64,000 nt of DNA, taken from NCBI RefSeq assembly GCF_019974135.1, contig NZ_AP025017.1, positions 1,550,001 to 1,614,000 on the forward strand, written 5' to 3'. Positions 1 to 64,000 of the stretch are shown here, piece after piece. The notes under the pieces are model-generated. The model saw only the letters and a list, made by a program, of their open reading frames with translations. It did no database searches and was not told where the DNA came from. Source of the stretch: Actinomyces capricornis. GTDB lineage: Bacteria > Actinomycetota > Actinomycetes > Actinomycetales > Actinomycetaceae. The position numbers and the translations under genes are program-made. Positions within the stretch are counted from its first letter, which is position 1, and each line of letters begins with the position of its first letter.

Positions 1-94
1 GTGCCCAGATGAGGAGCATGATGCGCCATCGCGTGGACCTCACCCGCTGGCGCAGTTCGAGCTGTGCGACGGTCATAACGCCGTTGCGGGTCAT
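1..94 (-). CDS. ABC-2 type transporter permease, N-terminal fragment cut by the window edge
   Basis: Only the first 31 codons are visible. The reading begins MTRNGVMTVAQLELRQRVRS and runs into the hydrophobic stretch MLLIW, which would be the start of the first membrane helix. The ATG shares four bases (ATGA) with the stop codon of the ABC ATPase gene upstream, so the two are translationally coupled. A short basic cytoplasmic start followed by a helix is usual for ABC-2 permeases paired with a lone ATPase. The pairing is inferred from position; the fragment is too short to identify by itself. A second in-frame ATG (residue 7) could be the real start. Confidence 0.6.
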   Translation of the reverse strand, partial: MTRNGVMTVAQLELRQRVRSTRWRIMLLIWA

Positions 95-891
95 CGGCGC
101 TCTCCTTCCAGGGCCAGGTAGGCCTCCTCCAGGGCGCGCAGCAGCCAGGTCCGGTGCACGGGCGTGGGGCCGGCCACGGGCGCCGGCGCGCCTTCGGCCG
201 GCGGCGGCGCCGCGCCCGGTGGGGCGCTCAGGCCCTGGCCGGTCAGTGGGGAGTCGATGGCCTGCCCGCGGGCCATGAAGACGACGCCGTCGACCATCTC
301 CTCCAGCTCGCCCAGGATGTGGCTGGAGATGAGGACGGTGGTGCCTGCGCCGGCCAGGTCGCGCAGCAGGGCGCGCAGGTCGGCGCGGGAGCGGGGATCC
401 ATGCCGGAGGCGGGCTCGTCCAGGAGCAGGACCTGGGGCTGGTGGATGAGGGCGCGGGCCAGGCCCAGGCGCTGCTTCTGGCCGCGGGAGAGGACCCGCG
501 CGGGCTGGCGGGCCATCTCCTGGAGGTGGACGGTGGCGAGCATGCGCTCGGCCGCCTGCCGGGAGGCGGCCCGGTCCATCTGCTGGGCGTCGGCGAAGGT
601 CAGGAGGATCTCGGCGCAGGTCAGGGAGTCCCAGGTGCCGAAGGCGTCGGGCATCCAGCCCACGGCGCGGTGCACCTCCCGGGGCTGGGAGACGGGATCG
701 AACCCGGCCACCCGGATGGTGCCGGAGTCCGGGGCCAGGAGGGCGGCCAGCATGAGCAGCAGAGTGGTCTTGCCGGCTCCGTTGGGGCCCACGAGCCCGG
801 TGACGCTGCCCGAGGGCACCGACAGGCTCAGCTGCTGGACCGCCGGGAACCGGCCGAAGAACCGGGACACCTCCGTCACCTCGATGCTCAT
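91..891 (-). CDS. ABC transporter ATP-binding protein (exporter type)
   Basis: This 266-residue nucleotide-binding subunit powers a membrane exporter. In order it has a Walker A loop (GPNGAGKTT, near residue 37), a Q-loop region, the ABC signature LSRGQKQRLGLARAL, Walker B LLLDEPASGMD and the switch histidine in SSHILGE. The start MSIEVTEVSRFFGRF was chosen because the ABC fold begins there; the 45 extra upstream codons are compositionally random. The C-terminal 35 residues are Pro/Ala-rich. The stop overlaps the next gene, a permease running off the window edge, by ATGA, so the pair forms an operon. ABC-2 exporters of this kind carry drugs, lipids or peptides; the substrate cannot be told from sequence. 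Confidence 0.88.
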   Translation of the reverse strand: MSIEVTEVSRFFGRFPAVQQLSLSVPSGSVTGLVGPNGAGKTTLLLMLAALLAPDSGTIRVAGFDPVSQPREVHRAVGWMPDAFGTWDSLTCAEILLTFADAQQMDRAASRQAAERMLATVHLQEMARQPARVLSRGQKQRLGLARALIHQPQVLLLDEPASGMDPRSRADLRALLRDLAGAGTTVLISSHILGELEEMVDGVVFMARGQAIDSPLTGQGLSAPPGAAPPPAEGAPAPVAGPTPVHRTWLLRALEEAYLALEGERR

Positions 892-1300
892 GGCTCCAGG
901 GTAGCGATGAGGCCCGGTGCGGCATGGGTCCAATGGGCCTGCTGGGAGGGGCGCCGTCCGCACGGGGCCCGAGTGCTCTCCTCGCCCGTTCGGCGGATGC
1001 CTGCTCGGCCCGCGCTGCTCGCCCATCGACGACGGAGCCCACTGGCAGTGGGTCCTGCGTCACGGGGCGGTCGGGCTGGTGGGCGGGGTGCCGATGGTGC
1101 GCGCGACGTTGGGGTAGCCTGCGTGTGCCGGCTCCGGCCGCATCCCCTCCTTCTCATTCACCCCTACCAGACCTCGCACCTGCCCCGGCTTCCTGCCAGG
1201 ACGGCCCGCGCCTCGGGCCCGCCTGGCCCGGGGCGCCCCGTCGGTCCTGACGGCTCCAGCCGCGCCGGGACCCGTCGGGCCAGGCAGGTGAGGAACAGCC
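892..1300. other. 409-bp gene-free divergent intergenic region
   Basis: This stretch separates the leftward ABC exporter from the rightward helicase and must hold both promoters. Open frames here have no codon bias or recognisable motif. A TAGCCT hexamer at 1115-1120 could be a -10 box for the helicase gene, but no convincing -35 box stands 16-18 bases before it. The helicase gene has a plausible ribosome site (GTGAGGA) ending near 1294. No hairpin or repeat stands out. Confidence 0.4.
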
Positions 1301-4300
1301 ATGGAACTGGATAACCGCGATCTCGTCCTCAAGGCGCTCCTGAGCATCCTCCCCAAGCGCCTGGAGCCCTATCTGCGTGCCAGGATCGAGGGCCCCGGCC
1401 CTCAGCCGCACGACCTGGGCGATCTGGCCGACCTCTCCGTCCAGATCGACCTGCTGACCAGGCGCGGCAGCGATGGGCGCTACCTCCTCCGCCTGCCTGC
1501 GGGCCTGGCGGGCAAGCTCCACGAGGTGCGCCGCTTGCGCAACGAGGCCGTCCACGGCGAGGCCTTCGACGACGGCAAGGCACTGGCGGCGCTGGTGGCG
1601 GTCGGCGAGGTCCTGCGCCTGATCGGCTCCCCACAGGGCCGTGAGGAGGTGCACGAGCTCATCCGCATCCTCGGCCTGCCCGGCCCGGCCGATGTGCCCC
1701 AGGCCGCCCCGACCCCGACGCCGCACCAGCACCGCCCCAGCCCGGCTGCTCGTGGGAGCGGTGCCCCGCCGGCTCCCAGCGCTCCACTGGCCGAGGCGGC
1801 CGGCGCCCCGATCAGCGGCTCGGCCGGCCGGGTGGTTCCGCCGCGGATCGAGGGGTGGAAGCGGAGCCTGCTCGACCTCACCCTGCGCAACCCCCTCATC
1901 AACCGCCCCCTGCGCTCCACCGACGCGCCCTCCACCGACGCGCCCATCGAGCTCGAGGTCCCTCAGGACCTGGTGGGGCGCCTGGAGGACCTGATCAACG
2001 ACCGCGAGCTCATCGTCCTGCGCCCGGCCCACTACCACTGCGGGCCCGGAGCCCAGGAGGAGGGCCGGGCGGCCCGCCTCCTGGCCGAGCACCGCCAGGT
2101 GGAGACCTCACTGGCCCGCAAGGACTACACGGCGACCCTCCAGTCCCTGGCGGCCCGCGCCCAGACCATCGTTGACGACACCGGGGCGAATAACCTCTAC
2201 CTGGCCATTGGCACCCTGGAGTGGTCGATGGGCGGGCGCCAGGTGCGCTCCCCGCTCATCCTCATCCCGGTCACCCTCCATCGCACCGGGAGGGAGGACG
2301 ACGAGTACGGGATCGAGCTCGACGAGACGGGGATCTCCACCCCGAACCACTCCTTCCTCACCAGCTTCGCCCAGGAGACCGGTATCGATCTGGCAGAGCT
2401 GGCTCGGCCCCTGCACGATGAGCACGGCCTGGACCTGGAGTCGACCCTGAACCGGGTCCGCCGCAGGCTCCGCCAGGAGGGCCGCAACGACGCGGTGTCC
2501 TCCACCGTGCACCTGGGGCTCTTCCAGTTCTCCACCTACCGGATGTGGCGGGACCTCGATGAGCACTGGCCGAGCATCGCCGCCAATCCCCTGGTGGGCC
2601 ACCTCGTCCAGGCGCCCCCGAGCCCCTTCGCCGACCCGGCCGGCGCCGCGCCGGAGGCCGATATCGACACCGTCATCGAGGCCCTGCCCCTGACCGCCGA
2701 CGCCACGCAGGCCCGGGTGGTGGCCGAGGCCGTGGCCGGGCGCAGCTTCGTGGTCGAGGGCCCGCCGGGAACAGGGAAGTCCCAGACCGTCGCCAACCTC
2801 ATCTTCCGTGCCCTGGCCACGGGGCGCACGGTCATGTTCGTGGCGGAGAAGAGGTCGGCCCTCGACGTCGTCGCCCGGCGCCTGAGCCGGGATGCCGGGA
2901 TCGGCGGGCTCGTGCTCAACCTCCACGACAACCGCATGAGGCCCGCGCAGGTGCGCCAGGCCCTGCGCGAGGCCCTGGACCTCGGGCCCGGCCCGGTGCC
3001 CGGGAGCCTGGGGGCCGAGCGCCGAACCATCGCTGCGATCCGGGAGCACCTGGAGGCCTACCGTGCCGGGGTGCACGGGCCCAACTGCGTGGGCCTCTCC
3101 TACTACGCGGCGCGCGCCGAGCTGGTCTCACCGGGGCAGGCGGTGGCCGCGATCCCCTCGGAGTCGGAGCACTGGTGGGGCGGTGGGCTCCCGCAGGGGC
3201 CCGACGACGCCGCCTCCTTCCTCGAGGGCGCCGGTTTGACGGAGGCCGCCGGCGGCCTGCTCGTCCCGGCCCGGGGCCTGGCGGGCGGCCCCGGGGGCAG
3301 GGGCGCGGCCCCCGACCTGCGGGTCCTGGATGACGCGACCAGGAGACGGGTCGCGCAGGCCTCCTTCGTGGAGCGCTCCCGCCGGGCAGGGCTGGAGGCC
3401 TTCGATGTGGCGGCGCACGCCCGCCTGCTGGACTCCTACCGTCAGGCCCAGGAGCGCCTGCGCGGCGCACTGGCCGCCGAGCTGCTGAGCGTGGTCGCCC
3501 GCAACCGCGAGGAGGCCCTGGCCGGTGCGGGCCAGCGGGCCCAAGGGCTGCGCGACGAGATCCACCGCCGGCGCCGGGGTATGAGCGTGCGCGAGATCAT
3601 GGACTCCTACGGGGACCTCGTCACCGCCCTGACCCCCTGCATCCTGGTCTCCCCCGACTCCGTGGCCCGCTTCTTCCCCGCCGACCGCCAGTTCGTGGAC
3701 ATCGTCGTGTTCGACGAGGCCTCCCAGATCCCCGTGGCCAATGCGGTGGGGACCATGGGACGGGGCCGCTCCGTGGTCGTCGTCGGGGATCCCAAGCAGA
3801 TGCCGCCCACGGCTGTGGCCAGCGCGGCCGCCAGGGACTCGGGGGAGGGGGGTGCTCGGGAGGAGGACTCGATCCTCACCCAGTGCCTGGCCGGCGGCGT
3901 GCGCCGCCACCGCCTGACCTGGCACTACCGCAGCAGGGTGGAGTCCCTCATCGCCTTCTCCAACCGGCACTACTACGACGGCGCCCTGGCGTCCTTCCCC
4001 AGCCCGCTGGGGATGGAGGCCAGGCCCGACGACTCCCCGGGCGGTCACGGCATCTCCATGCGCCGGGTCAAGGGCCACTACATCCGGGACGAGGAGCGCT
4101 ACAAGTACCCCAGGGCCCGCACCGGGACCAACCCCCAGGAGGCCCGGGAGATCGTCATGGAGGTGATCAGGCGCTTCGAGGCCTCGCCGGAGCAGGCCCC
4201 CTCCCTGGGCATCGTCACCTTCAACCGGAACCAGAGGGACCTCATCGAGCAGCGCCTGCGGGCCGAGGGGCCGCCCCGGGTGGTGGCCGCTCTGGACGAC

Positions 4301-5803
4301 CCCGATGGCCTGCTGATCAAGAACCTGGAGAACGTCCAGGGCGAGGAGCGGGACACGATCCTGTTCTCGGTGACCTTCTCGACCAACGCCCGCGGTCAGG
4401 TGCCGATGACCTTCGGGCCGCTGAGCCAGGCCGGTGGGGAGCGGCGCCTCAACGTGGCCATCACCAGGGCCCGCCGCCAGATCATCGTCTTCGTCAGCTT
4501 CGATCCCGAGGACCTGCACGCCGAGCGATCGACCCATCAGGGGATCAAGGACCTGCGCGCCTACCTCGAGATGGCGCGGGACGGGGGCGCGCCACCCTCC
4601 TTCTTCGCCGCCGGCTCGCCGGCCCGGGCCCAGGTGGATTGGCACCGCCACGAGATCGCCGAGGAGCTGCGCAGAGCCGGGCTCGAGGTCAAGACCGGTG
4701 TGGGGCAGTCCTCCTTCACCATCGACCTGGTGCTCTCTCGCCCGGGGCGGCCCGATGACCCGCGGGTGGCCGTCCTGCTCGACGGCCCCCAGTGGTCCGG
4801 GCGCATGAGTGTGACCGACCGCGACCTGCTGCCCGTCGACGTTCTGGAGCGCATGGGCTGGCCGCGGGTCGAGCGCATCTGGGCCCCCGAGTGGGTCCAG
4901 GACAGGCAGGCGGTCATCGACAGGCTGGTCGAGGCCTCCGGGGGCCGGTCCGTGGCGCCCGCGGGCCCCGGAGTCGGGGCCTCCACGGCTCAGGAGGACG
5001 CGGCAGCGCCCGGCGGCCCTGCGGGCGCGGGGTCTGTCAGCACCCCGACGCCGCCCGAGGCCCCCGGGGCCGCACCTGCCACGGGCACCGCGACCGCCGA
5101 CGGCGTTACTGAGGCCACCGCTGAGGCCGCCGCCCCTGCCACTGCCGCAGGCAGGGCTGCGGGTGCCGGGGCTCCAGCGGGGCCGCCTGGCCCTGCTGCC
5201 CAGGAGGAGCGTGCAGCGGAGAGTGAGGGCGCGCAGGCGCTGAGCGCCGTCAGGGCCCCGGAGTACACCCCGTGGCGGCGCACCCAGGTGCTGCCCCGCG
5301 AGACCCTGGACCGGGCCGTGGCCGGCGCGCGCCCGGATCCCGAGGCCCGCGCCGAGGTGGTCCGCGTCGCCAGGCAGATCTGCGCCGTCGAGTCGCCGCT
5401 GGCCTTCCACCGGCTCGCCGTCCACGTCTGCCGGGCCTTCGGCCTCACGCGCACCGTGGCCTCCCGGGAGCAGGGGATCCGCCGGGCGCTGGGGAGCGCC
5501 TTCGCCTATATCGACCAGGAGGACTTCGTGTGGGTGAGCATGGCCAGCGCGGGGGAGCCGGTGCGGTACCGCCGCTATGCCCTGGACCATGTCGAGGGCA
5601 TCGAGCAGATCCACCCGCGCGAGCTGGTCAGCCTCCTCAGCGAGATCCGCTCGGCCAGCCCGGCCTGGATCTCCAAGGAGGACCTGTTCCGCAAGGCGCT
5701 GGACAGGCTCAGCCGCAAGCGGCGCCGCCTGACCGAGCGCGTGTGGACCGCCATGGACACCGCCCTTGAGGCGGCTGAGCGCGACGCGGCACCCCGGCCT
5801 TAA
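1301..5803 (+). CDS. HEPN-like/DUF4011 superfamily 1 helicase with Vsr-like nuclease and DUF3320 domains
   Basis: This is a 1500-residue multidomain protein. The N-terminal ~110 residues resemble the Swt1-type HEPN domain, followed by a Pro/Ala linker. The DUF4011 signature WKRSLLDLTLRNPLINR starts near residue 186. A UvrD/Upf1-like superfamily 1 helicase follows: Walker A GPPGTGKS at 487-494, Walker B FDEAS at 804-808, NVQGEERD at 1011-1018 and motif VI NVAITRARRQ at 1051-1060. A REase_MTES_1575 (Vsr-like) nuclease spans about 1115-1205, with FTIDLVLS, VLLDGPQW and GWPRVERIW. An Ala/Pro-rich linker leads to a C-terminal DUF3320 domain. It stands alone, divergent from an exporter. Such helicase-nuclease fusions are suspected in phage defence or nucleic-acid surveillance; that role is inference here. 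Confidence 0.88.
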   Translation: MELDNRDLVLKALLSILPKRLEPYLRARIEGPGPQPHDLGDLADLSVQIDLLTRRGSDGRYLLRLPAGLAGKLHEVRRLRNEAVHGEAFDDGKALAALVAVGEVLRLIGSPQGREEVHELIRILGLPGPADVPQAAPTPTPHQHRPSPAARGSGAPPAPSAPLAEAAGAPISGSAGRVVPPRIEGWKRSLLDLTLRNPLINRPLRSTDAPSTDAPIELEVPQDLVGRLEDLINDRELIVLRPAHYHCGPGAQEEGRAARLLAEHRQVETSLARKDYTATLQSLAARAQTIVDDTGANNLYLAIGTLEWSMGGRQVRSPLILIPVTLHRTGREDDEYGIELDETGISTPNHSFLTSFAQETGIDLAELARPLHDEHGLDLESTLNRVRRRLRQEGRNDAVSSTVHLGLFQFSTYRMWRDLDEHWPSIAANPLVGHLVQAPPSPFADPAGAAPEADIDTVIEALPLTADATQARVVAEAVAGRSFVVEGPPGTGKSQTVANLIFRALATGRTVMFVAEKRSALDVVARRLSRDAGIGGLVLNLHDNRMRPAQVRQALREALDLGPGPVPGSLGAERRTIAAIREHLEAYRAGVHGPNCVGLSYYAARAELVSPGQAVAAIPSESEHWWGGGLPQGPDDAASFLEGAGLTEAAGGLLVPARGLAGGPGGRGAAPDLRVLDDATRRRVAQASFVERSRRAGLEAFDVAAHARLLDSYRQAQERLRGALAAELLSVVARNREEALAGAGQRAQGLRDEIHRRRRGMSVREIMDSYGDLVTALTPCILVSPDSVARFFPADRQFVDIVVFDEASQIPVANAVGTMGRGRSVVVVGDPKQMPPTAVASAAARDSGEGGAREEDSILTQCLAGGVRRHRLTWHYRSRVESLIAFSNRHYYDGALASFPSPLGMEARPDDSPGGHGISMRRVKGHYIRDEERYKYPRARTGTNPQEAREIVMEVIRRFEASPEQAPSLGIVTFNRNQRDLIEQRLRAEGPPRVVAALDDPDGLLIKNLENVQGEERDTILFSVTFSTNARGQVPMTFGPLSQAGGERRLNVAITRARRQIIVFVSFDPEDLHAERSTHQGIKDLRAYLEMARDGGAPPSFFAAGSPARAQVDWHRHEIAEELRRAGLEVKTGVGQSSFTIDLVLSRPGRPDDPRVAVLLDGPQWSGRMSVTDRDLLPVDVLERMGWPRVERIWAPEWVQDRQAVIDRLVEASGGRSVAPAGPGVGASTAQEDAAAPGGPAGAGSVSTPTPPEAPGAAPATGTATADGVTEATAEAAAPATAAGRAAGAGAPAGPPGPAAQEERAAESEGAQALSAVRAPEYTPWRRTQVLPRETLDRAVAGARPDPEARAEVVRVARQICAVESPLAFHRLAVHVCRAFGLTRTVASREQGIRRALGSAFAYIDQEDFVWVSMASAGEPVRYRRYALDHVEGIEQIHPRELVSLLSEIRSASPAWISKEDLFRKALDRLSRKRRRLTERVWTAMDTALEAAERDAAPRP

Positions 5804-6010
5804 CACCCACCTGGCCGGTGCCCCGTCCCTCGCCCCGTCTCACCATGGGGATGCCGACATTCCCTCCTGGGGGAAGCCGTATGCTTGCCCCAGTCACGCC
5901 GTCGTGGGTGCCGTCCGCGGCGAGGTCCGATCCCGCGGGTGCGGCGCCCGCCGCCGGGAGCGGCAGGCGGCTGGCCTCCCCAGCCGGCACAAGGACCCGA
6001 GGAGCACCCC

Positions 6011-9247
<3,237 letters not shown>

Positions 9248-9407
9248 GGGCAGCCACCCGCAGGTCACGAGGCCGGCCGATGGCTGCGTGCCCCCTGCGC
9301 CGCGGCAGGTCAGGGCTGTGCAGATCAAGAGCAAGGACGGGCCAGGAATAGGTTGAGGCCGGCACGTGTTGAGCCCTGCTGACATCACCGATCGAAAGGT
9401 CCTACCT

Positions 9408-9770
9408 ATGGCCACCACGAACATCACCGGCCCCGAGTTCAAGAGCACCATCCACGGCGAGGGCATCACCATCGTCGACTTCTGGGCCTCCTGGTGCGGC
9501 CCCTGCCAGCGCTTCGCCCCGATCTTCGAGAAGGCCTCCGAGGCCAACCCGGACATCACCTTCGCCAAGGTCAACACTGAGGAGGAGCAGGAGCTGGCCG
9601 GCGCCCTGGGGATCTCCTCCATCCCCACCCTCATGGTCTTCCGCGACGACGTCCTGGTCTACCGCGAGGCCGGCGCCCTGCCCGCCTCCGCCCTGGAGGC
9701 CCTCATCACCCAGGTCCGCGAGCTGGACATGGACGAGGTCAAGGCCAAGATCGCCGAGCAGGAGGGCTGA
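9408..9770 (+). CDS. trxA: thioredoxin
   Basis: A 120-residue cytoplasmic thiol-disulfide oxidoreductase. The active site WCGPC has its cysteines at residues 30 and 33, preceded by VDFWASW. The cis-proline loop SIPTLM is present and the length is normal. The start at MATTNITGPEF was chosen for its purine-rich site GAAAGG nine bases upstream; the frame opens earlier without support. It is a single-gene unit: the GNAT gene ends 160 bases upstream and a hairpin follows its stop. Confidence 0.94.
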   Translation: MATTNITGPEFKSTIHGEGITIVDFWASWCGPCQRFAPIFEKASEANPDITFAKVNTEEEQELAGALGISSIPTLMVFRDDVLVYREAGALPASALEALITQVRELDMDEVKAKIAEQEG

Positions 9771-9796
9771 GCCGGGCGGGGCATGGGCCCCGGCTC
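9769..9796 (+). terminator. hairpin after trxA
   Basis: Eight-base arms 9769-9776 and 9789-9796 (GAGCCGGG / CCCGGCTC) pair around a GC-rich 12-base loop. The left arm overlaps the trxA stop. Position and stability fit a transcript end; there is no T-run. Confidence 0.5.
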
Positions 9797-10069
9797 CCTG
9801 CCCGCTCTCGGCCGTACTGCCGGCACGTGACGGGCCGCGTCCCATACGATGTGATCTCCTATGAGACTCTGTCTACTCCTATGGCGATGCCTGTACGAAT
9901 CGCAGTGAGAAGCACATGGCAATGACGTGAGTCTCCTCGCAGGTCACGGTTGCGTATCGGTTTTGTTGCTGCAATGACGCCGATTCGGGGCTCCGGGGGC
10001 CTGTGAGGGCCGGTGCCCTCCCATGCGCTGCACGGGCTATGGTGTGCTCAGGCAAGGCGAGGAGGGTAG
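9797..10069. other. gene-free spacer, AT-richer than its surroundings
   Basis: Between trxA and the macrodomain gene lies a stretch richer in A and T than anything else nearby. The octamer CTCCTATG occurs twice around 9858-9893 (second copy with one change, ACTCCTATG), and GTATCGGTTTTGTTGCTG lies at about 9953-9970. It probably contains the macrodomain promoter, but I could not fix -35 and -10 boxes. No gene is visible. Confidence 0.35.
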
Positions 10070-11062
10070 ATGAGCGGCTGCCGTCTTGGCGGAATCCCGG
10101 GCGATGTGGAGGACATGCTCGCGCACGCCGCGAACGATCCCGATGTCGCCAACGGCTCCTACCCGTGGTCCGCTGCGGGTGTCCTCGACGCGCGCGGCGG
10201 CATCCGCGACCGCAAGGCCCTCCTGCTGCGCCTGGTCCTCTCCCTCATCCGCACCGACCCCCCTGTCGTCACCAGCTGGGGGGACCTGACGCTCCCCGCC
10301 GATGCGGGGGATCTGCGCGTCTATCTGGACTACCTGCTCACCACGCGCCCGCCCGGCCCCCTGCCGATCGCCGCCGCCAGGGATCTCGACCTCCTCCTGG
10401 CCACCGAGGCCGCCGCCCGGGGTGCTGAGGACGCCCTGTCCCTGCCGAATCTGGCCGCCACTCATGGCGTGCCCGGGGCCCTGGGGCAGCGGGTGGCCCT
10501 GTGGCGGGGCGAACTCTCGCGCCTGCGGGCCGACGCCGTGCTCAACGCCGCCAATGCGCGCATGCTCGGATGCTTCGTTCCCGGGCACCGCTGCGTGGAC
10601 AACATGCTCCACTCCGCGGCGGGGCCCGGGCTGCGCGCCGAGTGCGCCCGCTACATGGCCGATGCCGAGGCCGCCGACCCCGCCCGCCGCAGCACGGGGG
10701 AGCCCAGCGGCAGGGCCGTGCTCACCAATGGCTACCACCTGCCCGCCCTCTACGTCATTCACTCGGTGGGCCCCATGGCCGAGGACAACCGGCCGCCCAA
10801 CCGCGAGGACCGCTACCTGCTGTCCTCCTGCTACACCAGTGCCCTGGATCTGGCCGACCGGCTGGGCATGAACAGCCTGGGCCTGTGCTCGATCTCCACG
10901 GGTGCCTTCGGCTACCCCAAGCCCTGGGCCGCCGCCGTCGCCTTCGATGCGCTGGCCCAGTGGATGGCCGACCACCCCTACTCCCGGCTGCGCGTCGTCA
11001 TCGCCCTGGCCTCCGAGGCCGAGTACGCCGCCTTCGAGGGCACCCTGGCCCCGGCGCCCTGA
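10070..11062 (+). CDS. zinc-dependent macrodomain protein-ADP-ribose hydrolase
   Basis: A 330-residue protein of the bacterial Zn-macrodomain family, which removes ADP-ribose from proteins. An N-terminal helical segment of ~130 residues precedes the macrodomain. The diagnostic motif GCFVPGHRCVDN has the expected zinc ligands C168, H173 and C175, and DAVLNAANARMLG precedes it. SISTGAFGYPK near residue 282 is the phosphate-binding loop. In staphylococci and streptococci this family sits beside a SirTM sirtuin, a lipoate ligase-like protein and GcvH-L; none of these is beside it here. The start has GAGGAGG-like purines (ggcgaggagg) ending about eight bases upstream. Confidence 0.9.
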   Translation: MSGCRLGGIPGDVEDMLAHAANDPDVANGSYPWSAAGVLDARGGIRDRKALLLRLVLSLIRTDPPVVTSWGDLTLPADAGDLRVYLDYLLTTRPPGPLPIAAARDLDLLLATEAAARGAEDALSLPNLAATHGVPGALGQRVALWRGELSRLRADAVLNAANARMLGCFVPGHRCVDNMLHSAAGPGLRAECARYMADAEAADPARRSTGEPSGRAVLTNGYHLPALYVIHSVGPMAEDNRPPNREDRYLLSSCYTSALDLADRLGMNSLGLCSISTGAFGYPKPWAAAVAFDALAQWMADHPYSRLRVVIALASEAEYAAFEGTLAPAP

Positions 11063-11080
11063 GTCCGAGGGCGCCAGGCA

Positions 11081-11097
11081 CCGGGGCCCGGCCCCGG
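11081..11097. terminator. possible bidirectional terminator between the macrodomain gene and hemL
   Basis: The perfect palindrome CCGGGGCC-C-GGCCCCGG lies in the 47-bp gap where two convergent genes end. In practice a six-pair stem with a five-base loop would form. No T-run on either strand. The call rests mainly on its position. Confidence 0.45.
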
Positions 11098-11109
11098 GCG
11101 CGGGGGTGC

Positions 11110-12555
11110 TCAGGCCGGCTGGGCCTGGGCCGCAGCCCGGGCGGCCGACGGCGCTGCGGCGGCAATCGCCTCGATCTCGGCCTCGCCGTGGGCGGCGGAG
11201 ACGAACCAGGCCTCGAAGACCGAGGGCGGCAGGGCCACCCCGGCCTCCAGGAAGGCGTGGAAGAAGGGGGCGTAGCGCCAGGTCTCCTGGGTGCGGGCCG
11301 CCTCATAGTCGACCACGCCCCGCTCGGCGGCCTCCTGGCCCAGCATGAGGGAGAACAGGGAGCCGGCCCGCTGCACGCGGTGCGCCACGCCCTGGGCCTC
11401 CAGGGCCCGGGAGACGACGTCGGCGATGGCCCGGGAGGTGGCCTCCACGCGGCGGTAGACGCTGTCGTCGGCGAGCTGGAGGGTGGCCAGGCCCGCGGCG
11501 GTGGCCAGGGGGCTGCCGGAGAGGGTCCCGGCCTGGTAGACCGGGCCCAGGGGCGCCAGCAGGTCCATGACCTCGGCCCGCCCGCCGACGGCGGCCAGGG
11601 GCATCCCACCGCCCACCACTTTCCCGAAGGTCAGCAGGTCGGGCACCCAGGCGGCGCGCTCGCGCCAGTCCTGGCCCGGCCAGGAGGGGGCGCCTGCGGG
11701 CCCCGGTGCGCCGTCGTCGGCCCTCCCCGCGCCGGACTGGGGGGCGCTCCAGCCGTCGATGGCCTCCAGCCCCCACCATCCGGCCGGCCCCACCCGGAAT
11801 CCGGTGAGGACCTCGTCCAGGATCATCAGGGCCCCGTGCTCGGCGGTGACCCGGCGGATCTCGGCGTTGAAATCCTCCAGGGGCGGGACGATCCCCATAT
11901 TCGCCGGCGCGCCCTCGCAGATGACCGCGGCGATCCGGGGGCCCTGGGCGGCGAAGCACTCGCCCAGCGCCTGGGTGTCGTTGTAGGGCAGGACGATGGT
12001 CTGGGCGGCGACCGCCTCGGGCACCCCCGCGCTGCCCGGCAGGCCTCCCGTGGCCACACCCGAGCCGGCCTCGGCCAGCAGGCCGTCGGAGTGCCCGTGG
12101 TAGCAGCCGGCGAACTTCACCACCAGGTCGCGGCCGGTGGCCCCGCGGGCCAGGCGCACCGCCGTCATGGTGGCCTCGGTGCCGGTGGACACGAAGCGGA
12201 CCCGCTCCACCGCCGGGACGCGGCGGCGCACCTCCTGGGCCAGGAGCGTCTCGGCATGGGTGGGGGCCCCGAAGGACAGCCCACGCGCCGCCGCCTCCTG
12301 GACGGCCGCGACCACCTGGGGGTGGGCGTGGCCCAGGAGGGCCGGGCCCCAGGAGCCCACCAGGTCCACCAGCTCGGCGCCCTCGGCATCACGCAGGCGC
12401 GCGCCACTGGCCGAGGCGATGAAGCGGGGCGTGCCCCCCACCGAGCCGAAGGCCCGCACGGGGGAGTCCACGCCCCCGGGGATGACGGTGCGCGCCTGGG
12501 CGAAGAGCTCGGCATTGGTCAGGGTCTCCGGGGCGGGGGGCTCCTGGTGGGGCAT
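11110..12555 (-). CDS. hemL: glutamate-1-semialdehyde 2,1-aminomutase
   Basis: It converts glutamate-1-semialdehyde to 5-aminolevulinate, the second committed step from glutamyl-tRNA. The protein is 481 residues with a class III aminotransferase fold. It begins [19 protein letters not shown], has the PLP-phosphate site [15 protein letters not shown] and [17 protein letters not shown], and the Schiff-base lysine K312 in [13 protein letters not shown] ~35-residue Ala/Gly/Pro insertion just before that lysine makes it longer than the usual ~430. The start [17 protein letters not shown] was chosen because the upstream open frame is low-complexity. It runs the same way as hemB but is separated from it by a broken ATPase gene. 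Confidence 0.95.
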
Positions 12556-12764
12556 GTGTGCTCCTGCGGTGGTGAGGACGGGCGGGGCGGCTGTGGGCGG
12601 GCGGAGGGCTCTCGCGCCCGGTGCACCGGGCGTGCGACGACGGCGAGTGCTCTGCCGTCCAGGGAGTCTACCGGCGCGCCCGGGCGGTGCCGCGCTGCCT
12701 CTGGGCGCCGTGCCCAGAGGCAGCGGGGGCCTGGATCGACGGGCCGGGCGGTTTCCGGCCGGCC

Positions 12765-13568
12765 TCACTGCCAGAGCGCCGATACGGGAAGGCCCCACAG
12801 CCGGTCGGCGTAGCGCAGAGGCTCATCCAGGGGCGCGAGCACCACGCCGGCCCGCAGGCGCGGGCCCAGCCGGTCCTTGAGGAAGTCGAGGCCGGCGAAG
12901 TGCCGCCCCTGCAAGGACCGGGTGCTCTTGACCTCGACGGCGACGATACCGCCGTCATCGAGCTCGATGATGAGGTCCACCTCCTTGCCGTTGCGGTCTC
13001 GCCAGTGGAAGAGCCGATAGGCCGTCTCGCTCCACTCCTGCTGCGCCCTGAGCTCCGCAGCAACGAAGCCCTCCAGGAGCGAGCCGAGCATGGTGGATCC
13101 GGTCACCATGTCGCTCAGCGAGCCAGCGGTCTGCCCCATCAGTCGCGCCGCCAGTCCCGAATCCGAGACCATCACCTTGGGTCGCCCCGTCTCCCGCGTG
13201 GTCAGGTTCGGCTCCCATGGCCGAAGAGTGTCGATGAGGTAGAGCCGCGACAGGACATCCACATATGTGGTCACCGAGGAGGCGGGCAGGGAGGCCTCCT
13301 GAGCCAGCCGTGCCTTGACCAGCTCGCCGGACTGGTTGGCCGCGATGAGCCGGAGAAGCGATTCCAGCCGGGCCGGATCGGTCCGGCTGCCATCGTCGCC
13401 AGCATCCACGTGAAGGAGGCGGTTGACATAATCGTCCAGCCAGCGGCCATGGAGCCGGGGGGAGGCCTGGCGGATTGCGGGATACCCGCCTCGCACGATC
13501 CGCTCAATGAGATTCCTGCGGTCGATGACGGAGTGGCCCCATGGAATGATCCGCGAAGGTTGATACAC
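12765..13568 (-). pseudogene. truncated AAA/DUF4143 ATPase lacking its P-loop domain
   Basis: The frame encodes 267 residues matching the C-terminal half of the bacterial AAA_14/DUF4143 ATPases: the winged-helix-like DRRNLIERIVRGGYPAIR, NQSGELVKARLAQ, SSVTTYVDVLSRLYLID, KVMVSDSGLAARLMG, GSLLEGFVAAEL and the PD-(D/E)xK-like core EVDLIIELDDGGIVAVEVK. Full-length members are around 400 residues with a Walker A motif near the start; none is present. The short start-like peptide MGIADVQRR (ATG at 13594, another frame) resembles the usual N-terminus of this family, so a deletion plus frameshift probably removed the ATPase domain. It lies between hemL and hemB and looks like an insertion into a haem gene group. 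Confidence 0.7.
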
Positions 13569-13594
13569 CTGCGTTGCACGTCCGCTATACCCAT

Positions 13595-13630
13595 CTCGTA
13601 GGTTCGCTAACCCGAACTCGTAGGTTCGCT
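13595..13630. repeat. two direct copies of a 14-bp motif upstream of the truncated ATPase
   Basis: CTCGTAGGTTCGCT occurs at 13595-13608 and again at 13617-13630, 22 bases apart start to start, with eight bases between. They lie just upstream of the remnant start at 13594, where an operator or promoter of the original ATPase gene would be. A spacing of two helical turns suits a regulator binding one face of the DNA. Confidence 0.6.
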
Positions 13631-13734
13631 TATGCCGCAGGGGCCGTTCTTCTCCGGGCTGCTCCGCCTTCTGCGGGAGCCGACTCCCCGACCGCCCCCG
13701 TCCCTCAGCCTCCGGCGCGGTCGGAGGCCCCCAC

Positions 13735-14820
13735 TCAGCGCAGTGCCGGGTTCTCGGCGACCTCGCGGGCCCAGTAGGTCAGGATCATGTCCGCCCCGGC
13801 GCGCGCGATCCCCAGCAGCGACTCGGCGATGACGCGCTCGCGCTCCACCCAGCCGTTGCGGGCGGCGGCCTCGACCATCGCGTACTCCCCGGAGACCTGG
13901 TAGGCGGCCACCGGCACGGGGCTGGCGGCCGCCACCGCCGCCAGCACATCGAGGTAGGGGCCGGCGGGCTTGACCATGACGATGTCGGCGCCCTCGGCGA
14001 TATCCAGGGCCGCCTCGCGCAGTCCCTCGCGACCATTGGCGGGGTCCTGCTGGTAGGTGCGCCGGTCCCCGGTGAGGGTGGAGCCCACCGCCTCCCGGAA
14101 GGGCCCGAAGTAGGCCGAGGCGTACTTGGCCGAGTAGGCCAGGATGGCCACGTCCTCGTGCCCGGCGGCGTCCAGGGCGCCGCGGATCGCCGCGACCTGT
14201 CCGTCCATCATCCCCGAGGGGGAGACCATATGGGCTCCCGCCTGGGCCTGGGCCACCGCCATCGCCTGGTAGAGGGGCAGGGTGGCGTCATTGTCCACCT
14301 CCCCGGCGCGGGGGCCGGCGCCGCGCAGCACCCCGCAGTGCCCATGGCTGGTGAACTCATCGAGGCAGGTGTCGGCGCACACGACGAGCGCGTCCCCCAC
14401 CTCGGCGCGCACGGCGGCGATCCCCCGGTTGAGGATGCCCTCCTGGGCCCAGGCCTGGGATCCGGTCTCGTCGCGGACGGCGGGCACCCCGAACAGGTCG
14501 ATGCCGCCGATGCCGGCCTCGGCGCAGGCGGCGGCCTCGCGGCGCAGGGTCTCCAGGGTGTGCTGGACCACGCCGGGCATCGACTCGACGGGGTGGGGCT
14601 CGCTGATGCCCTCGCGCACGAAGACCGGCAGGATGAGGCTGCCCGGGTCGACGACGTGCTCGCGGGCCAGGCGCCGCATGGCCGGGGTGGTGCGCAGCCG
14701 CCGGGGCCGGACCGCGGGCGGCGTAGGGGCCGGGATGCCGTGGCGCGCCAGCAGGCCGGTGGCATCGGCATGGGCATCGGTGTCGGCCGGGGCGGGGCCG
14801 GGCGTGGCGTTGGGGGTCAT
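13735..14820 (-). CDS. hemB: delta-aminolevulinic acid dehydratase (porphobilinogen synthase)
   Basis: It condenses two 5-aminolevulinate molecules into porphobilinogen. The protein is 361 residues. The two active-site lysines are K232 ([13 protein letters not shown]) and K284 ([11 protein letters not shown]), with the family's normal 52-residue spacing. The metal loop reads [16 protein letters not shown], the three-cysteine zinc form. The start [15 protein letters not shown] was taken because the upstream frame is not conserved-looking; the first ~45 residues are a variable Ala/Pro leader before [15 protein letters not shown]. It follows hemD on the same strand after 197 bases that contain a 96-bp palindromic repeat. 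Confidence 0.96.
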
Positions 14821-14901
14821 GGCGATCCTTCGTGGACTGCGGTGGTGGGATGAGGATGGCATGAGCGGGCGATGCCGCGGGTCAGGGGCGCGCGCCCGCG
14901 T

Positions 14902-14997
14902 GCTGCACATCTTCACCTGCCCGGTGCGGGGGCAGGTGGCGGGATCATGCGGATCGTGTGGCCGGGGTCGGCTCTTCGGGCTCTGAAGATGTGCAGC
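14902..14997. repeat. 96-bp palindromic repeat element, copy A
   Basis: Perfect 14-bp inverted ends GCTGCACATCTTCA (14902-14915) and TGAAGATGTGCAGC (14984-14997) flank a GC-rich centre with GGGATCATGCGGATC at 14941-14955. A second element at 28830-28913 has the same ends (GCACATC/GATGTGC) and the same core GGATCATGCGG in reverse orientation. It encodes nothing. It sits inside the hem gene group between hemD and hemB, so as RNA it would fold into a long hairpin. Confidence 0.75.
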
Positions 14998-15017
14998 GCC
15001 GCCTCTGCGGGGCGCCT

Positions 15018-16379
15018 TCATGGCTCCCGCAGGGCCTCCTCCACGGCCTCGCGCACGCCGGCCGGCGTGGGCGCACTGGCCACCGCCGCCGCCTCCAGGC
15101 CCAGGCCCCTGATCGCGCGCGCCGTCGTGGCCCCGATGGCCACGAGCCGCGTGGCGCGCGGGGGGCGGCCCAGCAGCTCCACCATGGCCCGGGCCGTGGA
15201 GGGCGCGGTCAGGACGACGGCGTCCACGCCGCCCGTGCAGCCGTGCCCAGTGCCGTCATCAGGGCCGCTATCGGGGCCGCTATCGCCGCCCCGGGGGCGC
15301 CAGGCCCGCCGCAGCTCATCGGGCACCTCCCCGGGCTCCAGGGCCCGCGTCGTGTAGGCCTCGACCTGCTCGACCTCCCAGCCCGCGCGCCGCAGCCCCT
15401 GGGCCAGGGCGGGGTCGGCCAGGGCCGAGGCGGGCAGGAGCAGGCGCCGCTGCGCCTCGGCCGGCGCGAGCGCATCCGGGGCCGTCCGGGAGGGGGGCGC
15501 GCCCGGCCCGGGGGCTGAGCCGGATGCGCCGGCCGCACCGTCTGCGCTGTCTGCGCTGTCTGCGCCGCTCTCGCCCAGGCTCGCTGCCGGGGGGTGTGGG
15601 CCGCCGGCCAGGTCGGGCAGGTCCAGGAGCGCCGCGGCGCTGCCCCGAGCCACCAGGTCCGGGGTCAGGCCGGTGGCCTCCTCCCAGGCCCGGGCCGTGG
15701 CCGGGCCGACGACGGCGACCCGCACTGCTGCGGCGGGCCCGCCCAGCGGGGGCGTGCCGGTCGGCCCGGTCGCGGCGCTGGGACCGCCGGGACCGCCGGG
15801 ACCGCTGGGGTTGCTGGGGTGGTGTGGCGGGCCGGTGCGTCCGGCTGGACCCGGGGCCCCCGTGCCGGCGGGTGCGCTAGCGGTGGGGCTGCCCGGCGCG
15901 TGCTCGCACCGCCGCTCGGCCGCATCCCCCGGCGCTGCGCCGGCCCCCCGGGCGCGCTGGGCCCGGCGCAGGTGGGGGGCCAGGGCCTCCACGGTGCGCG
16001 CCGAGGTCAGCACCAGCCAGGCCGCCCCGCCCGCCACCAGATCCTCGCTGAGGCGGGCCAGGCCCTGCTCCTGCCGGGGGCCTGTGACAGTGCGGGTGAG
16101 GGCCACCCGCAGCACCCGGGCCCCCGCCTCGGCCAGGCCCTGGGCCAGGGCGTCGGGATCGCGCCGGCGCGGTAGGAGCACCGTGCGGCCCACCAGCGCC
16201 ATATCGGCGGCACCCTGATGGGGGGCGCCTGCGCCAGCCCGGGCCGGGGCCGCCGGCGCGGCAGGGGCACCAGGCGACGCAGCGTCGGCCACGGCGTTGT
16301 GGGATGTGCGGGCTGGGGGCCCAGGGGCCGGGCGTGGAGTGCAGGGCGGCAGCGCGTCGGGATCCGGGTGGGAGGGCAT
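15018..16379 (-). CDS. hemD: uroporphyrinogen-III synthase with long low-complexity insertion
   Basis: It cyclises hydroxymethylbilane to uroporphyrinogen III. The family is poorly conserved, but [70 protein letters not shown] and [18 protein letters not shown] fit both lobes of the fold. At 453 residues it is far longer than the usual ~260: about 60 extra residues precede [10 protein letters not shown], and two Ala/Gly/Pro/Ser-rich blocks interrupt the middle. The start lies three bases beyond the hemC stop; an internal ATG at MALVGRTV is an alternative. Gene order hemC-hemD supports the call. Confidence 0.85.
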
Positions 16380-16382
16380 GCG

Positions 16383-17717
16383 TCACCGCCTCCCCGGCCT
16401 GCCGGCGCGCAGGTCGACGATCCTGCCCGCACCGCCCTCCAGGAGGACCGCCGCCGCGCGGGCGCCCAGCTCCTGCGCCGCCGCCAGGTCGGGCTGCGAG
16501 GCCGGGAGGCGAGCAGCACCCCGGTCATGCCCGGGCGCCTGGCCCCCGGCTGCGTCGTGCCGACCCGCCGGGTGCAGGGCCCGCCCCTGCCCGTGGGGCC
16601 CGGCCGGGCCCAGGGCCACCCGCTCGGTGCAGGCCACGCGCCGTCGACCATCGGGCGTGCAGACCACGGCGCGCAGCTCCAGGAGCCGGACGCTGCCCGC
16701 CGCCCCGCGCCCCTGGGGGCCCTGAGCGCCCCGGGCCCCACCACCGGCAGCATCTCCCGCCGCGCTCCCAGGGATGGGGCCGTGCCCCGGGGCCTGCGCG
16801 TCCACCTCGACGACGCGGCCCCAGGCCCCCAGGGGAGCCGCGCACCCCGCCCCCAGGGCGGCCATGAGCGCGCGCTCGGCCGTCACCGCCAGCCGCGTGG
16901 CGGCATCCTCCAGCCGGGCCGCGGCACGGCCCAGCGCGGGGCAGTCCTGCAGCGCCCCCGCCCGGGCCTCCAGTGCCAGCGCCCCCTGGGCCGGGGCCGG
17001 CAGCATCTCCTCCACGCCCAGGACCTGGGTGACGCAGTGCCCCAGGCCCAGGCGCTCCAGCCCCGCCATGGCCAGCACGACGGCGTCCAGGTCCCCCTCG
17101 GCGTCGCGCACCGCCGGGGCCACCGGCTCATCGCGGCCCACCCCGAGCGCCCCCGCCATGCCGCGCACCCGGGCCAGGCGCGTGGGCACGTTGCCGCGCA
17201 GGTCCACCACCTCCAGGTCGCTGCGCAGCCCGAGCAGCTGTGCGGCGCGGCGAGGGGAGCCGGTGCCCACCCGCGCCCCGGGGGGCAGCTCCTCCAGGCC
17301 CAGCCCATCGCGGGCGCACAGGGCATCGCGGGCATCCTCGCGGGCGGGCGTGCAGATGATCTCCAGGCCCTCCGCCGGCGCGGAGGGCAGGTCCTTGCAG
17401 GAGTGGACGGCCAGATCCACCTCCCCGCCCAGCAGGGCCAGGCGCAGTCGGGCGGCGAAGACCCCCACGCCTCCCAGGTCGCGCAGGGGCGTGCGATCGC
17501 CGTCGCCCCGGGTGCGCACGGTGACCATCGAGATCGGTGGCCCGCCAGCCCCCTCCAGGGCGCGGGCCACCTGCTCGGACTGGGTCAGGGCCAGGCGCGA
17601 GCCCCGCGTCCCCAGGCGCAGGCCCGCCTCCCACCGACCCGGCTCCCGCAGGTCCTGGGGCCCTCCGGCCCGGGCCCGCCGGTCGCCGTCGCCGCGGCCC
17701 TCGTGCTGGTCATCCAT
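16383..17717 (-). CDS. hemC: porphobilinogen deaminase (hydroxymethylbilane synthase)
   Basis: It links four porphobilinogens into hydroxymethylbilane. Seen are LRLGTRGSRLALTQSEQVA, FAARLRLALLGGEVDLAVHSCKDLP, the arginine-rich GTGSPRRAAQL and LRGNVPTRLARV, and the cofactor cysteine C292 in GAGCAAPLGAW. The start at 17717 (MDDQHEGRG) has GAGGAG six bases upstream and overlaps the hemG end by only eight bases; the ATG at 17741 with GAGAGGA is the alternative. With 444 residues it exceeds the usual ~310-330 because of Ala/Gly-rich insertions after the cysteine domain and in the C-terminal third. The stop is followed almost at once by hemD. Confidence 0.94.
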   Translation of the reverse strand: MDDQHEGRGDGDRRARAGGPQDLREPGRWEAGLRLGTRGSRLALTQSEQVARALEGAGGPPISMVTVRTRGDGDRTPLRDLGGVGVFAARLRLALLGGEVDLAVHSCKDLPSAPAEGLEIICTPAREDARDALCARDGLGLEELPPGARVGTGSPRRAAQLLGLRSDLEVVDLRGNVPTRLARVRGMAGALGVGRDEPVAPAVRDAEGDLDAVVLAMAGLERLGLGHCVTQVLGVEEMLPAPAQGALALEARAGALQDCPALGRAAARLEDAATRLAVTAERALMAALGAGCAAPLGAWGRVVEVDAQAPGHGPIPGSAAGDAAGGGARGAQGPQGRGAAGSVRLLELRAVVCTPDGRRRVACTERVALGPAGPHGQGRALHPAGRHDAAGGQAPGHDRGAARLPASQPDLAAAQELGARAAAVLLEGGAGRIVDLRAGRPGRR

Positions 17718-19461
17718 GAGCGGCTCCTCGTCTGTTCTCATCACCGCTGATCCTCTCCCTGCTCGCACCCGGCCCCCCGTCGTCCCCGGTGCCATGGCTC
17801 CCACTCGCGCCCGGTGCTCGACTACCCGCCGCAGGTGCGCCGTCCACCAGCCCCCGGGCCACCCGGCGGGCCCGGGCCACGACGGCGGCCACGCCGCTGC
17901 CGGCCACCCATGCCCCCGTGAGCCCCACGCCCCCGGCCTGCGCGACCCGCCCCTCCAGGCGCCTCACGCGCTCGCGGCCCTCGGGGGTGGTGGGGGCCAG
18001 GGCCTCGTCCCAGCGCACCAGCCTGTGGTCGATGACCTCCTCCGGCGCAATATCCACTCCGGTCAGTGCGCAGGCCTCCCGCAGCGCCCGGTCCAGGTCC
18101 ACGCGGGGCCGCGGCGCCCCGGGCCGCCCGTAGGACAGGCGCAGGGCATGGACCCCCGGGCCGTGCCGCTCCCGCAGGGCCCGGCCGATCCAGGGCCACT
18201 TGGCGCTCAGATGCGACAGGGCCTTGGCCTCCACCGGGCAGGCCCCATCCTCCACCGCGGGGGCCACCAGCAGCCCCGAGCCCACGGGGGCCTCATCGAG
18301 CCCAGGGGCGCGGGCCACCAGGATGAGCCGGGCAATGGCCGAGCCCGACGGCGCCTCCACCTGCGCCTCCAGGCCGGGAAGGCCATCGAGCAGCCGCAGG
18401 GCGGCAGTGCGGGAGCAGGCCAGGACCAGGCGCGCCGTGCTCACCTCCCACACGGGGCCCACCGGCACCGGCTCAGCGGAGGGCGTGGGCCCCCGGCCGG
18501 TGGGGGCCAGCCCCAGGCGCCAGCAGCCGGGCCCCTCGCTCCGGAGCCACTGGCCTCCGGTGCGGGTGAGCACGGTGCCCCCCGCCGCCTCGATGTCGCG
18601 GCGCATCGCCTCCACGGCCAGGAACAGCCCGCCGACGACGCCCAGGTCCCCACCTCGCTGACCGGCCGCGCGGCGCTGGGCGAGCATCTCGGCCACCGCG
18701 GCCCCCAGGGAGCCCAGGCGGGCCGTGGCCCCGCGCAGTCCCGGCAGCACGCTGTCCACCGCCAAGGAGCCGGGATCGGCGCTGTGGATCCCGGCGACGA
18801 CGGGGCGCACCAGGCGGTCCAGGACGCCCTGGCCCATCCGCTCCCTGACGAAGGAGGCCAGATCACCCGCCTGGCCGGTGCCCACGGTGCCGGGCAGCTC
18901 GCGGTCCCGCGCCGCCTGGCGGGCGGCCCGGGCGCCGATGATGGCCACGACGTCGTCGGCCATCGGGTCGGCGGGGATCCCCAGGAAGGAGTCGGCGGGG
19001 AAACGGTGCATGCACCACTCCTGCTCCTGGGGCGGCGCCGACCCGTCCGGCCAGTCCGGGGCGGGGGGCAGGAAAAGGTGGGCCCGCCCGCTCGGGGCGG
19101 CAGTGCGCAGGCCCAGCTCGGCCATGAGGCCGCTCGGCCCCAGGCCGCCATCGGCTGGCGCACCGTCACCGTTGGCAGCACCGTTGGCAGCACCGCTGCG
19201 AGCGGCCTCCGGGGCACTGTCCCCGGCACCGTCCCGAGCGCCGCCGCGGGCGCGCCGCCCCCGGTCGGCGAAGCTGTCGGCCCCCAGATCCATGGGCACC
19301 CCGGCGATGGGGGCGCTGGCCACCAGCCCCCCGGTGTAGCCGCGGGCCTCCACCAGCAGGGGGCGCAGGCCCGCGCGCGCCAACTCCCAGGCGGCGCTCA
19401 GGCCCGCGATCCCGCCCCCGACGACGACGGCGTCCCACCGCGAGGCCACCGGGCCGCTCAT
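17710..19461 (-). CDS. hemG: coproporphyrinogen III oxidase (HemG/HemY-type, CgoX)
   Basis: A 583-residue FAD-dependent oxidase of the oxygen-dependent HemY class. In bacteria with HemQ this enzyme oxidises coproporphyrinogen III to coproporphyrin III rather than protoporphyrinogen. The FAD-binding start VVVGGGIAGLSAAWELARAG and the LVEARGYTGGLVAS segment are clear; FADSFADRG-like GADSFADRG and the C-terminal GVGLTGAWVAGSGVAAVVARARR complete the flavin site. An Ala/Gly-rich insertion of ~40 residues follows residue 75, and the C-terminal ~40 residues are low-complexity. Its ATG overlaps the hemE stop by ATGA, so hemE-hemG-hemC-hemD form one operon. Confidence 0.92.
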   Translation of the reverse strand: MSGPVASRWDAVVVGGGIAGLSAAWELARAGLRPLLVEARGYTGGLVASAPIAGVPMDLGADSFADRGRRARGGARDGAGDSAPEAARSGAANGAANGDGAPADGGLGPSGLMAELGLRTAAPSGRAHLFLPPAPDWPDGSAPPQEQEWCMHRFPADSFLGIPADPMADDVVAIIGARAARQAARDRELPGTVGTGQAGDLASFVRERMGQGVLDRLVRPVVAGIHSADPGSLAVDSVLPGLRGATARLGSLGAAVAEMLAQRRAAGQRGGDLGVVGGLFLAVEAMRRDIEAAGGTVLTRTGGQWLRSEGPGCWRLGLAPTGRGPTPSAEPVPVGPVWEVSTARLVLACSRTAALRLLDGLPGLEAQVEAPSGSAIARLILVARAPGLDEAPVGSGLLVAPAVEDGACPVEAKALSHLSAKWPWIGRALRERHGPGVHALRLSYGRPGAPRPRVDLDRALREACALTGVDIAPEEVIDHRLVRWDEALAPTTPEGRERVRRLEGRVAQAGGVGLTGAWVAGSGVAAVVARARRVARGLVDGAPAAGSRAPGASGSHGTGDDGGPGASRERISGDENRRGAAHG

Positions 19462-20810
19462 GCCCCGGGCTCCTCGTCCCGCTGCGGGTCCCAGCCCTCC
19501 CGGGCCACCGCGCGCCAGGAGTCGGAGCCGTGCACCTGGGCGACGATGCCGGTGAGCACGTCGGGGTCGGTGCCCGGCGGCACCCCGTGGCCCAGGTTGA
19601 CCACATGGGCCGGAGCGGCCCCGCCCTCCTCCAGGCACCGCTGCACCGCCGGGCCCAGGACCGCCTCGGGGGCCGCCAGCAGGGCCGGGTCGATATTGCC
19701 CTGCACGGGGCAGGCCCCGGCCGGGGTGCCCGCCAGGATCTCGGCGGCCTCGCGCAGCCCGATGCGCTCATCGACCCCGACGGCGTCGGCGTCGCGGCGC
19801 ATCTCGGTCAGGAGCCGGGCGGTGCCGGTGCCGAAGTGGATGAGCGGCGCCGCCCGGCCCGTGGTGGGGCTGACCGCCTCGCCGGCGATCTGGAGGGCCA
19901 GGGCGGAGTAGGGCAGCACGCGCTCGCGGTAGTCGGTGGGGGACAGGCTGCCCGCCCAGGAGTCGAAGAGCTGGGCCACCGCCGCCCCGGCCCGCACCTG
20001 GGCCGCCATGAAGCTGCCGGTGATGGAGGCGCACCAGGTCATCAGCTGCTCCCAGGCGGCGGGATCGGAGTGCATGAGGGTGCGGGCCGCCAGGTGGTCG
20101 CGGCTGGGGCGGCTCTCGACCATGTAGGCGGCCAGGGTGAAGGGGGCCCCGCCGAAGCCGATGACCGGTGTCCAGCCCGCCTGTCCGGCGCTGTGCTCCA
20201 GGCCGGCGCGGGCCCGTGGGCCCAGGTGCTCGCGGGCGCCAGGACGGCCGGGGGCGCCGAGCTCGGCGACGACGCGGCCCACCGCCTGGGCGATGGGCTC
20301 CAGCGCCTGGGGGGTCAGGCGGCCCCGGGGGGCGCGGCCGCTGTCCTGGCTGGTGGCGATGAGTGCCTCGATGTCCTGGGGGCTGCGCACCGGGGAGTCC
20401 AGGACGGGGCCCACGCCCTCGGCGATCCGCACCCCCACGCCGGCCAGGAGCAGCGGCACCATGATGTCGGAGAAGAGCACGGCGCCGTCCACGCCGTGGC
20501 GGCGCACCGGCTGGAGGGTGATCTCGGCGGCCAGCCCCGGATCCAGGCAGGACTCCAGCATGGGCCGGCCGGCGCGCAGGCGCCGGTACTCCGGCAGGGA
20601 GCGGCCCGCCTGGCGCATGAACCACACCGGTGTGCGGGCCGGTGCGCGGCCGCCCAGAGCCTCCAGGAGTGGCGGGACAGGGCTGCCGAGAGGCGCTGCG
20701 CCGCCACTGCGCGAATTCTGTGACGAATTGCTTTCAGAATCATCGGAGTCGCGGGATGGGTGCTGGTGCGGCGTGATGCTCCTGGAATATCTCGACGAAA
20801 GGCCTGTCAT
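19458..20810 (-). CDS. hemE: uroporphyrinogen decarboxylase
   Basis: It removes four carboxyl groups from uroporphyrinogen III to give coproporphyrinogen III. Conserved parts are PVWFMRQAGRSLPEYR (substrate arginines), ILFSDIMVPLLLAGV-like AVLFSDIMVPLLLAG, GFGGAPFTLAAYMVESRPSRD and LFDSWAGSLSPTDYRERVLPY. The ATG at 20810 is the only start before the conserved region, with AAGGAAA ten bases upstream. It gives 450 residues, including a Ser/Asp-rich 45-residue leader not usual for the family. It is first gene of the leftward hem operon, divergent from hemA. Confidence 0.95.
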   Translation of the reverse strand: MTGLSSRYSRSITPHQHPSRDSDDSESNSSQNSRSGGAAPLGSPVPPLLEALGGRAPARTPVWFMRQAGRSLPEYRRLRAGRPMLESCLDPGLAAEITLQPVRRHGVDGAVLFSDIMVPLLLAGVGVRIAEGVGPVLDSPVRSPQDIEALIATSQDSGRAPRGRLTPQALEPIAQAVGRVVAELGAPGRPGAREHLGPRARAGLEHSAGQAGWTPVIGFGGAPFTLAAYMVESRPSRDHLAARTLMHSDPAAWEQLMTWCASITGSFMAAQVRAGAAVAQLFDSWAGSLSPTDYRERVLPYSALALQIAGEAVSPTTGRAAPLIHFGTGTARLLTEMRRDADAVGVDERIGLREAAEILAGTPAGACPVQGNIDPALLAAPEAVLGPAVQRCLEEGGAAPAHVVNLGHGVPPGTDPDVLTGIVAQVHGSDSWRAVAREGWDPQRDEEPGA

Positions 20811-20984
20811 TGTGCGAGGGTTTCCTTATCGGGTGGTTTTCGCTGCCATGACGCGGGTCTTCTGGTGCTATCAGGAGGTGACCCGGCGTCATGAACATAT
20901 TTCTGACGCGCTGTCACCACAATGCTGCGCCGACAGTGCGCCAATTGTGCACACAGGGTCCCCTGATGATTCAATGCGCAGGCA
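20811..20984. promoter_or_regulatory. hemE/hemA divergent control region with a possible leader reading frame
   Basis: These 174 bases separate the two arms of the haem locus and are AT-richer than the genes. AGGAGGTG at 20873-20880 is a full Shine-Dalgarno ten bases before an ATG at 20891, which opens an 89-codon frame (begins MNIFLTRCHHNAAPTV) running into hemA in another frame. hemA itself has a weak site. The strong site may therefore mark a leader peptide or coupled translation. I could not assign promoter boxes with confidence. Confidence 0.45.
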
Positions 20985-22442
20985 GTGGCTATTCATTTTC
21001 TCTCCGCCGATCACCGCCACCTGGGGCTCGATGTCGTCGCGCGCCTGGGGGCGGTGGCCCCGCAGTTGGGGCCCGATCTCCTCGCCGCCCCGCTCGGGCT
21101 GCGAGGAGCGCTCGTGCTGTCCACCTGCAACCGCCTGTCCCTCCTGGTGGACACGGGTGAGGAGCCCGGTGAGGCCGGCGGAGACGATGCGGCTGAGGCC
21201 GATGATCCATTCGCGCACCCCGCCCGTCAGCCCGCCTCGCCCCAGGCGGACCGGAGCCCCCTGGCCAATGCCCTCGCCGGGCTCCTGGCGAAGCGCGCGG
21301 GCCTGCCCGCCGGCGACCTGCACCTGGTGGGCTTCGCCGGGCAGGAGGCCCACCGTGAGCTGTTCGCCACCGCCTGCGGGCTGCGCTCCATGGTGGTCGG
21401 TGAGCGCCAGATCGCCGGCCAGCTGCGCCGGGCCCAGCGCACCGCTGCGGCGGAGGGCACGCTGAGCACTCCCATCATCCGCGCCGTCGAGCGTGCCTCG
21501 ATCGTCTCGCGCCGGGTGGCGGGGGAGACGGCCCTGGCGGGACGGGGGCGCAGCGTCGTCGCCGTCGGTCTCGATCTGGCCGGATCCCACCTGCCCGCGC
21601 TCTCGCAGTGCCGGGTGCTCCTGGTGGGCACCGGCTCCTACGCCGGCGCCGCCGTCGGCGCACTGCGTGAGCGCGGGGCCGGGCGCATCGGCGTGTACTC
21701 CACCACCGACCGGGCCCGGGCCTTCGCCCAGGAGCGCGGCCTCCAGGCCGTGCCGCCCGGGGGGCTGGGCGAGGCGCTGAATCGGGCCGACCTGGTCGTG
21801 ACCTGCCGGGGCCTGGGCTCGCCAGTGCTGACCAGTGGGCTCATGGAGGGGCTGGAGCCCGCGCGGCACGGCGTCCGGGTCCTCCTCGACCTGGCCCTGA
21901 CCAGGGATGTGGAGCCCGCGGTGGCCGAGCTGCCCGGCATCATCCACCTCGACCTGGATCACGTTCAGGCCTCCGTCCCCCGGGCTGCCGGCCAGGAGGT
22001 GGAGGCTGCCTGGCGAATCGTGGAGGAGGAGCTCGTCGACTTCGAGCGGAGCCTGGCCGGGCGCCGCATGGACGCCCTCATCGCGGGGCTGCGCTCCCAT
22101 GCCGCCCGGGCCGTGGAGGAGGAGGCGGTGCGGCTGCGCCCCGTGAGCGCCGCGGCTGCCCCGGATCGTGGGGGTGCGGAGCCGGGGCGGCGGACCGGGG
22201 CCGCGCCGGGGGCGAGGCCCGGGACTGGGGCTGAGCCGGCCCCTGCGCCCGAGCCCATGGTCTCCCTGGCCCAGGCCGAGCGCGCCCTGCATCGCCTGGC
22301 GGCCCGTCTGCTTCATCAGCCCACCGTTCAGGCCCGTCGCGCCGGTGAGGCCGGGCAGCAGGAGGCCTACCGGGAGGCGCTCGCCCTGGTGATAGGGTCT
22401 GATGTTGTTCAGGACCATATTGATAAGAGTGAGGCAGTATGA
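20985..22442 (+). CDS. hemA: glutamyl-tRNA reductase
   Basis: It reduces glutamyl-tRNA to glutamate-1-semialdehyde, the first committed and usually regulated haem step. The protein is 485 residues. It starts (GTG) MAIHFLSADHRHLGLDVVAR; the catalytic cysteine is C48 in STCNR. GLRSMVVGERQIAGQLRRAQ, the NADPH-domain loop LLVGTGSYAGAAVGALRERG and TCRGLGSPVL follow. A Pro/Ala/Gly-rich insertion of about 45 residues precedes the C-terminal dimerisation helix ALHRLAARLLHQPTVQAR. The ribosome site is weak. The stop overlaps hemH by ATGA. Confidence 0.94.
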   Translation: MAIHFLSADHRHLGLDVVARLGAVAPQLGPDLLAAPLGLRGALVLSTCNRLSLLVDTGEEPGEAGGDDAAEADDPFAHPARQPASPQADRSPLANALAGLLAKRAGLPAGDLHLVGFAGQEAHRELFATACGLRSMVVGERQIAGQLRRAQRTAAAEGTLSTPIIRAVERASIVSRRVAGETALAGRGRSVVAVGLDLAGSHLPALSQCRVLLVGTGSYAGAAVGALRERGAGRIGVYSTTDRARAFAQERGLQAVPPGGLGEALNRADLVVTCRGLGSPVLTSGLMEGLEPARHGVRVLLDLALTRDVEPAVAELPGIIHLDLDHVQASVPRAAGQEVEAAWRIVEEELVDFERSLAGRRMDALIAGLRSHAARAVEEEAVRLRPVSAAAAPDRGGAEPGRRTGAAPGARPGTGAEPAPAPEPMVSLAQAERALHRLAARLLHQPTVQARRAGEAGQQEAYREALALVIGSDVVQDHIDKSEAV

Positions 22443-23866
22443 CCGACGTGAGAGAGGCGGGCGCCCTGGACGACGCAGCCCGGATCACCAGCACCCGGGC
22501 CATGCCGGCGGCCGTCGAGTCCATCGACCTGACCGCCGATCCGGACACGGATCTGCTCGCCCCCTACGACGCCGTGCTCCTGCTGTCCTACGGCGGCCCC
22601 ACCGGTCCCGACGACGTCCTGCCCTTCATGCGCAACGCCACCGCCGGACGGGGCGTGCCCGACTCCCGACTGCTGGAGGTCTCCGGCCACTACCAGCGCT
22701 TCGGGGGCGCCTCGCCGATCAACGAGCGCAACGCCGAGCTGCTGGAGGCCCTGCGCGCCGAGCTGGCCCGCCGCGGCTCCAGCGTCCCGGTGGTCATCGG
22801 CAACCGCAACTGGCACCCCTTCGTCAGCCAGGCCCTGCGCGAGCTGGCCGACGCCGGTGCTCGCCGCGTCCTGGCCCTGACCACTTCCGCCTACGGCTCC
22901 TACTCCGGGTGCCGCCAGTACCGCGAGGATGTCAGCGCGGCCCTGGGCCAGCTGGAGTCCGGCACCGACGGCGCCACCGGCCAGGGCCCCGAGGCCGACG
23001 CCGTGGCCCGCGTGGGCGGCAGGGGCGGGCGGCCCCTGGGCGCCCAGGTGCCCGTCGTCGACAAGGCCCGCCCCTACTACAACACCCCCGGGATGCTGGA
23101 GGCCAACACCGACGCCATCGTCGCCGCCTATGAGGAGCTCGGCGCCCAGGGCATCGCAGCCCAGGACGTGCGCCTGGTCTTCGTCACCCACTCCGTGCCC
23201 ACCTCCATGGAGGAGGGATCCGCGCCCCGGCCCGGCCAGGGAGCCCCCTCCCCGGCCCGCCCCGGGGCTGGGCCGGCCGGGGCGAGCGGGACTGCCGAGC
23301 CCGTGGTGCTGGAGCCCGGCATGAGCCCCGATCTGTCCACCGAAGTCTCCTACGTCGCCCAGCACGAGGCGCTCATCGAGGCCATCGTCCCGCAGGTGGT
23401 CCAGCGCCTGGGACTGCCCCGCCCGCCCGAGCACGAGCTCGTCTACTGCTCGCGCTCCGGGCCGCCCCAGGCCCGATGGCTGGAGCCCGACATCAACGAC
23501 CGCCTGGAGGCCCTGGCCCAGGAGGCGCCCCAGGGCCGGGTGCCCGTCGTCGTCGCCCCGATCGGCTTCGTCTCGGATCACATGGAGGTCGTCTTCGACC
23601 TGGACACCGAGGCGCGCGAGACCGCCGAGGCCCTGGGCATGCCCTACGCGCGGGCCGCCACCGCCGGTACGCACCCGGCCTTCGTCGCCTCCCTGGTCGA
23701 CGTCCTGGCCGAGCGGGCCGCGGCGGCACGCGGGGAGGCCGTCCGCCCGACATCCACCACCGGCCTGGGCCCCTTCCACACCGTCTGCCCGCCCGACTGC
23801 TGCCGCCCCGCCACCGGGCACGGAGGGCATCCGGGCCAGGGGCATGCTGGTACCCGCGGCGGCTGA
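22439..23866 (+). CDS. hemH: ferrochelatase, coproporphyrin type (CpfC)
   Basis: It inserts Fe2+ into the porphyrin; with HemQ next door the substrate should be coproporphyrin III. The protein is 475 residues with a ~40-residue leader before YDAVLLLSYGGPTGPDDV. IGNRNWHPFVSQALRELADAG, ALTTSAYGSYSGCRQYRED and VFVTHSVPTSMEEGS mark the fold. The cysteine in SGCRQY plus the C-terminal CPPDCC are candidates for the [2Fe-2S] cluster ligands found in actinobacterial enzymes; their spacing should be compared with characterised members. Two low-complexity insertions lie near residues 180 and 265. The ribosome site is GTGAGG, inside the hemA end. Confidence 0.93.
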   Translation: MTDVREAGALDDAARITSTRAMPAAVESIDLTADPDTDLLAPYDAVLLLSYGGPTGPDDVLPFMRNATAGRGVPDSRLLEVSGHYQRFGGASPINERNAELLEALRAELARRGSSVPVVIGNRNWHPFVSQALRELADAGARRVLALTTSAYGSYSGCRQYREDVSAALGQLESGTDGATGQGPEADAVARVGGRGGRPLGAQVPVVDKARPYYNTPGMLEANTDAIVAAYEELGAQGIAAQDVRLVFVTHSVPTSMEEGSAPRPGQGAPSPARPGAGPAGASGTAEPVVLEPGMSPDLSTEVSYVAQHEALIEAIVPQVVQRLGLPRPPEHELVYCSRSGPPQARWLEPDINDRLEALAQEAPQGRVPVVVAPIGFVSDHMEVVFDLDTEARETAEALGMPYARAATAGTHPAFVASLVDVLAERAAAARGEAVRPTSTTGLGPFHTVCPPDCCRPATGHGGHPGQGHAGTRGG

Positions 23867-23982
23867 GCCGAGTGCGTGGCCGCCCGTGCGGTCGGGAGGA
23901 GCCCGTGGCCGGGTAGGTTGAGGCGAGGCAGGAGCGCCGGTCAGCATCGGCGCGAGCCGGATAAGAGAGAGAAGGAAGACCG

Positions 23983-24834
23983 ATGACCCACAGTCAGCAC
24001 CCCGACGACGCCCAGGCGGCCCCCGCCGGCCCCCCGCCCTCGCAGGGTGAGGTGCCGGGGGAGGCCACGCAGCCGGAGGGCGGTGTGCATCGCTTCGAGG
24101 ACGAGGAGCGCCGCCCCCACTACGACCCGCGCGACGCCACCGACGTCGACCTCGACGAGGTCAACAACCGCAACCACTACGCCCTCTACGGCGTCTTCCG
24201 CCTGATCTCGCCGCTGCCCGCCGCCCAGCCCGCCCGGGAGCGCCTCATCGGGGAGTCCTCCCACTTCGTGGAGGGCTCCGGGGTCACCACGCGCGGCTGG
24301 TACGACGTCGCCGGTCTGCGCTCGGACGCCGACCTGCTCGTGTGGTGGCTCGACGACGACCCCGAGGTCCTCCAGGACGCCTACCACCGCCTGCGGGCCA
24401 GTGCCCTGGGCCGCCACCTGGAGCCGGTGTGGTCCTGCATGGGGCTGCACACGCCCGCCGAGTTCAACCGCCGCCACATCCCCGCCTGCTTCGGCGGGGT
24501 CGCCCCGCGCGACTGGGTGATGGTCTACCCCTTCGTGCGCTCCTACGAGTGGTACCTGCTGGCGCCTGAGGAGCGCTCGCGCATGATGGCCCAGCACGGG
24601 CGCAACGGGTACGCCAAGTACCCCGACGTCAAGGGCTCCACCCTGGCGACCTTCGGCCTGAGCGATTACGAGTGGATCCTGGGCTTCGAGGCCGACACCC
24701 TCGACCGCCTGGAGGGCGTCATCCACCACCAGCGCTACACCGAGGCCCGCCTGCACGTGCGCGAGGACACGCCCTTCTACACCGGGCGGCGCCTGAGCCC
24801 CGAGCAGTGGGCCGAGCGCCAGCCCCTGGCCTGA
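23983..24834 (+). CDS. hemQ: coproheme decarboxylase (chlorite dismutase family)
   Basis: It decarboxylates the 2- and 4-propionates of coproheme to make haem b, the last step of the coproporphyrin route. The protein is 283 residues, including a ~50-residue acidic/Pro-rich leader. The family core is seen in NNRNHYALYGVFRL, VAGLRSDADLLVWW, HIPACFGGVAPRDWVMVYPFVRSYEWYLL, MMAQHGRNG, TLATFGLSDYEWILGFE and YTEARLHVREDTPFYTGRR. AAGGAAG lies six bases before the ATG. It is 116 bases after hemH and is followed by a strong terminator, so hemA-hemH-hemQ form one unit. Confidence 0.95.
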   Translation: MTHSQHPDDAQAAPAGPPPSQGEVPGEATQPEGGVHRFEDEERRPHYDPRDATDVDLDEVNNRNHYALYGVFRLISPLPAAQPARERLIGESSHFVEGSGVTTRGWYDVAGLRSDADLLVWWLDDDPEVLQDAYHRLRASALGRHLEPVWSCMGLHTPAEFNRRHIPACFGGVAPRDWVMVYPFVRSYEWYLLAPEERSRMMAQHGRNGYAKYPDVKGSTLATFGLSDYEWILGFEADTLDRLEGVIHHQRYTEARLHVREDTPFYTGRRLSPEQWAERQPLA

Positions 24835-24873
24835 GGGACCGGTACGGGCCTGGGCCTCGGTGCTGCCCGTCAA

Positions 24874-24912
24874 GACGCAGATCCGCCCCGTGAGAGGGGG
24901 CGGATCTGCGTC
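24874..24912 (+). terminator. 16-bp perfect hairpin after hemQ
   Basis: Arms 24874-24889 and 24897-24912 (GACGCAGATCCGCCCC and its complement) pair perfectly around a seven-base loop, 40 bases after the hemQ stop. This is the clearest terminator on the plus strand here and closes hemA-hemH-hemQ. A further weaker self-complementary stretch follows (GTCGA repeats to about 24936). Between here and 25065 I see no gene. Confidence 0.75.
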
Positions 24913-25065
24913 GACAAGGGTCGATCTGCGGTCGAGTAGGAACCGAGTGGGCGGAGAGCACAGTCGATGTGACGCGCCCCTGGTGATCCTGAGCCCGCCG
25001 GGCAGCTATGGTGAGGGCATCACGACCGGTTCCGCCCCTCGGGGTCCAGGGCCGGTCCTCATCGT

Positions 25066-25435
25066 TCATCCCGATGTGCAAGGACGGTCATAGCCTTCCT
25101 GCTGGCGTTCATTGCGGGTCAGGAATCGCCCGAGCGCAAGAGAGCCGACTATCGCGGGCAGCGCCGTCATATTCCCCACAGGAAGGATCCGTCGGCGAGC
25201 GGCTGTGCTCAGTGAGCGGGTGGAGGAGGAGAGCACGCGGGCGGCGAGCAGCCCCATGACCGGCGCCGAAACCGGCTCCTACGGCCGCCGTCAGCAGGCT
25301 GGTCGCCACGGTGAAGGAGCGCACGTCGCGCCATGGGCCCGCCTTCTTGATCCAGGCCGGCAGGGTCTCCAGGTCCTGCGGCAGGTGGGCGATCTCTTCG
25401 AGGTTGTGCGCGGCGAATACCCCGACCACCCCCAC
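25066..25435 (-). pseudogene. frameshifted remnant of an HXXEE-like membrane protein
   Basis: From a GTG at 25435 one frame reads GVVGVFAAHNLEEIAHLP, with the HNxEE pattern of the HXXEE family, through WIKKAGPWRDVRSFTVATS. After about residue 57 it turns into sequence with no protein character. A neighbouring frame (from about 25257 to 25066) then looks coding: VMGLLAARVL, GNMTALPAIVGSLALGRFL. Joining the two needs a frameshift, and the product would be shorter than the ~160 residues usual for the family. A perfect palindrome lies just upstream. Recognition rests on a short motif, so the call is tentative. Confidence 0.4.
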
Positions 25436-25452
25436 AATGAGCCAGATCCGGT

Positions 25453-25478
25453 CTGATGCCAGAAAACTCTGGCATCAG
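25453..25478. promoter_or_regulatory. 26-bp perfect palindrome (operator or terminator)
   Basis: CTGATGCCAGA (25453-25463) and TCTGGCATCAG (25468-25478) are perfect inverted copies around AAAC. It lies 18 bases upstream of the HXXEE-like start and 49 bases beyond the end of the Fe-S oxidoreductase gene. It could be an operator for the former (TetR-type sites look like this) or a terminator for the latter. It is less GC-rich than the terminators seen here and lacks a T-run, which favours an operator. Confidence 0.55.
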
Positions 25479-25527
25479 GTGCACTGACTGTATGCCGTGC
25501 TGGGGCTCGGTCGGCGTCAGCCCTGAC

Positions 25528-28125
25528 TCAGCCCTGGCCGCGGTGGACGGCCTCCAGCATGAGGGTCGCCACGTCGGCCACGCGCACCTCGGCGCCCTGG
25601 GAGGCCACGCCGTCGGAGAGCATCGTGGTGCAGAAGGGGCAGGCGGTGGCGATCACCTGCGCCCCCGTGCCCACCGCCTCGCGCGAGCGCTCCGCGGCGA
25701 TGCGCGTGCCGATGGACTCCTCCATGAAGGCCCTCGCCCCGCCGCCACCGCAGCAGAAGCCCCGCTCCCGGCTGCGCGGCATCTCCACCGCCGTGGCCCC
25801 CGTGGCCTCGATCAGCTCGCGCGGCGGGGAGTAGAGGCGGTTGTGCCGCCCCAGGTAGCAGGCGTCGTGGTAGGTGATCGTCGGCGCCTGTGGGGTCTGC
25901 GCCGCAGGGGCCGCCTCCCGCGGGTCCGGCTCGCCCGAGCCACCCGGCTCCCTGCTGCCAGCCGACGCCGCAGCCTCCGCCGCCTCGACAGCCTCGCCGG
26001 TGTCCTCCTGGGAGGAGTCCGCCCGGGCCGTCAGGACTGGCGCGTCCGCCGGGGCCCCCTGGCCCCGATCCCCAAGCGGCCCACCGTCAGGCGCCTGGGG
26101 CGCCACCGGCTTCAGGCGGCCCTCGCGCACCAGCCTGCTGAGCAGCTGAGTGTGGTGCAGGACCTCGTAGCGGCCGCCGATCTGCGGGTACTCCCGCGCG
26201 ATCGTGTTGAAGCAGTGCGCGCAGGTGACCACGATGCGCTGCGCCCCCGCCTCATTGAGGGTCTCCACGTTCTGGGCGGCCAGCATCTGGTAGAGGATCT
26301 CGTTACCGGCCCGCCGGGCCGGGTCCCCGGTGCAGGTCTCGCCGTCGCCCAGTACCGCGAAGCTCACCCCGGCGATATGCAGCAGCTCGGCCACCGCCCG
26401 CGTCGTCCGCTTGGCCCGGTCCTCATAAGCCCCGGCGCAGCCCACCCAGAACAGGTAGTCCACCTCGGCCGCGGACTCCACATCCGCCCCGACCACCGGC
26501 ACCTCGAAGTCCAGCCCCTTGGCCCAGTCCATGCGCTTGCGCGCCGCCAGTCCCCAGGGGTTCCCCTTGGACTCCAGCTTGCGGAACATGCCGCCCAGCT
26601 CCTTGGGGAAGGCCGACTCCATGAGCACCTGCTGGCGGCGCATATCCACCACATGGTCCACATGCTCGATATCCACCGGGCACTGGTCCACGCAGGCCCC
26701 GCAGGTGGTGCACGCCCACAGCACCTCGGGCGGGATCACCTCACCGGCCAGGGGCGCGGGGCGCTGGGCCACGCCCTCCGGGGAGGGGGCCGCCTTGGCC
26801 GCCAGCAGCGCACCGAGCACATCACCGGTGTGGGCGCTGCCCGCCTCCTGGCCCAGATCCGTCCCCCGGGCCAGGCCATCGCGCATGCCCAGTGCCCGGC
26901 CCACCGGGCCGCCGGAGGCGGGGCGCTGGGCCACCATCTCGCCGGTGACCTCCTCGGGCTCCACACCCAGGGCGCTGGCCGCCCGCAGGTAGGGGGCCGC
27001 CGCCGCGTGGTGGTCGCGCAGCGCCATGACCAGCAGCTTGGGGGACAGCGGCTTGCCCGTGTTCCAGGCGGGGCACAGGTCCTGGCAGCGCCCGCACTCG
27101 GTGCAGGTGGAGAAGTCCAGCAGCCCCTTCCAGGTGAAGTCCTCGATGCGCCCCACCCCCAGGCGCACCTCGGGGCCCTCGCCGGACTCGGCGGCATCCA
27201 TGGCCTCCTCCAGGCGCTCCATGCTCGCCTCGGTCAGCGGCTCGCCCTCCACCAGGATCGGCTCCAGGGGCCCCAGGGCCTTGGAGCCGTCGGCCTCCCG
27301 GCGCGCGTAGATGTTGAGGAAGGCCAGGAAGCGGTGCCAGGCCACACCCATGGAGGGCTGCAGGCCCACCACCACGAACCAGCTCATCGACAGCACCACC
27401 TTGAGCGTGGCGGTGATGAGGATGGCGCTCTCCAGTGCCCGCGCCCCCAGGGGCTCCAGGAGCGGCCCGCTCCAGGCCGTCAGCGGGAAGTGCGTCCAGG
27501 AGGCCAGGGCCCGCTGCGCGGCATCCGGGGAGAGGGCCAGGTGGGCGTGCTCCAGCATCCGCAGCACCAGCACACAGGCCACCACCCCGATGATGGTGGC
27601 CTCGACGAACCGGCCCTGCCACGACGTCGACCCGGCGAAGCGGGAGGTGCGCGGGCGCCTGCCGCCCTCCGAGTCCTGGGGGTAGGGGGGCGCGGCGCGC
27701 CCGGCGCGGGTCAGGCGCCAGCGCAGGACGGTCAGCCCCACGATCCCCGCCGTCGAGAGCCAGGCGATCCCATCGACCACCCACCCCCACCAGGCGGCGT
27801 GGCCGATCAGTGGCAGAGAGAAGGACGCCCCGCCCAGGACCTGCCCGTAGCCGGAGACCAGGGTGAGGAACAGCAGCGGGAAGGCGACCATCACCAGCCA
27901 GTGGGCGGCCCGGATCAGGGGCCGCCCCTTGAAGGCGGTGTGGCCCACGACCGCACCGAGCATGAGGGCCAGGCGCCTGCCCACCGGCCGGAGCCGGGCG
28001 CGGGGCACGGCGCGTCCCACCGCCATGCGGGCGGCAATAGTGCAGCAGGCGCGTGCGAAAACAGCCAGCCCGATCGTCGTGGTGATGATGACGACGACGG
28101 CACAGACGATCTGCACAGCGCTCAT
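25528..28125 (-). CDS. membrane-bound Fe-S oxidoreductase (HdrD/GlcF-like, CCG domains)
   Basis: An 865-residue electron-transfer protein. The N-terminal ~270 residues hold about five to six membrane helices like those of nitrate-reductase gamma/HdrE. Two [4Fe-4S] motifs follow: CTECGRCQDLCP (C341, C344, C347, C351) and CTTCGACVDQCP (C472, C475, C478, C482). Two CCG cysteine-rich domains come next: FWVGCAGAYEDRAKRT with CAHCFNTIAREYP, then TYHDACYLGRHNRLY with RERGFCCGGGGARAFME. An Ala/Glu-rich insertion of ~60 residues lies before the last domain. Actinobacteria commonly carry this single-chain enzyme near FadB- or flavin-linked dehydrogenases; none is adjacent here. The electron donor and acceptor are unknown. 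It is transcribed alone. Confidence 0.9.
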   Translation of the reverse strand: MSAVQIVCAVVVIITTTIGLAVFARACCTIAARMAVGRAVPRARLRPVGRRLALMLGAVVGHTAFKGRPLIRAAHWLVMVAFPLLFLTLVSGYGQVLGGASFSLPLIGHAAWWGWVVDGIAWLSTAGIVGLTVLRWRLTRAGRAAPPYPQDSEGGRRPRTSRFAGSTSWQGRFVEATIIGVVACVLVLRMLEHAHLALSPDAAQRALASWTHFPLTAWSGPLLEPLGARALESAILITATLKVVLSMSWFVVVGLQPSMGVAWHRFLAFLNIYARREADGSKALGPLEPILVEGEPLTEASMERLEEAMDAAESGEGPEVRLGVGRIEDFTWKGLLDFSTCTECGRCQDLCPAWNTGKPLSPKLLVMALRDHHAAAAPYLRAASALGVEPEEVTGEMVAQRPASGGPVGRALGMRDGLARGTDLGQEAGSAHTGDVLGALLAAKAAPSPEGVAQRPAPLAGEVIPPEVLWACTTCGACVDQCPVDIEHVDHVVDMRRQQVLMESAFPKELGGMFRKLESKGNPWGLAARKRMDWAKGLDFEVPVVGADVESAAEVDYLFWVGCAGAYEDRAKRTTRAVAELLHIAGVSFAVLGDGETCTGDPARRAGNEILYQMLAAQNVETLNEAGAQRIVVTCAHCFNTIAREYPQIGGRYEVLHHTQLLSRLVREGRLKPVAPQAPDGGPLGDRGQGAPADAPVLTARADSSQEDTGEAVEAAEAAASAGSREPGGSGEPDPREAAPAAQTPQAPTITYHDACYLGRHNRLYSPPRELIEATGATAVEMPRSRERGFCCGGGGARAFMEESIGTRIAAERSREAVGTGAQVIATACPFCTTMLSDGVASQGAEVRVADVATLMLEAVHRGQG

Positions 28126-28387
28126 CGGCTCGGCTTCTCCTCAGATGCGTCAACGAGGTCAGGGGGGCGCCAGGGGCGTGCCGACGGCGCCCGGCCGGGC
28201 CGCCCGCAGCCGCCGTCGGCGCCCTCCTAGTGTAGGAGCCCGCAGTGGCGGCCCTGGGGGAGCGCCGTCTGCGGACGCCTGGCCGGCCCCGGCAGCACAG
28301 GCAGGGCGCGGAGCGGCGCCGGCCAGGCGACAACGGGGTCGCAGTGCACGGCGGGCCCGGCAGTCCCGAGCCGGGCGCCCAGTGCCA

Positions 28388-28693
28388 TCAGGCGCTGATG
28401 GCCTTGGGGGCGGGGGTGCTGGAGGGACGGTGGCGGCTGTACCACTTGGCCGCCTGGCGCAGGCCGAGCTCGCGCACCAGGGTGATGGTCGCCCCCGAGA
28501 TGACGGCGAAGACCACGACCTCGGTCAGCTGGTAGTTCAGGAGCTGGTCCTCCTCGCGAGGGGCCGGCTTGCCGGTGATGGCCCTCCACCCCAGGGCCAC
28601 GACCTTCTCCGCCACGAAGCCCGAGGCGAGCGTGGCGACCGCGGCCGTCGCCTTCCACGTGAAGTCCGTGCCGTTGCTGTCCTTCTTGGCCAT
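28388..28693 (-). CDS. DUF4235 domain protein
   Basis: A 101-residue protein of the actinobacterial DUF4235 family. It starts MAKKDSNGTDFTWKA and has two membrane-like segments, AAVATLASGFVAEKVVALGW and VVVFAVISGATITLVRELGL, joined by a short charged loop, then a basic tail. A small inner-membrane protein is likely; function unknown. It stands alone between the Fe-S oxidoreductase (262 bases of gene-free DNA) and the thiamine riboswitch region. Confidence 0.85.
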   Translation of the reverse strand: MAKKDSNGTDFTWKATAAVATLASGFVAEKVVALGWRAITGKPAPREEDQLLNYQLTEVVVFAVISGATITLVRELGLRQAAKWYSRHRPSSTPAPKAISA

Positions 28694-28829
28694 GAATCCT
28701 CCGAGTCCGGTGATCTCGGGCGCCCCGCTGCGGGATGCGCGGAGCGCCGGCTGCTCCCGGGGCCGGTCAGGCCCCCGGTGTCGGGACGATCATGCCGTAC
28801 CAGGGCCGCTGCGCGCACGACCGGCCCGC

Positions 28830-28913
28830 GTTGCACATCTTGGGCGGGCCTGGTGGCCCTCGGCCCGGGGTTCTCCGCATGATCCGGTGGGGCCCCGGTT
28901 GACGATGTGCAGC
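28830..28913. repeat. 84-bp palindromic repeat element, copy B
   Basis: The ends GTTGCACATC (28830-28839) and GATGTGCAGC (28904-28913) are inverted copies with one mismatch. The centre has CCGCATGATCCGG, the reverse complement of the core in the element at 14902-14997. The rest of the centre is GC-rich and only loosely alike. It lies between the DUF4235 gene and the TPP riboswitch and encodes nothing. Confidence 0.7.
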
Positions 28914-28943
28914 AGGGTGGGGAGGGGACGTAGACTCGCCACC

Positions 28944-29055
28944 ACGACAGGGGAGCGTCACCCCGGCGCCGCGGACGGGCCGGGACCCGGCGCTGAGAGT
29001 GCGCACAGCCGCAGACCCTCGAACCTGCTCCGGCCAGCACCGGCGAAGGAAGTCG
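28944..29055 (+). promoter_or_regulatory. TPP (thi-box) riboswitch
   Basis: The conserved TPP-aptamer pieces occur in order. CGAC (28944-28947) pairs with GTCG (29052-29055) as P1; GGGGAGC follows; then GCTGAGAGTGCG near 28992; then ACCCTCGAACCTGCTCCGG (about 29015-29033), matching ACCC-TTGAACCTGAT; then CAGCACCGGCGAAGGAA, matching the GCCAGCGTAGGGAA end. It binds thiamine pyrophosphate and should shut off the thiBPQ genes downstream when thiamine is plentiful. A terminator-like hairpin follows eleven bases later. Confidence 0.92.
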
Positions 29056-29065
29056 AGAACATCTC

Positions 29066-29094
29066 CCCGGGCGCCGCATCGCGGCGTGCCCGGG
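29066..29094 (+). terminator. expression-platform hairpin of the TPP riboswitch
   Basis: CCCGGGCGCCGC (29066-29077) pairs over 12 positions with GCGGC..GCCCGGG (29081-29094), loop ATC and a two-base GT bulge. It stands between the aptamer and the thiB ribosome site (AGGAGG at 29113-29118). It can work as an intrinsic terminator formed when TPP is bound; there is no T-run, so a Rho-type or translational mechanism is also possible. Confidence 0.6.
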
Positions 29095-29124
29095 CCCTCC
29101 GGGCACTCTTCCAGGAGGACAGTC

Positions 29125-30276
29125 ATGACCACCAGGCACACCAGCCCCGCCGGGCGAGCGCACCGCGCCCCCGGCCACCACCCCGAGCCGGGCGCCCCCG
29201 GGCCGGCCCGATACGCCCCCTCGCGGCGCCGGCTCCTGGGCGGCGCCGCCGCAGGAGCCCTGGGCCTGGCCCTGGCGGCCTGCGGCTCGGGCGGCTCGGG
29301 GGGTTCGGGCGCCGGGGGAGGCGCGAGCGTCACCGTGCTGACCCACGACTCCTTCAAGGTCTCCGACGACCTCATCAGCGCCTTCGAGGCCGACACCGGC
29401 TACACCCTGTCCCTGGTGGCCTCCGGCGACGCCGGCGAGCTGGTCAACAAGCTCGTGCTCACCAAGGACGCCCCCCTGGGCGACGCCTTCTTCGGCATCG
29501 ACAACACCTACGCCTCGCGTGCCCTGGCCGAGGGGATCGTCGACCAGACCGTCACCGTCACCCTGCCCGACGGCGCCGAGGCCTACCTCGTGGACGACAC
29601 CCCCGCCCTGGCCCCCATCGACGTCGGCGATGTGTGCCTCAACATCGACACCGCCTACTTCGCCGACAAGGGGCTCAGCGCCCCGGCCACCTTCGAGGAC
29701 CTGCTCAAGAGCGAGTACAAGAACCTGCTCGTGGCCATCGACCCCTCCACCTCCTCCCCGGGGATGGCCTGGATGCTGGCCACCGTCGGCCACTTCGGGG
29801 CCGACGGCTTCGCCGAGTACTGGAAGAGCCTGGTGGCCAATGGCGCGCGCATCGACGCGGGCTGGACGGACGCCTACTACACCGACTTCACCGCCGGCGG
29901 GGGCGAGGGCGCCTACCCCATCGTCGTGTCCTACGCCTCCTCCCCCTCCTACACCCTCACCGAGGACAAGTCGGCCACCACCACCGCGGCCCTGCTGGAC
30001 ACCGCCTTCCGCCAGGTGGAGTACGCCGGGGTCCTCACCGGCGCCGCCAACCCCGAGGGCGGCAGGGCCTTCGTGGAGTGGATGCTCTCCACCAAGGTCC
30101 AGGAGGACATCCCCGGCCAGATGTACATGTACCCGGTGGACGGCAAGGCCGCCCTGCCCACCGAGCTGGAGAGGTTCGGCCCCCTGGCGGAGGCGCCCAT
30201 CGAGGTCTCCGCGGCCGACATCACCGCCAACCGCGAGACGTGGCTGCAGGCCTGGACCCAGGCCGCCGGCTCGTGA
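29125..30276 (+). CDS. thiB: thiamine ABC transporter substrate-binding lipoprotein
   Basis: A 383-residue extracellular binding protein for thiamine or its phosphates. The N-terminus has twin arginines (SRRRLLGG), a hydrophobic run and the lipobox LAAC, so it is exported, perhaps by Tat, and lipid-anchored. The ThiB/TbpA family is seen in VTVLTHDSFKVSDDLISAFEADTGY, GDAFFGIDNTYASRAL, VCLNIDTAYFADKGL, DPSTSSPGMAWMLATV and FVEWMLSTKVQEDIPGQMY. The ATG at 29125 has AGGAGG six bases before it. It is controlled by the TPP riboswitch upstream and its stop overlaps the permease start (GTGA). Confidence 0.93.
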   Translation: MTTRHTSPAGRAHRAPGHHPEPGAPGPARYAPSRRRLLGGAAAGALGLALAACGSGGSGGSGAGGGASVTVLTHDSFKVSDDLISAFEADTGYTLSLVASGDAGELVNKLVLTKDAPLGDAFFGIDNTYASRALAEGIVDQTVTVTLPDGAEAYLVDDTPALAPIDVGDVCLNIDTAYFADKGLSAPATFEDLLKSEYKNLLVAIDPSTSSPGMAWMLATVGHFGADGFAEYWKSLVANGARIDAGWTDAYYTDFTAGGGEGAYPIVVSYASSPSYTLTEDKSATTTAALLDTAFRQVEYAGVLTGAANPEGGRAFVEWMLSTKVQEDIPGQMYMYPVDGKAALPTELERFGPLAEAPIEVSAADITANRETWLQAWTQAAGS

Positions 30277-32054
30277 GCCGGGGCAGGCCGCGGGGCCCGC
30301 GCCCCGGCTGGGCCGAGAGGGGCGGCTGGGCCCTGGCGGTGGCCCTGCCCCTGGGCTTCCTCGCCCTGCTCTTCGCCTGGCCGGTGGCCACCCTGCTGGC
30401 CCGCGGCCTGCTGGTCGACGGTGCCCTGGACGTCTCCGGCTTCGGGGAGGTCCTCACGCGCGAGCGCACCTGGCGCATCATCCGCCAGACCCTCCTCCAG
30501 GCGGCGGCCGCCACCGCCCTGTGCGTGGTGCTGGGCGTGCCCGGAGCGCTGGTGCTCTACCGGCGCCGCTTCCCCGGGGCCGGGGTGCTGCGGGCGATCG
30601 TCACGGTGCCCTTCGTCCTGCCCACGGTGGTCGTGGGCGTGGCCTTCCACGCCCTGGTGACCACCGGCGGCCCACTGGGGGGACTGGGGCTCGACGGCAC
30701 CATGAGCGCGGTCGTGGCGGCCCTGGTCTTCTTCAACTACGGGCTCGTGGTGCGCATGGTCGGGACGATGTGGTCCCGGCTGGACCCGCGCGCGGTGGAG
30801 GCGGCCCGCTCCCTGGGCGCCTCACCGTGGCGGGCCTTCCGCACGGTCACCCTGCCCAGCCTGGCTCCCGCCATCGCCTCGGCCGCGAGCCTGGCCTTCC
30901 TGTTCTGCGCCACCGCCTACGGCCTGGTCCTGGTGCTGGGCGGCACGGGGGTGGGCACGATCGAGACCGAGATCTACGTGCTCACCGCCCAGTATCTCGA
31001 CCTGCGCGCGGCGGCCGTGCTCTCCGTGCTCCAGCTGGTGGTCATCGCCGGGGTCCTGTGGGTCAACGAGCGGGCCAGGCAGCGCCACGAGGCCGCCCTG
31101 CGCCTGCGCCTGGATGTGGCGCCCTCGCGCCTGGGGGCCTCTGACGCCCCCGCCCTGGCCCTGACCCTCCTGGTCGCGCTCGGGCTGCTGGTGGCCCCCA
31201 TGGTGGTGCTCGTGCTGCGCTCCCTGCGCCGCGCGGGGCGGTGGACCCTGGCGAACTACACCGACCTGGGCACCACCGGGCAGCGCAATGCGCTGACGGC
31301 CACCGTGTGGCAGGCCGCCGCCCACTCCCTGCAGGTGGCGGCGGCCGCCGCCACCATCGCCCTGACGGTGGGTGCGGCCCTGGCGCTGGTGCTCTCCCGG
31401 CGCCCCCGCTCGCCCTGGCTCGCCCGCGCCTCGGCCCTGCTCGACGCCGCCGTCATGCTGCCCCTGGGCGTCTCGGCGGTCACGGTGGGCTTCGGCTTCC
31501 TCATCACGCTGTCCGCGGTGGGCCTGACCGCCTCGTGGTGGATCCTGCCGTTGGCCCAGGCGGTGGTGGCGGTGCCGCTGGTGGTGCGCACCCTCCTGCC
31601 CGCGCTGCGCGCCATCGACCCGCGCCAGCGCGAGGCCGCCGCGGCGCTGGGGGCCGCCCCGGGCCGGGTGCTGGCGACCATCGACGGCCCCCACCTGCTG
31701 CGGGCCGCCGGGCTGGCGGCCGGCTTCGCGCTGGCCACGAGCCTGGGAGAGTTCGGGGCGACGTCCTTCCTGGCCCGGCCCACCACCCAGACCCTGCCCG
31801 TGGTCCTCTACCGCCTCATCGGCTCGCCCGGGGCCCAGAACCAGGGGATGGGGCTGGCGGCGGGCGTGGTGCTGGCGGCCCTCACCGCCGCCCTGATGAT
31901 CGTGTGCGAGCAGGCCCAGAACCGGTGGGCGGCCGCGGGCCGGGGGTCCGCCCGCCCCCGAGGGCCCCGTGGCCCCGTGCGCCGGACGCCGCGGCCCGGC
32001 CCGCCACCGACCCCCAGCGGATCCGCCTCCCCCTCGATCAAGGAGTCCTCATGA
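30273..32054 (+). CDS. thiP: thiamine ABC transporter permease, two-domain
   Basis: A 593-residue inner-membrane permease of the ThiP/FbpB type with two fused transport domains and about 12 helices. Each half has an EAA loop that docks the ATPase: EAARSLGASPWRAFRTVTLP near residue 176 and EAAAALGAAPGRVLATIDGP near residue 455. The GTG start at 30273 overlaps the thiB stop by GTGA. The C-terminal ~40 residues are Arg/Pro-rich. Its end overlaps thiQ by ATGA. Confidence 0.92.
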   Translation: MSRGRPRGPRPGWAERGGWALAVALPLGFLALLFAWPVATLLARGLLVDGALDVSGFGEVLTRERTWRIIRQTLLQAAAATALCVVLGVPGALVLYRRRFPGAGVLRAIVTVPFVLPTVVVGVAFHALVTTGGPLGGLGLDGTMSAVVAALVFFNYGLVVRMVGTMWSRLDPRAVEAARSLGASPWRAFRTVTLPSLAPAIASAASLAFLFCATAYGLVLVLGGTGVGTIETEIYVLTAQYLDLRAAAVLSVLQLVVIAGVLWVNERARQRHEAALRLRLDVAPSRLGASDAPALALTLLVALGLLVAPMVVLVLRSLRRAGRWTLANYTDLGTTGQRNALTATVWQAAAHSLQVAAAAATIALTVGAALALVLSRRPRSPWLARASALLDAAVMLPLGVSAVTVGFGFLITLSAVGLTASWWILPLAQAVVAVPLVVRTLLPALRAIDPRQREAAAALGAAPGRVLATIDGPHLLRAAGLAAGFALATSLGEFGATSFLARPTTQTLPVVLYRLIGSPGAQNQGMGLAAGVVLAALTAALMIVCEQAQNRWAAAGRGSARPRGPRGPVRRTPRPGPPPTPSGSASPSIKESS

Positions 32055-32797
32055 CAGAGCACGGTGCCCCGCCGGTGCTGAGCCTGCGCGGCCTGAGCGT
32101 GGTCTACCCCCCCGCCTCGCGCCGGGGCCCGGCGCTGAGCGCCGTCGAGGCGGTGGACCTGGACGTGGCCGACGGCGAGGTGGTGGCCCTGCTGGGGCCC
32201 TCGGGATCGGGCAAGTCCTCCCTGCTGCGCGCCGTCATCGGCCTGGAGCCGGTGGCGGCCGGCACGATCACCTGGCAGGGGCGCGACATCATCGGCGTGC
32301 CGGTCCACCGGCGTGGCTTCGCCCTCATGTTCCAGGACGGCCAGCTCTTCGGCTTCCGCGATGTGGCCGGCAATGTGGCCTACGGGCTGAACCGGATGGG
32401 CCGCGCCGAGCGCGAGCAGCGCGTGGCCGAGGTCCTGGAGCTCGTGGGCCTGCCGGACTTCGCCGACCGTCCGGTGACCACGCTCTCGGGGGGCCAGGCC
32501 CAGCGCGTGGCCCTGGCCCGCGCCCTGGCCCCCCGCCCGCGCCTGCTGCTGCTCGATGAGCCGCTGTCCGCCCTGGACCGGGCCCTGCGCGAGGAGCTGG
32601 CCGTCGAGCTGGCCGGCATCCTGCGCACCCAGGGCACCACCGCCCTCCATGTCACCCACGACCACCAGGAGGCCGCCACCGTGGCCGACCGCGTGGGCGT
32701 CATGATCCAGGGGCGGCTGCGCGCCCTGGGCCCCATGGAGGAGCTGCGGGAGGGCGGGGATGAGGAGGTCGCCCGCTTCCTGGGCGCGGGCCGGTGA
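32051..32797 (+). CDS. thiQ: thiamine ABC transporter ATP-binding protein
   Basis: A 248-residue ATPase that drives the ThiBP importer. It has Walker A GPSGSGKSS, the Q-loop in LMFQDGQLF, signature LSGGQAQRVALARAL, Walker B LLLLDEPLSALDR and switch VTHDHQEA. The ATG has AAGGAG six bases upstream and shares four bases with the thiP stop. It is last in the riboswitch-controlled operon; no clear terminator follows, only the control region of the next transporter. Confidence 0.93.
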   Translation: MTEHGAPPVLSLRGLSVVYPPASRRGPALSAVEAVDLDVADGEVVALLGPSGSGKSSLLRAVIGLEPVAAGTITWQGRDIIGVPVHRRGFALMFQDGQLFGFRDVAGNVAYGLNRMGRAEREQRVAEVLELVGLPDFADRPVTTLSGGQAQRVALARALAPRPRLLLLDEPLSALDRALREELAVELAGILRTQGTTALHVTHDHQEAATVADRVGVMIQGRLRALGPMEELREGGDEEVARFLGAGR

Positions 32798-32910
32798 GAC
32801 CCGGGGCCGCTGGGCGGAGCGGTGCGCGTGGTGGGCCGCCGTCGCAGGTCGGCGAGGGGGTGACGATGGTCTCAGATTGCCGGTCGGTGAGGTGTCCCCG
32901 GCGCAAGCAG

Positions 32911-32919
32911 TGCTACGTT
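32911..32919 (+). promoter_or_regulatory. candidate extended -10 promoter for the cysteine leader
   Basis: TGCTACGTT matches the extended -10 form TGnTAnnnT. It lies 48 bases before the leader ATG at 32968. No good -35 box is present, which an extended -10 can tolerate. Low certainty. Confidence 0.35.
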
Positions 32920-32967
32920 CATTCGCGTCGCGCCACCCTGGCGCCCCACGCAGGAGGGATCCGGTTG

Positions 32968-33003
32968 ATGACCAAGCGAATGTGCTGTTGCCGCTGTCGT
33001 TGA
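32968..33003 (+). CDS. cysteine-rich leader peptide MTKRMCCCRCR
   Basis: Eleven residues and a TGA stop: four of the last six residues are cysteine (TGC TGT TGC CGC TGT CGT). AGGAGGGA at 32952-32959 is an excellent ribosome site, eight bases from the ATG. The peptide is much too short for a function of its own, and its codons run straight into a hairpin (32993-33010). This is the design of an amino-acid attenuator: ribosomes stalling at cysteine codons would change folding of the RNA ahead of the transporter genes. Cysteine-run leaders are known in mycobacteria upstream of sulfur-assimilation genes. Confidence 0.75.
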   Translation: MTKRMCCCRCR

Positions 33004-33044
33004 CGACAGCCCGTGACCCATTCGCTCTGAGCGCCCAGGCGCTC
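32993..33044 (+). promoter_or_regulatory. attenuator hairpins behind the cysteine leader
   Basis: The first hairpin pairs GCTGTCG (32993-32999) with CGACAGC (33004-33010) around TTGA, covering the last cysteine codon and the stop of the leader peptide. The second pairs GAGCGCC (33029-33035) with GGCGCTC (33038-33044) just before the ribosome site of the first transporter gene (GAGGATC). A ribosome stalled on the TGC/TGT run would occupy the first stem, allowing other pairing; the second may block transcription or translation. The exact switching partners need folding. Confidence 0.6.
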
Positions 33045-33065
33045 CCCTGCTCGTGAGGATCCTTG

Positions 33066-34055
33066 ATGCCCTCCTCTGCCCAGGACCTGTCCGTACCCGA
33101 CGCCGCCGACGAGGCAGCCGCCCCCGAGGCCTCCGAGGCCGCTGACGAGGCGCCTGCCCGCCCCACCGGCTGGCGCTACCTGGCCCGCCGCCTGGCCGCC
33201 GACCGCTGGGCCCTGACCGGCGGCGCCGTCGTCATCCTCACCTGCCTGGTCGCACTGCTGGCCCCACTGCTGACCCGGGCCCTGGGCGTGGACCCCTACA
33301 GCTACCACCTCGACCTGCTCGACCCCTCGGGCGTGCCCCGCGGCCCCCTGGGCGGCGTCAGCACCGCCCACCCCCTGGGCGTGGAGCCCCAGACCGGGCG
33401 AGACCTGCTGGCCATCGTCATCGAGGGCACCCGCACGTCCCTGTCCATCGGCCTGGGCGCCACCGCCCTGTCCATGGCCGTGGCCATCGTCCTGGGCCTG
33501 AGCGCCGGCTACCTGGGCGGCTGGTGGGACGCCCTGGTCTCCCGCCTGACCGACATCACCCTGGGCTTCCCCCACCTGGTGCTCATGATCGCGATCTCCG
33601 CGATCATCCCGGCCACGGCGCCGCGCGTGCCGGTGATGATCCTCATCATCGGCCTGCTGGGCTGGCCCTCGACCGCCAGAGTCCTGCGATCGCGGACCCT
33701 GGCCATCCGCAACCGCACCTTCGTGCAGGCCTCGCGGGCCATGGGCGCCGGGGAGCTGCGCATCCTGACCACCCAGGTCCTGCCCAACCTGGTGGCCACC
33801 ATCATCGTGTTCACCACGATCTCCATCCCCGGCCGGATCACCGCCGAGGCCGCCCTGTCCTTCCTGGGCGTGGGGGTGGCCCCGCCCACCCCCTCCTGGG
33901 GGCGCACGATCGGCTCGGCCATCACCTGGGTGGCCACCGACCCCTGGTACCTCCTGGCGCCCGGCATGGCCCTGTTCCTGGTGACCCTGGCCTTCAACCT
34001 CTTCGGCGACGGACTGCGCGACGCCCTCGACCCCAGGACCGGTGAGCACCGATGA
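33066..34055 (+). CDS. peptide-type ABC transporter permease (DppC-like)
   Basis: A 329-residue inner-membrane subunit of a nickel/peptide/opine-type importer. An acidic ~35-residue leader precedes RYLARRLAADRWALTGGAVVIL, typical of DppC N-termini, and TAHPLGVEPQTGRDLLAIVIEGTR is the family's periplasmic segment (HPLGTDxxGRD). About six helices follow, with the ATPase-docking loop ASRAMGAGELRILTTQVLPN. The ATG at 33066 has GAGGA upstream; a TTG one codon earlier is an alternative. It is first of four genes behind the cysteine leader and overlaps the next by ATGA. Confidence 0.9.
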   Translation: MPSSAQDLSVPDAADEAAAPEASEAADEAPARPTGWRYLARRLAADRWALTGGAVVILTCLVALLAPLLTRALGVDPYSYHLDLLDPSGVPRGPLGGVSTAHPLGVEPQTGRDLLAIVIEGTRTSLSIGLGATALSMAVAIVLGLSAGYLGGWWDALVSRLTDITLGFPHLVLMIAISAIIPATAPRVPVMILIIGLLGWPSTARVLRSRTLAIRNRTFVQASRAMGAGELRILTTQVLPNLVATIIVFTTISIPGRITAEAALSFLGVGVAPPTPSWGRTIGSAITWVATDPWYLLAPGMALFLVTLAFNLFGDGLRDALDPRTGEHR

Positions 34056-35074
34056 GACGCACCCGGAGCCGAGCCCGCCTCCTGGCACCCCGCGTGGCCG
34101 CCCACCTGGCCTCCCGCCTGGCCCTGACCCTGCTGACCCTGGTGCTCACCGCCCTGGCCACCTTCGCCCTGTTCTCCCTGTGGCCCTCCGACCCCGCCGC
34201 CCTGGCCTGCGGCAAGCCCTGCACCCCGGAGAACCTGGAGCGGGCCCGGGCCTTCATGGGCTACTCCGATCCCTGGTACACCCAGTTCTGGAACTACCTG
34301 GTGGGCATCGTCGCCGGGCGCACCTTCGGGCACGGGGCGCAGGCCATCACCTGCGCCGCCCCCTGCCTGGGCTACTCCTTCCGCCTGTCGACGCCGGTGA
34401 GCACGCTCATCGCCGACCGCCTGCCCGTGACCGCCTCCATCGCCATCGGCGCCGCCGTCCTGTGGCTGGTCATCGGCGTGGCCGCGGGCACGGTCTCGGC
34501 CCTGCGGCGCGGCTCGCGCCTGGACCGAGGCATCATGACCGGCACCGTCCTGGGGGTCTCGGCCCCCTCCTACCTCCTGGGGCTGCTGGGCATCCTCCTG
34601 TTCGGCTTCACCCTGGACATGGTCCCGGTCTCGGGCTACACCCCCCTGAGCGAGAGCCCCCTGCACTGGGCCTGGCACCTCCTGTTGCCCTGGTGCGTCC
34701 TGGCCCTCATCTCCGCGGCCGTCTACGCCCGCATGGTGCGCGGCGAGATGCTGGAGAACCTGGGCGAGGACTACGTGCGCACCGCCCGCGCCGTCGGACT
34801 GCCCGAGAGGCGGGTCATCGGCCGCCACGTCATGCGCAACATCTCCCTGCCCCTGCTCACCTTCTTCGCCCTGGACCTGGGCGGCCTGCTGGGCGGGGCC
34901 GTCATCACCGAGCGGGTCTTCTCCATGCAGGGCCTGGGCGCCCTGCTCATGGACGCCGTCGGCGCCTCCGACATCCAGGTGGTCATGGGCCTGACCCTCG
35001 TCTCGGCCGCCTTCGTGGTGGTGGCCAACCTCATCGTCGACGCCGTGGCCGCCCTCATCGACCCCCGCGTCTAA
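34052..35074 (+). CDS. peptide-type ABC transporter permease (DppB-like)
   Basis: A 340-residue partner permease. The first helix (LALTLLTLVLTALATFALF) is followed by the long periplasmic loop typical of DppB, then about five helices. The docking loop is TARAVGLPERRVIGRHVMRN, and EVFSMQGLG-like TERVFSMQGLGALLMDAV closes the protein. The first periplasmic loop has two close cysteine pairs, ACGKPC and TCAAPC, unusual for the family. It overlaps the DppC-like gene by four bases; a small hairpin follows its stop, before the binding-protein gene. Confidence 0.9.
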   Translation: MRRTRSRARLLAPRVAAHLASRLALTLLTLVLTALATFALFSLWPSDPAALACGKPCTPENLERARAFMGYSDPWYTQFWNYLVGIVAGRTFGHGAQAITCAAPCLGYSFRLSTPVSTLIADRLPVTASIAIGAAVLWLVIGVAAGTVSALRRGSRLDRGIMTGTVLGVSAPSYLLGLLGILLFGFTLDMVPVSGYTPLSESPLHWAWHLLLPWCVLALISAAVYARMVRGEMLENLGEDYVRTARAVGLPERRVIGRHVMRNISLPLLTFFALDLGGLLGGAVITERVFSMQGLGALLMDAVGASDIQVVMGLTLVSAAFVVVANLIVDAVAALIDPRV

Positions 35075-35075
35075 A

Positions 35076-35097
35076 GGGCGGCGCCGCTCCGCCGCCC
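35076..35097 (+). terminator. intra-operon hairpin after the DppB-like gene
   Basis: GGGCGGCG (35076-35083) and CGCCGCCC (35090-35097) pair perfectly around CCGCTC, starting one base after the stop codon. In ABC operons such hairpins between permease and binding-protein genes can stop part of the transcripts or protect an mRNA end. The downstream gene has its own strong ribosome site. Confidence 0.45.
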
Positions 35098-35178
35098 CCT
35101 CCGTACCACCCCGCCCACCGCGCGGGGCCCACCCCTCCGGTCCGCTCCCGGCCCGGACCCCCAGGAAGGACACACATC

Positions 35179-36882
35179 ATGTCTGACAAGCCCACTGCCC
35201 TCTCGCTGACCACAGCCGTGCGCCTGGCACACCCCACCGCCTCGCGCCGCCTCTTCCTGGGCGCGGGCATGAGCGCCCTGGGCTCCCTGGCCCTGGCCGC
35301 CTGCGGAGCGAACTCGGCGACCTCGTCGAGCTCGGGAACCGCCACCGCCGGGGGCACCCTGAGGATCCTGACCTCGGAGACCGACCTCAACTGGGACCCG
35401 GCCAAGAGCCAGTCCATGCCCATGACCTCCCTGGCCCTGGTCCACCGCCGGCTGACCACCTGGAGCCTGGCCCCGGGCAAGCCCGTCGAGCTGGTGCCCG
35501 ACCTGGCCACCGACACCGGCACCGTCAGCTCCGACGGGCTGAGCTGGACCTTCACCCTCAAGAAGGGCCTGGTCCTGTCCGACGGCACCCCCCTGACCTC
35601 GGCCCACATCAAGCACGGGGTGGAGCGCTCCTTCGCCCCGGCCCTGGCCGGCGGGCTGACCTACCACAAGGCCCTCCTGGCCGGGGCCCAGGACTACGAG
35701 GGCCCCTATGAGGGCAAGCACCTGGACTCCATCCAGACCCCGGACGACTCCACCATCGTCTTCCAGCTCACCCGCGCCTTCGGGGACTGGCCCTGGATCG
35801 TGGCCCAGGGTGCCTTCGCCCCGGTACCCGAGGGCGACGACCCCGCCACCTACACCGCCTCGCCCATCGCCTCAGGGCCCTACGTCGTGGCCCAGGCCGC
35901 CCAGGGCTCCTCGGTGACCCTGGAGCGCAACCCCCACTGGTCGGCGGACACCGACCAGGTGCGCCTGGCCCTGCCCGACTCCATCGTCTTCGAGCTCAGC
36001 CAGGACGAGTCCACCGCCTCCCAGCGGCTCATCGCCGACTCCGGGCAGGACCGCACCGCCTTCGGTGCCGACCGGGTCTCGGCCGCCCAGCTCGCCCAGG
36101 TCACCGCCAACCCGGCCGCCAAGGATCGCCTGGCCACCACCCCCGACGGCGGCCCCGCCACCTACCTGGCGATCAATGTCGAGCGGGTCACCGATCCGCA
36201 GGTCCGCCAGGCCATCGCCCACGCCGTGGACAAGGCGGCGGTCGTGGCCGCCCTGGGCGGGGAGCTGGGGGCCGTGAGCGCCTCGACCCTCATCACCCCG
36301 GGCATCCCGGGCCGCCAGGACTACGACCTCTACCCCACCGACCCGGGCAAGGCGGCCTCCCTGCTCGAAGGCAAGGAGGTCCCCTCCCTGGTCCTGCTCA
36401 CCCAGAACTCCGCCGCCCACCAGGCCGTGGCCCAGGCGGTGGAGCAGTCCCTGAAGGAGGCCGGGCTGAGCGTGACCATCGACCCCCAGACCTCCGAGGC
36501 CTTCAACGAGCGCGCCACCCAGGGCGACGGCTCCACCTACGACCTGGCCATCGCCTCGTGGAACCCCGACTACCCCTCGGCCAACGCCAATATCCAGCCT
36601 CTGTTCGCCTCCTCCGAGATCGGCAAGGGCGGGCACAACATCTCCCGCTACTCCAACGAGAAGGTCGATGCCGCCATCGCCGAGGCCGCCGCGAACCTGG
36701 ACACCGAGGCGGCCCGCAGCCAGTGGGCCGAGCTGGACCGCGCCATCGCCCAGGACGTCCCCGTGGTGCCCCTGGCCTTCCGGCGCAACTCCTTCCTGCG
36801 CGGCTCCGGGGTCCAGGGCTTCTTCGTGGAGTCCTACCCCGCCTACCCCAGCTACCAGGTCGTGGGGGTGAGCGGCTCATGA
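35179..36882 (+). CDS. peptide-type ABC transporter substrate-binding lipoprotein (DppA-like)
   Basis: A 567-residue extracellular binding protein of the SBP_bac_5 family. The N-terminus has RRLFLGAGMSALGSLALAAC: a hydrophobic signal ending in lipobox LAAC. The family is seen in GGTLRILTSETDLNWDPAKS, GLSWTFTLKKGLVLSDGTPL, IASGPYVVAQAAQGSSVTLERNP (within 20-residue pieces), VRQAIAHAVDKAAVV and LAIASWNPDYPSANANIQPL. AGGAAGGA lies before the ATG. The ligand cannot be read off; the cysteine attenuator upstream suggests a cysteine-containing compound such as a peptide or glutathione. It overlaps the ATPase gene by ATGA. Confidence 0.9.
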   Translation: MSDKPTALSLTTAVRLAHPTASRRLFLGAGMSALGSLALAACGANSATSSSSGTATAGGTLRILTSETDLNWDPAKSQSMPMTSLALVHRRLTTWSLAPGKPVELVPDLATDTGTVSSDGLSWTFTLKKGLVLSDGTPLTSAHIKHGVERSFAPALAGGLTYHKALLAGAQDYEGPYEGKHLDSIQTPDDSTIVFQLTRAFGDWPWIVAQGAFAPVPEGDDPATYTASPIASGPYVVAQAAQGSSVTLERNPHWSADTDQVRLALPDSIVFELSQDESTASQRLIADSGQDRTAFGADRVSAAQLAQVTANPAAKDRLATTPDGGPATYLAINVERVTDPQVRQAIAHAVDKAAVVAALGGELGAVSASTLITPGIPGRQDYDLYPTDPGKAASLLEGKEVPSLVLLTQNSAAHQAVAQAVEQSLKEAGLSVTIDPQTSEAFNERATQGDGSTYDLAIASWNPDYPSANANIQPLFASSEIGKGGHNISRYSNEKVDAAIAEAAANLDTEAARSQWAELDRAIAQDVPVVPLAFRRNSFLRGSGVQGFFVESYPAYPSYQVVGVSGS

Positions 36883-38750
36883 CCGGGGCCCAGGAGCCCG
36901 GCGCCCATGAGGCGGGCCCCCAGGGGCCCGATGCGCAGGAGACCGGCGGGGTGCTGCGCCTGCGCGGCCTCGGGGTCGCCTTCGCCGGCGCCGTCGACCC
37001 CGCCTCGGCCGGGATCGACCTGGACCTGCGCGCCGGCACGGTCCTGGCGCTGGTGGGGGAATCGGGCTCGGGCAAGTCGGTGACCGCCCTGGGCGCCCTG
37101 GGGCTCCTGCCGCCCACTGCCCGCGTCACCGGCTCGGCCCGCCTCGACGGCGTCGAACTGGTGGGCGCCCCACGGCGGGTGCTCGATGACGTGCGCGGGC
37201 GCCTGGTGGGCACCATCTTCCAGGAGCCCACCACCGCCCTCAATCCGCTGGAGACCATCGCCTTCCAGATCGGTGAGGCGGTGCGGGCCCACCCCGGTGC
37301 GGGGGCCCAGGCGCGGAGGCGCCGTGATTCCGGCGAACCCGGCGGCTCCGGCGAACCCCGCAGCGCTCGCGGCCCGCTGTGGGGCTGGAGGAGGCGCGGG
37401 GGAGCCCGCGTGCAGGACCGTGTCCTGGAGCTGCTGGAGCGGGTGGGCCTGGGAGGCGGTGAGGATCTGGAGCGGATCGCCGACTCCTACCCCCACCAGC
37501 TCTCCGGGGGCCAGCTCCAGCGCGCCTGCATCGCCCTGGCCCTGGCCTGCCAGCCCCCGGTCCTCATCGCCGATGAGCCCACCACCGCCCTGGATGTCAC
37601 CGTCCAGGCAGGGATCCTGGACCTGCTGCGCTCCCTGACCGAGGAGGGCCTGGCCGTCCTGCTCATCACCCACGACATGGCGGTGGTCGCCGACATCGCC
37701 GACGAGGTGGCCGTCATGCGCGCCGGGCATATCGTCGAGCGCGGTCCCGTGGCGCAGATCTTCTCCCGCCCGCAGCATCCCTACACCCGCCAGCTCCTGG
37801 CGGCCGTGCCGCGCCTGGACTCCCTGCGCCAGGAGGACCCCTTCGAGGCTGCGGCCTGCGCGAGGAGCGCCGCCCCCGCCGGGCCCGGTGCCGTCCAGGG
37901 CACGGAGAGCGCGGGCGGGGGCGCGGGGAGCCAGGAGCCGGTGGTGGCGATCCGAGACCTGGAGGTGGTCTACGGCGGCGCGCGGCGCCCGGTGCGCGCC
38001 GTGCAGGGCGTGAGCCTGAGCATCGCCCCCGGCGAGGTGCTGGGCATGGTGGGGGAGTCCGGCTCGGGCAAGTCCACCATCGCCGGCACGCTCACCGGCC
38101 TGGTGCCCATCTCCTCGGGCTCGGTGCGCGTATGCGGGGTGGAGATCGCCGGGGCCCGGCGTCGCGACCTGCTGCCCGTGCGCCGCGCCACCGGCGTCGT
38201 CTACCAGAACCCGGCCTCCAGCCTCAATCCCCGGCGCACGGTGGGGGCCTCCATCGCCGAGCCGCTGGTGGTGCACGGCCAGGCCGATGCCGCCGCCCGG
38301 CAGGCGCGGGTGCGCGAGCTGCTGGAGGCGGTGCGGCTGCCCGCCGCTATGGCCCAGCGCTACCCCCACGAGATGAGCGGCGGGCAGCGCCAACGGGTCG
38401 CCATCGCCCGGGCCCTGGCCCTGGAACCGCGCCTGGTCATCGCCGATGAGCCCACCAGCGCCCTGGACGTCTCGGTCCAGGCAGTGGTCCTGGACCTCCT
38501 GGGCTCGCTCCAGGCCGAGCTGGGCTTCGCCTGCCTCTTCGTCTCCCACGACCTGGCGGTGGTGGACTCCATCGCCTCGCGCACCGTGGTGCTCAGTGGC
38601 GGGCGCCTGGTGGAGGAGGGGCCCACTCGGCATGTGCTGGCCGACCCCCAGCAGGACTACACCCGGCGCCTGGTGGCCGCCGTGCCCGTGCCCGACCCCG
38701 CCCTCCAGGCCGCCCGGCGACGACGGCGCCAGGGCTCGCGCGCCGCCTGA
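36879..38750 (+). CDS. fused double ATP-binding protein of the peptide-type importer (DppD-DppF-like)
   Basis: A 623-residue protein with two ABC ATPase domains in one chain. Domain 1 has Walker A GESGSGKS at 60-67, signature [15 protein letters not shown] and Walker [14 protein letters not shown]. Domain 2 has Walker A GESGSGKS at 392-399, signature [15 protein letters not shown] and [14 protein letters not shown]. Each is followed by the HPYTRxLLAAVP-like oligopeptide-transporter tail ([34 protein letters not shown]). An Arg/Gly-rich insertion of ~35 residues interrupts domain 1. Two NBDs in one chain match the two separate permeases. It ends the four-gene operon. Confidence 0.93.
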
Positions 38751-39190
38751 CCGGGGTCGGCCGCGGGTGGGCCGGGTGCGGCCCCTGCGCCGTCCTCCCC
38801 GCCGGGCCCGCATGCTGGCGGGGCTGAGGGCGGGCGGGGCGCCGGGCTGACGAGGGTGTGACCTTGTCCATAGAGTGGGCGGGCTCTCAATGACACGACC
38901 AGTATTCACGGCAGGCTCCCCGCTGCTGGGGCCGCTGGAATCGAGCGGGCAGGAAGTTTTGTCAATGGGCAGCCATGGGGATGGGGAGGGCTCCCCATGC
39001 ACTCCACGGGGAGCGGCTCGCAGTTGAATCCTCCAGCGGGCTAGCATCGAACCGCTGGTCGCCCAGGGTGTTCCACTGCTGCGGGCCCGTGAACCGGCGT
39101 GAGTGCGCACTCCCCATCGTTCACCTCCAGGGCCGGGCATACGGCTCCGCATCGACCGCAATCCCCAGCGCAATGATGAGGAGCAGGAAC
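38751..39190 (+). other. 440-bp gene-free region ahead of the SPFH module
   Basis: It must end the ABC operon and start the next one. A stem CCCCGCC (38797-38803) / GGCGGGG (38817-38823) may terminate the former. ATGGGGA-GGGC-TCCCCAT near 38982-38999 is a second small hairpin. TAGCAT at 39042-39047 is a possible -10 box for the SPFH gene, without a matching -35. An open frame from 38975 continues in frame into the SPFH gene but has no protein character before MARSLPFIEI. Confidence 0.4.
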
Positions 39191-40204
39191 ATGGCTCGCA
39201 GCCTCCCTTTCATAGAGATCATCGAGTGCCTCGACCCCCACCCCCAGTGGGTGCTGTGGCGCTTCCCCGATGAGGACGGGCGCATCAAGTCCGGCGCCCA
39301 GCTGGTGGTGCGCGAGAACCAGGCGGCCCTGCTGCTCTCACGGGGCCAGGCCTCCATGGTCTACGGCCCGGGCACCCACACCCTGCCCACCCACAACATC
39401 CCGGTCCTGTCGGACCTGGCGGGCTGGAAGTACGGATTCGCCTCCCCCCACATCTACGACGTCTTCTACGTCGCGGTCCGTCAGTTCGTCGACCTCAAGT
39501 GGGGAACGCCCGCGCCGGTGATGATGAGCGACCCCCAGTTCGGGCAGGTGCGGGTGCGGGCCTTCGGCTCCTACTCCGCGCGCGTGACCGACGTCGCCCG
39601 CTTCTTCCGCGAGTACGCCGGGGCCTACCCCATCCTGTCCATCCGGGACCTGGAGGTCCAGCTGCGCGACTACATCGCCGCGAAGTTCGGGGAGATCCTG
39701 GCCACCTCCGGGATCTCGGTGCGCGACGTCGCCGCCAACCTCTCGGCCGTCAACGCCAGGCTGGCCCCGGCCATCACCCCCTACTTCGAGGACCTGGGCG
39801 TGTCCATCACCCAATTCACCATCGCCTCGGTGACCCTGCCCGATGAGGTCAACAAGTACTACGACACCGTCACCTCGATGAACATGGTCGGGGATATGCA
39901 GCGCTTCCAGCAGTTCCAGACGGCCGCGGCCATCGGGGACCCCTCCACCGCGGTGGGCGCCGGGACGCAGGCCGGAATGGCCATGGGCATGATGATGGGC
40001 CAGATGCCCCAGGGCGCCGCCGCCGCGCAGGGGTACCCGGCGGCCCCGCCGATGCCGGCCCCCGCCGCCCCCGCGCCCGCCGCCCCGGCCGCCGGTGAGG
40101 ACCCGGTGGCCAGGCTCCAGCGGCTCAAGCAGCTGGCCGAGGCCGGGCTCATCACCGAGGACGAGTACGCGGCCAAGAAGGCCCAGATCCTGGAGGCCTT
40201 CTGA
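39191..40204 (+). CDS. SPFH-domain protein with C-terminal SHOCT motif (YdjI-like)
   Basis: A 337-residue protein. The start MARSLPFIEIIECLDPHPQW has AGGAG eight bases upstream. Residues 1-270 are an SPFH (stomatin/prohibitin/flotillin-like) domain of the virion-core/YdjI subtype, with SGAQLVVRENQAALLLSRGQ, VRAFGSYSARVTDVARFF and ISVRDVAANLSAVNARLAP. A Met/Gly- then Ala/Pro-rich linker leads to the SHOCT helix pair (RLQRLKQLAEAGLITEDEY). No membrane helix is present. In Bacillus subtilis YdjI helps bring PspA to the membrane together with the zinc-ribbon protein YdjG. Here it leads an eight-gene run, with a one-base overlap (TGATG) to a zinc-ribbon gene. Confidence 0.85.
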   Translation: MARSLPFIEIIECLDPHPQWVLWRFPDEDGRIKSGAQLVVRENQAALLLSRGQASMVYGPGTHTLPTHNIPVLSDLAGWKYGFASPHIYDVFYVAVRQFVDLKWGTPAPVMMSDPQFGQVRVRAFGSYSARVTDVARFFREYAGAYPILSIRDLEVQLRDYIAAKFGEILATSGISVRDVAANLSAVNARLAPAITPYFEDLGVSITQFTIASVTLPDEVNKYYDTVTSMNMVGDMQRFQQFQTAAAIGDPSTAVGAGTQAGMAMGMMMGQMPQGAAAAQGYPAAPPMPAPAAPAPAAPAAGEDPVARLQRLKQLAEAGLITEDEYAAKKAQILEAF

Positions 40205-40440
40205 TGGGCGAGTCCCTCATCGAGCGGATGCGCCGCCGCGCCCAGCAGCAGGGGCAGGCCTCGACCGCCTCCTCCATCCAGTACGCCCGCGACGAGCTGG
40301 GAGCCACGGTGCGCACCTGCCCCGGCTGCGGCGCGGGGCGCCAGGAGCCCTACGACCTGGCCGAGTGCGTCTACTGCGGCTACGTCTTCGTCACCGCGGG
40401 GCGCCAGGAGGGCGATCCCGGACAGTCCTACCGCTCCTAG
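40204..40440 (+). CDS. small zinc-ribbon protein
   Basis: A 78-residue protein. Its basic N-terminal helix (SLIERMRRRAQQQGQA) is followed by one zinc ribbon, CPGCG near residue 39 and CVYCGYVF about 15 residues on, then a short polar tail. The ATG shares one base with the SPFH stop, so the two are made together. It has no enzyme motif; a structural or adaptor role beside the SPFH protein is inference. Confidence 0.8.
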   Translation: MGESLIERMRRRAQQQGQASTASSIQYARDELGATVRTCPGCGAGRQEPYDLAECVYCGYVFVTAGRQEGDPGQSYRS

Positions 40441-40613
40441 GAGCTGCGCCGACGCGCAGACGCCTCGGCCCCCCGCCCCGGCGCCGCGCGGCACCGGCCC
40501 CCGGTACCGGCCTGGCCGGCCCGCTCCGCCCCACCATCCCAGACCACCCTCCCCAGACGATCACCCAGACCACATCCTGCTTTTCCAGCACTCCCCACCA
40601 TGAGGAGACACAC

Positions 40614-41675
40614 ATGGCCCACTACACCCACTACGAGCAGCAGCTCCAGGCCCTGACCCAGCGCCTGGAGGTCTACATGGACCGCATGGAGGCCCGCGCC
40701 CGCGAGTTCGCCGCCGAGGCCGCCCCCACCGCCGCCGAGCTCCAGGCCAAGGACCCGGCCTCGGTCGGCTCCTTCCGCATGGAGGTCCAGCGCCAGATCA
40801 TGTTCCTTCACACCAAGGCCGAGCGCGCCTACGAGCAGCACTTCGGCCCCTATGAGGACCTGGACGATGACGATGTGTCCATGGATGAGCACGCCCTGCT
40901 CCAGACCTACTGGGAGCAGGCCGAGCACAGGGTTGACGACTTCGAGGACCGCCTGGAGCGGGTCGTCGACGGCATCTTCGCCCAGGGCGAGGCCGCCCAG
41001 GCCAAGGGCGGCTGGGACCAGGCCATCGCCGACTGGCGCCAGGCCCAGCAGACCTTCACCTGCAGCCAGTGCGGCGCCCCCGTGGCCCTGCCCGAGCTCT
41101 ACCACGTGGCCGTCTACGTCACCTGCCAGGGCTGCGGCTCGCGCGTGACCTTCCAGCCCTCCCAGGCCATGCAGGCCGCCCCGATGGTGGCCGAGGACCT
41201 GGCCAAGGCCGAGTGCCACGAGGAGTGGGAGCGCTCCGAGCAGGACTGGAGCGACATCGGCGGTATGCAGTTCGTCCACTACGTCTACTACGTCACCTCC
41301 CACCACCGCGTCATGAGCCGGATGCTGCCCTTCTACGCTCGCACCCAGGCCGAGGCCCTGCGCCGCGACATCCAGCAGGCCTGGACGATCATGACCGAGC
41401 AGGGCCAGCCCGACAGCGTGACCCCCCAGTACTACGAGATGGAGTACCTCAACGCCGTGGGCAATCTCGGCACCAGCATCATGGCGATGACCCGGTCCGG
41501 CCACACCGAGCACCGCGAGCTGCTCCTGCAGACCGTCCGGGACATCATGCGCCCCGGCGACGCCCTGGCCCAGTCCATCCTCGAGGGCACCTTCACCGAG
41601 GCCATGTGGGATCAGCGCATCGAGGCCGCCAACCGCCTTCCCGCCGAGTTCCCCAGCCCCCTGGACTCCATCTGA
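40614..41675 (+). CDS. uncharacterised protein with internal zinc ribbon
   Basis: A 353-residue soluble protein I cannot name. It starts MAHYTHYEQQLQALTQRLEV after GAGGAGA. The N-terminal ~140 residues are charged and helical (EDLDDDDVSMDEHALLQTYW), probably coiled coil. A zinc ribbon of two CxxC pairs follows (CSQCGAPV and CQGCGSRV, near residues 145 and 167). The C-terminal half is helical, rich in His/Tyr/Gln (FVHYVYYVTSHHRVMSRM). Its place between SPFH/zinc-ribbon and DUF6620-like genes suggests it belongs to the same complex. Confidence 0.78.
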   Translation: MAHYTHYEQQLQALTQRLEVYMDRMEARAREFAAEAAPTAAELQAKDPASVGSFRMEVQRQIMFLHTKAERAYEQHFGPYEDLDDDDVSMDEHALLQTYWEQAEHRVDDFEDRLERVVDGIFAQGEAAQAKGGWDQAIADWRQAQQTFTCSQCGAPVALPELYHVAVYVTCQGCGSRVTFQPSQAMQAAPMVAEDLAKAECHEEWERSEQDWSDIGGMQFVHYVYYVTSHHRVMSRMLPFYARTQAEALRRDIQQAWTIMTEQGQPDSVTPQYYEMEYLNAVGNLGTSIMAMTRSGHTEHRELLLQTVRDIMRPGDALAQSILEGTFTEAMWDQRIEAANRLPAEFPSPLDSI

Positions 41676-41732
41676 CCCCCTGCGGGACACCCTCCACCGC
41701 CTCCCACCGAACCTCCCGAAAGGACCCAGACC

Positions 41733-43133
41733 ATGGCCGGATTCCTCCAGAGGGCCAAGAACGCCACGAAGAACGCAGCCAAGCAGACGGTGGCCAACGC
41801 CGGCGCCAACGCCCTGTCCAGCGCCATCAACCAGGGCACCGCCGCCCTGGGCCTCGAGACCAACATCCAGGTCAAGGCCCCCGATGTCACCTCCGGCTCC
41901 TCGGGCGGCTACGACCCCGACACCTACTACCGGGTCGACGTCGCCCACGGCTTCTCCCGCCCCATGGACCACGGACTGCCCGGCGATGAGATCGCCTTCC
42001 TCCAGTACCCCCAGGCCCCCGCCACGCTGCCCCCCGGCGCCGCCGACTACGCCCGGGCCTGGTGGCAGCCCTGGGGCAGCCTGCTCGAGGGGCACATCGA
42101 CATCGCCCGCGCCCTGGAGGCCGGCGACGCCGCCGGCGCCCAGCAGCTGCTCTACCGCTGGGAGCAGGGCATCAGTCAGGCCCGCACCGCGGCCCACCAG
42201 CTCGGCGACTTCAACGGGGCGCGCACCCTGTCGGTGGCCGTCGACGACGTCAACGAGCACTTCGAGAACGTGGCGGACGCGCTGCGCGAGTACATGAACT
42301 GCCGCTCCCTGGGCCAGGACCCCTCGGGGGCCGTGGAATCCGCCCAGGCCTGCATCGTCAACATGCATGTGGCCCTCAACCGGCCCGTGGCCGCCTTCTT
42401 CGCCGACCCCTCCGGCGCTGCCACCGCCCAGGCGGAGGCCGAGGCCTACGCCGGAATGCCGGGTATGGCCGGGATGCCGGGTATGGCCGGAATGCCGGGG
42501 ATGCCCGGCATGATGCCGGGAGCCGGCGCCGACACCTCCGGCCCGGAGTTCGCCCCCGTCCAGGGGGTCTCCTTCCACGACTATGTGGCCGGCTCCCAGC
42601 GCATCCAGGAGGGGGTCTCCGCCGACGTCGTGGCCAAGGTCCTGGGCGTGGAGCGCCCCATGTGGGACGCGGCCGCCAACGAGTGGCTCACGCGAATGAC
42701 CCAGACCCACCCCATGAGCGTGGGAATGCAGTACACCCCGCTGTCCCAGACCCCCCACCCCAGGCTCACCCCCGAGGCCTGCGCCGCCGCGGGCGGGGGC
42801 CCCTCCGCGCTGCCGGGAGGGGTCGACAACTCCGGGCGCCTGCGCACCGACATGGACTTCTACATCGAGGCCGCCGCCGCGGGCCAGGCGGCCGCCGAGG
42901 CGGGCATCGACGCCGGGGGCTACCTGGAGTCCAACTACGGGGTGACCGTCATGCAGGTCTCCAACGCCGGCGTCGCCTGGATGTCCAACCCGGCCAACAT
43001 CTCGCGCATCACCACCCTCCAGCAGGCCAAGGCCAAGGAGATCTTCACCTCCATCACCGGCTACTCCAACGACGTCGCCCCCGGCGCCCTGCCCGACGGC
43101 GTGGAGGACATCGCCGCCGATATCGAGTTCTGA
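41733..43133 (+). CDS. DUF6620-like protein with GMPGMAGMPG repeats
   Basis: A 466-residue protein. The N-terminal part starts MAGFLQRAKNATKNAAKQTV and includes YRVDVAHGFSRPMDHGLPG and a helical bundle to about residue 230. A Met/Gly/Pro repeat (AGMPGMAGMPGMAGMPGMPG) separates it from a C-terminal part with VSFHDYVAGSQRIQEGVSAD, MWDAAANEWLTRMTQTHPMS and YLESNYGVTVMQVSNAGV, which resembles DUF6620. No signal peptide or membrane helix. It lies 57 bases after the zinc-ribbon protein and ahead of two YbjN-like genes. Function unknown. Confidence 0.75.
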   Translation: MAGFLQRAKNATKNAAKQTVANAGANALSSAINQGTAALGLETNIQVKAPDVTSGSSGGYDPDTYYRVDVAHGFSRPMDHGLPGDEIAFLQYPQAPATLPPGAADYARAWWQPWGSLLEGHIDIARALEAGDAAGAQQLLYRWEQGISQARTAAHQLGDFNGARTLSVAVDDVNEHFENVADALREYMNCRSLGQDPSGAVESAQACIVNMHVALNRPVAAFFADPSGAATAQAEAEAYAGMPGMAGMPGMAGMPGMPGMMPGAGADTSGPEFAPVQGVSFHDYVAGSQRIQEGVSADVVAKVLGVERPMWDAAANEWLTRMTQTHPMSVGMQYTPLSQTPHPRLTPEACAAAGGGPSALPGGVDNSGRLRTDMDFYIEAAAAGQAAAEAGIDAGGYLESNYGVTVMQVSNAGVAWMSNPANISRITTLQQAKAKEIFTSITGYSNDVAPGALPDGVEDIAADIEF

Positions 43134-43248
43134 TCCCGCGCCGTCGGCCGGTGCACGGCCGGCGGCGCCCCGCAGGGCGGGACACCACCCCTGGCAGGCC
43201 GGCGCCGTCGTCGGCCATCATGGACACCACTGAACGGAAGGTGCGCGT

Positions 43249-43698
43249 ATGAGCACACAACCAGCCGTGACCCTGGAGCGGGTCGAGTCCTGGCTCACGG
43301 GCGAGGACCTGGTCTTCGAGCATGATGACGAGGGCGACATCATGGTCGGCTTCGAGAACTGCTACTTCGCCTTCTACATGCAGGCCGAGGGCGAGCTGCT
43401 GCTGGCGCGCGCCTACTGGCGCGGCCGCTTCCCGGTCGAGCAGATGCCCGAGCTGCACGACCTGGCCGACTCCCGCCACCAGAAGACCTACGGCCCGCGC
43501 CTGTCCGTCCTGACCTCGCCGGGCGAGGAGGGGCAGGACAGCGCCATCCTGGGCACCCAGATGGTCGAGTACGTGGCCCAGGGCCGCAGCGACGAGCAGC
43601 TGGCGGCCTTCATGGACCTGGTGATGAGGATGAACATGCGCCTGTTCGCCGATATCGAGGAGCGCTACCCGGCGCTCGTGACCTGGGGGGATGACTGA
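43249..43698 (+). CDS. YbjN-like domain protein 1
   Basis: A 149-residue acidic protein with the YbjN / type III secretion chaperone-like alpha-beta fold: VTLERVESWLTGEDLVFEHD, GFENCYFAFYMQ, LLLARAYWRGRFP, and the C-terminal VEYVAQGRSDEQLAAFMDLV. YbjN proteins have no enzyme motif and are thought to act as chaperones or scaffolds. It overlaps the next, related gene by TGATG, and the two may form a heterodimer. Confidence 0.75.
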   Translation: MSTQPAVTLERVESWLTGEDLVFEHDDEGDIMVGFENCYFAFYMQAEGELLLARAYWRGRFPVEQMPELHDLADSRHQKTYGPRLSVLTSPGEEGQDSAILGTQMVEYVAQGRSDEQLAAFMDLVMRMNMRLFADIEERYPALVTWGDD

Positions 43699-44246
43699 TG
43701 GCCTGGTGGAACAAGCCCGCGGGGAGCCTGACCCCCTCGGTGAGTGTGGACCGGGTGGCCGCCTGGTTCACCTCCCACTCCTACACCTATGAGCTCGACC
43801 GCGACGAGGGCGCCGTCTACTCGGGCTTCGACGGGGTGTCCTACATGTTCAAGGTCGCCGGCGACCCGCTCTTCGTCATCCACGGCCGCTACCTGACCAC
43901 CCTGCCCACCGATGAGCAGACCGTGGAGCGGGTGCGCGCGGTGGCCCGCCGGGTGGCCGACTCCCGGATCATGCCCGCCGTCTACCTCGTCATCGACGAG
44001 CACGGGCTGGGGCTGCACGCGGAGGCCACCTCCAGCACGGGGGCCGGGCTCAATGACGAGCAGTTCGCCGGGGTCATGGACTTCCTCATCGGCGGGGTCG
44101 ACGGCGCCATCACCGAGATCCTCGCCGAGCTGGATCTGCCCTCGCCCGCGCAGGCCCTGGATGCCCCCGCCCCGGCTCCCGAGCCGGGGCAGGCCGAGGG
44201 CGCAGGGGCCCAGGACCCGGAGGGCCCGGCCGCCGGGGACGCCTGA
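43698..44246 (+). CDS. YbjN-like domain protein 2
   Basis: A 182-residue relative of the preceding protein: VSVDRVAAWFTSHSYTYELD, YSGFDGVSYMFKVAGDPLFV, IHGRYLTTLPTDEQTVERV and DEQFAGVMDFLIGGVDGAI follow the same plan. The C-terminal ~35 residues are a Pro/Ala/Gly tail. Its ATG shares one base with the upstream stop. After its stop come 252 gene-free bases before the Hsp90-like gene, in which I see no clear promoter or hairpin. Confidence 0.75.
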   Translation: MAWWNKPAGSLTPSVSVDRVAAWFTSHSYTYELDRDEGAVYSGFDGVSYMFKVAGDPLFVIHGRYLTTLPTDEQTVERVRAVARRVADSRIMPAVYLVIDEHGLGLHAEATSSTGAGLNDEQFAGVMDFLIGGVDGAITEILAELDLPSPAQALDAPAPAPEPGQAEGAGAQDPEGPAAGDA

Positions 44247-44498
44247 GGCGTGCCGGCCCGGCGCTGCGAGAGCCCCACCCGGCGCGGTGGCGGCTCCCGC
44301 AGCGGTCCCGGCGACTCGTGACCACGCGGGATCGGTGAGGCGGATGGTGCTGCCGTGGCGCTTGCGCGGGCTGGGAACTGTCATGAGGCTTCCAGTCAAG
44401 CGGCGGATACTGACCGGGTTGCCCTGGAGCCCGTCTGTGGTCGAATCTAGGACTCTGCGCTGTTGCACATCATGACAGGAAGGAACCCCCACACACCT

Positions 44499-46289
44499 AT
44501 GGCGACGTTCCAGGTTGACCTGCGCGGGATGGTGGACCTCCTCTCGCGCAACCTCTACTCGGGTCCGCGCGTCTATGTGCGCGAGCTGCTGCAGAACACC
44601 GTGGATGCTATTGCCGCGCGTCGCCAGCAGGAGCCCGACTGCCCCGCTCGGGTGACCCTCACCATCGAGGGCTCCAGCCTGAGCTGCCGGGACACCGGCG
44701 TGGGCCTGACCCTCCAGGAGGCCTCCAGCCTGCTGTCCACCATCGGCGCCTCCTCCAAGCGCGACGAGCTGGGCCTGTCGCGGGGGGACTACCTGGGCCA
44801 GTTCGGCATCGGCATGCTCTCCTGCTTCATGGTCTCCGGGGAGATCCTCGTCCGCTCCCGCTCGGCCCGCCAGGCCGGCGCCCCCACCGTTGAGTGGCGG
44901 GGGCGCACTGATGGCACCTACGAGGTGCGCGCCCTGGAGCCCCACGAGCCGGGCAACCTGGACAGTCCGGGCACCAGCGTGGAGATCATGGGCCTGCCGG
45001 GGGAGCCCTGGCTCCAGGCCGACACCGTGCGGGCCCTGGTCGATGAGTTCGGCGCCCTGCTGCCCATCGACGTCGAGGTGCGCAGTACCGGCACCTCGAC
45101 CCGCCACGCCCACCAGGACGCCCCCTGGGAGCTGACCCGCCGCGAGCAGCACCGCTGGTGCGCCGAGAACCTGGGCGGGGAGCCCTTCGACATCATCGGC
45201 CTGGAGGTGCCCGCCGCGGGCCTCAAGGGCCTGGCCGCCGTCGTCACCGCCGCCCACCCCACGGCCACCTCCCACCACACCGCCTACGTCAAGCGGATGC
45301 TCGTCTCGCGCTCGGCCGAGGGCCTGGCCCCCGAATGGGCCTACTTCGTGCGCGTCGTGGCCGACTCCAGCCACCTGCGACTGACCGCCTCGCGCGAGCA
45401 GCTCATGGACGACGACCTGCGCGCCGAGACCCGTGAGGCCATCGGGGCGGCGGTGCGCTCCTGGATGGAGCGCCTGGCCCGCACCGCCCCGGGGCGCTTC
45501 GCCGAGTTCGTGGGGGCCCATGCGGTGGGCCTGCGCTCGGTGGCGGTCACCGACCCGGACATGCTCGAGCTCGTCGTGCGCCACGCCCCGGTGGAGACCA
45601 CGCAGGGGGCCCGCACCCTGGCCCAGCTGGCCGCCGGCGGCGAGAAGGTGCGCTTCACCCGCACCGTGGACCAGTACCGCGCCCTGGCCGATGTGGCCGG
45701 CTCCCAGGGCATCGTCCTGGTCAATGCCGGCTACGCCTACGAGGAGGAGGTCATCTCCGCCTTCCTGGCGCGCACCGACCTGCTCGACCCGGCCGCCGAT
45801 ATCGCCCTGGTGGACCCCGGCGAGCTCCTCGACGCCTTCTCCCCCTGCTCCCCGGCGGAGGAGGCCGAGGCCATGGACATCCTCATGATGGCCTCCCGGG
45901 CCATTGATCCCGAGGACTGCGAGGTGGTCATGCGCCGCTTCGAGCCCGCCACCCTGCCCGCGCTCTACCTGCCCGACCCCGACCTGGCCGGCAGGGTGGC
46001 GGCGCGCACCTCCCGCAAGGCCGCCACGGGCGTGTGGTCGCAGGTGCTGGGGGTCACCGACCCCTTCGCCGGCTCCCATGTGCCCCGGCTCGTGCTCAAC
46101 CGCACCAACCCCCTGGTGGTGCGCCTGGTGACGGCGCGCGCCGACGACGCCGTGGTCACCAGCACCCTGCGGGGGCTCTACATCCAGTGCCTCCTGCTGG
46201 GGCGCCAGCCCCTGGGCCCCAAGGAGCGCTCCTGGGCCGCCGAGACCCTCGGCTCCCTGCTCGACTCTGCCCTGCCGGACTCGATATGA
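44499..46289 (+). CDS. Hsp90-family (HtpG-like) GHKL ATPase
   Basis: A 596-residue Hsp90-like chaperone ATPase. The N-terminal Bergerat fold is complete: catalytic E29 and N33 in RELLQNTVDA, D65-x-G67-x-G69 in DTGVGLT, and the lid GQFGIGMLS at 100-107. The middle domain includes YVKRMLVSRSAEGLAPEWAY and SSHLRLTASREQLMDD, with the ATP-sensing arginines expected there. The C-terminal part differs from standard HtpG. The start MATFQVDLRGM was taken as the fold begins at once; an ATG nine codons earlier is possible. It lies 79 bases before the repeat protein. A partner chaperone for this module is inference. Confidence 0.88.
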   Translation: MATFQVDLRGMVDLLSRNLYSGPRVYVRELLQNTVDAIAARRQQEPDCPARVTLTIEGSSLSCRDTGVGLTLQEASSLLSTIGASSKRDELGLSRGDYLGQFGIGMLSCFMVSGEILVRSRSARQAGAPTVEWRGRTDGTYEVRALEPHEPGNLDSPGTSVEIMGLPGEPWLQADTVRALVDEFGALLPIDVEVRSTGTSTRHAHQDAPWELTRREQHRWCAENLGGEPFDIIGLEVPAAGLKGLAAVVTAAHPTATSHHTAYVKRMLVSRSAEGLAPEWAYFVRVVADSSHLRLTASREQLMDDDLRAETREAIGAAVRSWMERLARTAPGRFAEFVGAHAVGLRSVAVTDPDMLELVVRHAPVETTQGARTLAQLAAGGEKVRFTRTVDQYRALADVAGSQGIVLVNAGYAYEEEVISAFLARTDLLDPAADIALVDPGELLDAFSPCSPAEEAEAMDILMMASRAIDPEDCEVVMRRFEPATLPALYLPDPDLAGRVAARTSRKAATGVWSQVLGVTDPFAGSHVPRLVLNRTNPLVVRLVTARADDAVVTSTLRGLYIQCLLLGRQPLGPKERSWAAETLGSLLDSALPDSI

Positions 46290-46368
46290 GCCCGCCAGCG
46301 ATCCGGCGGCCCCGGCCCGCCACGACTTTCAGGACCACCTCGGCCCCATTCATCGGAAGGACCCACCC

Positions 46369-49368
46369 ATGACCACCCGCGAAGACATCCTCGAGCGCCT
46401 GGCCTACGCCGATGCCCTGAGCTACGGCCCCAAGGCCTCCGCACTCATCGCCGAGGCCGTCACCTGGGCCGATGCGCTGGGCGAGGAGGATCTGCAGGTG
46501 GTCACCCGTCTGGCGCTGACCGACGGCTACCAGCACGGCAACGAGGAGTGGAAGGCACTGGCGCCCTTCGTGTGGAACCTCGCCCGCTACAAGGAGCGCC
46601 CCGACCTGTTCGACGCCGACCAGGTGCGCACCCTGCACTGGCACTTCAAGTGGTCCGTGGCGGTGGCGGCGGCCAACCCGAAGGTGGCCAAGGATCAGGT
46701 GCGCCAGTTGGAGGCCAGCCTGGAGGAGTTCTACCGCTCCGAGGGGGCCTCCATGCACGTGGTCCACGGCGAGCGGGCCTCGGTGGCCGGACTGCTGGGC
46801 CTGGAGGAGGAGGCCGCCGAGGAGCTGGCCGCCTGGCGGGCCACGCCCCGCGATGAGAACTCCGACTGCGAGGGCTGCGACCCCATGCGCCAGGTCGCCT
46901 TTGCCTACCGCACCGAGGACTGGGAGTTGGCCGTGGGCACGGCCGTGCCGATCCTGCGCGAGGATGTGGGGTGCCGGGTCCAGCCCCAGATGATGCAGTC
47001 CCTGGTGCTGCTGCCCCTGCTGGCCTCGGGGCGGCCCAAGGCCGCCTGGGATGCGCACCTGCGCTCCTACCGCGAGATCCGCCGCCACCCCAATGCCCTG
47101 GTCTCCATCGGCTACCACCTGGAGTACCTGGCCCTGGTGGGCAAGATCGACCGCGGCCTGGACATCCTGCGCCGCCACATCTCCTGGCTGGACCAGGCCG
47201 AGTCCGCCCACGCCCTGCTGGGGGCCCTGCGGGGCATGAGCCTGGTGCTGCGGGAGGCCGAGCGCTTCGGCCGCGGCGAGGAGGCCCTGGGCGTCGTCGT
47301 GCCCGCCGAGACCCTGTGGGCACCCCAGCCCACCCTGGCGGCCGAGACGACGATCTCGCAGGCCTACGCCGAGTTCTCCGGCTGGGCGCGCCGCCTGGCC
47401 GCCTCCTTTGACGCCCGCAACGGCAACACCACCATCTCCGACCACCTGGAGCGCAGCCTGGCACGGGCCTCCTTCGCCGAGCACGCCGACGCCGGGACCC
47501 GGGTCGAGCTGCTGGAGACCCCCGAGGAGCTGCCCGAGGCCGTCCCCACCTGCCAGCCGGTGGAGGCCGGCGCCGGGGAGGAGTTCGGCTTCTCCTCCGC
47601 CCTGGGCATGGTCTCCCTGGGCCAGGAGGAGGAGCCCGGGCAGACTGCGGGCCCCGGGCCGCTGGAGGAGGCCGATGAGCCCTTCCCGCTGGTGGACCTC
47701 ACCCGTCCCGCCCCGCTGGCCGACGCCGACGACGCCGTGCGCCGCTACGCCCGCACCCTGCGCCGGGTGGGGGTGGACACCGAGCACCTCTACATCGTGG
47801 ACCAGGCGGCCGCCCACAGCCTGCTGCCCGAGCCCGGCCGCGCCCCCGACGGCCTGGAGATCGAGGCCTCCCTGCTGCGCGCCAACGCCTACTCCCGGCG
47901 CACCGAGTACGACCGGGCCATCGAGGAGCGCCTGCGCATCCGCTCGATGCGCGAGAGCCAGGTGGGGGTGCTGGGCGCCGTCGAGATCGACATCGCCAAC
48001 CTCGATGATGAGATGACCGCCGACCGCCAGTCCGGCCGCGACGCCACCCAGGAGCGGGCGGCGCGACTGGAGCGGGCCGAGGAGATGCTGCGCAGCGTGG
48101 CCTCGCGCGTCGATGCGCTCATCGGCCCGGAGAGGTCCCCCGGCGCCTCCCTGGAGTCCGGCTCGCCCTCCGCGGAGGCCTGCGTGCTGGCCGCCGACGC
48201 CCTGGGCAACATCATCAGCGTGCTCACCGAGCTGGAGGCCAAGGACCAGGCCCTGGAGGCGGTGGCCCTCATGGAGCGGGTGTGGGGGCGCATCCCCATG
48301 GAGATGCACGCCGAGAACATGCGCGACGCGGTGGACATGGCGCGCGCCGAGGTGCTGGCCGAGTGCGGAGACGTGTTCGAGGGCTGCCAGCTGGCCGAGG
48401 AGGTCATGCGCCGCCACGAGCCGATGTCCCTGCTCGTGGCCGGGCGCGGCCGCCGCCTGCTGGGCGTGGCCTCCATGCAGGTCGAGCAGTTCGAGGAGGC
48501 GGTCAAGCAGTTCCGCGAGCACGCCAACATGATGATGGCCGCGGGCCTGCCCTTCACGAGCATCGGCTCCCTGCTCAACCTGGGCCAGGCCCTGGGGGTG
48601 GGGGAGCGCTACCTGGAGAGCGCCGAGGTGCTGGAGTCCGCGCTCTCGCGCGCCGAGCGGCTCCAGGTGCCCGGCATGATCCTGTTCATCCACCAGTTCC
48701 TGGCCCAGGTGCATATGGGCCTGGGGGAGCATGCCGGGGTCCTGGAGCACTCCCTGGCGGCCGCCGAGGGCCTGGAGGCCGCGGGGCGGGTGGCCGCGGC
48801 CAAGGAGGCCTACACCAATGCCGCCATGGCGGCGGGCAACATGGACGACAATGTCCAGTCCTCGGCGCTGTTCCGCCGCGCTGCCGCCCTGGAGGACACC
48901 AGCACCGATCAGGGGAGGCTCGACCGCGGCCGCATGCTGCGCCGGGCGGCCCGGGCGCTGGTGGACGACTTCACGGTGGCCATGGCCCGCTCGCGCCTGG
49001 ACGACGCCGTGGAGATCATGGAGGAGTCCCGAGCGGCCTTCATCGAGGTGGAGGACGGCGGGAACTACTCCAGCGCCTGGGAGATGGGGGACTGGCATGA
49101 CGACATGTCCTGGATCCTGTGGCGCACGGATGAGAACTCCCTGGCGGCTGAGCACTGCGAGGCGGCCTATGAGGGCTACATGAGCAAGGACGACCGCGAG
49201 TCGGCCGCCCGGGCGCTGTGCATGCTGGCCCGCCTGCATGCCGAGCGCGAGGAGAGGGATGAGGCCCTGGCCGCCTGTGCGCGGGTGCGCGAGCTGCTGG
49301 CCCACCCGCGCTGGCAGAACCACGACGCCCTGTCCTTCGTGGCCTCCATCGAGGAGAGCTTCTCCTGA
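46369..49368 (+). CDS. large helical repeat (TPR-like) protein
   Basis: A 999-residue protein of tandem helical hairpins. TPR-like units include MQVEQFEEAVKQFREHANMM, SIGSLLNLGQALGVGERYLE, QFLAQVHMGLGEHAGVLEHS and ARLHAEREERDEALAACARV; the N-terminal half has weaker repeats. An acidic, Pro-rich segment (about residues 385-445) divides it. There is no signal peptide or enzyme motif. TPR proteins often dock to Hsp90, and this gene follows the Hsp90-like gene closely, so co-chaperone or scaffold is a fair inference. A strong terminator lies right after its stop. Confidence 0.8.
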   Translation: MTTREDILERLAYADALSYGPKASALIAEAVTWADALGEEDLQVVTRLALTDGYQHGNEEWKALAPFVWNLARYKERPDLFDADQVRTLHWHFKWSVAVAAANPKVAKDQVRQLEASLEEFYRSEGASMHVVHGERASVAGLLGLEEEAAEELAAWRATPRDENSDCEGCDPMRQVAFAYRTEDWELAVGTAVPILREDVGCRVQPQMMQSLVLLPLLASGRPKAAWDAHLRSYREIRRHPNALVSIGYHLEYLALVGKIDRGLDILRRHISWLDQAESAHALLGALRGMSLVLREAERFGRGEEALGVVVPAETLWAPQPTLAAETTISQAYAEFSGWARRLAASFDARNGNTTISDHLERSLARASFAEHADAGTRVELLETPEELPEAVPTCQPVEAGAGEEFGFSSALGMVSLGQEEEPGQTAGPGPLEEADEPFPLVDLTRPAPLADADDAVRRYARTLRRVGVDTEHLYIVDQAAAHSLLPEPGRAPDGLEIEASLLRANAYSRRTEYDRAIEERLRIRSMRESQVGVLGAVEIDIANLDDEMTADRQSGRDATQERAARLERAEEMLRSVASRVDALIGPERSPGASLESGSPSAEACVLAADALGNIISVLTELEAKDQALEAVALMERVWGRIPMEMHAENMRDAVDMARAEVLAECGDVFEGCQLAEEVMRRHEPMSLLVAGRGRRLLGVASMQVEQFEEAVKQFREHANMMMAAGLPFTSIGSLLNLGQALGVGERYLESAEVLESALSRAERLQVPGMILFIHQFLAQVHMGLGEHAGVLEHSLAAAEGLEAAGRVAAAKEAYTNAAMAAGNMDDNVQSSALFRRAAALEDTSTDQGRLDRGRMLRRAARALVDDFTVAMARSRLDDAVEIMEESRAAFIEVEDGGNYSSAWEMGDWHDDMSWILWRTDENSLAAEHCEAAYEGYMSKDDRESAARALCMLARLHAEREERDEALAACARVRELLAHPRWQNHDALSFVASIEESFS

Positions 49369-49376
49369 CCCCTGGC

Positions 49377-49406
49377 GGGGCGCGGGGCCTTTCGGCCTCG
49401 TGCCCC
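49377..49406 (+). terminator. hairpin ending the SPFH-Hsp90-TPR module
   Basis: Arms 49377-49389 and 49394-49406 (GGGGCGCGGGGCC and GGCCTCGTGCCCC) pair at 11-12 of 13 positions, one a G-T wobble, around the loop TTTC. It begins nine bases after the stop of the repeat protein. It marks the end of the eight-gene unit. Confidence 0.7.
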
Positions 49407-49516
49407 GGGATCCGGGGGTTCGCCCCCTGTGAATCTGCTGACTGCCGGGGCGGGGCGGGGGATGATGGGCCGTGAGCAACAATGACGCTCCTGACCGACC
49501 TCCGGGAGGCTCCCCC

Positions 49517-50380
49517 ATGGCCATCGCAACCTCGCACCGCTTCTCCGCCGACGACCTACCCGTGGAGGCCGGCCGCTACCGGCTCGTCGCCTCCGCCGGC
49601 TGTCCATGGTCCCGCCGCGTTCTCATCGCCCGCCGCCTGCTGGGCCTGATGGATGCCATCCCCCTGTCCTCCAGCTATGGCCGGGGGGAGGACGGCTACT
49701 GGGAGCTGACGGGCCCCAGCGGCGAGCCGGGGGAGGACCCCGCGCTGGGGGCCCGCTCCCTGGCGGAGGTCTATGCGCGCACGCCCGGCTATGAGCCCCC
49801 GCCGACGGTCCCGGCCCTGGTGGACATGACCACGGGCGAGGTGGTCAGTGACGACTCCGGGGATCTGCTCTTCGACCTGTCCACCGCCTGGTGGGATGAG
49901 CACCGCGAGGGGGCCCCGGACCTCTACCCCTTGAACCGCCGCAACTCCACCGATGCGTGGGATGAGTGGATCGGCTCCCAGATCAACCGGGGGCACGCGG
50001 TGGCCACGCACAGCAAGGATCCTGAGGAGGCTGCCGCCGCCGCGAACGGGGTGCTGGTGGGCTTCGACGTCATCGACACGCTGCTGGCCCGCGCCACGCA
50101 TATGGAGGCCTCCCGTGAGGCGGGGCTGACGATCCTGGATGGCCCGCCACTGTCCTCGGTAGTCTCGATCGGCCAGTTCCTGTGCGGGGATCAGCCCACG
50201 GGCAGCGATATCCGCCTGTTCACCACGGTGCAGGACTACGAGTACGGGGGGCGCCAGCGCTATCCCGGGGCAGAGGCGCCCCCGATCTCCTTCTGGCCCG
50301 CCCTGGCCCGCTGGTTCCGCGCCCTGGAGGCCCGCTCGGGCTGGGTGGGCCCGGAGGACCGCAACGCCCTGGGCTGCTGA
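49517..50380 (+). CDS. glutathione S-transferase, Xi class (glutathionyl-hydroquinone reductase-like)
   Basis: A 287-residue cytoplasmic enzyme. The thioredoxin-fold part carries the Xi-class active site SAGCPWSRR with C29; in this class the cysteine forms a disulfide with glutathione and reduces glutathionyl-hydroquinones. TVPALVDMTTGEVVSDDSGD matches the glutathione-binding cis-Pro and ESxxI region, here with DDS. The helical C-terminal domain is complete (FLCGDQPTGSDIRLFTTV). Actinobacteria may use mycothiol instead of glutathione. The start MAIATSHRFSADD was chosen over the GTG at 49472 because GGGAGG lies seven bases upstream of it. Confidence 0.88.
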   Translation: MAIATSHRFSADDLPVEAGRYRLVASAGCPWSRRVLIARRLLGLMDAIPLSSSYGRGEDGYWELTGPSGEPGEDPALGARSLAEVYARTPGYEPPPTVPALVDMTTGEVVSDDSGDLLFDLSTAWWDEHREGAPDLYPLNRRNSTDAWDEWIGSQINRGHAVATHSKDPEEAAAAANGVLVGFDVIDTLLARATHMEASREAGLTILDGPPLSSVVSIGQFLCGDQPTGSDIRLFTTVQDYEYGGRQRYPGAEAPPISFWPALARWFRALEARSGWVGPEDRNALGC

Positions 50381-50498
50381 GCCGGACCGGCACCGTCGTC
50401 GCGCGTGCCGGGGCGGGCTGCGCGGTTGCCCGTCCCGGCACGCGGCGGCCAGTGCTCACGGGTCCTGACTCGTCCATGACGGCGCTGCACCGCCGCAC

Positions 50499-51968
50499 TC
50501 ACTGGCCCAGGCTCACGCCCCGGTCGCTCATGAAGGGCTCGGGGTCGGTGGGCCGGCCGTTGAGGTGGACCTCGAAATGGAGGTGGCAGCCGGTGGAGTT
50601 CCCGGTGGAGCCGACCGCTGCGATGCGCTGGCCCGCGGTGACGCTCTGCCCGGCCCGCGCATGGATGCCCGAGGCCTCCATGTGGAGGTAGGCGGTGGTC
50701 ACGCCCCCGCCGTGGTCGATCTCGACGGCGCCGGTCCCGTCGTCGTACAGGCCGGCGAAGGTGACCGTGCCTGCCGCGGCGGCGTGGATGGGGCCGCCGC
50801 ATCCGCCGCCGGCCAGGTCCGTGCCGGCGTGGAGCCGGTTGACGCCGGTGACCGGGTTGACCCGCATGCCGTAGGGGCTGGTGCGGGGGCCGGCGGCCGG
50901 CGCGGCCCACCCGCCCGGGCCGACGGCGACCGGGGCGCCGGAGGCCGTGGAGGCGCACTGCGCCGTCGGGGCCCCGGCGGTGGAGGGCGGTTGGGTGGCC
51001 CGGGTCATCCGGCGCACGCTCCAGGAGCGAGCCTGCCAGGAGGAGTCCAGATCCACCTCCTTGACCACATCGCCGGTATTGGGCGCATGGATCATTCGCT
51101 GGTCGCCCGCGTAGATGCCGATGTGGTCGTAGGAGTCGGGGCCCGCGGGGAAGAAGATGACGTCCCCCGGGCTCATCTCATCCCAGGGGGCGCTCGCACC
51201 CGGCCCGGTGTAGACCTCCTGGCCCTGCGCCCCCTGCTGGGCGGAGGTGCGCTCCAGCTCGATCCCGAGCTGGGAGAAGACGTAGTGGACCAGTCCGGAG
51301 CAGTCGAACCCGCTGGGGCCCGCCCCGCCCCAGGCGTAGGGGGCGCCCTCCTGGGCCCGGGCGAGATCAGCGGCGCTGCTCGTCTCGGCGGCCGAGGTAG
51401 TGGAGGCGGTGACGGCGCCGCCGTCGAGGGCCGCGACGATGGCCTCGGCGGCGGGCCAGGAGGACTCGTAGTGGTAGGGGTCGGAGTTGGCCTGGATCCG
51501 GTGCGCTACGAGGGTCGGCTCCATGGTGTCGCGCTCGGTGATCCTCACCAGTGCCTGGAGGAACAGCGAGGCGGACTGGTAGGGGTCCATGCGCTGCTCC
51601 AGGCTGCCCCAGGTCTCCCGCTGCTGGAACAGCCCGCGGCTGTCAGGACCGGCGGCATCCCCATGGTCCAGGTTGCGCAGCCCGGACTCCCCGATGGCGG
51701 TCATCACCGCGATGGTCTGGTCCCGTCGCGTCAGGCCCATATCGGCCGCCGCCCTCATGATGGTGGCCGCATGGGCGAGCTGGGTGGCATCCCACCCCGG
51801 CACGGAGGCCCCCGCGACGGCGCGCTCATCGATGAGGACCGCGCGGGCCCCCGCGCCCGCGGTGCAGTCCTCCTCCTGCCCGCCCAGGAGCAGGAGGAGG
51901 GCGAGGACGGGCAGGAGCGCCAGGAGCAGCACCAGTGCCAGGACGAGTGGCAGCCCGCCCGGTCTCAC
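50499..51968 (-). CDS. secreted three-domain cell-wall hydrolase of conjugation type (lysozyme-like, NlpC/P60, M23)
   Basis: A 489-residue exported wall hydrolase. An N-terminal hydrophobic segment (LVLALVLLLALLPVLALLLL) anchors or exports it. A lysozyme-like part follows (AVMTAIGESGLRNLDHGD, SRGLFQQRETWG). The NlpC/P60 endopeptidase has C223 in GFDCSGLVHYVF and the histidine in SYDHIGIYAG. An M23 metallopeptidase ends it, with RLHAGTDLAG and CHLHFEVHLNG as zinc ligands. Such proteins open the peptidoglycan for type IV secretion channels. Its GTG overlaps the stop of the lipoprotein gene upstream by GTGA. Confidence 0.9.
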   Translation of the reverse strand: MRPGGLPLVLALVLLLALLPVLALLLLLGGQEEDCTAGAGARAVLIDERAVAGASVPGWDATQLAHAATIMRAAADMGLTRRDQTIAVMTAIGESGLRNLDHGDAAGPDSRGLFQQRETWGSLEQRMDPYQSASLFLQALVRITERDTMEPTLVAHRIQANSDPYHYESSWPAAEAIVAALDGGAVTASTTSAAETSSAADLARAQEGAPYAWGGAGPSGFDCSGLVHYVFSQLGIELERTSAQQGAQGQEVYTGPGASAPWDEMSPGDVIFFPAGPDSYDHIGIYAGDQRMIHAPNTGDVVKEVDLDSSWQARSWSVRRMTRATQPPSTAGAPTAQCASTASGAPVAVGPGGWAAPAAGPRTSPYGMRVNPVTGVNRLHAGTDLAGGGCGGPIHAAAAGTVTFAGLYDDGTGAVEIDHGGGVTTAYLHMEASGIHARAGQSVTAGQRIAAVGSTGNSTGCHLHFEVHLNGRPTDPEPFMSDRGVSLGQ

Positions 51969-52534
51969 AGCAGGCCCTCGGGGATCTCGTCCCCTGGCAG
52001 GACGATACGCCGGGTCAGCCAGGCGCTGCCGCTCTGGCGGGTCAGGACGACGCCGAAGACGCCCTTGTCCGTGGGCACCTGGACCAGCGCGGTGAGGAGG
52101 TGGGCCTCATCCGTGGGCGAGATGAGAGCGGCCCGGCCGGCGTCCACAGTGGCCGGGGGCACACGGGTGGCGTCGGTGTAGCGGTAGACGGCCTGGGCCT
52201 CCGGGGTCAGGTGGGGCAGGAGGCCCTGCCACCAGGTCTCCTGGTCGGTTCCTGCCAGGTAGGCGGTCATGGTCTGCGAGGCGCGCTGGACGGCGGCGTC
52301 CTCGGCCTCCTGGTCCCAGGTGGGTGGGAGGTAGGTCCCCGACCAGCTCGGGGTGATGGCGCCGAGGTCGTCCATGGGCTCGGTGGTCAGCAGCGGGACA
52401 GGATCGGCCGACGCCGAGGGGCCGGCTGCCATGGAGGGGGCGTCCTGCCCACGGCCGTCGCCTGAGGCGCATCCCGCAGCGATGAGGCTGACCACCAGGA
52501 CCAGCGCCGCGGTGCTGCGATGCCTGCGGGGCAC
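51965..52534 (-). CDS. conjugation-cluster lipoprotein
   Basis: A 189-residue secreted lipoprotein. The GTG start (PRRHRSTAALVLVVSLIAAG follows) has AAGGAG seven bases upstream and gives a textbook signal ending in lipobox IAAGC. The longer open frame runs through AT-rich promoter DNA and was rejected. The mature part (AVQRASQTMTAYLAGTDQET, WWQGLLPHLTPEAQAVYRYT, LVQVPTDKGVFGVVLTRQSG) resembles the small extracellular lipoproteins of actinobacterial T4SS-like clusters and may have a VirB8/TcpC-like fold. It is co-transcribed with the wall hydrolase. Confidence 0.8.
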   Translation of the reverse strand: MPRRHRSTAALVLVVSLIAAGCASGDGRGQDAPSMAAGPSASADPVPLLTTEPMDDLGAITPSWSGTYLPPTWDQEAEDAAVQRASQTMTAYLAGTDQETWWQGLLPHLTPEAQAVYRYTDATRVPPATVDAGRAALISPTDEAHLLTALVQVPTDKGVFGVVLTRQSGSAWLTRRIVLPGDEIPEGLL

Positions 52535-52801
52535 AGGGGGCTCCTTCCGGCTCCGGGGGCTGATGGGCCAGTGGTCAGGGCGGCGGCGCCGGCCGGGCTC
52601 GACGATGAGCGTACGCAGTGGGCCGGGAGCCACGAGGCAGCCTACTCTCCTCCTCTCCATATACACAAAGGCTGTATATAAACGTATCAAGTAATGAAGA
52701 TGCTCAAGCATCTCTATATGTTGTTCTTGGTTGTGTCTCCTGTAGTAAACTCCGGAGGCCATCGTTTCACGAGCTCATCATCCATGAAGGAGTCCGCGCC
52801 C
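52535..52801. promoter_or_regulatory. AT-rich divergent control region of the secretion cluster, with a palindrome
   Basis: These 267 bases part the leftward hydrolase/lipoprotein pair from the rightward secretion genes. The stretch 52655-52760 is strikingly AT-rich for this genome. ATATACA (52659-52665) and TGTATAT (52673-52679) form an inverted repeat around seven bases, a likely regulator site. AGATGC-TCAA-GCATCT (52698-52713) is a second small palindrome. TAGTAAAC-like -10 sequences occur near 52743. Both flanking operons could be switched together from here. Confidence 0.55.
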
Positions 52802-53425
52802 GTGACCACCAATCCCTGGGTGACTCGGCGGCCCGCCTCCCTCCCAACCCCGCCTCCCTCACTACCGGCCCCGTGCCCGCTGACGGGGCCTGGCACTCCT
52901 CAGCCCGGCATCGACCAGCCGGCCAGGGGCGCCCTGCCTCTCGTGACCAGGCCTGAGCGGCCGGTCCTGTGGGTGCTGGGTGCGCACGGAGGGGCGGGGG
53001 AGTCGCTCCTGTCCTCGCTCCAGGAGGGGTGGATGGCTGCCGGGCACTCCTGGCCCGCGGAGTCCTCGGCGCCGGTGGTCCTGACCGCCCGGACCGGTTT
53101 CGAGGGGCTCACGCGCGCCCAGGCGGTGCTGACGCAGTGGGCCAGTGGGGCGGTGGGCGACCCCCGCCTGCTGGGCCTCATCCTCCTGGCGGATGCCCCG
53201 GGTCGTCGTCCCAAAGCGCTGAGGGACCTGGGGCGCATCGTCGGCGGGGGCGCCCCGCGGGTGTGGGAGGTGCCATGGGTGGAGGCCTGGCGCCTGGGTC
53301 AGGGCCTTGCCCACGACCGGCTCCCACGTCAGGCCCGCCGCATGATCGATGACCTGTCCCGCCTGGTGTCCGATAGGACGACCATCCCCCACCACACCGA
53401 GGAGTGCGCCCATGAGCACCTGTGA
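52802..53425 (+). CDS. DUF6668 family protein of the secretion cluster
   Basis: A 207-residue protein. After a Pro/Thr/Ser-rich N-terminus comes RPVLWVLGAHGGAGESLLSS, which looks like the start of a MinD/ParA-type nucleotide fold with a GAHGGAGES loop in place of GKGGVGKT; the lysine is missing, so ATP hydrolysis is doubtful. LGLILLADAPGRRPKALRDL follows as the second core strand. The GTG at 52802 has AAGGAG nine bases before it; the ATG at 52694 lies in the control region and was rejected. It overlaps the next small gene by 14 bases. Confidence 0.75.
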   Translation: MTTNPWVTRRPASLPTPPPSLPAPCPLTGPGTPQPGIDQPARGALPLVTRPERPVLWVLGAHGGAGESLLSSLQEGWMAAGHSWPAESSAPVVLTARTGFEGLTRAQAVLTQWASGAVGDPRLLGLILLADAPGRRPKALRDLGRIVGGGAPRVWEVPWVEAWRLGQGLAHDRLPRQARRMIDDLSRLVSDRTTIPHHTEECAHEHL

Positions 53426-53693
53426 TCCGCTGCTGAGGCTGGCCGTGCTGGCTGTTCCCGACCCGGACCCCATTCAGCCCCCGGGGACTGAGGGCTTCAC
53501 CGCCGTCATGGGGTGGGCGAAGTGGGTGGCGCTGGCCGTGTGCGTCCTGGGCCTGTTCGCCGCAGGCGCCCTCATGGCGATCCAGTCGCGCCGCGGTGAG
53601 GGCGGTGAGCATGTCGGCAAGATCGTCATGGCCCTGGGAGGGGTCGTCGTCATCTCGGCCGCGGCGGCCCTGGTCGGCTTCCTGGCCGGTTGA
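53412..53693 (+). CDS. small two-helix membrane protein (TrbC/VirB2 pilin-like)
   Basis: A 93-residue protein. A short leader with LLRLAVLAVPDPDPIQPPG could be a cleavable signal. Two membrane helices follow: VALAVCVLGLFAAGALMAI and IVMALGGVVVISAAAALVG, separated by a charged loop (QSRRGEGGEHVGK). This is the build of TrbC/VirB2 pilins in T4SS clusters, and its place just before a VirB8-like and a VirB6-like gene agrees. Sequence similarity to known pilins is low. Confidence 0.7.
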   Translation: MSTCDPLLRLAVLAVPDPDPIQPPGTEGFTAVMGWAKWVALAVCVLGLFAAGALMAIQSRRGEGGEHVGKIVMALGGVVVISAAAALVGFLAG

Positions 53694-53709
53694 CCGGAGG
53701 GGCCCGACC

Positions 53710-54492
53710 ATGACCACTGCGGATGCGGGCGGCACTCAGGCCGGTCCCTTCACCCGGCCCGGGTTCATCGCCTCGGCCCTCGTCGTGGCGCTGGTCGCCG
53801 TCCTGGGCCTGACCGTCGGGATCCTCACGGCCGCCCGGGACGACGCCGTCCCGCCGGGGGCCGGGCCCACGCAGGAGCCGGCTCTCGCCACGGCCGCGGC
53901 CACTGCTGCGGCCGCACCCGGGCCCGAGGAAGCGGGGGCGAGCGTGTGCGGCCTCGGCGGGGAGGTCCCGGGTCCGGCCCGTCTGGAGGCCGCCCCGCAG
54001 GCCGATCGATGGGACTACCAGGGCACTGCCGCCTACCCCGTCTCAGCGGTCTATGGGCCCGCCGCCACCAGTGCGCAGGGGTACCGCTACTGCTTCCAGC
54101 GCTCGCCCGAGGGCGCGGTCTTCGCTGCGGCCAATGCCCTGGCCACCGGGACCGATGAGGAGCTGGCGCGCACCTGGATCGACTACTTCCTGGCCCCCGG
54201 CCCCTACCGCGAGCAGCTCCTCGGTGATGCCTCGGCCGAGGCCTCCCAGGCGCCCCAAGGGGGCTCGGCCCGGCTGCGGATCGTCGGCTTCCGCCTCCTG
54301 TCCTATGCGGGTGAGGAGGCCAGTGTCGACCTGGCGGTGCGGGCATCGACGCAGGGCCGTGACATCACGCTCTCGATGGTCTACCACCTCCAGTGGTCGC
54401 AGGGCGATTGGAGGCTCAGCGCCGCCGTGGAGCGCCCGCTCGACGTCGTGACGGTGCCTGATGCGGCCGGCTATGTCAGTTGGGGCTCGTGA
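53710..54492 (+). CDS. VirB8/TcpC-like single-span membrane protein
   Basis: A 260-residue bitopic protein: one N-terminal helix (GFIASALVVALVAVLGLTVG), an Ala/Pro/Thr-rich stalk, then an extracellular domain of ~170 residues. That domain (YCFQRSPEGAVFAAANALAT, GGSARLRIVGFRLLSYAGEE, LSMVYHLQWSQGDWRLSAAV) has the NTF2-like plan of VirB8/TcpC transfer proteins. The start has GGAGGGG upstream. It is followed after three bases by the VirB6-like gene. Confidence 0.75.
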   Translation: MTTADAGGTQAGPFTRPGFIASALVVALVAVLGLTVGILTAARDDAVPPGAGPTQEPALATAAATAAAAPGPEEAGASVCGLGGEVPGPARLEAAPQADRWDYQGTAAYPVSAVYGPAATSAQGYRYCFQRSPEGAVFAAANALATGTDEELARTWIDYFLAPGPYREQLLGDASAEASQAPQGGSARLRIVGFRLLSYAGEEASVDLAVRASTQGRDITLSMVYHLQWSQGDWRLSAAVERPLDVVTVPDAAGYVSWGS

Positions 54493-54495
54493 CTC

Positions 54496-56196
54496 ATGGC
54501 ATGCGATCCGATCTCCTGGGCGGCATCCCCCGAGCGCTGCGCCGCGGCAGAGGCGGCTGACGAGGCCTTCGGGGATGCGATCAAGAATCTGGCCAATGCC
54601 GTCATGGAGGCCTACGGCAAGAGCGTGGCCTCCTTGGGGACGGTCTGGGCCCATATCGGCACCCCCGACCTGAGCGGCCGGGGCGGGGGATCGGCGCTCC
54701 AGGCCGGATCCGCGGCCCCGGATGCGGAGGGGATCGCGACCGTCCTGGGCTACGTCATGTGGGTGAGCCTGACGCTGGCGGTCCTCTCCCTGTTCGCGCT
54801 GGGAGGCATGATGGCGGTGCGGATGAGGTCGGGCGAGGGAGTCCTGGCGATCGGCCGGGCGGGCCTTGTCCTGGCCGCAGTGGTCCTCATCTCGGCGTCG
54901 AGTGCGATCGTCTCCGCGCTCATGCCCGCCGAGCCGAGCGGGGCCGGGGGAGCTGTGCTGCTCCTTCAGTCCGGGCTCTGGTGGTACACGGGCGCGGCAG
55001 CCGTCCTGTCGGTGATCATCGGCGGGGCGCGCATGGCATGGGAGCAGCGGGCCGAGCCGGGCCGCGAGACCGTCAGGGGCCTGCTGACCCTGGTGGTCGT
55101 CGCCGGGGCCGGGGTGACGATTGTCGGGCTCCTGGTGGCGGCGGCGGACTCCTTCGCGATCTGGCTGCTCAACGGCTCCTTGAACTGCGATGTCGTCTCG
55201 GACTCGGCCTGCTTCGGGCGGAATATGCTCACGCTCCTGGCGCTGACGACCAACGATCACGCGGGCGGTCTGGGGTACCTGCTCATCATCATCCTGGGCC
55301 TCATCGCGGTCCTGGCGGCGGTCGCGCAGATCATGCTCATGGTGGCCCGGGGAGGGATGCTGGTCATCCTTGCCGGCATCCTTCCCCTGTCCGCCTCCTT
55401 CACCAATACCCAGATGGGCCAGGCGTGGTTCCGGAGGTGCGTGTCGTGGCTGGTGGCGCTCATCGCGTACAAGCCGGCTGCGGCCATCGTGTATGCGGCC
55501 GCCTTCCAGCTCTCGGGCACGCAGGCCTTCTCCGATGACGGCAGCGGGCTGCTCGCGGTGCTCACCGGCCTCATGCTCATGATCATCGCCCTGCTCGCGA
55601 TGCCGGCATTGATGCGCTTCGTGACGCCCGTGGTGGGGAGGGTGGGCCTCGGCACCGGCGGCGCCGCGGGGGCCCTGGCCGGCCTGCCCACTGGTGCGGC
55701 CATGGTCGGGCGCCTGGCGGCCGGCGGCGGCCCGGGCGCCGCGGGAGGATCGGGACTCCCCGGCTCTGAGGGGCGATCGGGCCCATGGAGCCCGTCGGGC
55801 AGTGGCTGGAGCGGTGCAGGCGCCTCGGTGCAGGCGCAGTCCTCCGGCGCCCAGCAGGCAGGGCAGGCCGGCGAGGCGGGCGGCGCCGGATCGGGCGGCA
55901 GTGGTCCTGGAGGAGGCCGGGGCGCCGGCCGGAGCACTGGTCAGGATGCGGGGCGCCGTGCGGACCGGGGTGCCGGCCGGAGCGCGGATCAGGGGCCGGG
56001 CGCCGCAGATGCCGGCGGCGCGCGCACGGGCGGTGCCGGTGGTGGTACGGGGGCCGGCTCATCCCCCGCTCCGGCCGGTCGTGGCCCAGCGCCTCAGGCG
56101 GATAGGAAGACCCGGCAGGTGGCCGCAGCGGCGGTCAGGGGCCCGGGCGGGCAGTCGAGCAGTGAGGGGAAGGACGGTCCCAGTGGCAGCCGTTGA
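54496..56196 (+). CDS. polytopic membrane protein (VirB6/TrbL-like)
   Basis: A 566-residue membrane protein, probably the channel core. The start MACDPISWAASPERCAAAEA lacks a classical signal. About eight helices lie between residues 90 and 400, including LAVLSLFALGGMMAV, VVLISASSAIVSAL, LLIIILGLIAVLAAVAQIML and LLAVLTGLMLMIIALLAMPA. The C-terminal ~160 residues are an Ala/Gly/Ser/Gln-rich disordered tail. The topology matches VirB6/TrbL of type IV secretion systems. It overlaps the SCO6880-family gene by 14 bases. Confidence 0.78.
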   Translation: MACDPISWAASPERCAAAEAADEAFGDAIKNLANAVMEAYGKSVASLGTVWAHIGTPDLSGRGGGSALQAGSAAPDAEGIATVLGYVMWVSLTLAVLSLFALGGMMAVRMRSGEGVLAIGRAGLVLAAVVLISASSAIVSALMPAEPSGAGGAVLLLQSGLWWYTGAAAVLSVIIGGARMAWEQRAEPGRETVRGLLTLVVVAGAGVTIVGLLVAAADSFAIWLLNGSLNCDVVSDSACFGRNMLTLLALTTNDHAGGLGYLLIIILGLIAVLAAVAQIMLMVARGGMLVILAGILPLSASFTNTQMGQAWFRRCVSWLVALIAYKPAAAIVYAAAFQLSGTQAFSDDGSGLLAVLTGLMLMIIALLAMPALMRFVTPVVGRVGLGTGGAAGALAGLPTGAAMVGRLAAGGGPGAAGGSGLPGSEGRSGPWSPSGSGWSGAGASVQAQSSGAQQAGQAGEAGGAGSGGSGPGGGRGAGRSTGQDAGRRADRGAGRSADQGPGAADAGGARTGGAGGGTGAGSSPAPAGRGPAPQADRKTRQVAAAAVRGPGGQSSSEGKDGPSGSR

Positions 56197-57691
56197 TACG
56201 AGCAGGACTCCGCGGACCTACGGGAATTGGCGTCGGCCGTCGTCGCCGGGGATCCTCGGGCTGGGGTCGGTGGGCACGGGCCTGCTGCTGGCGGGTCTCA
56301 TCATCGTGGTCATCACGGTCATGGTGGCCGACCTCCTGCGGGCCGTCATCGTGGCGGGCGTGCTGGGGGTGGTCATGCTGGCGGTGCTCACCCGGGACGC
56401 CCACGGCCGCAACCTGCTCACCCGTGGGGGAGCGCGCCTGGGGTGGTGGGCGGCGCGCTCGCGCGGCTCGAACCTCTACCGCTCCGGGCCGCTGGGGCGC
56501 GCGCTGTGGGGCACCTACCAGCTGCCGGGCCTGGCGGCGCCCACACGGCTGAGCGAGCACATGGACTCCTACGGGCGGCCCTTCGCGCTGCTGCACACCC
56601 CCGCCACCGGGTCCTACTCGGTGGTCATCGGCACTGAGCCCGACGGCGCCGCCCTGGTGGACTCCGAGCAGATCGACGTGTGGGTGGCCGACTGGGGCCA
56701 CTGGCTGGCCAATCTCGGGGATGAGCCCGGTATCGAGGCCGCCTCGGTGACGATTGAGACGGCACCGGATTCGGGCACGCGCCTGCGCCGGGAGGTGGAG
56801 GGCAGTATCGACCCCGATGCGCCGGCCTTCGCCCGTGAGATGCTCAGGGAGGTGGTGGGCCGCTACCCGGCCGGGTCCTCCACGGTCAAGGCCTTCGTGG
56901 CCATCACCTTCAGCGCCGCGCAGCGCTCGGGGGCCAGGAGGCGTGCGCCTGAGGAGATGGGCCGCGAGCTGGCGGCGCGTTTGCCGGGCCTGACCGCCGG
57001 GCTTCAGGCCACGGGCGCGGGCGCCGCCCACCCGTTGACGGCCCAGGAGCTGTGCGAGGCGGTGCGGATCGCCTATGACCCTGCGGCAGCCGCGCTCATT
57101 GATGAGGCGCACGCCGCGGGGCAGACGGTGGAGCTGACCTGGCCGGAGGTGGGGCCCAGTGCGGCGCAGGCCTCGTGGGGCGGCTACCGCCACGACTCGG
57201 CCTACTCGTGCACCTGGGCGATGACCCAGGCCCCGCGCGGCACCGTGCAGTCCGGGGTGCTGGCGCGGCTGCTGGCCCCGCACCGCGATATCACCCGTAA
57301 GCGCGTGACCCTGCTGTACCGGCCGATCGACGCCGCGAGGGCCGCTGCGATCGTCGAGGCGGATCTGCGGGCGGCGGAGTTCCGGGTGACCTCGACGAGC
57401 AAGCCGGCGGCGCGTGACAGCCTCGCGGTGCGGGCCGCGGCGGCGACCGCGCAGGAGGAGGCCGCAGGTGCGGGCCTGGTCCAGTTCGGCATGCTGGTGA
57501 CCGCCACGGTCGCGGACCTGTCCAAGGAGGCGGACGCCCGTGCGGCGATCGATAATCTTGCGGCCACGGCACGGCTGCGGCTGCGCCCGGTCTACGGATC
57601 CCAGGACTCGGCCTTCGCGGCGGCTCTGCCGCTGGGGCTCGTGCTGCCCAAGCACATCAAGGTCCCTACGGAGCTGAGGGAGAGGCTGTGA
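56183..57691 (+). CDS. SCO6880-family secretion protein
   Basis: A 502-residue protein with the diagnostic N-terminus RTYGNWRRPSSPGILGLGSV followed by two membrane helices (GLLLAGLIIVVITVMVADLL; VIVAGVLGVVMLAVL). The rest is soluble: YGRPFALLHTPATGSYSVVI, EQIDVWVADWGHWLANLGDE, VTIETAPDSGTRLRREVEGS, TWAMTQAPRGTVQSGVLARL and ITRKRVTLLYRPIDAARAAA. SCO6880-family proteins sit just before VirB4-like ATPases in actinobacterial transfer clusters and seem to replace the N-terminal half of VirB4. The GTG at 56183 is the start. It overlaps the ATPase gene by GTGA. Confidence 0.85.
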   Translation: MAAVDTSRTPRTYGNWRRPSSPGILGLGSVGTGLLLAGLIIVVITVMVADLLRAVIVAGVLGVVMLAVLTRDAHGRNLLTRGGARLGWWAARSRGSNLYRSGPLGRALWGTYQLPGLAAPTRLSEHMDSYGRPFALLHTPATGSYSVVIGTEPDGAALVDSEQIDVWVADWGHWLANLGDEPGIEAASVTIETAPDSGTRLRREVEGSIDPDAPAFAREMLREVVGRYPAGSSTVKAFVAITFSAAQRSGARRRAPEEMGRELAARLPGLTAGLQATGAGAAHPLTAQELCEAVRIAYDPAAAALIDEAHAAGQTVELTWPEVGPSAAQASWGGYRHDSAYSCTWAMTQAPRGTVQSGVLARLLAPHRDITRKRVTLLYRPIDAARAAAIVEADLRAAEFRVTSTSKPAARDSLAVRAAAATAQEEAAGAGLVQFGMLVTATVADLSKEADARAAIDNLAATARLRLRPVYGSQDSAFAAALPLGLVLPKHIKVPTELRERL

Positions 57692-59247
57692 GTACCAGGA
57701 GGTCGCCGCGCAGGGGCGGGGGCATGAAGGGCGAGCAGCCCCGGGAGCCGCGCCCCCAGCGCCCGCCGATGCGGGGGTGGCTGGGCCGCGGTCGGGGCGC
57801 GTCGACCTACGTGCAGCAGGCTGACGAGTGGCGTGGCACCACGGTGCAGGTCTGCGGCCTGTGGCCCTTCGCCGTCGGGACGGGCACTCCGATGGTGGGC
57901 GTGCCCCTGGGCCGGCATGTGCACACCGGTGCCACCCTGTGCTGCGACCCGATCTCCTGGTTCCAGCGGGCCAAGCTCATCTCCAACCCGAGCGCCTTCG
58001 TGCTGGGCAAGCCGGGCCTGGGCAAGTCGACGATTGTGCGCCGCATGGCCACGGGGCTGGCCGGATACGGCGTCATGCCGATTGTTCTGGGCGATCTCAA
58101 GCCCGATTATGTCGATCTCATCGAGGCGCTGGGTGGGCAGGTCATCACCCTGGGCCGTGGGCGCGGCTACCTCAACATCCTGGATCCGGGGGAGGCGGCG
58201 GGGGCGGCCCGTCGGCTGCGGGAGGCGGGGCTGGGCAAGGAGGCCGCGCAGGTCCTGGCCGATGCTCACGGGCGCCGGCACACGATGGTCTCAGCACTGC
58301 TGACGATCCTGCGCCAGGCCCCGCCCACGGATCGGGAGGAGACGATCCTGGACCGGGCCCTGAAGCATCTCGATGAGCACCACGATGGCGTTCCCGTCCT
58401 GGGGGATCTGCTCCGCGTCATCCAGGACGGCCCGCCGCAGGTGCGGGCGGTGGCCCTGGACCGTGGGGACGAGGCCCGCTACAAGGAGATCACTGAGGGC
58501 CTGGAGGCCTCTCTCATCGGCCTGGTGGGCGGTGGGAGGCTGGGGGAGGCGTTCTCGCGCCAGACCACGAATCCGATGCGCCGCGATGCCCCGGTGGTCT
58601 ACGACGTCTCCGCGATCGACGACTCCGAGATGGATCTTCAGGCCGCCACCCTGCTGGCCTGCTGGTCTGCCGGATTCGGCACCGTCAATGTGGCCCACGC
58701 GCTGGCCGATGCCGGGCTGGAGCCCCGGCGCCACTACTTCGTCATCCTCGATGAGCTGTGGCGGGCGCTGCGTGCCGGCCGCGGGATGGTCGACCGTGTG
58801 GACGCCCTCACGCGCCTGAACCGGCAGCGGGGTGTGGGCATGGCGATGATCTCCCACACGATGAGCGACCTGCTGGCCCTGGCCAGCCAGGAGGACCGGA
58901 TGAAGGCCCGGGGCTTCGTGGAGCGCTCGGGCATGGTCATCTGTGGCGGCCTGCCCTCGGCGGAGATGCCGCAGCTCACGGCCGCTGTGCCCTTCTCCGG
59001 GGCCGAGCAGGAGCTGCTCATCGGGTGGCAGGACCCGCCCGCCTGGGATCCCGCGACGGGCCGGGAGGCCGAGCCCCCGGGGCGGGGGAAGTTCCTGGTC
59101 AAGGTCGGCGGGCGCCCGGGCATCCCGGTGGATGTCCAGCTGACCGAGACCGAGTTGTCCATCAATGACACCAACAAGCTGTGGCACGAGCGCTCCCGGG
59201 TGGGGTCCCGCGCTCACGCAGAAGAGGATCCCGACCGGCGTCGTTGA
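57688..59247 (+). CDS. VirB4/TraC-like secretion ATPase
   Basis: A 519-residue cytoplasmic ATPase that should power the secretion cluster. Walker A is GKPGLGKST at 107-115; Walker B is FVILDELWRAL with D355/E356; the arginine-rich MAMISHTMSDLLALASQEDR segment and FVERSGMVICGGLPSAEM follow, as in VirB4/TraC. The N-terminal 40 residues are basic and low-complexity. It lacks the N-terminal VirB4 domain, consistent with the separate SCO6880-family protein upstream. It is the last gene of the run: no coupling ATPase, relaxase or integrase follows, and a convergent lipoprotein gene ends 84 bases away. Confidence 0.88.
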   Translation: MSTRRSPRRGGGMKGEQPREPRPQRPPMRGWLGRGRGASTYVQQADEWRGTTVQVCGLWPFAVGTGTPMVGVPLGRHVHTGATLCCDPISWFQRAKLISNPSAFVLGKPGLGKSTIVRRMATGLAGYGVMPIVLGDLKPDYVDLIEALGGQVITLGRGRGYLNILDPGEAAGAARRLREAGLGKEAAQVLADAHGRRHTMVSALLTILRQAPPTDREETILDRALKHLDEHHDGVPVLGDLLRVIQDGPPQVRAVALDRGDEARYKEITEGLEASLIGLVGGGRLGEAFSRQTTNPMRRDAPVVYDVSAIDDSEMDLQAATLLACWSAGFGTVNVAHALADAGLEPRRHYFVILDELWRALRAGRGMVDRVDALTRLNRQRGVGMAMISHTMSDLLALASQEDRMKARGFVERSGMVICGGLPSAEMPQLTAAVPFSGAEQELLIGWQDPPAWDPATGREAEPPGRGKFLVKVGGRPGIPVDVQLTETELSINDTNKLWHERSRVGSRAHAEEDPDRRR

Positions 59248-59331
59248 GCCGTACCCCGGCTCCGAAACAGGGCTGCGGAGGAAGGAGCGGATTGCTCGGT
59301 GTGTCGTGGACAGGGCTGATGGCTGTGGTGC

Positions 59332-60099
59332 TCATGGCTGGTCGGTGGTGGTGGGCTCGGTGGAGGGTTGGCTGGTAGTGGGCTCATAGAACGGTTCTTC
59401 TGGGTAGGGGACGGCGAGGGCGGCGTGGTCGATGGTGACGTTGGCTCGTTGTGTGGCGGTGTCGAGGAGGTCGAGGGGTGTGGGTGTGGCGGGTTGGTTG
59501 CCGTTGGTGGCGGTGGTCAGGGCGATGAGGCCGGTTTTGCCCTGGTTGTCTTTGACGGGGACGTAGATGCGTTGGAAGGTGCGCTGGGCCCCGTCGCCGG
59601 CGGTGACGGTGGAGGTGTAGCCGGTGACGCCATCGGGCAGTTGATCGCTGGGTGTGAGAGTGAATGCTTCTGAGCGTGTCGGTGGTGAGGATGGCATTGC
59701 CCAGTAGGGGGCTTCGAGTGTTCTGCCGTCGCATGAGGAGATGACACTGGCGATGCTGTGGAAGCGCTGGTTGGGCTCGGATTCAATCATGTCCAGCACC
59801 AGGGTCTGCGTCACCTCAACATCACCCGCGTCAATCACAACTGTTGTGGCGTCGGTCTCCGGCGTGTGTGAGAGTGCTATGCTGAGAAGATAATCTGCCT
59901 GGAGGCATCCGGTTGTCTCGACAATATTATTCTGCGCGACGAGAGTGTCGCCTCCCGGCACGTCATCGGTGGTGAGCATGAGCGCGACCATGGATGCCGG
60001 TGGAGTGGGGTCTGGCTGATGTACTGCTTCCCGAGAGCATCCCACCAGAAGCGCACTAGTGAAGCACACCACTAGTGAAGCACACACAGACCGCAGCAC
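59332..60099 (-). CDS. lipoprotein paralogue 2, 5' end disrupted by a 16-bp tandem duplication
   Basis: A lipoprotein of ~255 residues closely alike to its upstream neighbour. The mature part (TFQRIYVPVKDNQGKTGLIA, TATNGNQPATPTPLDLLDTA) is nearly identical to the paralogue, and the N-terminal third has diverged. The annotated start is a GTG without ribosome site. The ATG at 60124 gives MRRPVALYRAA, matching the paralogue's MKISAALYRAV, but that frame hits a TAG after about 22 codons. Removing one copy of the 16-base repeat at 60054-60085 restores a continuous signal and the lipobox LLVGC. The gene is therefore off, phase-variable or restarted at the GTG. Function unknown. Confidence 0.7.
   Translation of the reverse strand: MLRSVCASLVVCFTSALLVGCSREAVHQPDPTPPASMVALMLTTDDVPGGDTLVAQNNIVETTGCLQADYLLSIALSHTPETDATTVVIDAGDVEVTQTLVLDMIESEPNQRFHSIASVISSCDGRTLEAPYWAMPSSPPTRSEAFTLTPSDQLPDGVTGYTSTVTAGDGAQRTFQRIYVPVKDNQGKTGLIALTTATNGNQPATPTPLDLLDTATQRANVTIDHAALAVPYPEEPFYEPTTSQPSTEPTTTDQP
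60054..60085. repeat. tandem 16-bp duplication in a lipoprotein signal sequence
   Basis: CACTAGTGAAGCACAC stands twice head to tail at 60054-60069 and 60070-60085. Sixteen is not a multiple of three, so the second copy shifts the lipoprotein frame. The paralogous gene has a single uninterrupted version at the same place. Confidence 0.9.
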
Positions 60100-60167
60100 G
60101 GTAGAGTGCGACAGGTCTTCTCATCGAGGAAGCCCTGTGACGTGCTTATTCTGGGCGATTGGGTCGA

Positions 60168-60929
60168 TCATGATTGCTCAGTGGTGGGCTGTGCTGTGGT
60201 GGGTTCGTAAATGGGGACCTCGGGGTAGGGGACGGCGAGGGCGGCGTGGTCGATGGTGACGTCGGCGCGTTGTACGGCGGTGTCGAGCAGGTCCAGGGGG
60301 GTGGGTGTGGCGGGTTGGTTGCCGTTGGTGGCGGTGGTCAGGGCGATGAGGCCGGTTTTGCCCTGGCTGTCCTTGACGGGGACGTAGATGCGCTGGAAGG
60401 TGCGCTGGGCCCCGTCGCCTGCGGTGACGGTGGAGGTGTATCCGGTGATGCCGTCGGGAAGTTCCTCTGCGGGGGTCAGGGTGAAGGACTCCGACAGGTC
60501 CGTGTTTGCTGTAGGTATAGCTTCGAATGGGGCTTCGAGTGTTCTGCCGTCGCATGAGGAGATGACGCTGGCGATGCTGTGGAAGCGCTGGTTGGGCTCC
60601 GACTCGATGAGATCCAGTACCAGGGTCTGCATCACCTCAACATCACCTGTGTCAATCACGACTGTCGTGGCATCAGTCTCTGGTGAGTGCGACAGAGCAA
60701 GGTTAAGAAAAGACTCCGCCTGGGGACAGCCGGTTGTTTGCACAATGGTTCTTCGGGCGGTCAGGCCACTGCTACCTAGTACGTCATCGGTGGTGAGCAT
60801 GAGCGCGACCATGGATGGCGGTGGAGTTGGGTCTGGCTGATGTACTGTTTCCCGAGAGCATCCTGCCACGAGTGTACTGGTCAGGCAAAGATAAAGCACA
60901 GCGCGATAGAGCGCGGCAGAAATTTTCAT
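60168..60929 (-). CDS. lipoprotein paralogue 1
   Basis: A 253-residue exported lipoprotein: MKISAALYRAVLYLCLTSTL followed by lipobox LVAGC. The mature protein begins SRETVHQPDPTPP, then SMVALMLTTDDVLGSSGL, TDATTVVIDTGDVEVMQTLV, ESEPNQRFHSIASVISSCDG and the Thr/Pro-rich end YEPTTAQPTTEQS. I do not recognise the family. Its ATG shares one base with the DUF6571 stop (TGATG), so the lipoprotein is made with that protein. Two secreted paralogues next to a WXG100-like/DUF6571 pair could be immunity proteins; this is inference. Confidence 0.8.
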   Translation of the reverse strand: MKISAALYRAVLYLCLTSTLVAGCSRETVHQPDPTPPPSMVALMLTTDDVLGSSGLTARRTIVQTTGCPQAESFLNLALSHSPETDATTVVIDTGDVEVMQTLVLDLIESEPNQRFHSIASVISSCDGRTLEAPFEAIPTANTDLSESFTLTPAEELPDGITGYTSTVTAGDGAQRTFQRIYVPVKDSQGKTGLIALTTATNGNQPATPTPLDLLDTAVQRADVTIDHAALAVPYPEVPIYEPTTAQPTTEQS

Positions 60930-63022
60930 CAGGAGAACCTATTGATGAACATGCGATCGAAAGTCGTGTCGATCAAAGTCGAGGGCACTCTCGCACTCAC
61001 GCCCAGGGGGCTGCCGACAAGACTCTGAAGAGAACTGCGCGCGACGCTCTGCTCTCCTTCGTCAAGGGCTTCAAGTTCCTCCTGGGTGATGAGGCGAGTA
61101 GTCCCATCGGGGTTGGTGACCACTCCGTCGGTCATGTCGTCAGGCTCGACATCATCCAAGGTGACTCCGGAGTTCTCATCCTGATAGCCATTGAGACCGG
61201 CCGCATCCGCGGCGAACTGGAGACGCAGGCGGTAATCCTGCAGTGCCTGTTCCGCCATGGCGTCCTGCTTAGCCGTCTCACTTTTTGCCCCGTTGGCCCA
61301 TGTTTTTTTAGCCTGCTCGGCGAGCTCATCAATGAGCATGCCTGAGCCAACGGAAGTCACAGGGTTCTTTCCGGCGCCTGCAGCCCCTGCTGCCTCGGAG
61401 GCTGCCGATTTCCCGAGTTCGATCCACGCCAGGGCATAATCATCCTTCGCCTGGGCATCCTCAATCGCCCCGGTTCCCACAGCGTTGGCGAAGGCCCCCT
61501 CGACGGCACTCCACTGGGTTGCGTGGGTGGTGAATTGATCGTCTGTCATCTCCGGGGTCACGCCCTCTGCCTCTGCCTTGTTCACTGCCTGTCGCATATC
61601 AATCAGGGATTGACGGTCCCGGCCGATGACGCCGAGCGCAACGTCAAGATCCTTCGTACTGAACCAGGGGGAGTCGGTGAGTTGTTCCCCGTTTGGTGGG
61701 GCGACCGTGTGTCGAAGATCAATGACACCGTCGCCATCGTCGTCCTTCGTAGGCTGAGCGCCACTGCCGTTGGCATATGCTGACGCGACGGATGGCATGT
61801 AGGTCTCCATGATGCGCTCAAGGTGCGGGGCCATTTCGACGCCTGCAACGTCAGCATCAGGTCCGCCGGCAAGGGCGCTGGTGTCCGCTTGGTGGGGCAG
61901 GCGCTGTATCGCCTGAGCGGCGAGGGTTGCGGCCTCGGCGGGGTGCGCTGCCTTCACGCCGGGGTCGGTGGACGCTGCTGCCATTGCCGAGGAGATCCCG
62001 CTCAGGTCCCCGCCAGCGGCATAGTGGTCATGCTCCGTGAGCCAGTATCCAATCCGCTCCGGGTGCCCGTTGAAGAACTCGAAGGACAGCTCCGGCCGAT
62101 TGCCCAGATTGTGGAACACGATTGACGGGATGTCCTCGCTCCACTCCGCTTCGTCACGGCCAACCATCTCGTAGAAGAAGCGCGGCTCACCGTGCCACGG
62201 CCAACTGTTCGTCGTATTCGCCTCCGCATCCTGACGCTGGATCTCGTCCATCTTCTCGGCGACGCCACGCATGAATGGATCGCTCGCGTCATCGTTATTG
62301 TACAGGAGCCACTGCAGGCCGTCCGTGTGAGTTCGCCTGGGGTAAATTGGCACTGAGTTCGGGTCTGATGTTGGATAGCGCGCCGACCGAACTAATTCTT
62401 CCCCGAACTCCTCGGCCTTCTCGGGGCTCCACCCATTGGTCGCCGTGTTCAGGGAGGATTTCAACAGCTCCAGAACGGATTTCGCGTTCTCCTTCTGTTT
62501 ACTGTCTGTTGCTACATGCGCCCCGATGTATTCCGTCAGGGCAAGAGTTCCCTCCGGCCCCAACTGGGAGTGCATGGCTCCGGCCGTGTTCTCGTTCGAG
62601 CCCCACTTCTCCAAATACGTCTTCATCAGGGCGATGCGTGGATCGTCCTCGGCTCCACCATCGATGGAGGCCATATCCTGACCCATATCGGCCATTGCCT
62701 CGCCGATAGCGGTCTGCATTCCTTCCAGGTCGGTGGGGTCGTTCCCTGAGACCTCATAAGAGATACTGCCACTCTCGGGCACATTGCCGGTATCGCCTGA
62801 ATTGATGAGGATTGCCAGATCGACCTTGGCGTCCAGTGTCTTCGACTTGTTTCGAAGATCCTCCACATAGCTGGGAACAAATATCAGTGCATAGGTGGTT
62901 ATATAAACCTCGCCAGCGCTCTTCGTGAGAGTGTTGTACTTCTCCTCGATGGTCGTCGCGGCCGAGGAGAGGCTGGTTGCGGCGCCACGGAGCTGCTCGA
63001 TATCAACAGTGACCTTAGTCAT
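60929..63022 (-). CDS. DUF6571 family protein (WXG100-like N-terminus)
   Basis: A 697-residue protein of lower GC than most of the window. The first ~100 residues (VDIEQLRGAATSLSSAATTI) have the helical plan of WXG100/ESX substrates. The central part matches DUF6571: ALMKTYLEKWGSNENTAGAM, GWSPEKAEEFGEELVRSARY, SFEFFNGHPERIGYWLTEHD and HPAEAATLAAQAIQRLPHQA. A calcium-loop-like DDDGDGVID lies near residues 425-433. The C-terminal ~250 residues are helical. It has no N-terminal signal peptide; export by a type VII route is expected for such proteins but no ESX ATPase is in the window. AAGGAAT precedes the ATG. Confidence 0.82.
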   Translation of the reverse strand: MTKVTVDIEQLRGAATSLSSAATTIEEKYNTLTKSAGEVYITTYALIFVPSYVEDLRNKSKTLDAKVDLAILINSGDTGNVPESGSISYEVSGNDPTDLEGMQTAIGEAMADMGQDMASIDGGAEDDPRIALMKTYLEKWGSNENTAGAMHSQLGPEGTLALTEYIGAHVATDSKQKENAKSVLELLKSSLNTATNGWSPEKAEEFGEELVRSARYPTSDPNSVPIYPRRTHTDGLQWLLYNNDDASDPFMRGVAEKMDEIQRQDAEANTTNSWPWHGEPRFFYEMVGRDEAEWSEDIPSIVFHNLGNRPELSFEFFNGHPERIGYWLTEHDHYAAGGDLSGISSAMAAASTDPGVKAAHPAEAATLAAQAIQRLPHQADTSALAGGPDADVAGVEMAPHLERIMETYMPSVASAYANGSGAQPTKDDDGDGVIDLRHTVAPPNGEQLTDSPWFSTKDLDVALGVIGRDRQSLIDMRQAVNKAEAEGVTPEMTDDQFTTHATQWSAVEGAFANAVGTGAIEDAQAKDDYALAWIELGKSAASEAAGAAGAGKNPVTSVGSGMLIDELAEQAKKTWANGAKSETAKQDAMAEQALQDYRLRLQFAADAAGLNGYQDENSGVTLDDVEPDDMTDGVVTNPDGTTRLITQEELEALDEGEQSVARSSLQSLVGSPLGVSARVPSTLIDTTFDRMFINRFS

Positions 63023-63034
63023 GATGAATTCCTT

Positions 63035-63403
63035 TTAGTAGGGTGCCGCGAATCCGACTGCCGCCCCAAGGGCGGGCGAGGCTCCTCTAGTCAGCCAATA
63101 GAACTTCCAATCCTGATCCCCAGGAACCTCAACCTCCTCGGGTTCGCCATTATATTCTTCCGTTGCGTGAGTGAAGTGACTCTCAAAAGCGTTCTTGATA
63201 CTGTTCCCCAGACCGTTGAGTTCCTCTACCCACCGATCGGCCTCGGGGGACTCCCAGGCGCCATTAGTGATCGCCGTGCTGGCCCCACTGCAGGGGTTCC
63301 CTATGTGTCCGCTACCGTCGGACTTCGTGTCGTCGGCATAGGTCTCCGCTAGGCTCTTATGGGTTTCCACGCTGTCGCGGTAGTAGTTGTGCTCGGCTGT
63401 CAT
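63035..63403 (-). CDS. small WXG100-like partner protein
   Basis: A 122-residue protein without signal peptide, starting MTAEHNYYRDSVETHKSLAE after GAGGAG. Helical segments flank AITNGAWESPEADRWVEELN, where GAWESPEA resembles the WXG turn, and it ends WKFYWLTRGASPALGAAVGF. The gene lies 12 bases ahead of the DUF6571 gene. Small helical proteins encoded just before large WXG100-like proteins usually pair with them for type VII export. Family assignment is by pattern only. Confidence 0.65.
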   Translation of the reverse strand: MTAEHNYYRDSVETHKSLAETYADDTKSDGSGHIGNPCSGASTAITNGAWESPEADRWVEELNGLGNSIKNAFESHFTHATEEYNGEPEEVEVPGDQDWKFYWLTRGASPALGAAVGFAAPY

Positions 63404-63508
63404 GGAGGATCTCCTCGTCAAGGGCGGCTCGCCTGCGTCACGAGATTGTAACGACCTCTCACTGGCGGTGATGCGCTGACTGCGATGAGATGCCGGTCAC
63501 TGACGACA

Positions 63509-64000
63509 TCATTCCTCCTGAGCCGTGCGGGCAGCCAGGACCGGGTTGTACAGCAGGCGGTTGGGCGTCGTCGGGCACTCCTCGCCCACGGCCATCGGGG
63601 CGATGAGCCGATCGGCCCGCAGATCCTCCAGGCCGGCCACCACCCGGTCGCGCAGCGACCACGGGTCGATCGTGTTGAGGTAGATCTTCGTGCCCCCCTC
63701 GAAGCCCGCCAGCGTCGAGACCCGCCACTTGAGCGTCACATGCCAGGGCATCGGCTGATCCACATCCAGTGGCTTGTGATGCCACTCCTCATTGCACGGC
63801 ACCTCCGCGCCCGTGGCCGCATGCAGCGCATGGACCAGGTCCGAGACCGCATCCACCTCCTCGCCCCGCATCAGCCACGGCTCAGGCGTCGCGGAGGTGG
63901 AGTAGACCTCCAGGGTCGGGTACCGGTGGCCGAAGCCCGCGAAGGCCACCGCATGCTCGTTACTGGCCACCAGCAGCCCCCGGTAGGCCGCATAATCCAC
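63509..64000 (-). CDS. DUF4921 family protein, C-terminal part (runs off the window)
   Basis: The last ~163 residues of a protein whose start lies beyond position 64000. Seen are VAFAGFGHRYPTLEVYSTSA, AATGAEVPCNEEWHHKPLDV, PMPWHVTLKWRVSTLAGFEG, GTKIYLNTIDPWSLRDRVVA and a short C-terminal tail. This matches the DUF4921 family of actinobacteria, distantly related to galactose-1-phosphate uridylyltransferases (HIT superfamily), full length about 430 residues. The function is not established. It is separated by 105 bases from the WXG100-like operon and has a GC content back at the level of the rest of the chromosome. Confidence 0.7.
   Translation of the reverse strand: MDYAAYRGLLVASNEHAVAFAGFGHRYPTLEVYSTSATPEPWLMRGEEVDAVSDLVHALHAATGAEVPCNEEWHHKPLDVDQPMPWHVTLKWRVSTLAGFEGGTKIYLNTIDPWSLRDRVVAGLEDLRADRLIAPMAVGEECPTTPNRLLYNPVLAARTAQEE

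Follow-up and report, generated by a model that had tools for sequence, protein, structure and literature searches.

Eukaryotic Hsp90 works with TPR co-chaperones, and in eukaryotes TPR proteins are docking sites for EEVD tails. For bacteria, Press et al. (2013) stated that obligate Hsp90 co-chaperones had not been identified, and a 2014 paper said the same of co-chaperones of Escherichia coli HtpG. A direct association of Mycobacterium tuberculosis HtpG with DnaJ2 was then reported in 2023 (PMC10269695). Actinobacteria with two HtpG copies were noted by Chen et al. (2006), and a length of 615 residues is given there for Streptomyces coelicolor HTPG2 (passages of PMC1525184). Passages of two further papers describe Band-7 proteins and CesT/Tir-like chaperones as partners of PspA (PMC11237479; PMC8581546) and a zinc-ribbon partner for the YdjI operon (PMC11237479); neither "Hsp90" nor "YbjN" occurs in the main text of PMC11237479. 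The AmyR structure revealed a T3S-chaperone-like fold for the YbjN family, whose members act via protein-protein contacts, according to passages of PMC5398634.

Organization of the locus

The window is the whole 64-kb stretch of DNA that was analyzed, taken from a 3.17-Mb single-contig genome. The nearest named relative among the matches listed is Actinomyces bowdenii, whose Hsp90 is 98% identical. The first-pass annotation reported eight genes on one strand with several one-base overlaps and a closing terminator. All eight genes indeed lie on the + strand, between positions 39191 and 49368.

39191–40204 (+): SPFH-SHOCT protein; Pfam Band_7_1 (230 bits) and C-terminal SHOCT (31.2 bits), above curated cut-off
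40204–40440 (+): ZR1, 78 residues, zinc-ribbon-like, with CPGC and CVYC; one-base overlap with the SPFH gene
40614–41675 (+): ZR2, 353 residues, zinc-ribbon-like core with two CxxC
41733–43133 (+): DUF6620 protein; Pfam, 229.9 bits, above curated cut-off
43104–43130 (+): C-terminal tail of the DUF6620 protein, EDIAADIEF, a conserved ending
43249–43698 (+): YbjN1; PF10722, 32.6 bits (gathering cut-off 22)
43698–44246 (+): YbjN2; PF10722, 26.1 bits (cut-off 22); one-base overlap with YbjN1
44499–46289 (+): Hsp90 family protein; NCBIfam PRK14083 (NF010683), 606.6 bits (cut-off 455)
46369–49368 (+): TPR protein, 999 residues; TPR repeats by profile and model
46369–47463 (+): N-terminal domain of the TPR protein (N-domain, residues 1–365), by residue conservation
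46867–46974 (+): cysteine triad of the N-domain, C167, C170 and C202 (first to last codon)
47725–49359 (+): C-terminal TPR superhelix (residues 453–997), by profile and model
49368–49419 (+): GC-rich hairpin after the last gene; −48.8 kcal/mol, z −3.97, no T-run

The family names hold as well, being supported by scores above curated cut-offs; ZR1 and ZR2 are named from their paired CxxC motifs only, and neither matches a Pfam zinc-ribbon model above cut-off. One-base overlaps are present at 40204 and 43698, so that two junctions, rather than several, overlap, and gaps of 173 bp and 252 bp lie 5' of ZR2 and Hsp90, respectively. In place of the terminator there is the GC hairpin without a T-run, and a pattern scan gave no terminators and no promoters. 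Transmembrane-like segments are absent from all eight proteins, with a 19-residue hydropathy mean that never exceeds 1.57.

The Hsp90 family protein

The locus Hsp90 is the sole Hsp90 match in its own genome, and in the PDB it matches E. coli HtpG and TRAP1 best. Residues E29, N33, D36 and D65, the GQFGIG loop (G100–G105) and R299 do not vary across 21 aligned Hsp90 sequences; we take them to have the catalytic roles assigned by homology through yeast Hsp82 numbering. With these residues invariant, the protein should be an active ATPase. An MEEVD-type end is absent (the C-terminus is LLDSALPDSI), and the C-terminal ends are not conserved among the 21 sequences.

The ATPase residues and lid loop are shared with the bacterial Hsp90 proteins treated in passages of PMC1525184, and the length is near that of HTPG2, which presumably belongs to PRK14083. 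In contrast to HtpG, the locus protein scores far below the cut-off of the canonical HtpG equivalog (NF003555, 125.9 bits for the protein and 121.9 bits for the genome match, against 371), and a TPR gene is its fixed partner, a feature that those passages do not mention. A canonical HtpG elsewhere in the genus was ruled out, since none of the 49 genus genomes has a match above the cut-off; 13 weaker matches sit at the PRK14083 gene.

Conservation of the Hsp90-TPR gene pair

The pairing of the Hsp90 and TPR genes is the strongest result of the analysis. Genomes were scanned with the 21-sequence Hsp90 alignment and the best 80 named loci were kept, a sample biased to high similarity. A TPR gene was found by profile at position +1 of Hsp90 in 73 of the 74 callable loci and under all 30 genus labels, which were taken from record titles and comprise 26 named genera and four MAG placeholders. 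Six of the 80 loci (L158, L159, L161, L164, L199 and L214) were dropped because the gene caller had missed Hsp90, and in the single exception (L189) the TPR gene or frame is in pieces. A BLAST control on the callable loci gave 28 labels for the widest family at +1 and no more than three at any of the other positions between −4 and +5. When the profile was applied to open frames instead, 78 of the 80 loci had a TPR frame within 600 bp downstream of Hsp90; at L161 it lies 1.3 kb on, and L214 has no TPR frame. In 40 of 78 cases the chosen TPR start overlaps the Hsp90 stop by 4 bp, a count that leans towards overlap because starts were picked by closeness.

A profile of the N-domain was applied to a wider set of 116 loci (80 named, 20 order-level, 12 Streptomyces-type, and four plasmid or phage records). 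The N-domain lies directly downstream of Hsp90 in 110 of these and within ~1.3 kb or upstream in four more (L102, L106, L112 and L161), and no N-domain was found near Hsp90 in L155 and L214. The pair extends to another phylum: in Paenibacillus cellulosilyticus (Bacillota), an Hsp90 of 31.5% identity is followed by a 354-residue frame that corresponds to the N-domain alone, with the three cysteines present by eye. Hsp90 matches also occur on three Streptomyces plasmid records, and both of the two inspected hold the whole pair. The first-pass annotation had suggested a dedicated chaperone with a possible TPR co-chaperone, and the gene pairing supports this. Source names of the partner relatives include "hypothetical protein", "tetratricopeptide repeat protein", "kinase" and "ATP-dependent transcriptional regulator".

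Two minor observations were made in the same records. In two order-level genomes, those of L102 and L106, the gene after Hsp90 encodes a 370-residue protein, and two consecutive large TPR genes come next. The Hsp90-TPR pair is also present in a 6.6-kb record titled "Bacteriophage sp." (MT837560.1, L287), which is marked unverified and is probably a bacterial contig.

The TPR protein and its cysteine triad

Genuine TPR repeats span residues ~453–997 of the 999-residue protein, by profile and model. A fold comparison covering mainly residues 495–999 relates the array to LGN, RapI, NprR and AfsR, which are signaling proteins. Conservation is concentrated in the N-domain, with 33 columns conserved at 90% or more in residues 1–365 versus six in residues 451–999. 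Besides the cysteine triad, the N-domain bears an RNG motif.

In the wider set, the triad is complete in 105 of the 110 Hsp90-linked N-domains. It could not be read in L174 (cut by a contig end) and L205 (split over two frames). The triad is not strictly required for pairing because L111, L188 and L224 lack it beside Hsp90, and these three loci rule it out as a strict mark of Hsp90 pairing. Within the genus, all 14 Hsp90-adjacent copies have a complete triad, one of them beside an Hsp90 fragment. Among the 22 copies without Hsp90, 12 keep the triad and 10 have lost it, in a count that leaves out broken remnants in G052. The 12 copies that keep it form one Hsp90-less clade with ZR2 (ZR2 was seen in 11; the twelfth is cut). 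The 10 that have lost it are those of G178, G152, G155, G157, G153, G162, G019 and G188 and the first copies of G159 and G163; two of the three cysteines are retained in G178 and G152. G159 and G163 hold both kinds of copy, with the triad only in the Hsp90-linked one. Five changes of the Hsp90 label are needed on the genus tree, at least three of them forced. The triad was thus lost in about four Hsp90-less lineages of the genus and in none with Hsp90, a suggestive pattern that comprises few events and is not strict.

Some partner proteins carry ~400–520 extra residues between the N-domain and the TPR array (L084:5161–9111, L085:5009–8734, L089:3466–7881, L249 and L250); for two of these insert-bearing proteins, a Pfam search gave weak TPR matches only. 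The window's genome also encodes a 589-residue N-domain paralog at ~2.785 Mb of contig G000:C1 (L255:7432–9201), between rpsA-like and coaE-like genes. This paralog lacks the cysteine triad and has a match in 34 of the 49 genus genomes.

Gene content of the genomic slot

Of the 49 genus genomes searched, 32 have the long TPR gene in a common slot, and the neighborhood was read in all of them. The slot is flanked in 32/32 by an ABC transporter set (as at 29335–32797 of the window), a dipeptide-type set (as at 33066–38750) or a GST-like gene (as at 49517). All eight genes are contiguous in only three of the 49 genomes: that of the window (G000), A. bowdenii (G151) and A. slackii (G175). Other genomes have subsets or split sets, which rules out a single eight-gene system as a general statement and does not support the earlier description of one self-contained unit. 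That description had been staked on the genes being kept together in other genomes, which fails for the set of eight and holds for the Hsp90-TPR pair.

Hsp90 is present in 13 of the 32 slot genomes, including G194 with an intact TPR gene and an Hsp90 fragment only, and also in G190; in all 14 the TPR gene is directly downstream. The other 19 slot genomes have the TPR gene without Hsp90. Off the slot, TPR relatives were found in G157 (~480–550 residues, mainly N-domain) and in G190, which has a distant YbjN-Hsp90-TPR trio. Of the 31 assessable genomes (G181 is cut by a contig end), 25 have YbjN genes next to the TPR unit, whether Hsp90 is there or not, in agreement with the earlier placement of the YbjN pair in the Hsp90/TPR neighborhood. 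ZR2 is in the slot in 16 of 31. Wherever members are present, their order is kept: ZR2, tail gene, YbjN1, YbjN2, Hsp90, TPR. Tandem units, YbjN-YbjN-TPR and YbjN-YbjN-Hsp90-TPR, are found in G163 (A. massiliensis) and G159; G153, G162, G019 and G188 have no member but the TPR gene, which carries a large insert and in G188 is split.

A sequence search of the PDB with YbjN1 returned only three plant receptors at chance level (E of 0.2 or worse). In G158, a 288-residue YbjN-family protein with two matched stretches (L074:9403–10269) lies near the YbjN1-YbjN2 pair.

The SPFH-ZR1-ZR2-DUF6620 cassette and its tail

The SPFH-ZR1-ZR2-DUF6620 set is a separable cassette. Strong SPFH relatives occur in five of the 49 genus genomes, the window's own included, and weak matches alone in seven more; a sequence search found no PDB relatives for SPFH. 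G158 and G184 have the SPFH-ZR2-DUF6620 set at another place, beyond transporter genes. The SPFH gene of G184 is broken and ZR1 was not found there; in G158, one small frame separates ZR2 from the tail gene. Cysteines C150, C153, C171 and C174 of ZR2 are invariant in seven sequences, including that of the window. The predicted model of the DUF6620 protein has helical regions and a disordered tail (pLDDT 70.5, pTM 0.42).

A C-terminal tail of the form (I/L)A(A/D/S)D(I/V)(E/D/Q/V)F is present in all 20 ZR2-linked loci inspected. The Hsp90-less clade lacks the DUF6620 domain in the 11 genomes that could be read; the protein in its place is of low complexity (151–158 residues in the three that were called) and ends in TVADIA(A/S)DIEF. 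In G161 and G194, half of the domain is replaced by a linker and the end is RDIAADIEF. A 171-residue form in G112 and G022, which belong to another family, ends in LADDIDF or LADDVDF, the protein of G158 and G184 ends in IADDIVF, and a set of seven relatives also keeps the tail. The nine-residue tail therefore outlives its own protein domain.

The search pattern, which was written after the tails had been seen, gave 18 matches among 18,634 frames, all of them the tail gene; G158 and G184 fall outside it and were added by eye to reach 20/20. As controls, the strict pattern matched one of 25,079 frames from the best 80 named loci, the A. bowdenii copy, and the window's DUF6620 protein alone among 4,980 frames of at least 50 residues from ~0.5 Mb of its own genome. 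Within these two sets of frames, the single matches rule out the tail as a general C-terminal motif. The tail may resemble SSB tails; no SSB gene was recognized in the stretches read.

ZR2 is the only partner next to the tail gene in all 20 loci, which makes it the first candidate receptor, with the TPR groove second. The tail at the DUF6620 position probably docks on ZR2; docking in the TPR groove is less likely. Since the adjacent ZR2 and tail genes of G112 and G022 have no SPFH, YbjN or TPR gene alongside, the link between the SPFH set and the Hsp90 unit is one of neighborhood in one clade.

Comparison with PspA-linked and other described systems

PspA, which the first-pass annotation had listed as absent, is indeed missing from the locus; a copy at G000:C1:1046861, ~0.54 Mb away, rules out its absence from the organism, and PspA is present in all 49 genus genomes. 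With the YdjI-YdjG-YdjH-PspA system of Bacillus subtilis, in passages of PMC8581546, the locus shares an SPFH gene with a zinc-ribbon neighbor (by CxxC pairs only). It differs in that pspA is outside the operon, there is no membrane-integral partner, and ZR2, DUF6620 and the tail are added. The PspA-Band-7-CesT/Tir operons in passages of PMC11237479 also have Band-7 and CesT-like chaperones in one neighborhood, whereas PspA is not in the operon here. The Pfam YbjN family is common to AmyR (passages of PMC5398634) and the locus, which has two tandem genes near the TPR gene.

The closest parallels to the pair itself are two. Like M. tuberculosis HtpG-DnaJ2, it is a bacterial Hsp90 with a partner; that association is reported as direct and involves a J-protein of the DnaK system (PMC10269695), whereas the partner here is a TPR protein encoded beside Hsp90. 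Since a direct association has been reported there, the full novelty of the present pair is weakened. The combination of an Hsp90 with a TPR-repeat protein is also that of the eukaryotic system, from which the locus differs in that Hsp90 has no MEEVD end and conservation in the partner falls on a separate N-domain rather than on the TPR array. No description of the Hsp90-TPR pairing was found among the open-access titles and openings of abstracts listed.

Proposed function and alternative explanations

We consider it fairly probable that the core of the locus is an Hsp90 with a dedicated TPR co-chaperone and YbjN helpers, joined in one clade to an SPFH platform. From the gene pairing, the residue conservation, the constancy of the tail and the predicted folds, we infer binding, clients and a platform role as follows. 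The PRK14083-branch Hsp90 and the TPR protein encoded at its side would act together. The N-domain, with its cysteine triad and RNG motif, would be the part tied to Hsp90, and the variable C-terminal TPR superhelix may hold a client or peptide; as ATP drives Hsp90 closed, this cargo would be remodeled or loaded. The two YbjN proteins may serve as holding chaperones for the TPR protein or its client. The SPFH-ZR1-ZR2-DUF6620 set would form a membrane-associated platform beside the Hsp90 unit in the clade that has both. Counted against this scheme, the 19 of 32 genomes without Hsp90 indicate that the TPR protein can work without it, and the TPR protein could itself be a client.

The latter possibility, in which the large TPR protein is the regulator that carries out the function and Hsp90, with YbjN, folds or activates it, is the most serious competitor, though a clearly less probable one. 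Persistence of the TPR protein in those 19 genomes is expected of the working part, its array resembles signaling proteins, and the YbjN pair stays with it. However, the Paenibacillus partner is a 354-residue N-domain alone and conservation is highest in the N-domain, both of which better fit a dedicated Hsp90-facing domain, and Pfam finds no output domain in the TPR protein. Somewhat less probable again is an envelope-stress platform of the YdjI/PspA type, in which the SPFH and zinc-ribbon proteins recruit the distantly encoded PspA and the chaperones assemble the platform; for the Hsp90-TPR part it is compatible with the co-chaperone reading. The Bacillus-like zinc-ribbon neighbor of SPFH, the described partnership of Band-7 and CesT/Tir-like proteins with PspA (passages of PMC11237479 and PMC8581546) and the presence of PspA in 49/49 genomes are consistent with it. 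Against this, PspA is encoded ~0.54 Mb off and is universal in the genus, whereas strong SPFH relatives occur in 5/49; the locus has no membrane-integral YdjG/H-like protein, and Hsp90-TPR is conserved without SPFH or PspA components.

Variable content in one genomic slot, with TPR inserts and tandem duplicates, would suit a conflict system, against phages or otherwise, based on a chaperone switch, as would the pair on two Streptomyces plasmids and a weak match in PADLOC between the Hsp90 ATPase region and TmtA (30.2 bits; 2023 library, in which the matches were weak and partial). We regard this as improbable, since the only PADLOC match among the other seven proteins is TPR to Cas1_IIIa (E 0.01), no effector domain was found, and the pair spans 30 genus labels in the best 80 loci without other conserved neighbors. 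Least probable, and very unlikely in our judgment, is an old operon shared by Hsp90 and TPR with no functional tie between them, the other genes lying next to them by chance. Operons can persist by inertia and the SPFH set is separable, but the surroundings differ between genera while the pair stays, and the pair recurs in another phylum.

The co-chaperone reading has a stronger form, which we put forward tentatively and think rather doubtful: that the widespread PRK14083 branch of bacterial Hsp90 has a dedicated, perhaps obligate, TPR co-chaperone that partners Hsp90 through its cysteine-triad N-domain, and that in Actinomyces the IA.DI.F docking tag on an SPFH platform parallels EEVD. The occurrence of the pair in 26 named actinobacterial genera and four MAG groups, with one case in Bacillota, provides a concrete co-chaperone candidate, and the locus offers a way to ask whether some bacterial Hsp90s have dedicated co-chaperones. 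The tail, with its two candidate receptors, adds a second point of entry.

Other features of the window

Downstream of the locus, four larger proteins in a row (260, 566, 473 and 507 residues; 53412–59247) have no Pfam match, and an NlpC/P60-M23 peptidoglycan hydrolase is encoded nearby at 50499–51932. The row may belong to an integrative or conjugative element. Between 58000 and 64000, few genes were called and the GC content falls from ~73% to 60%.
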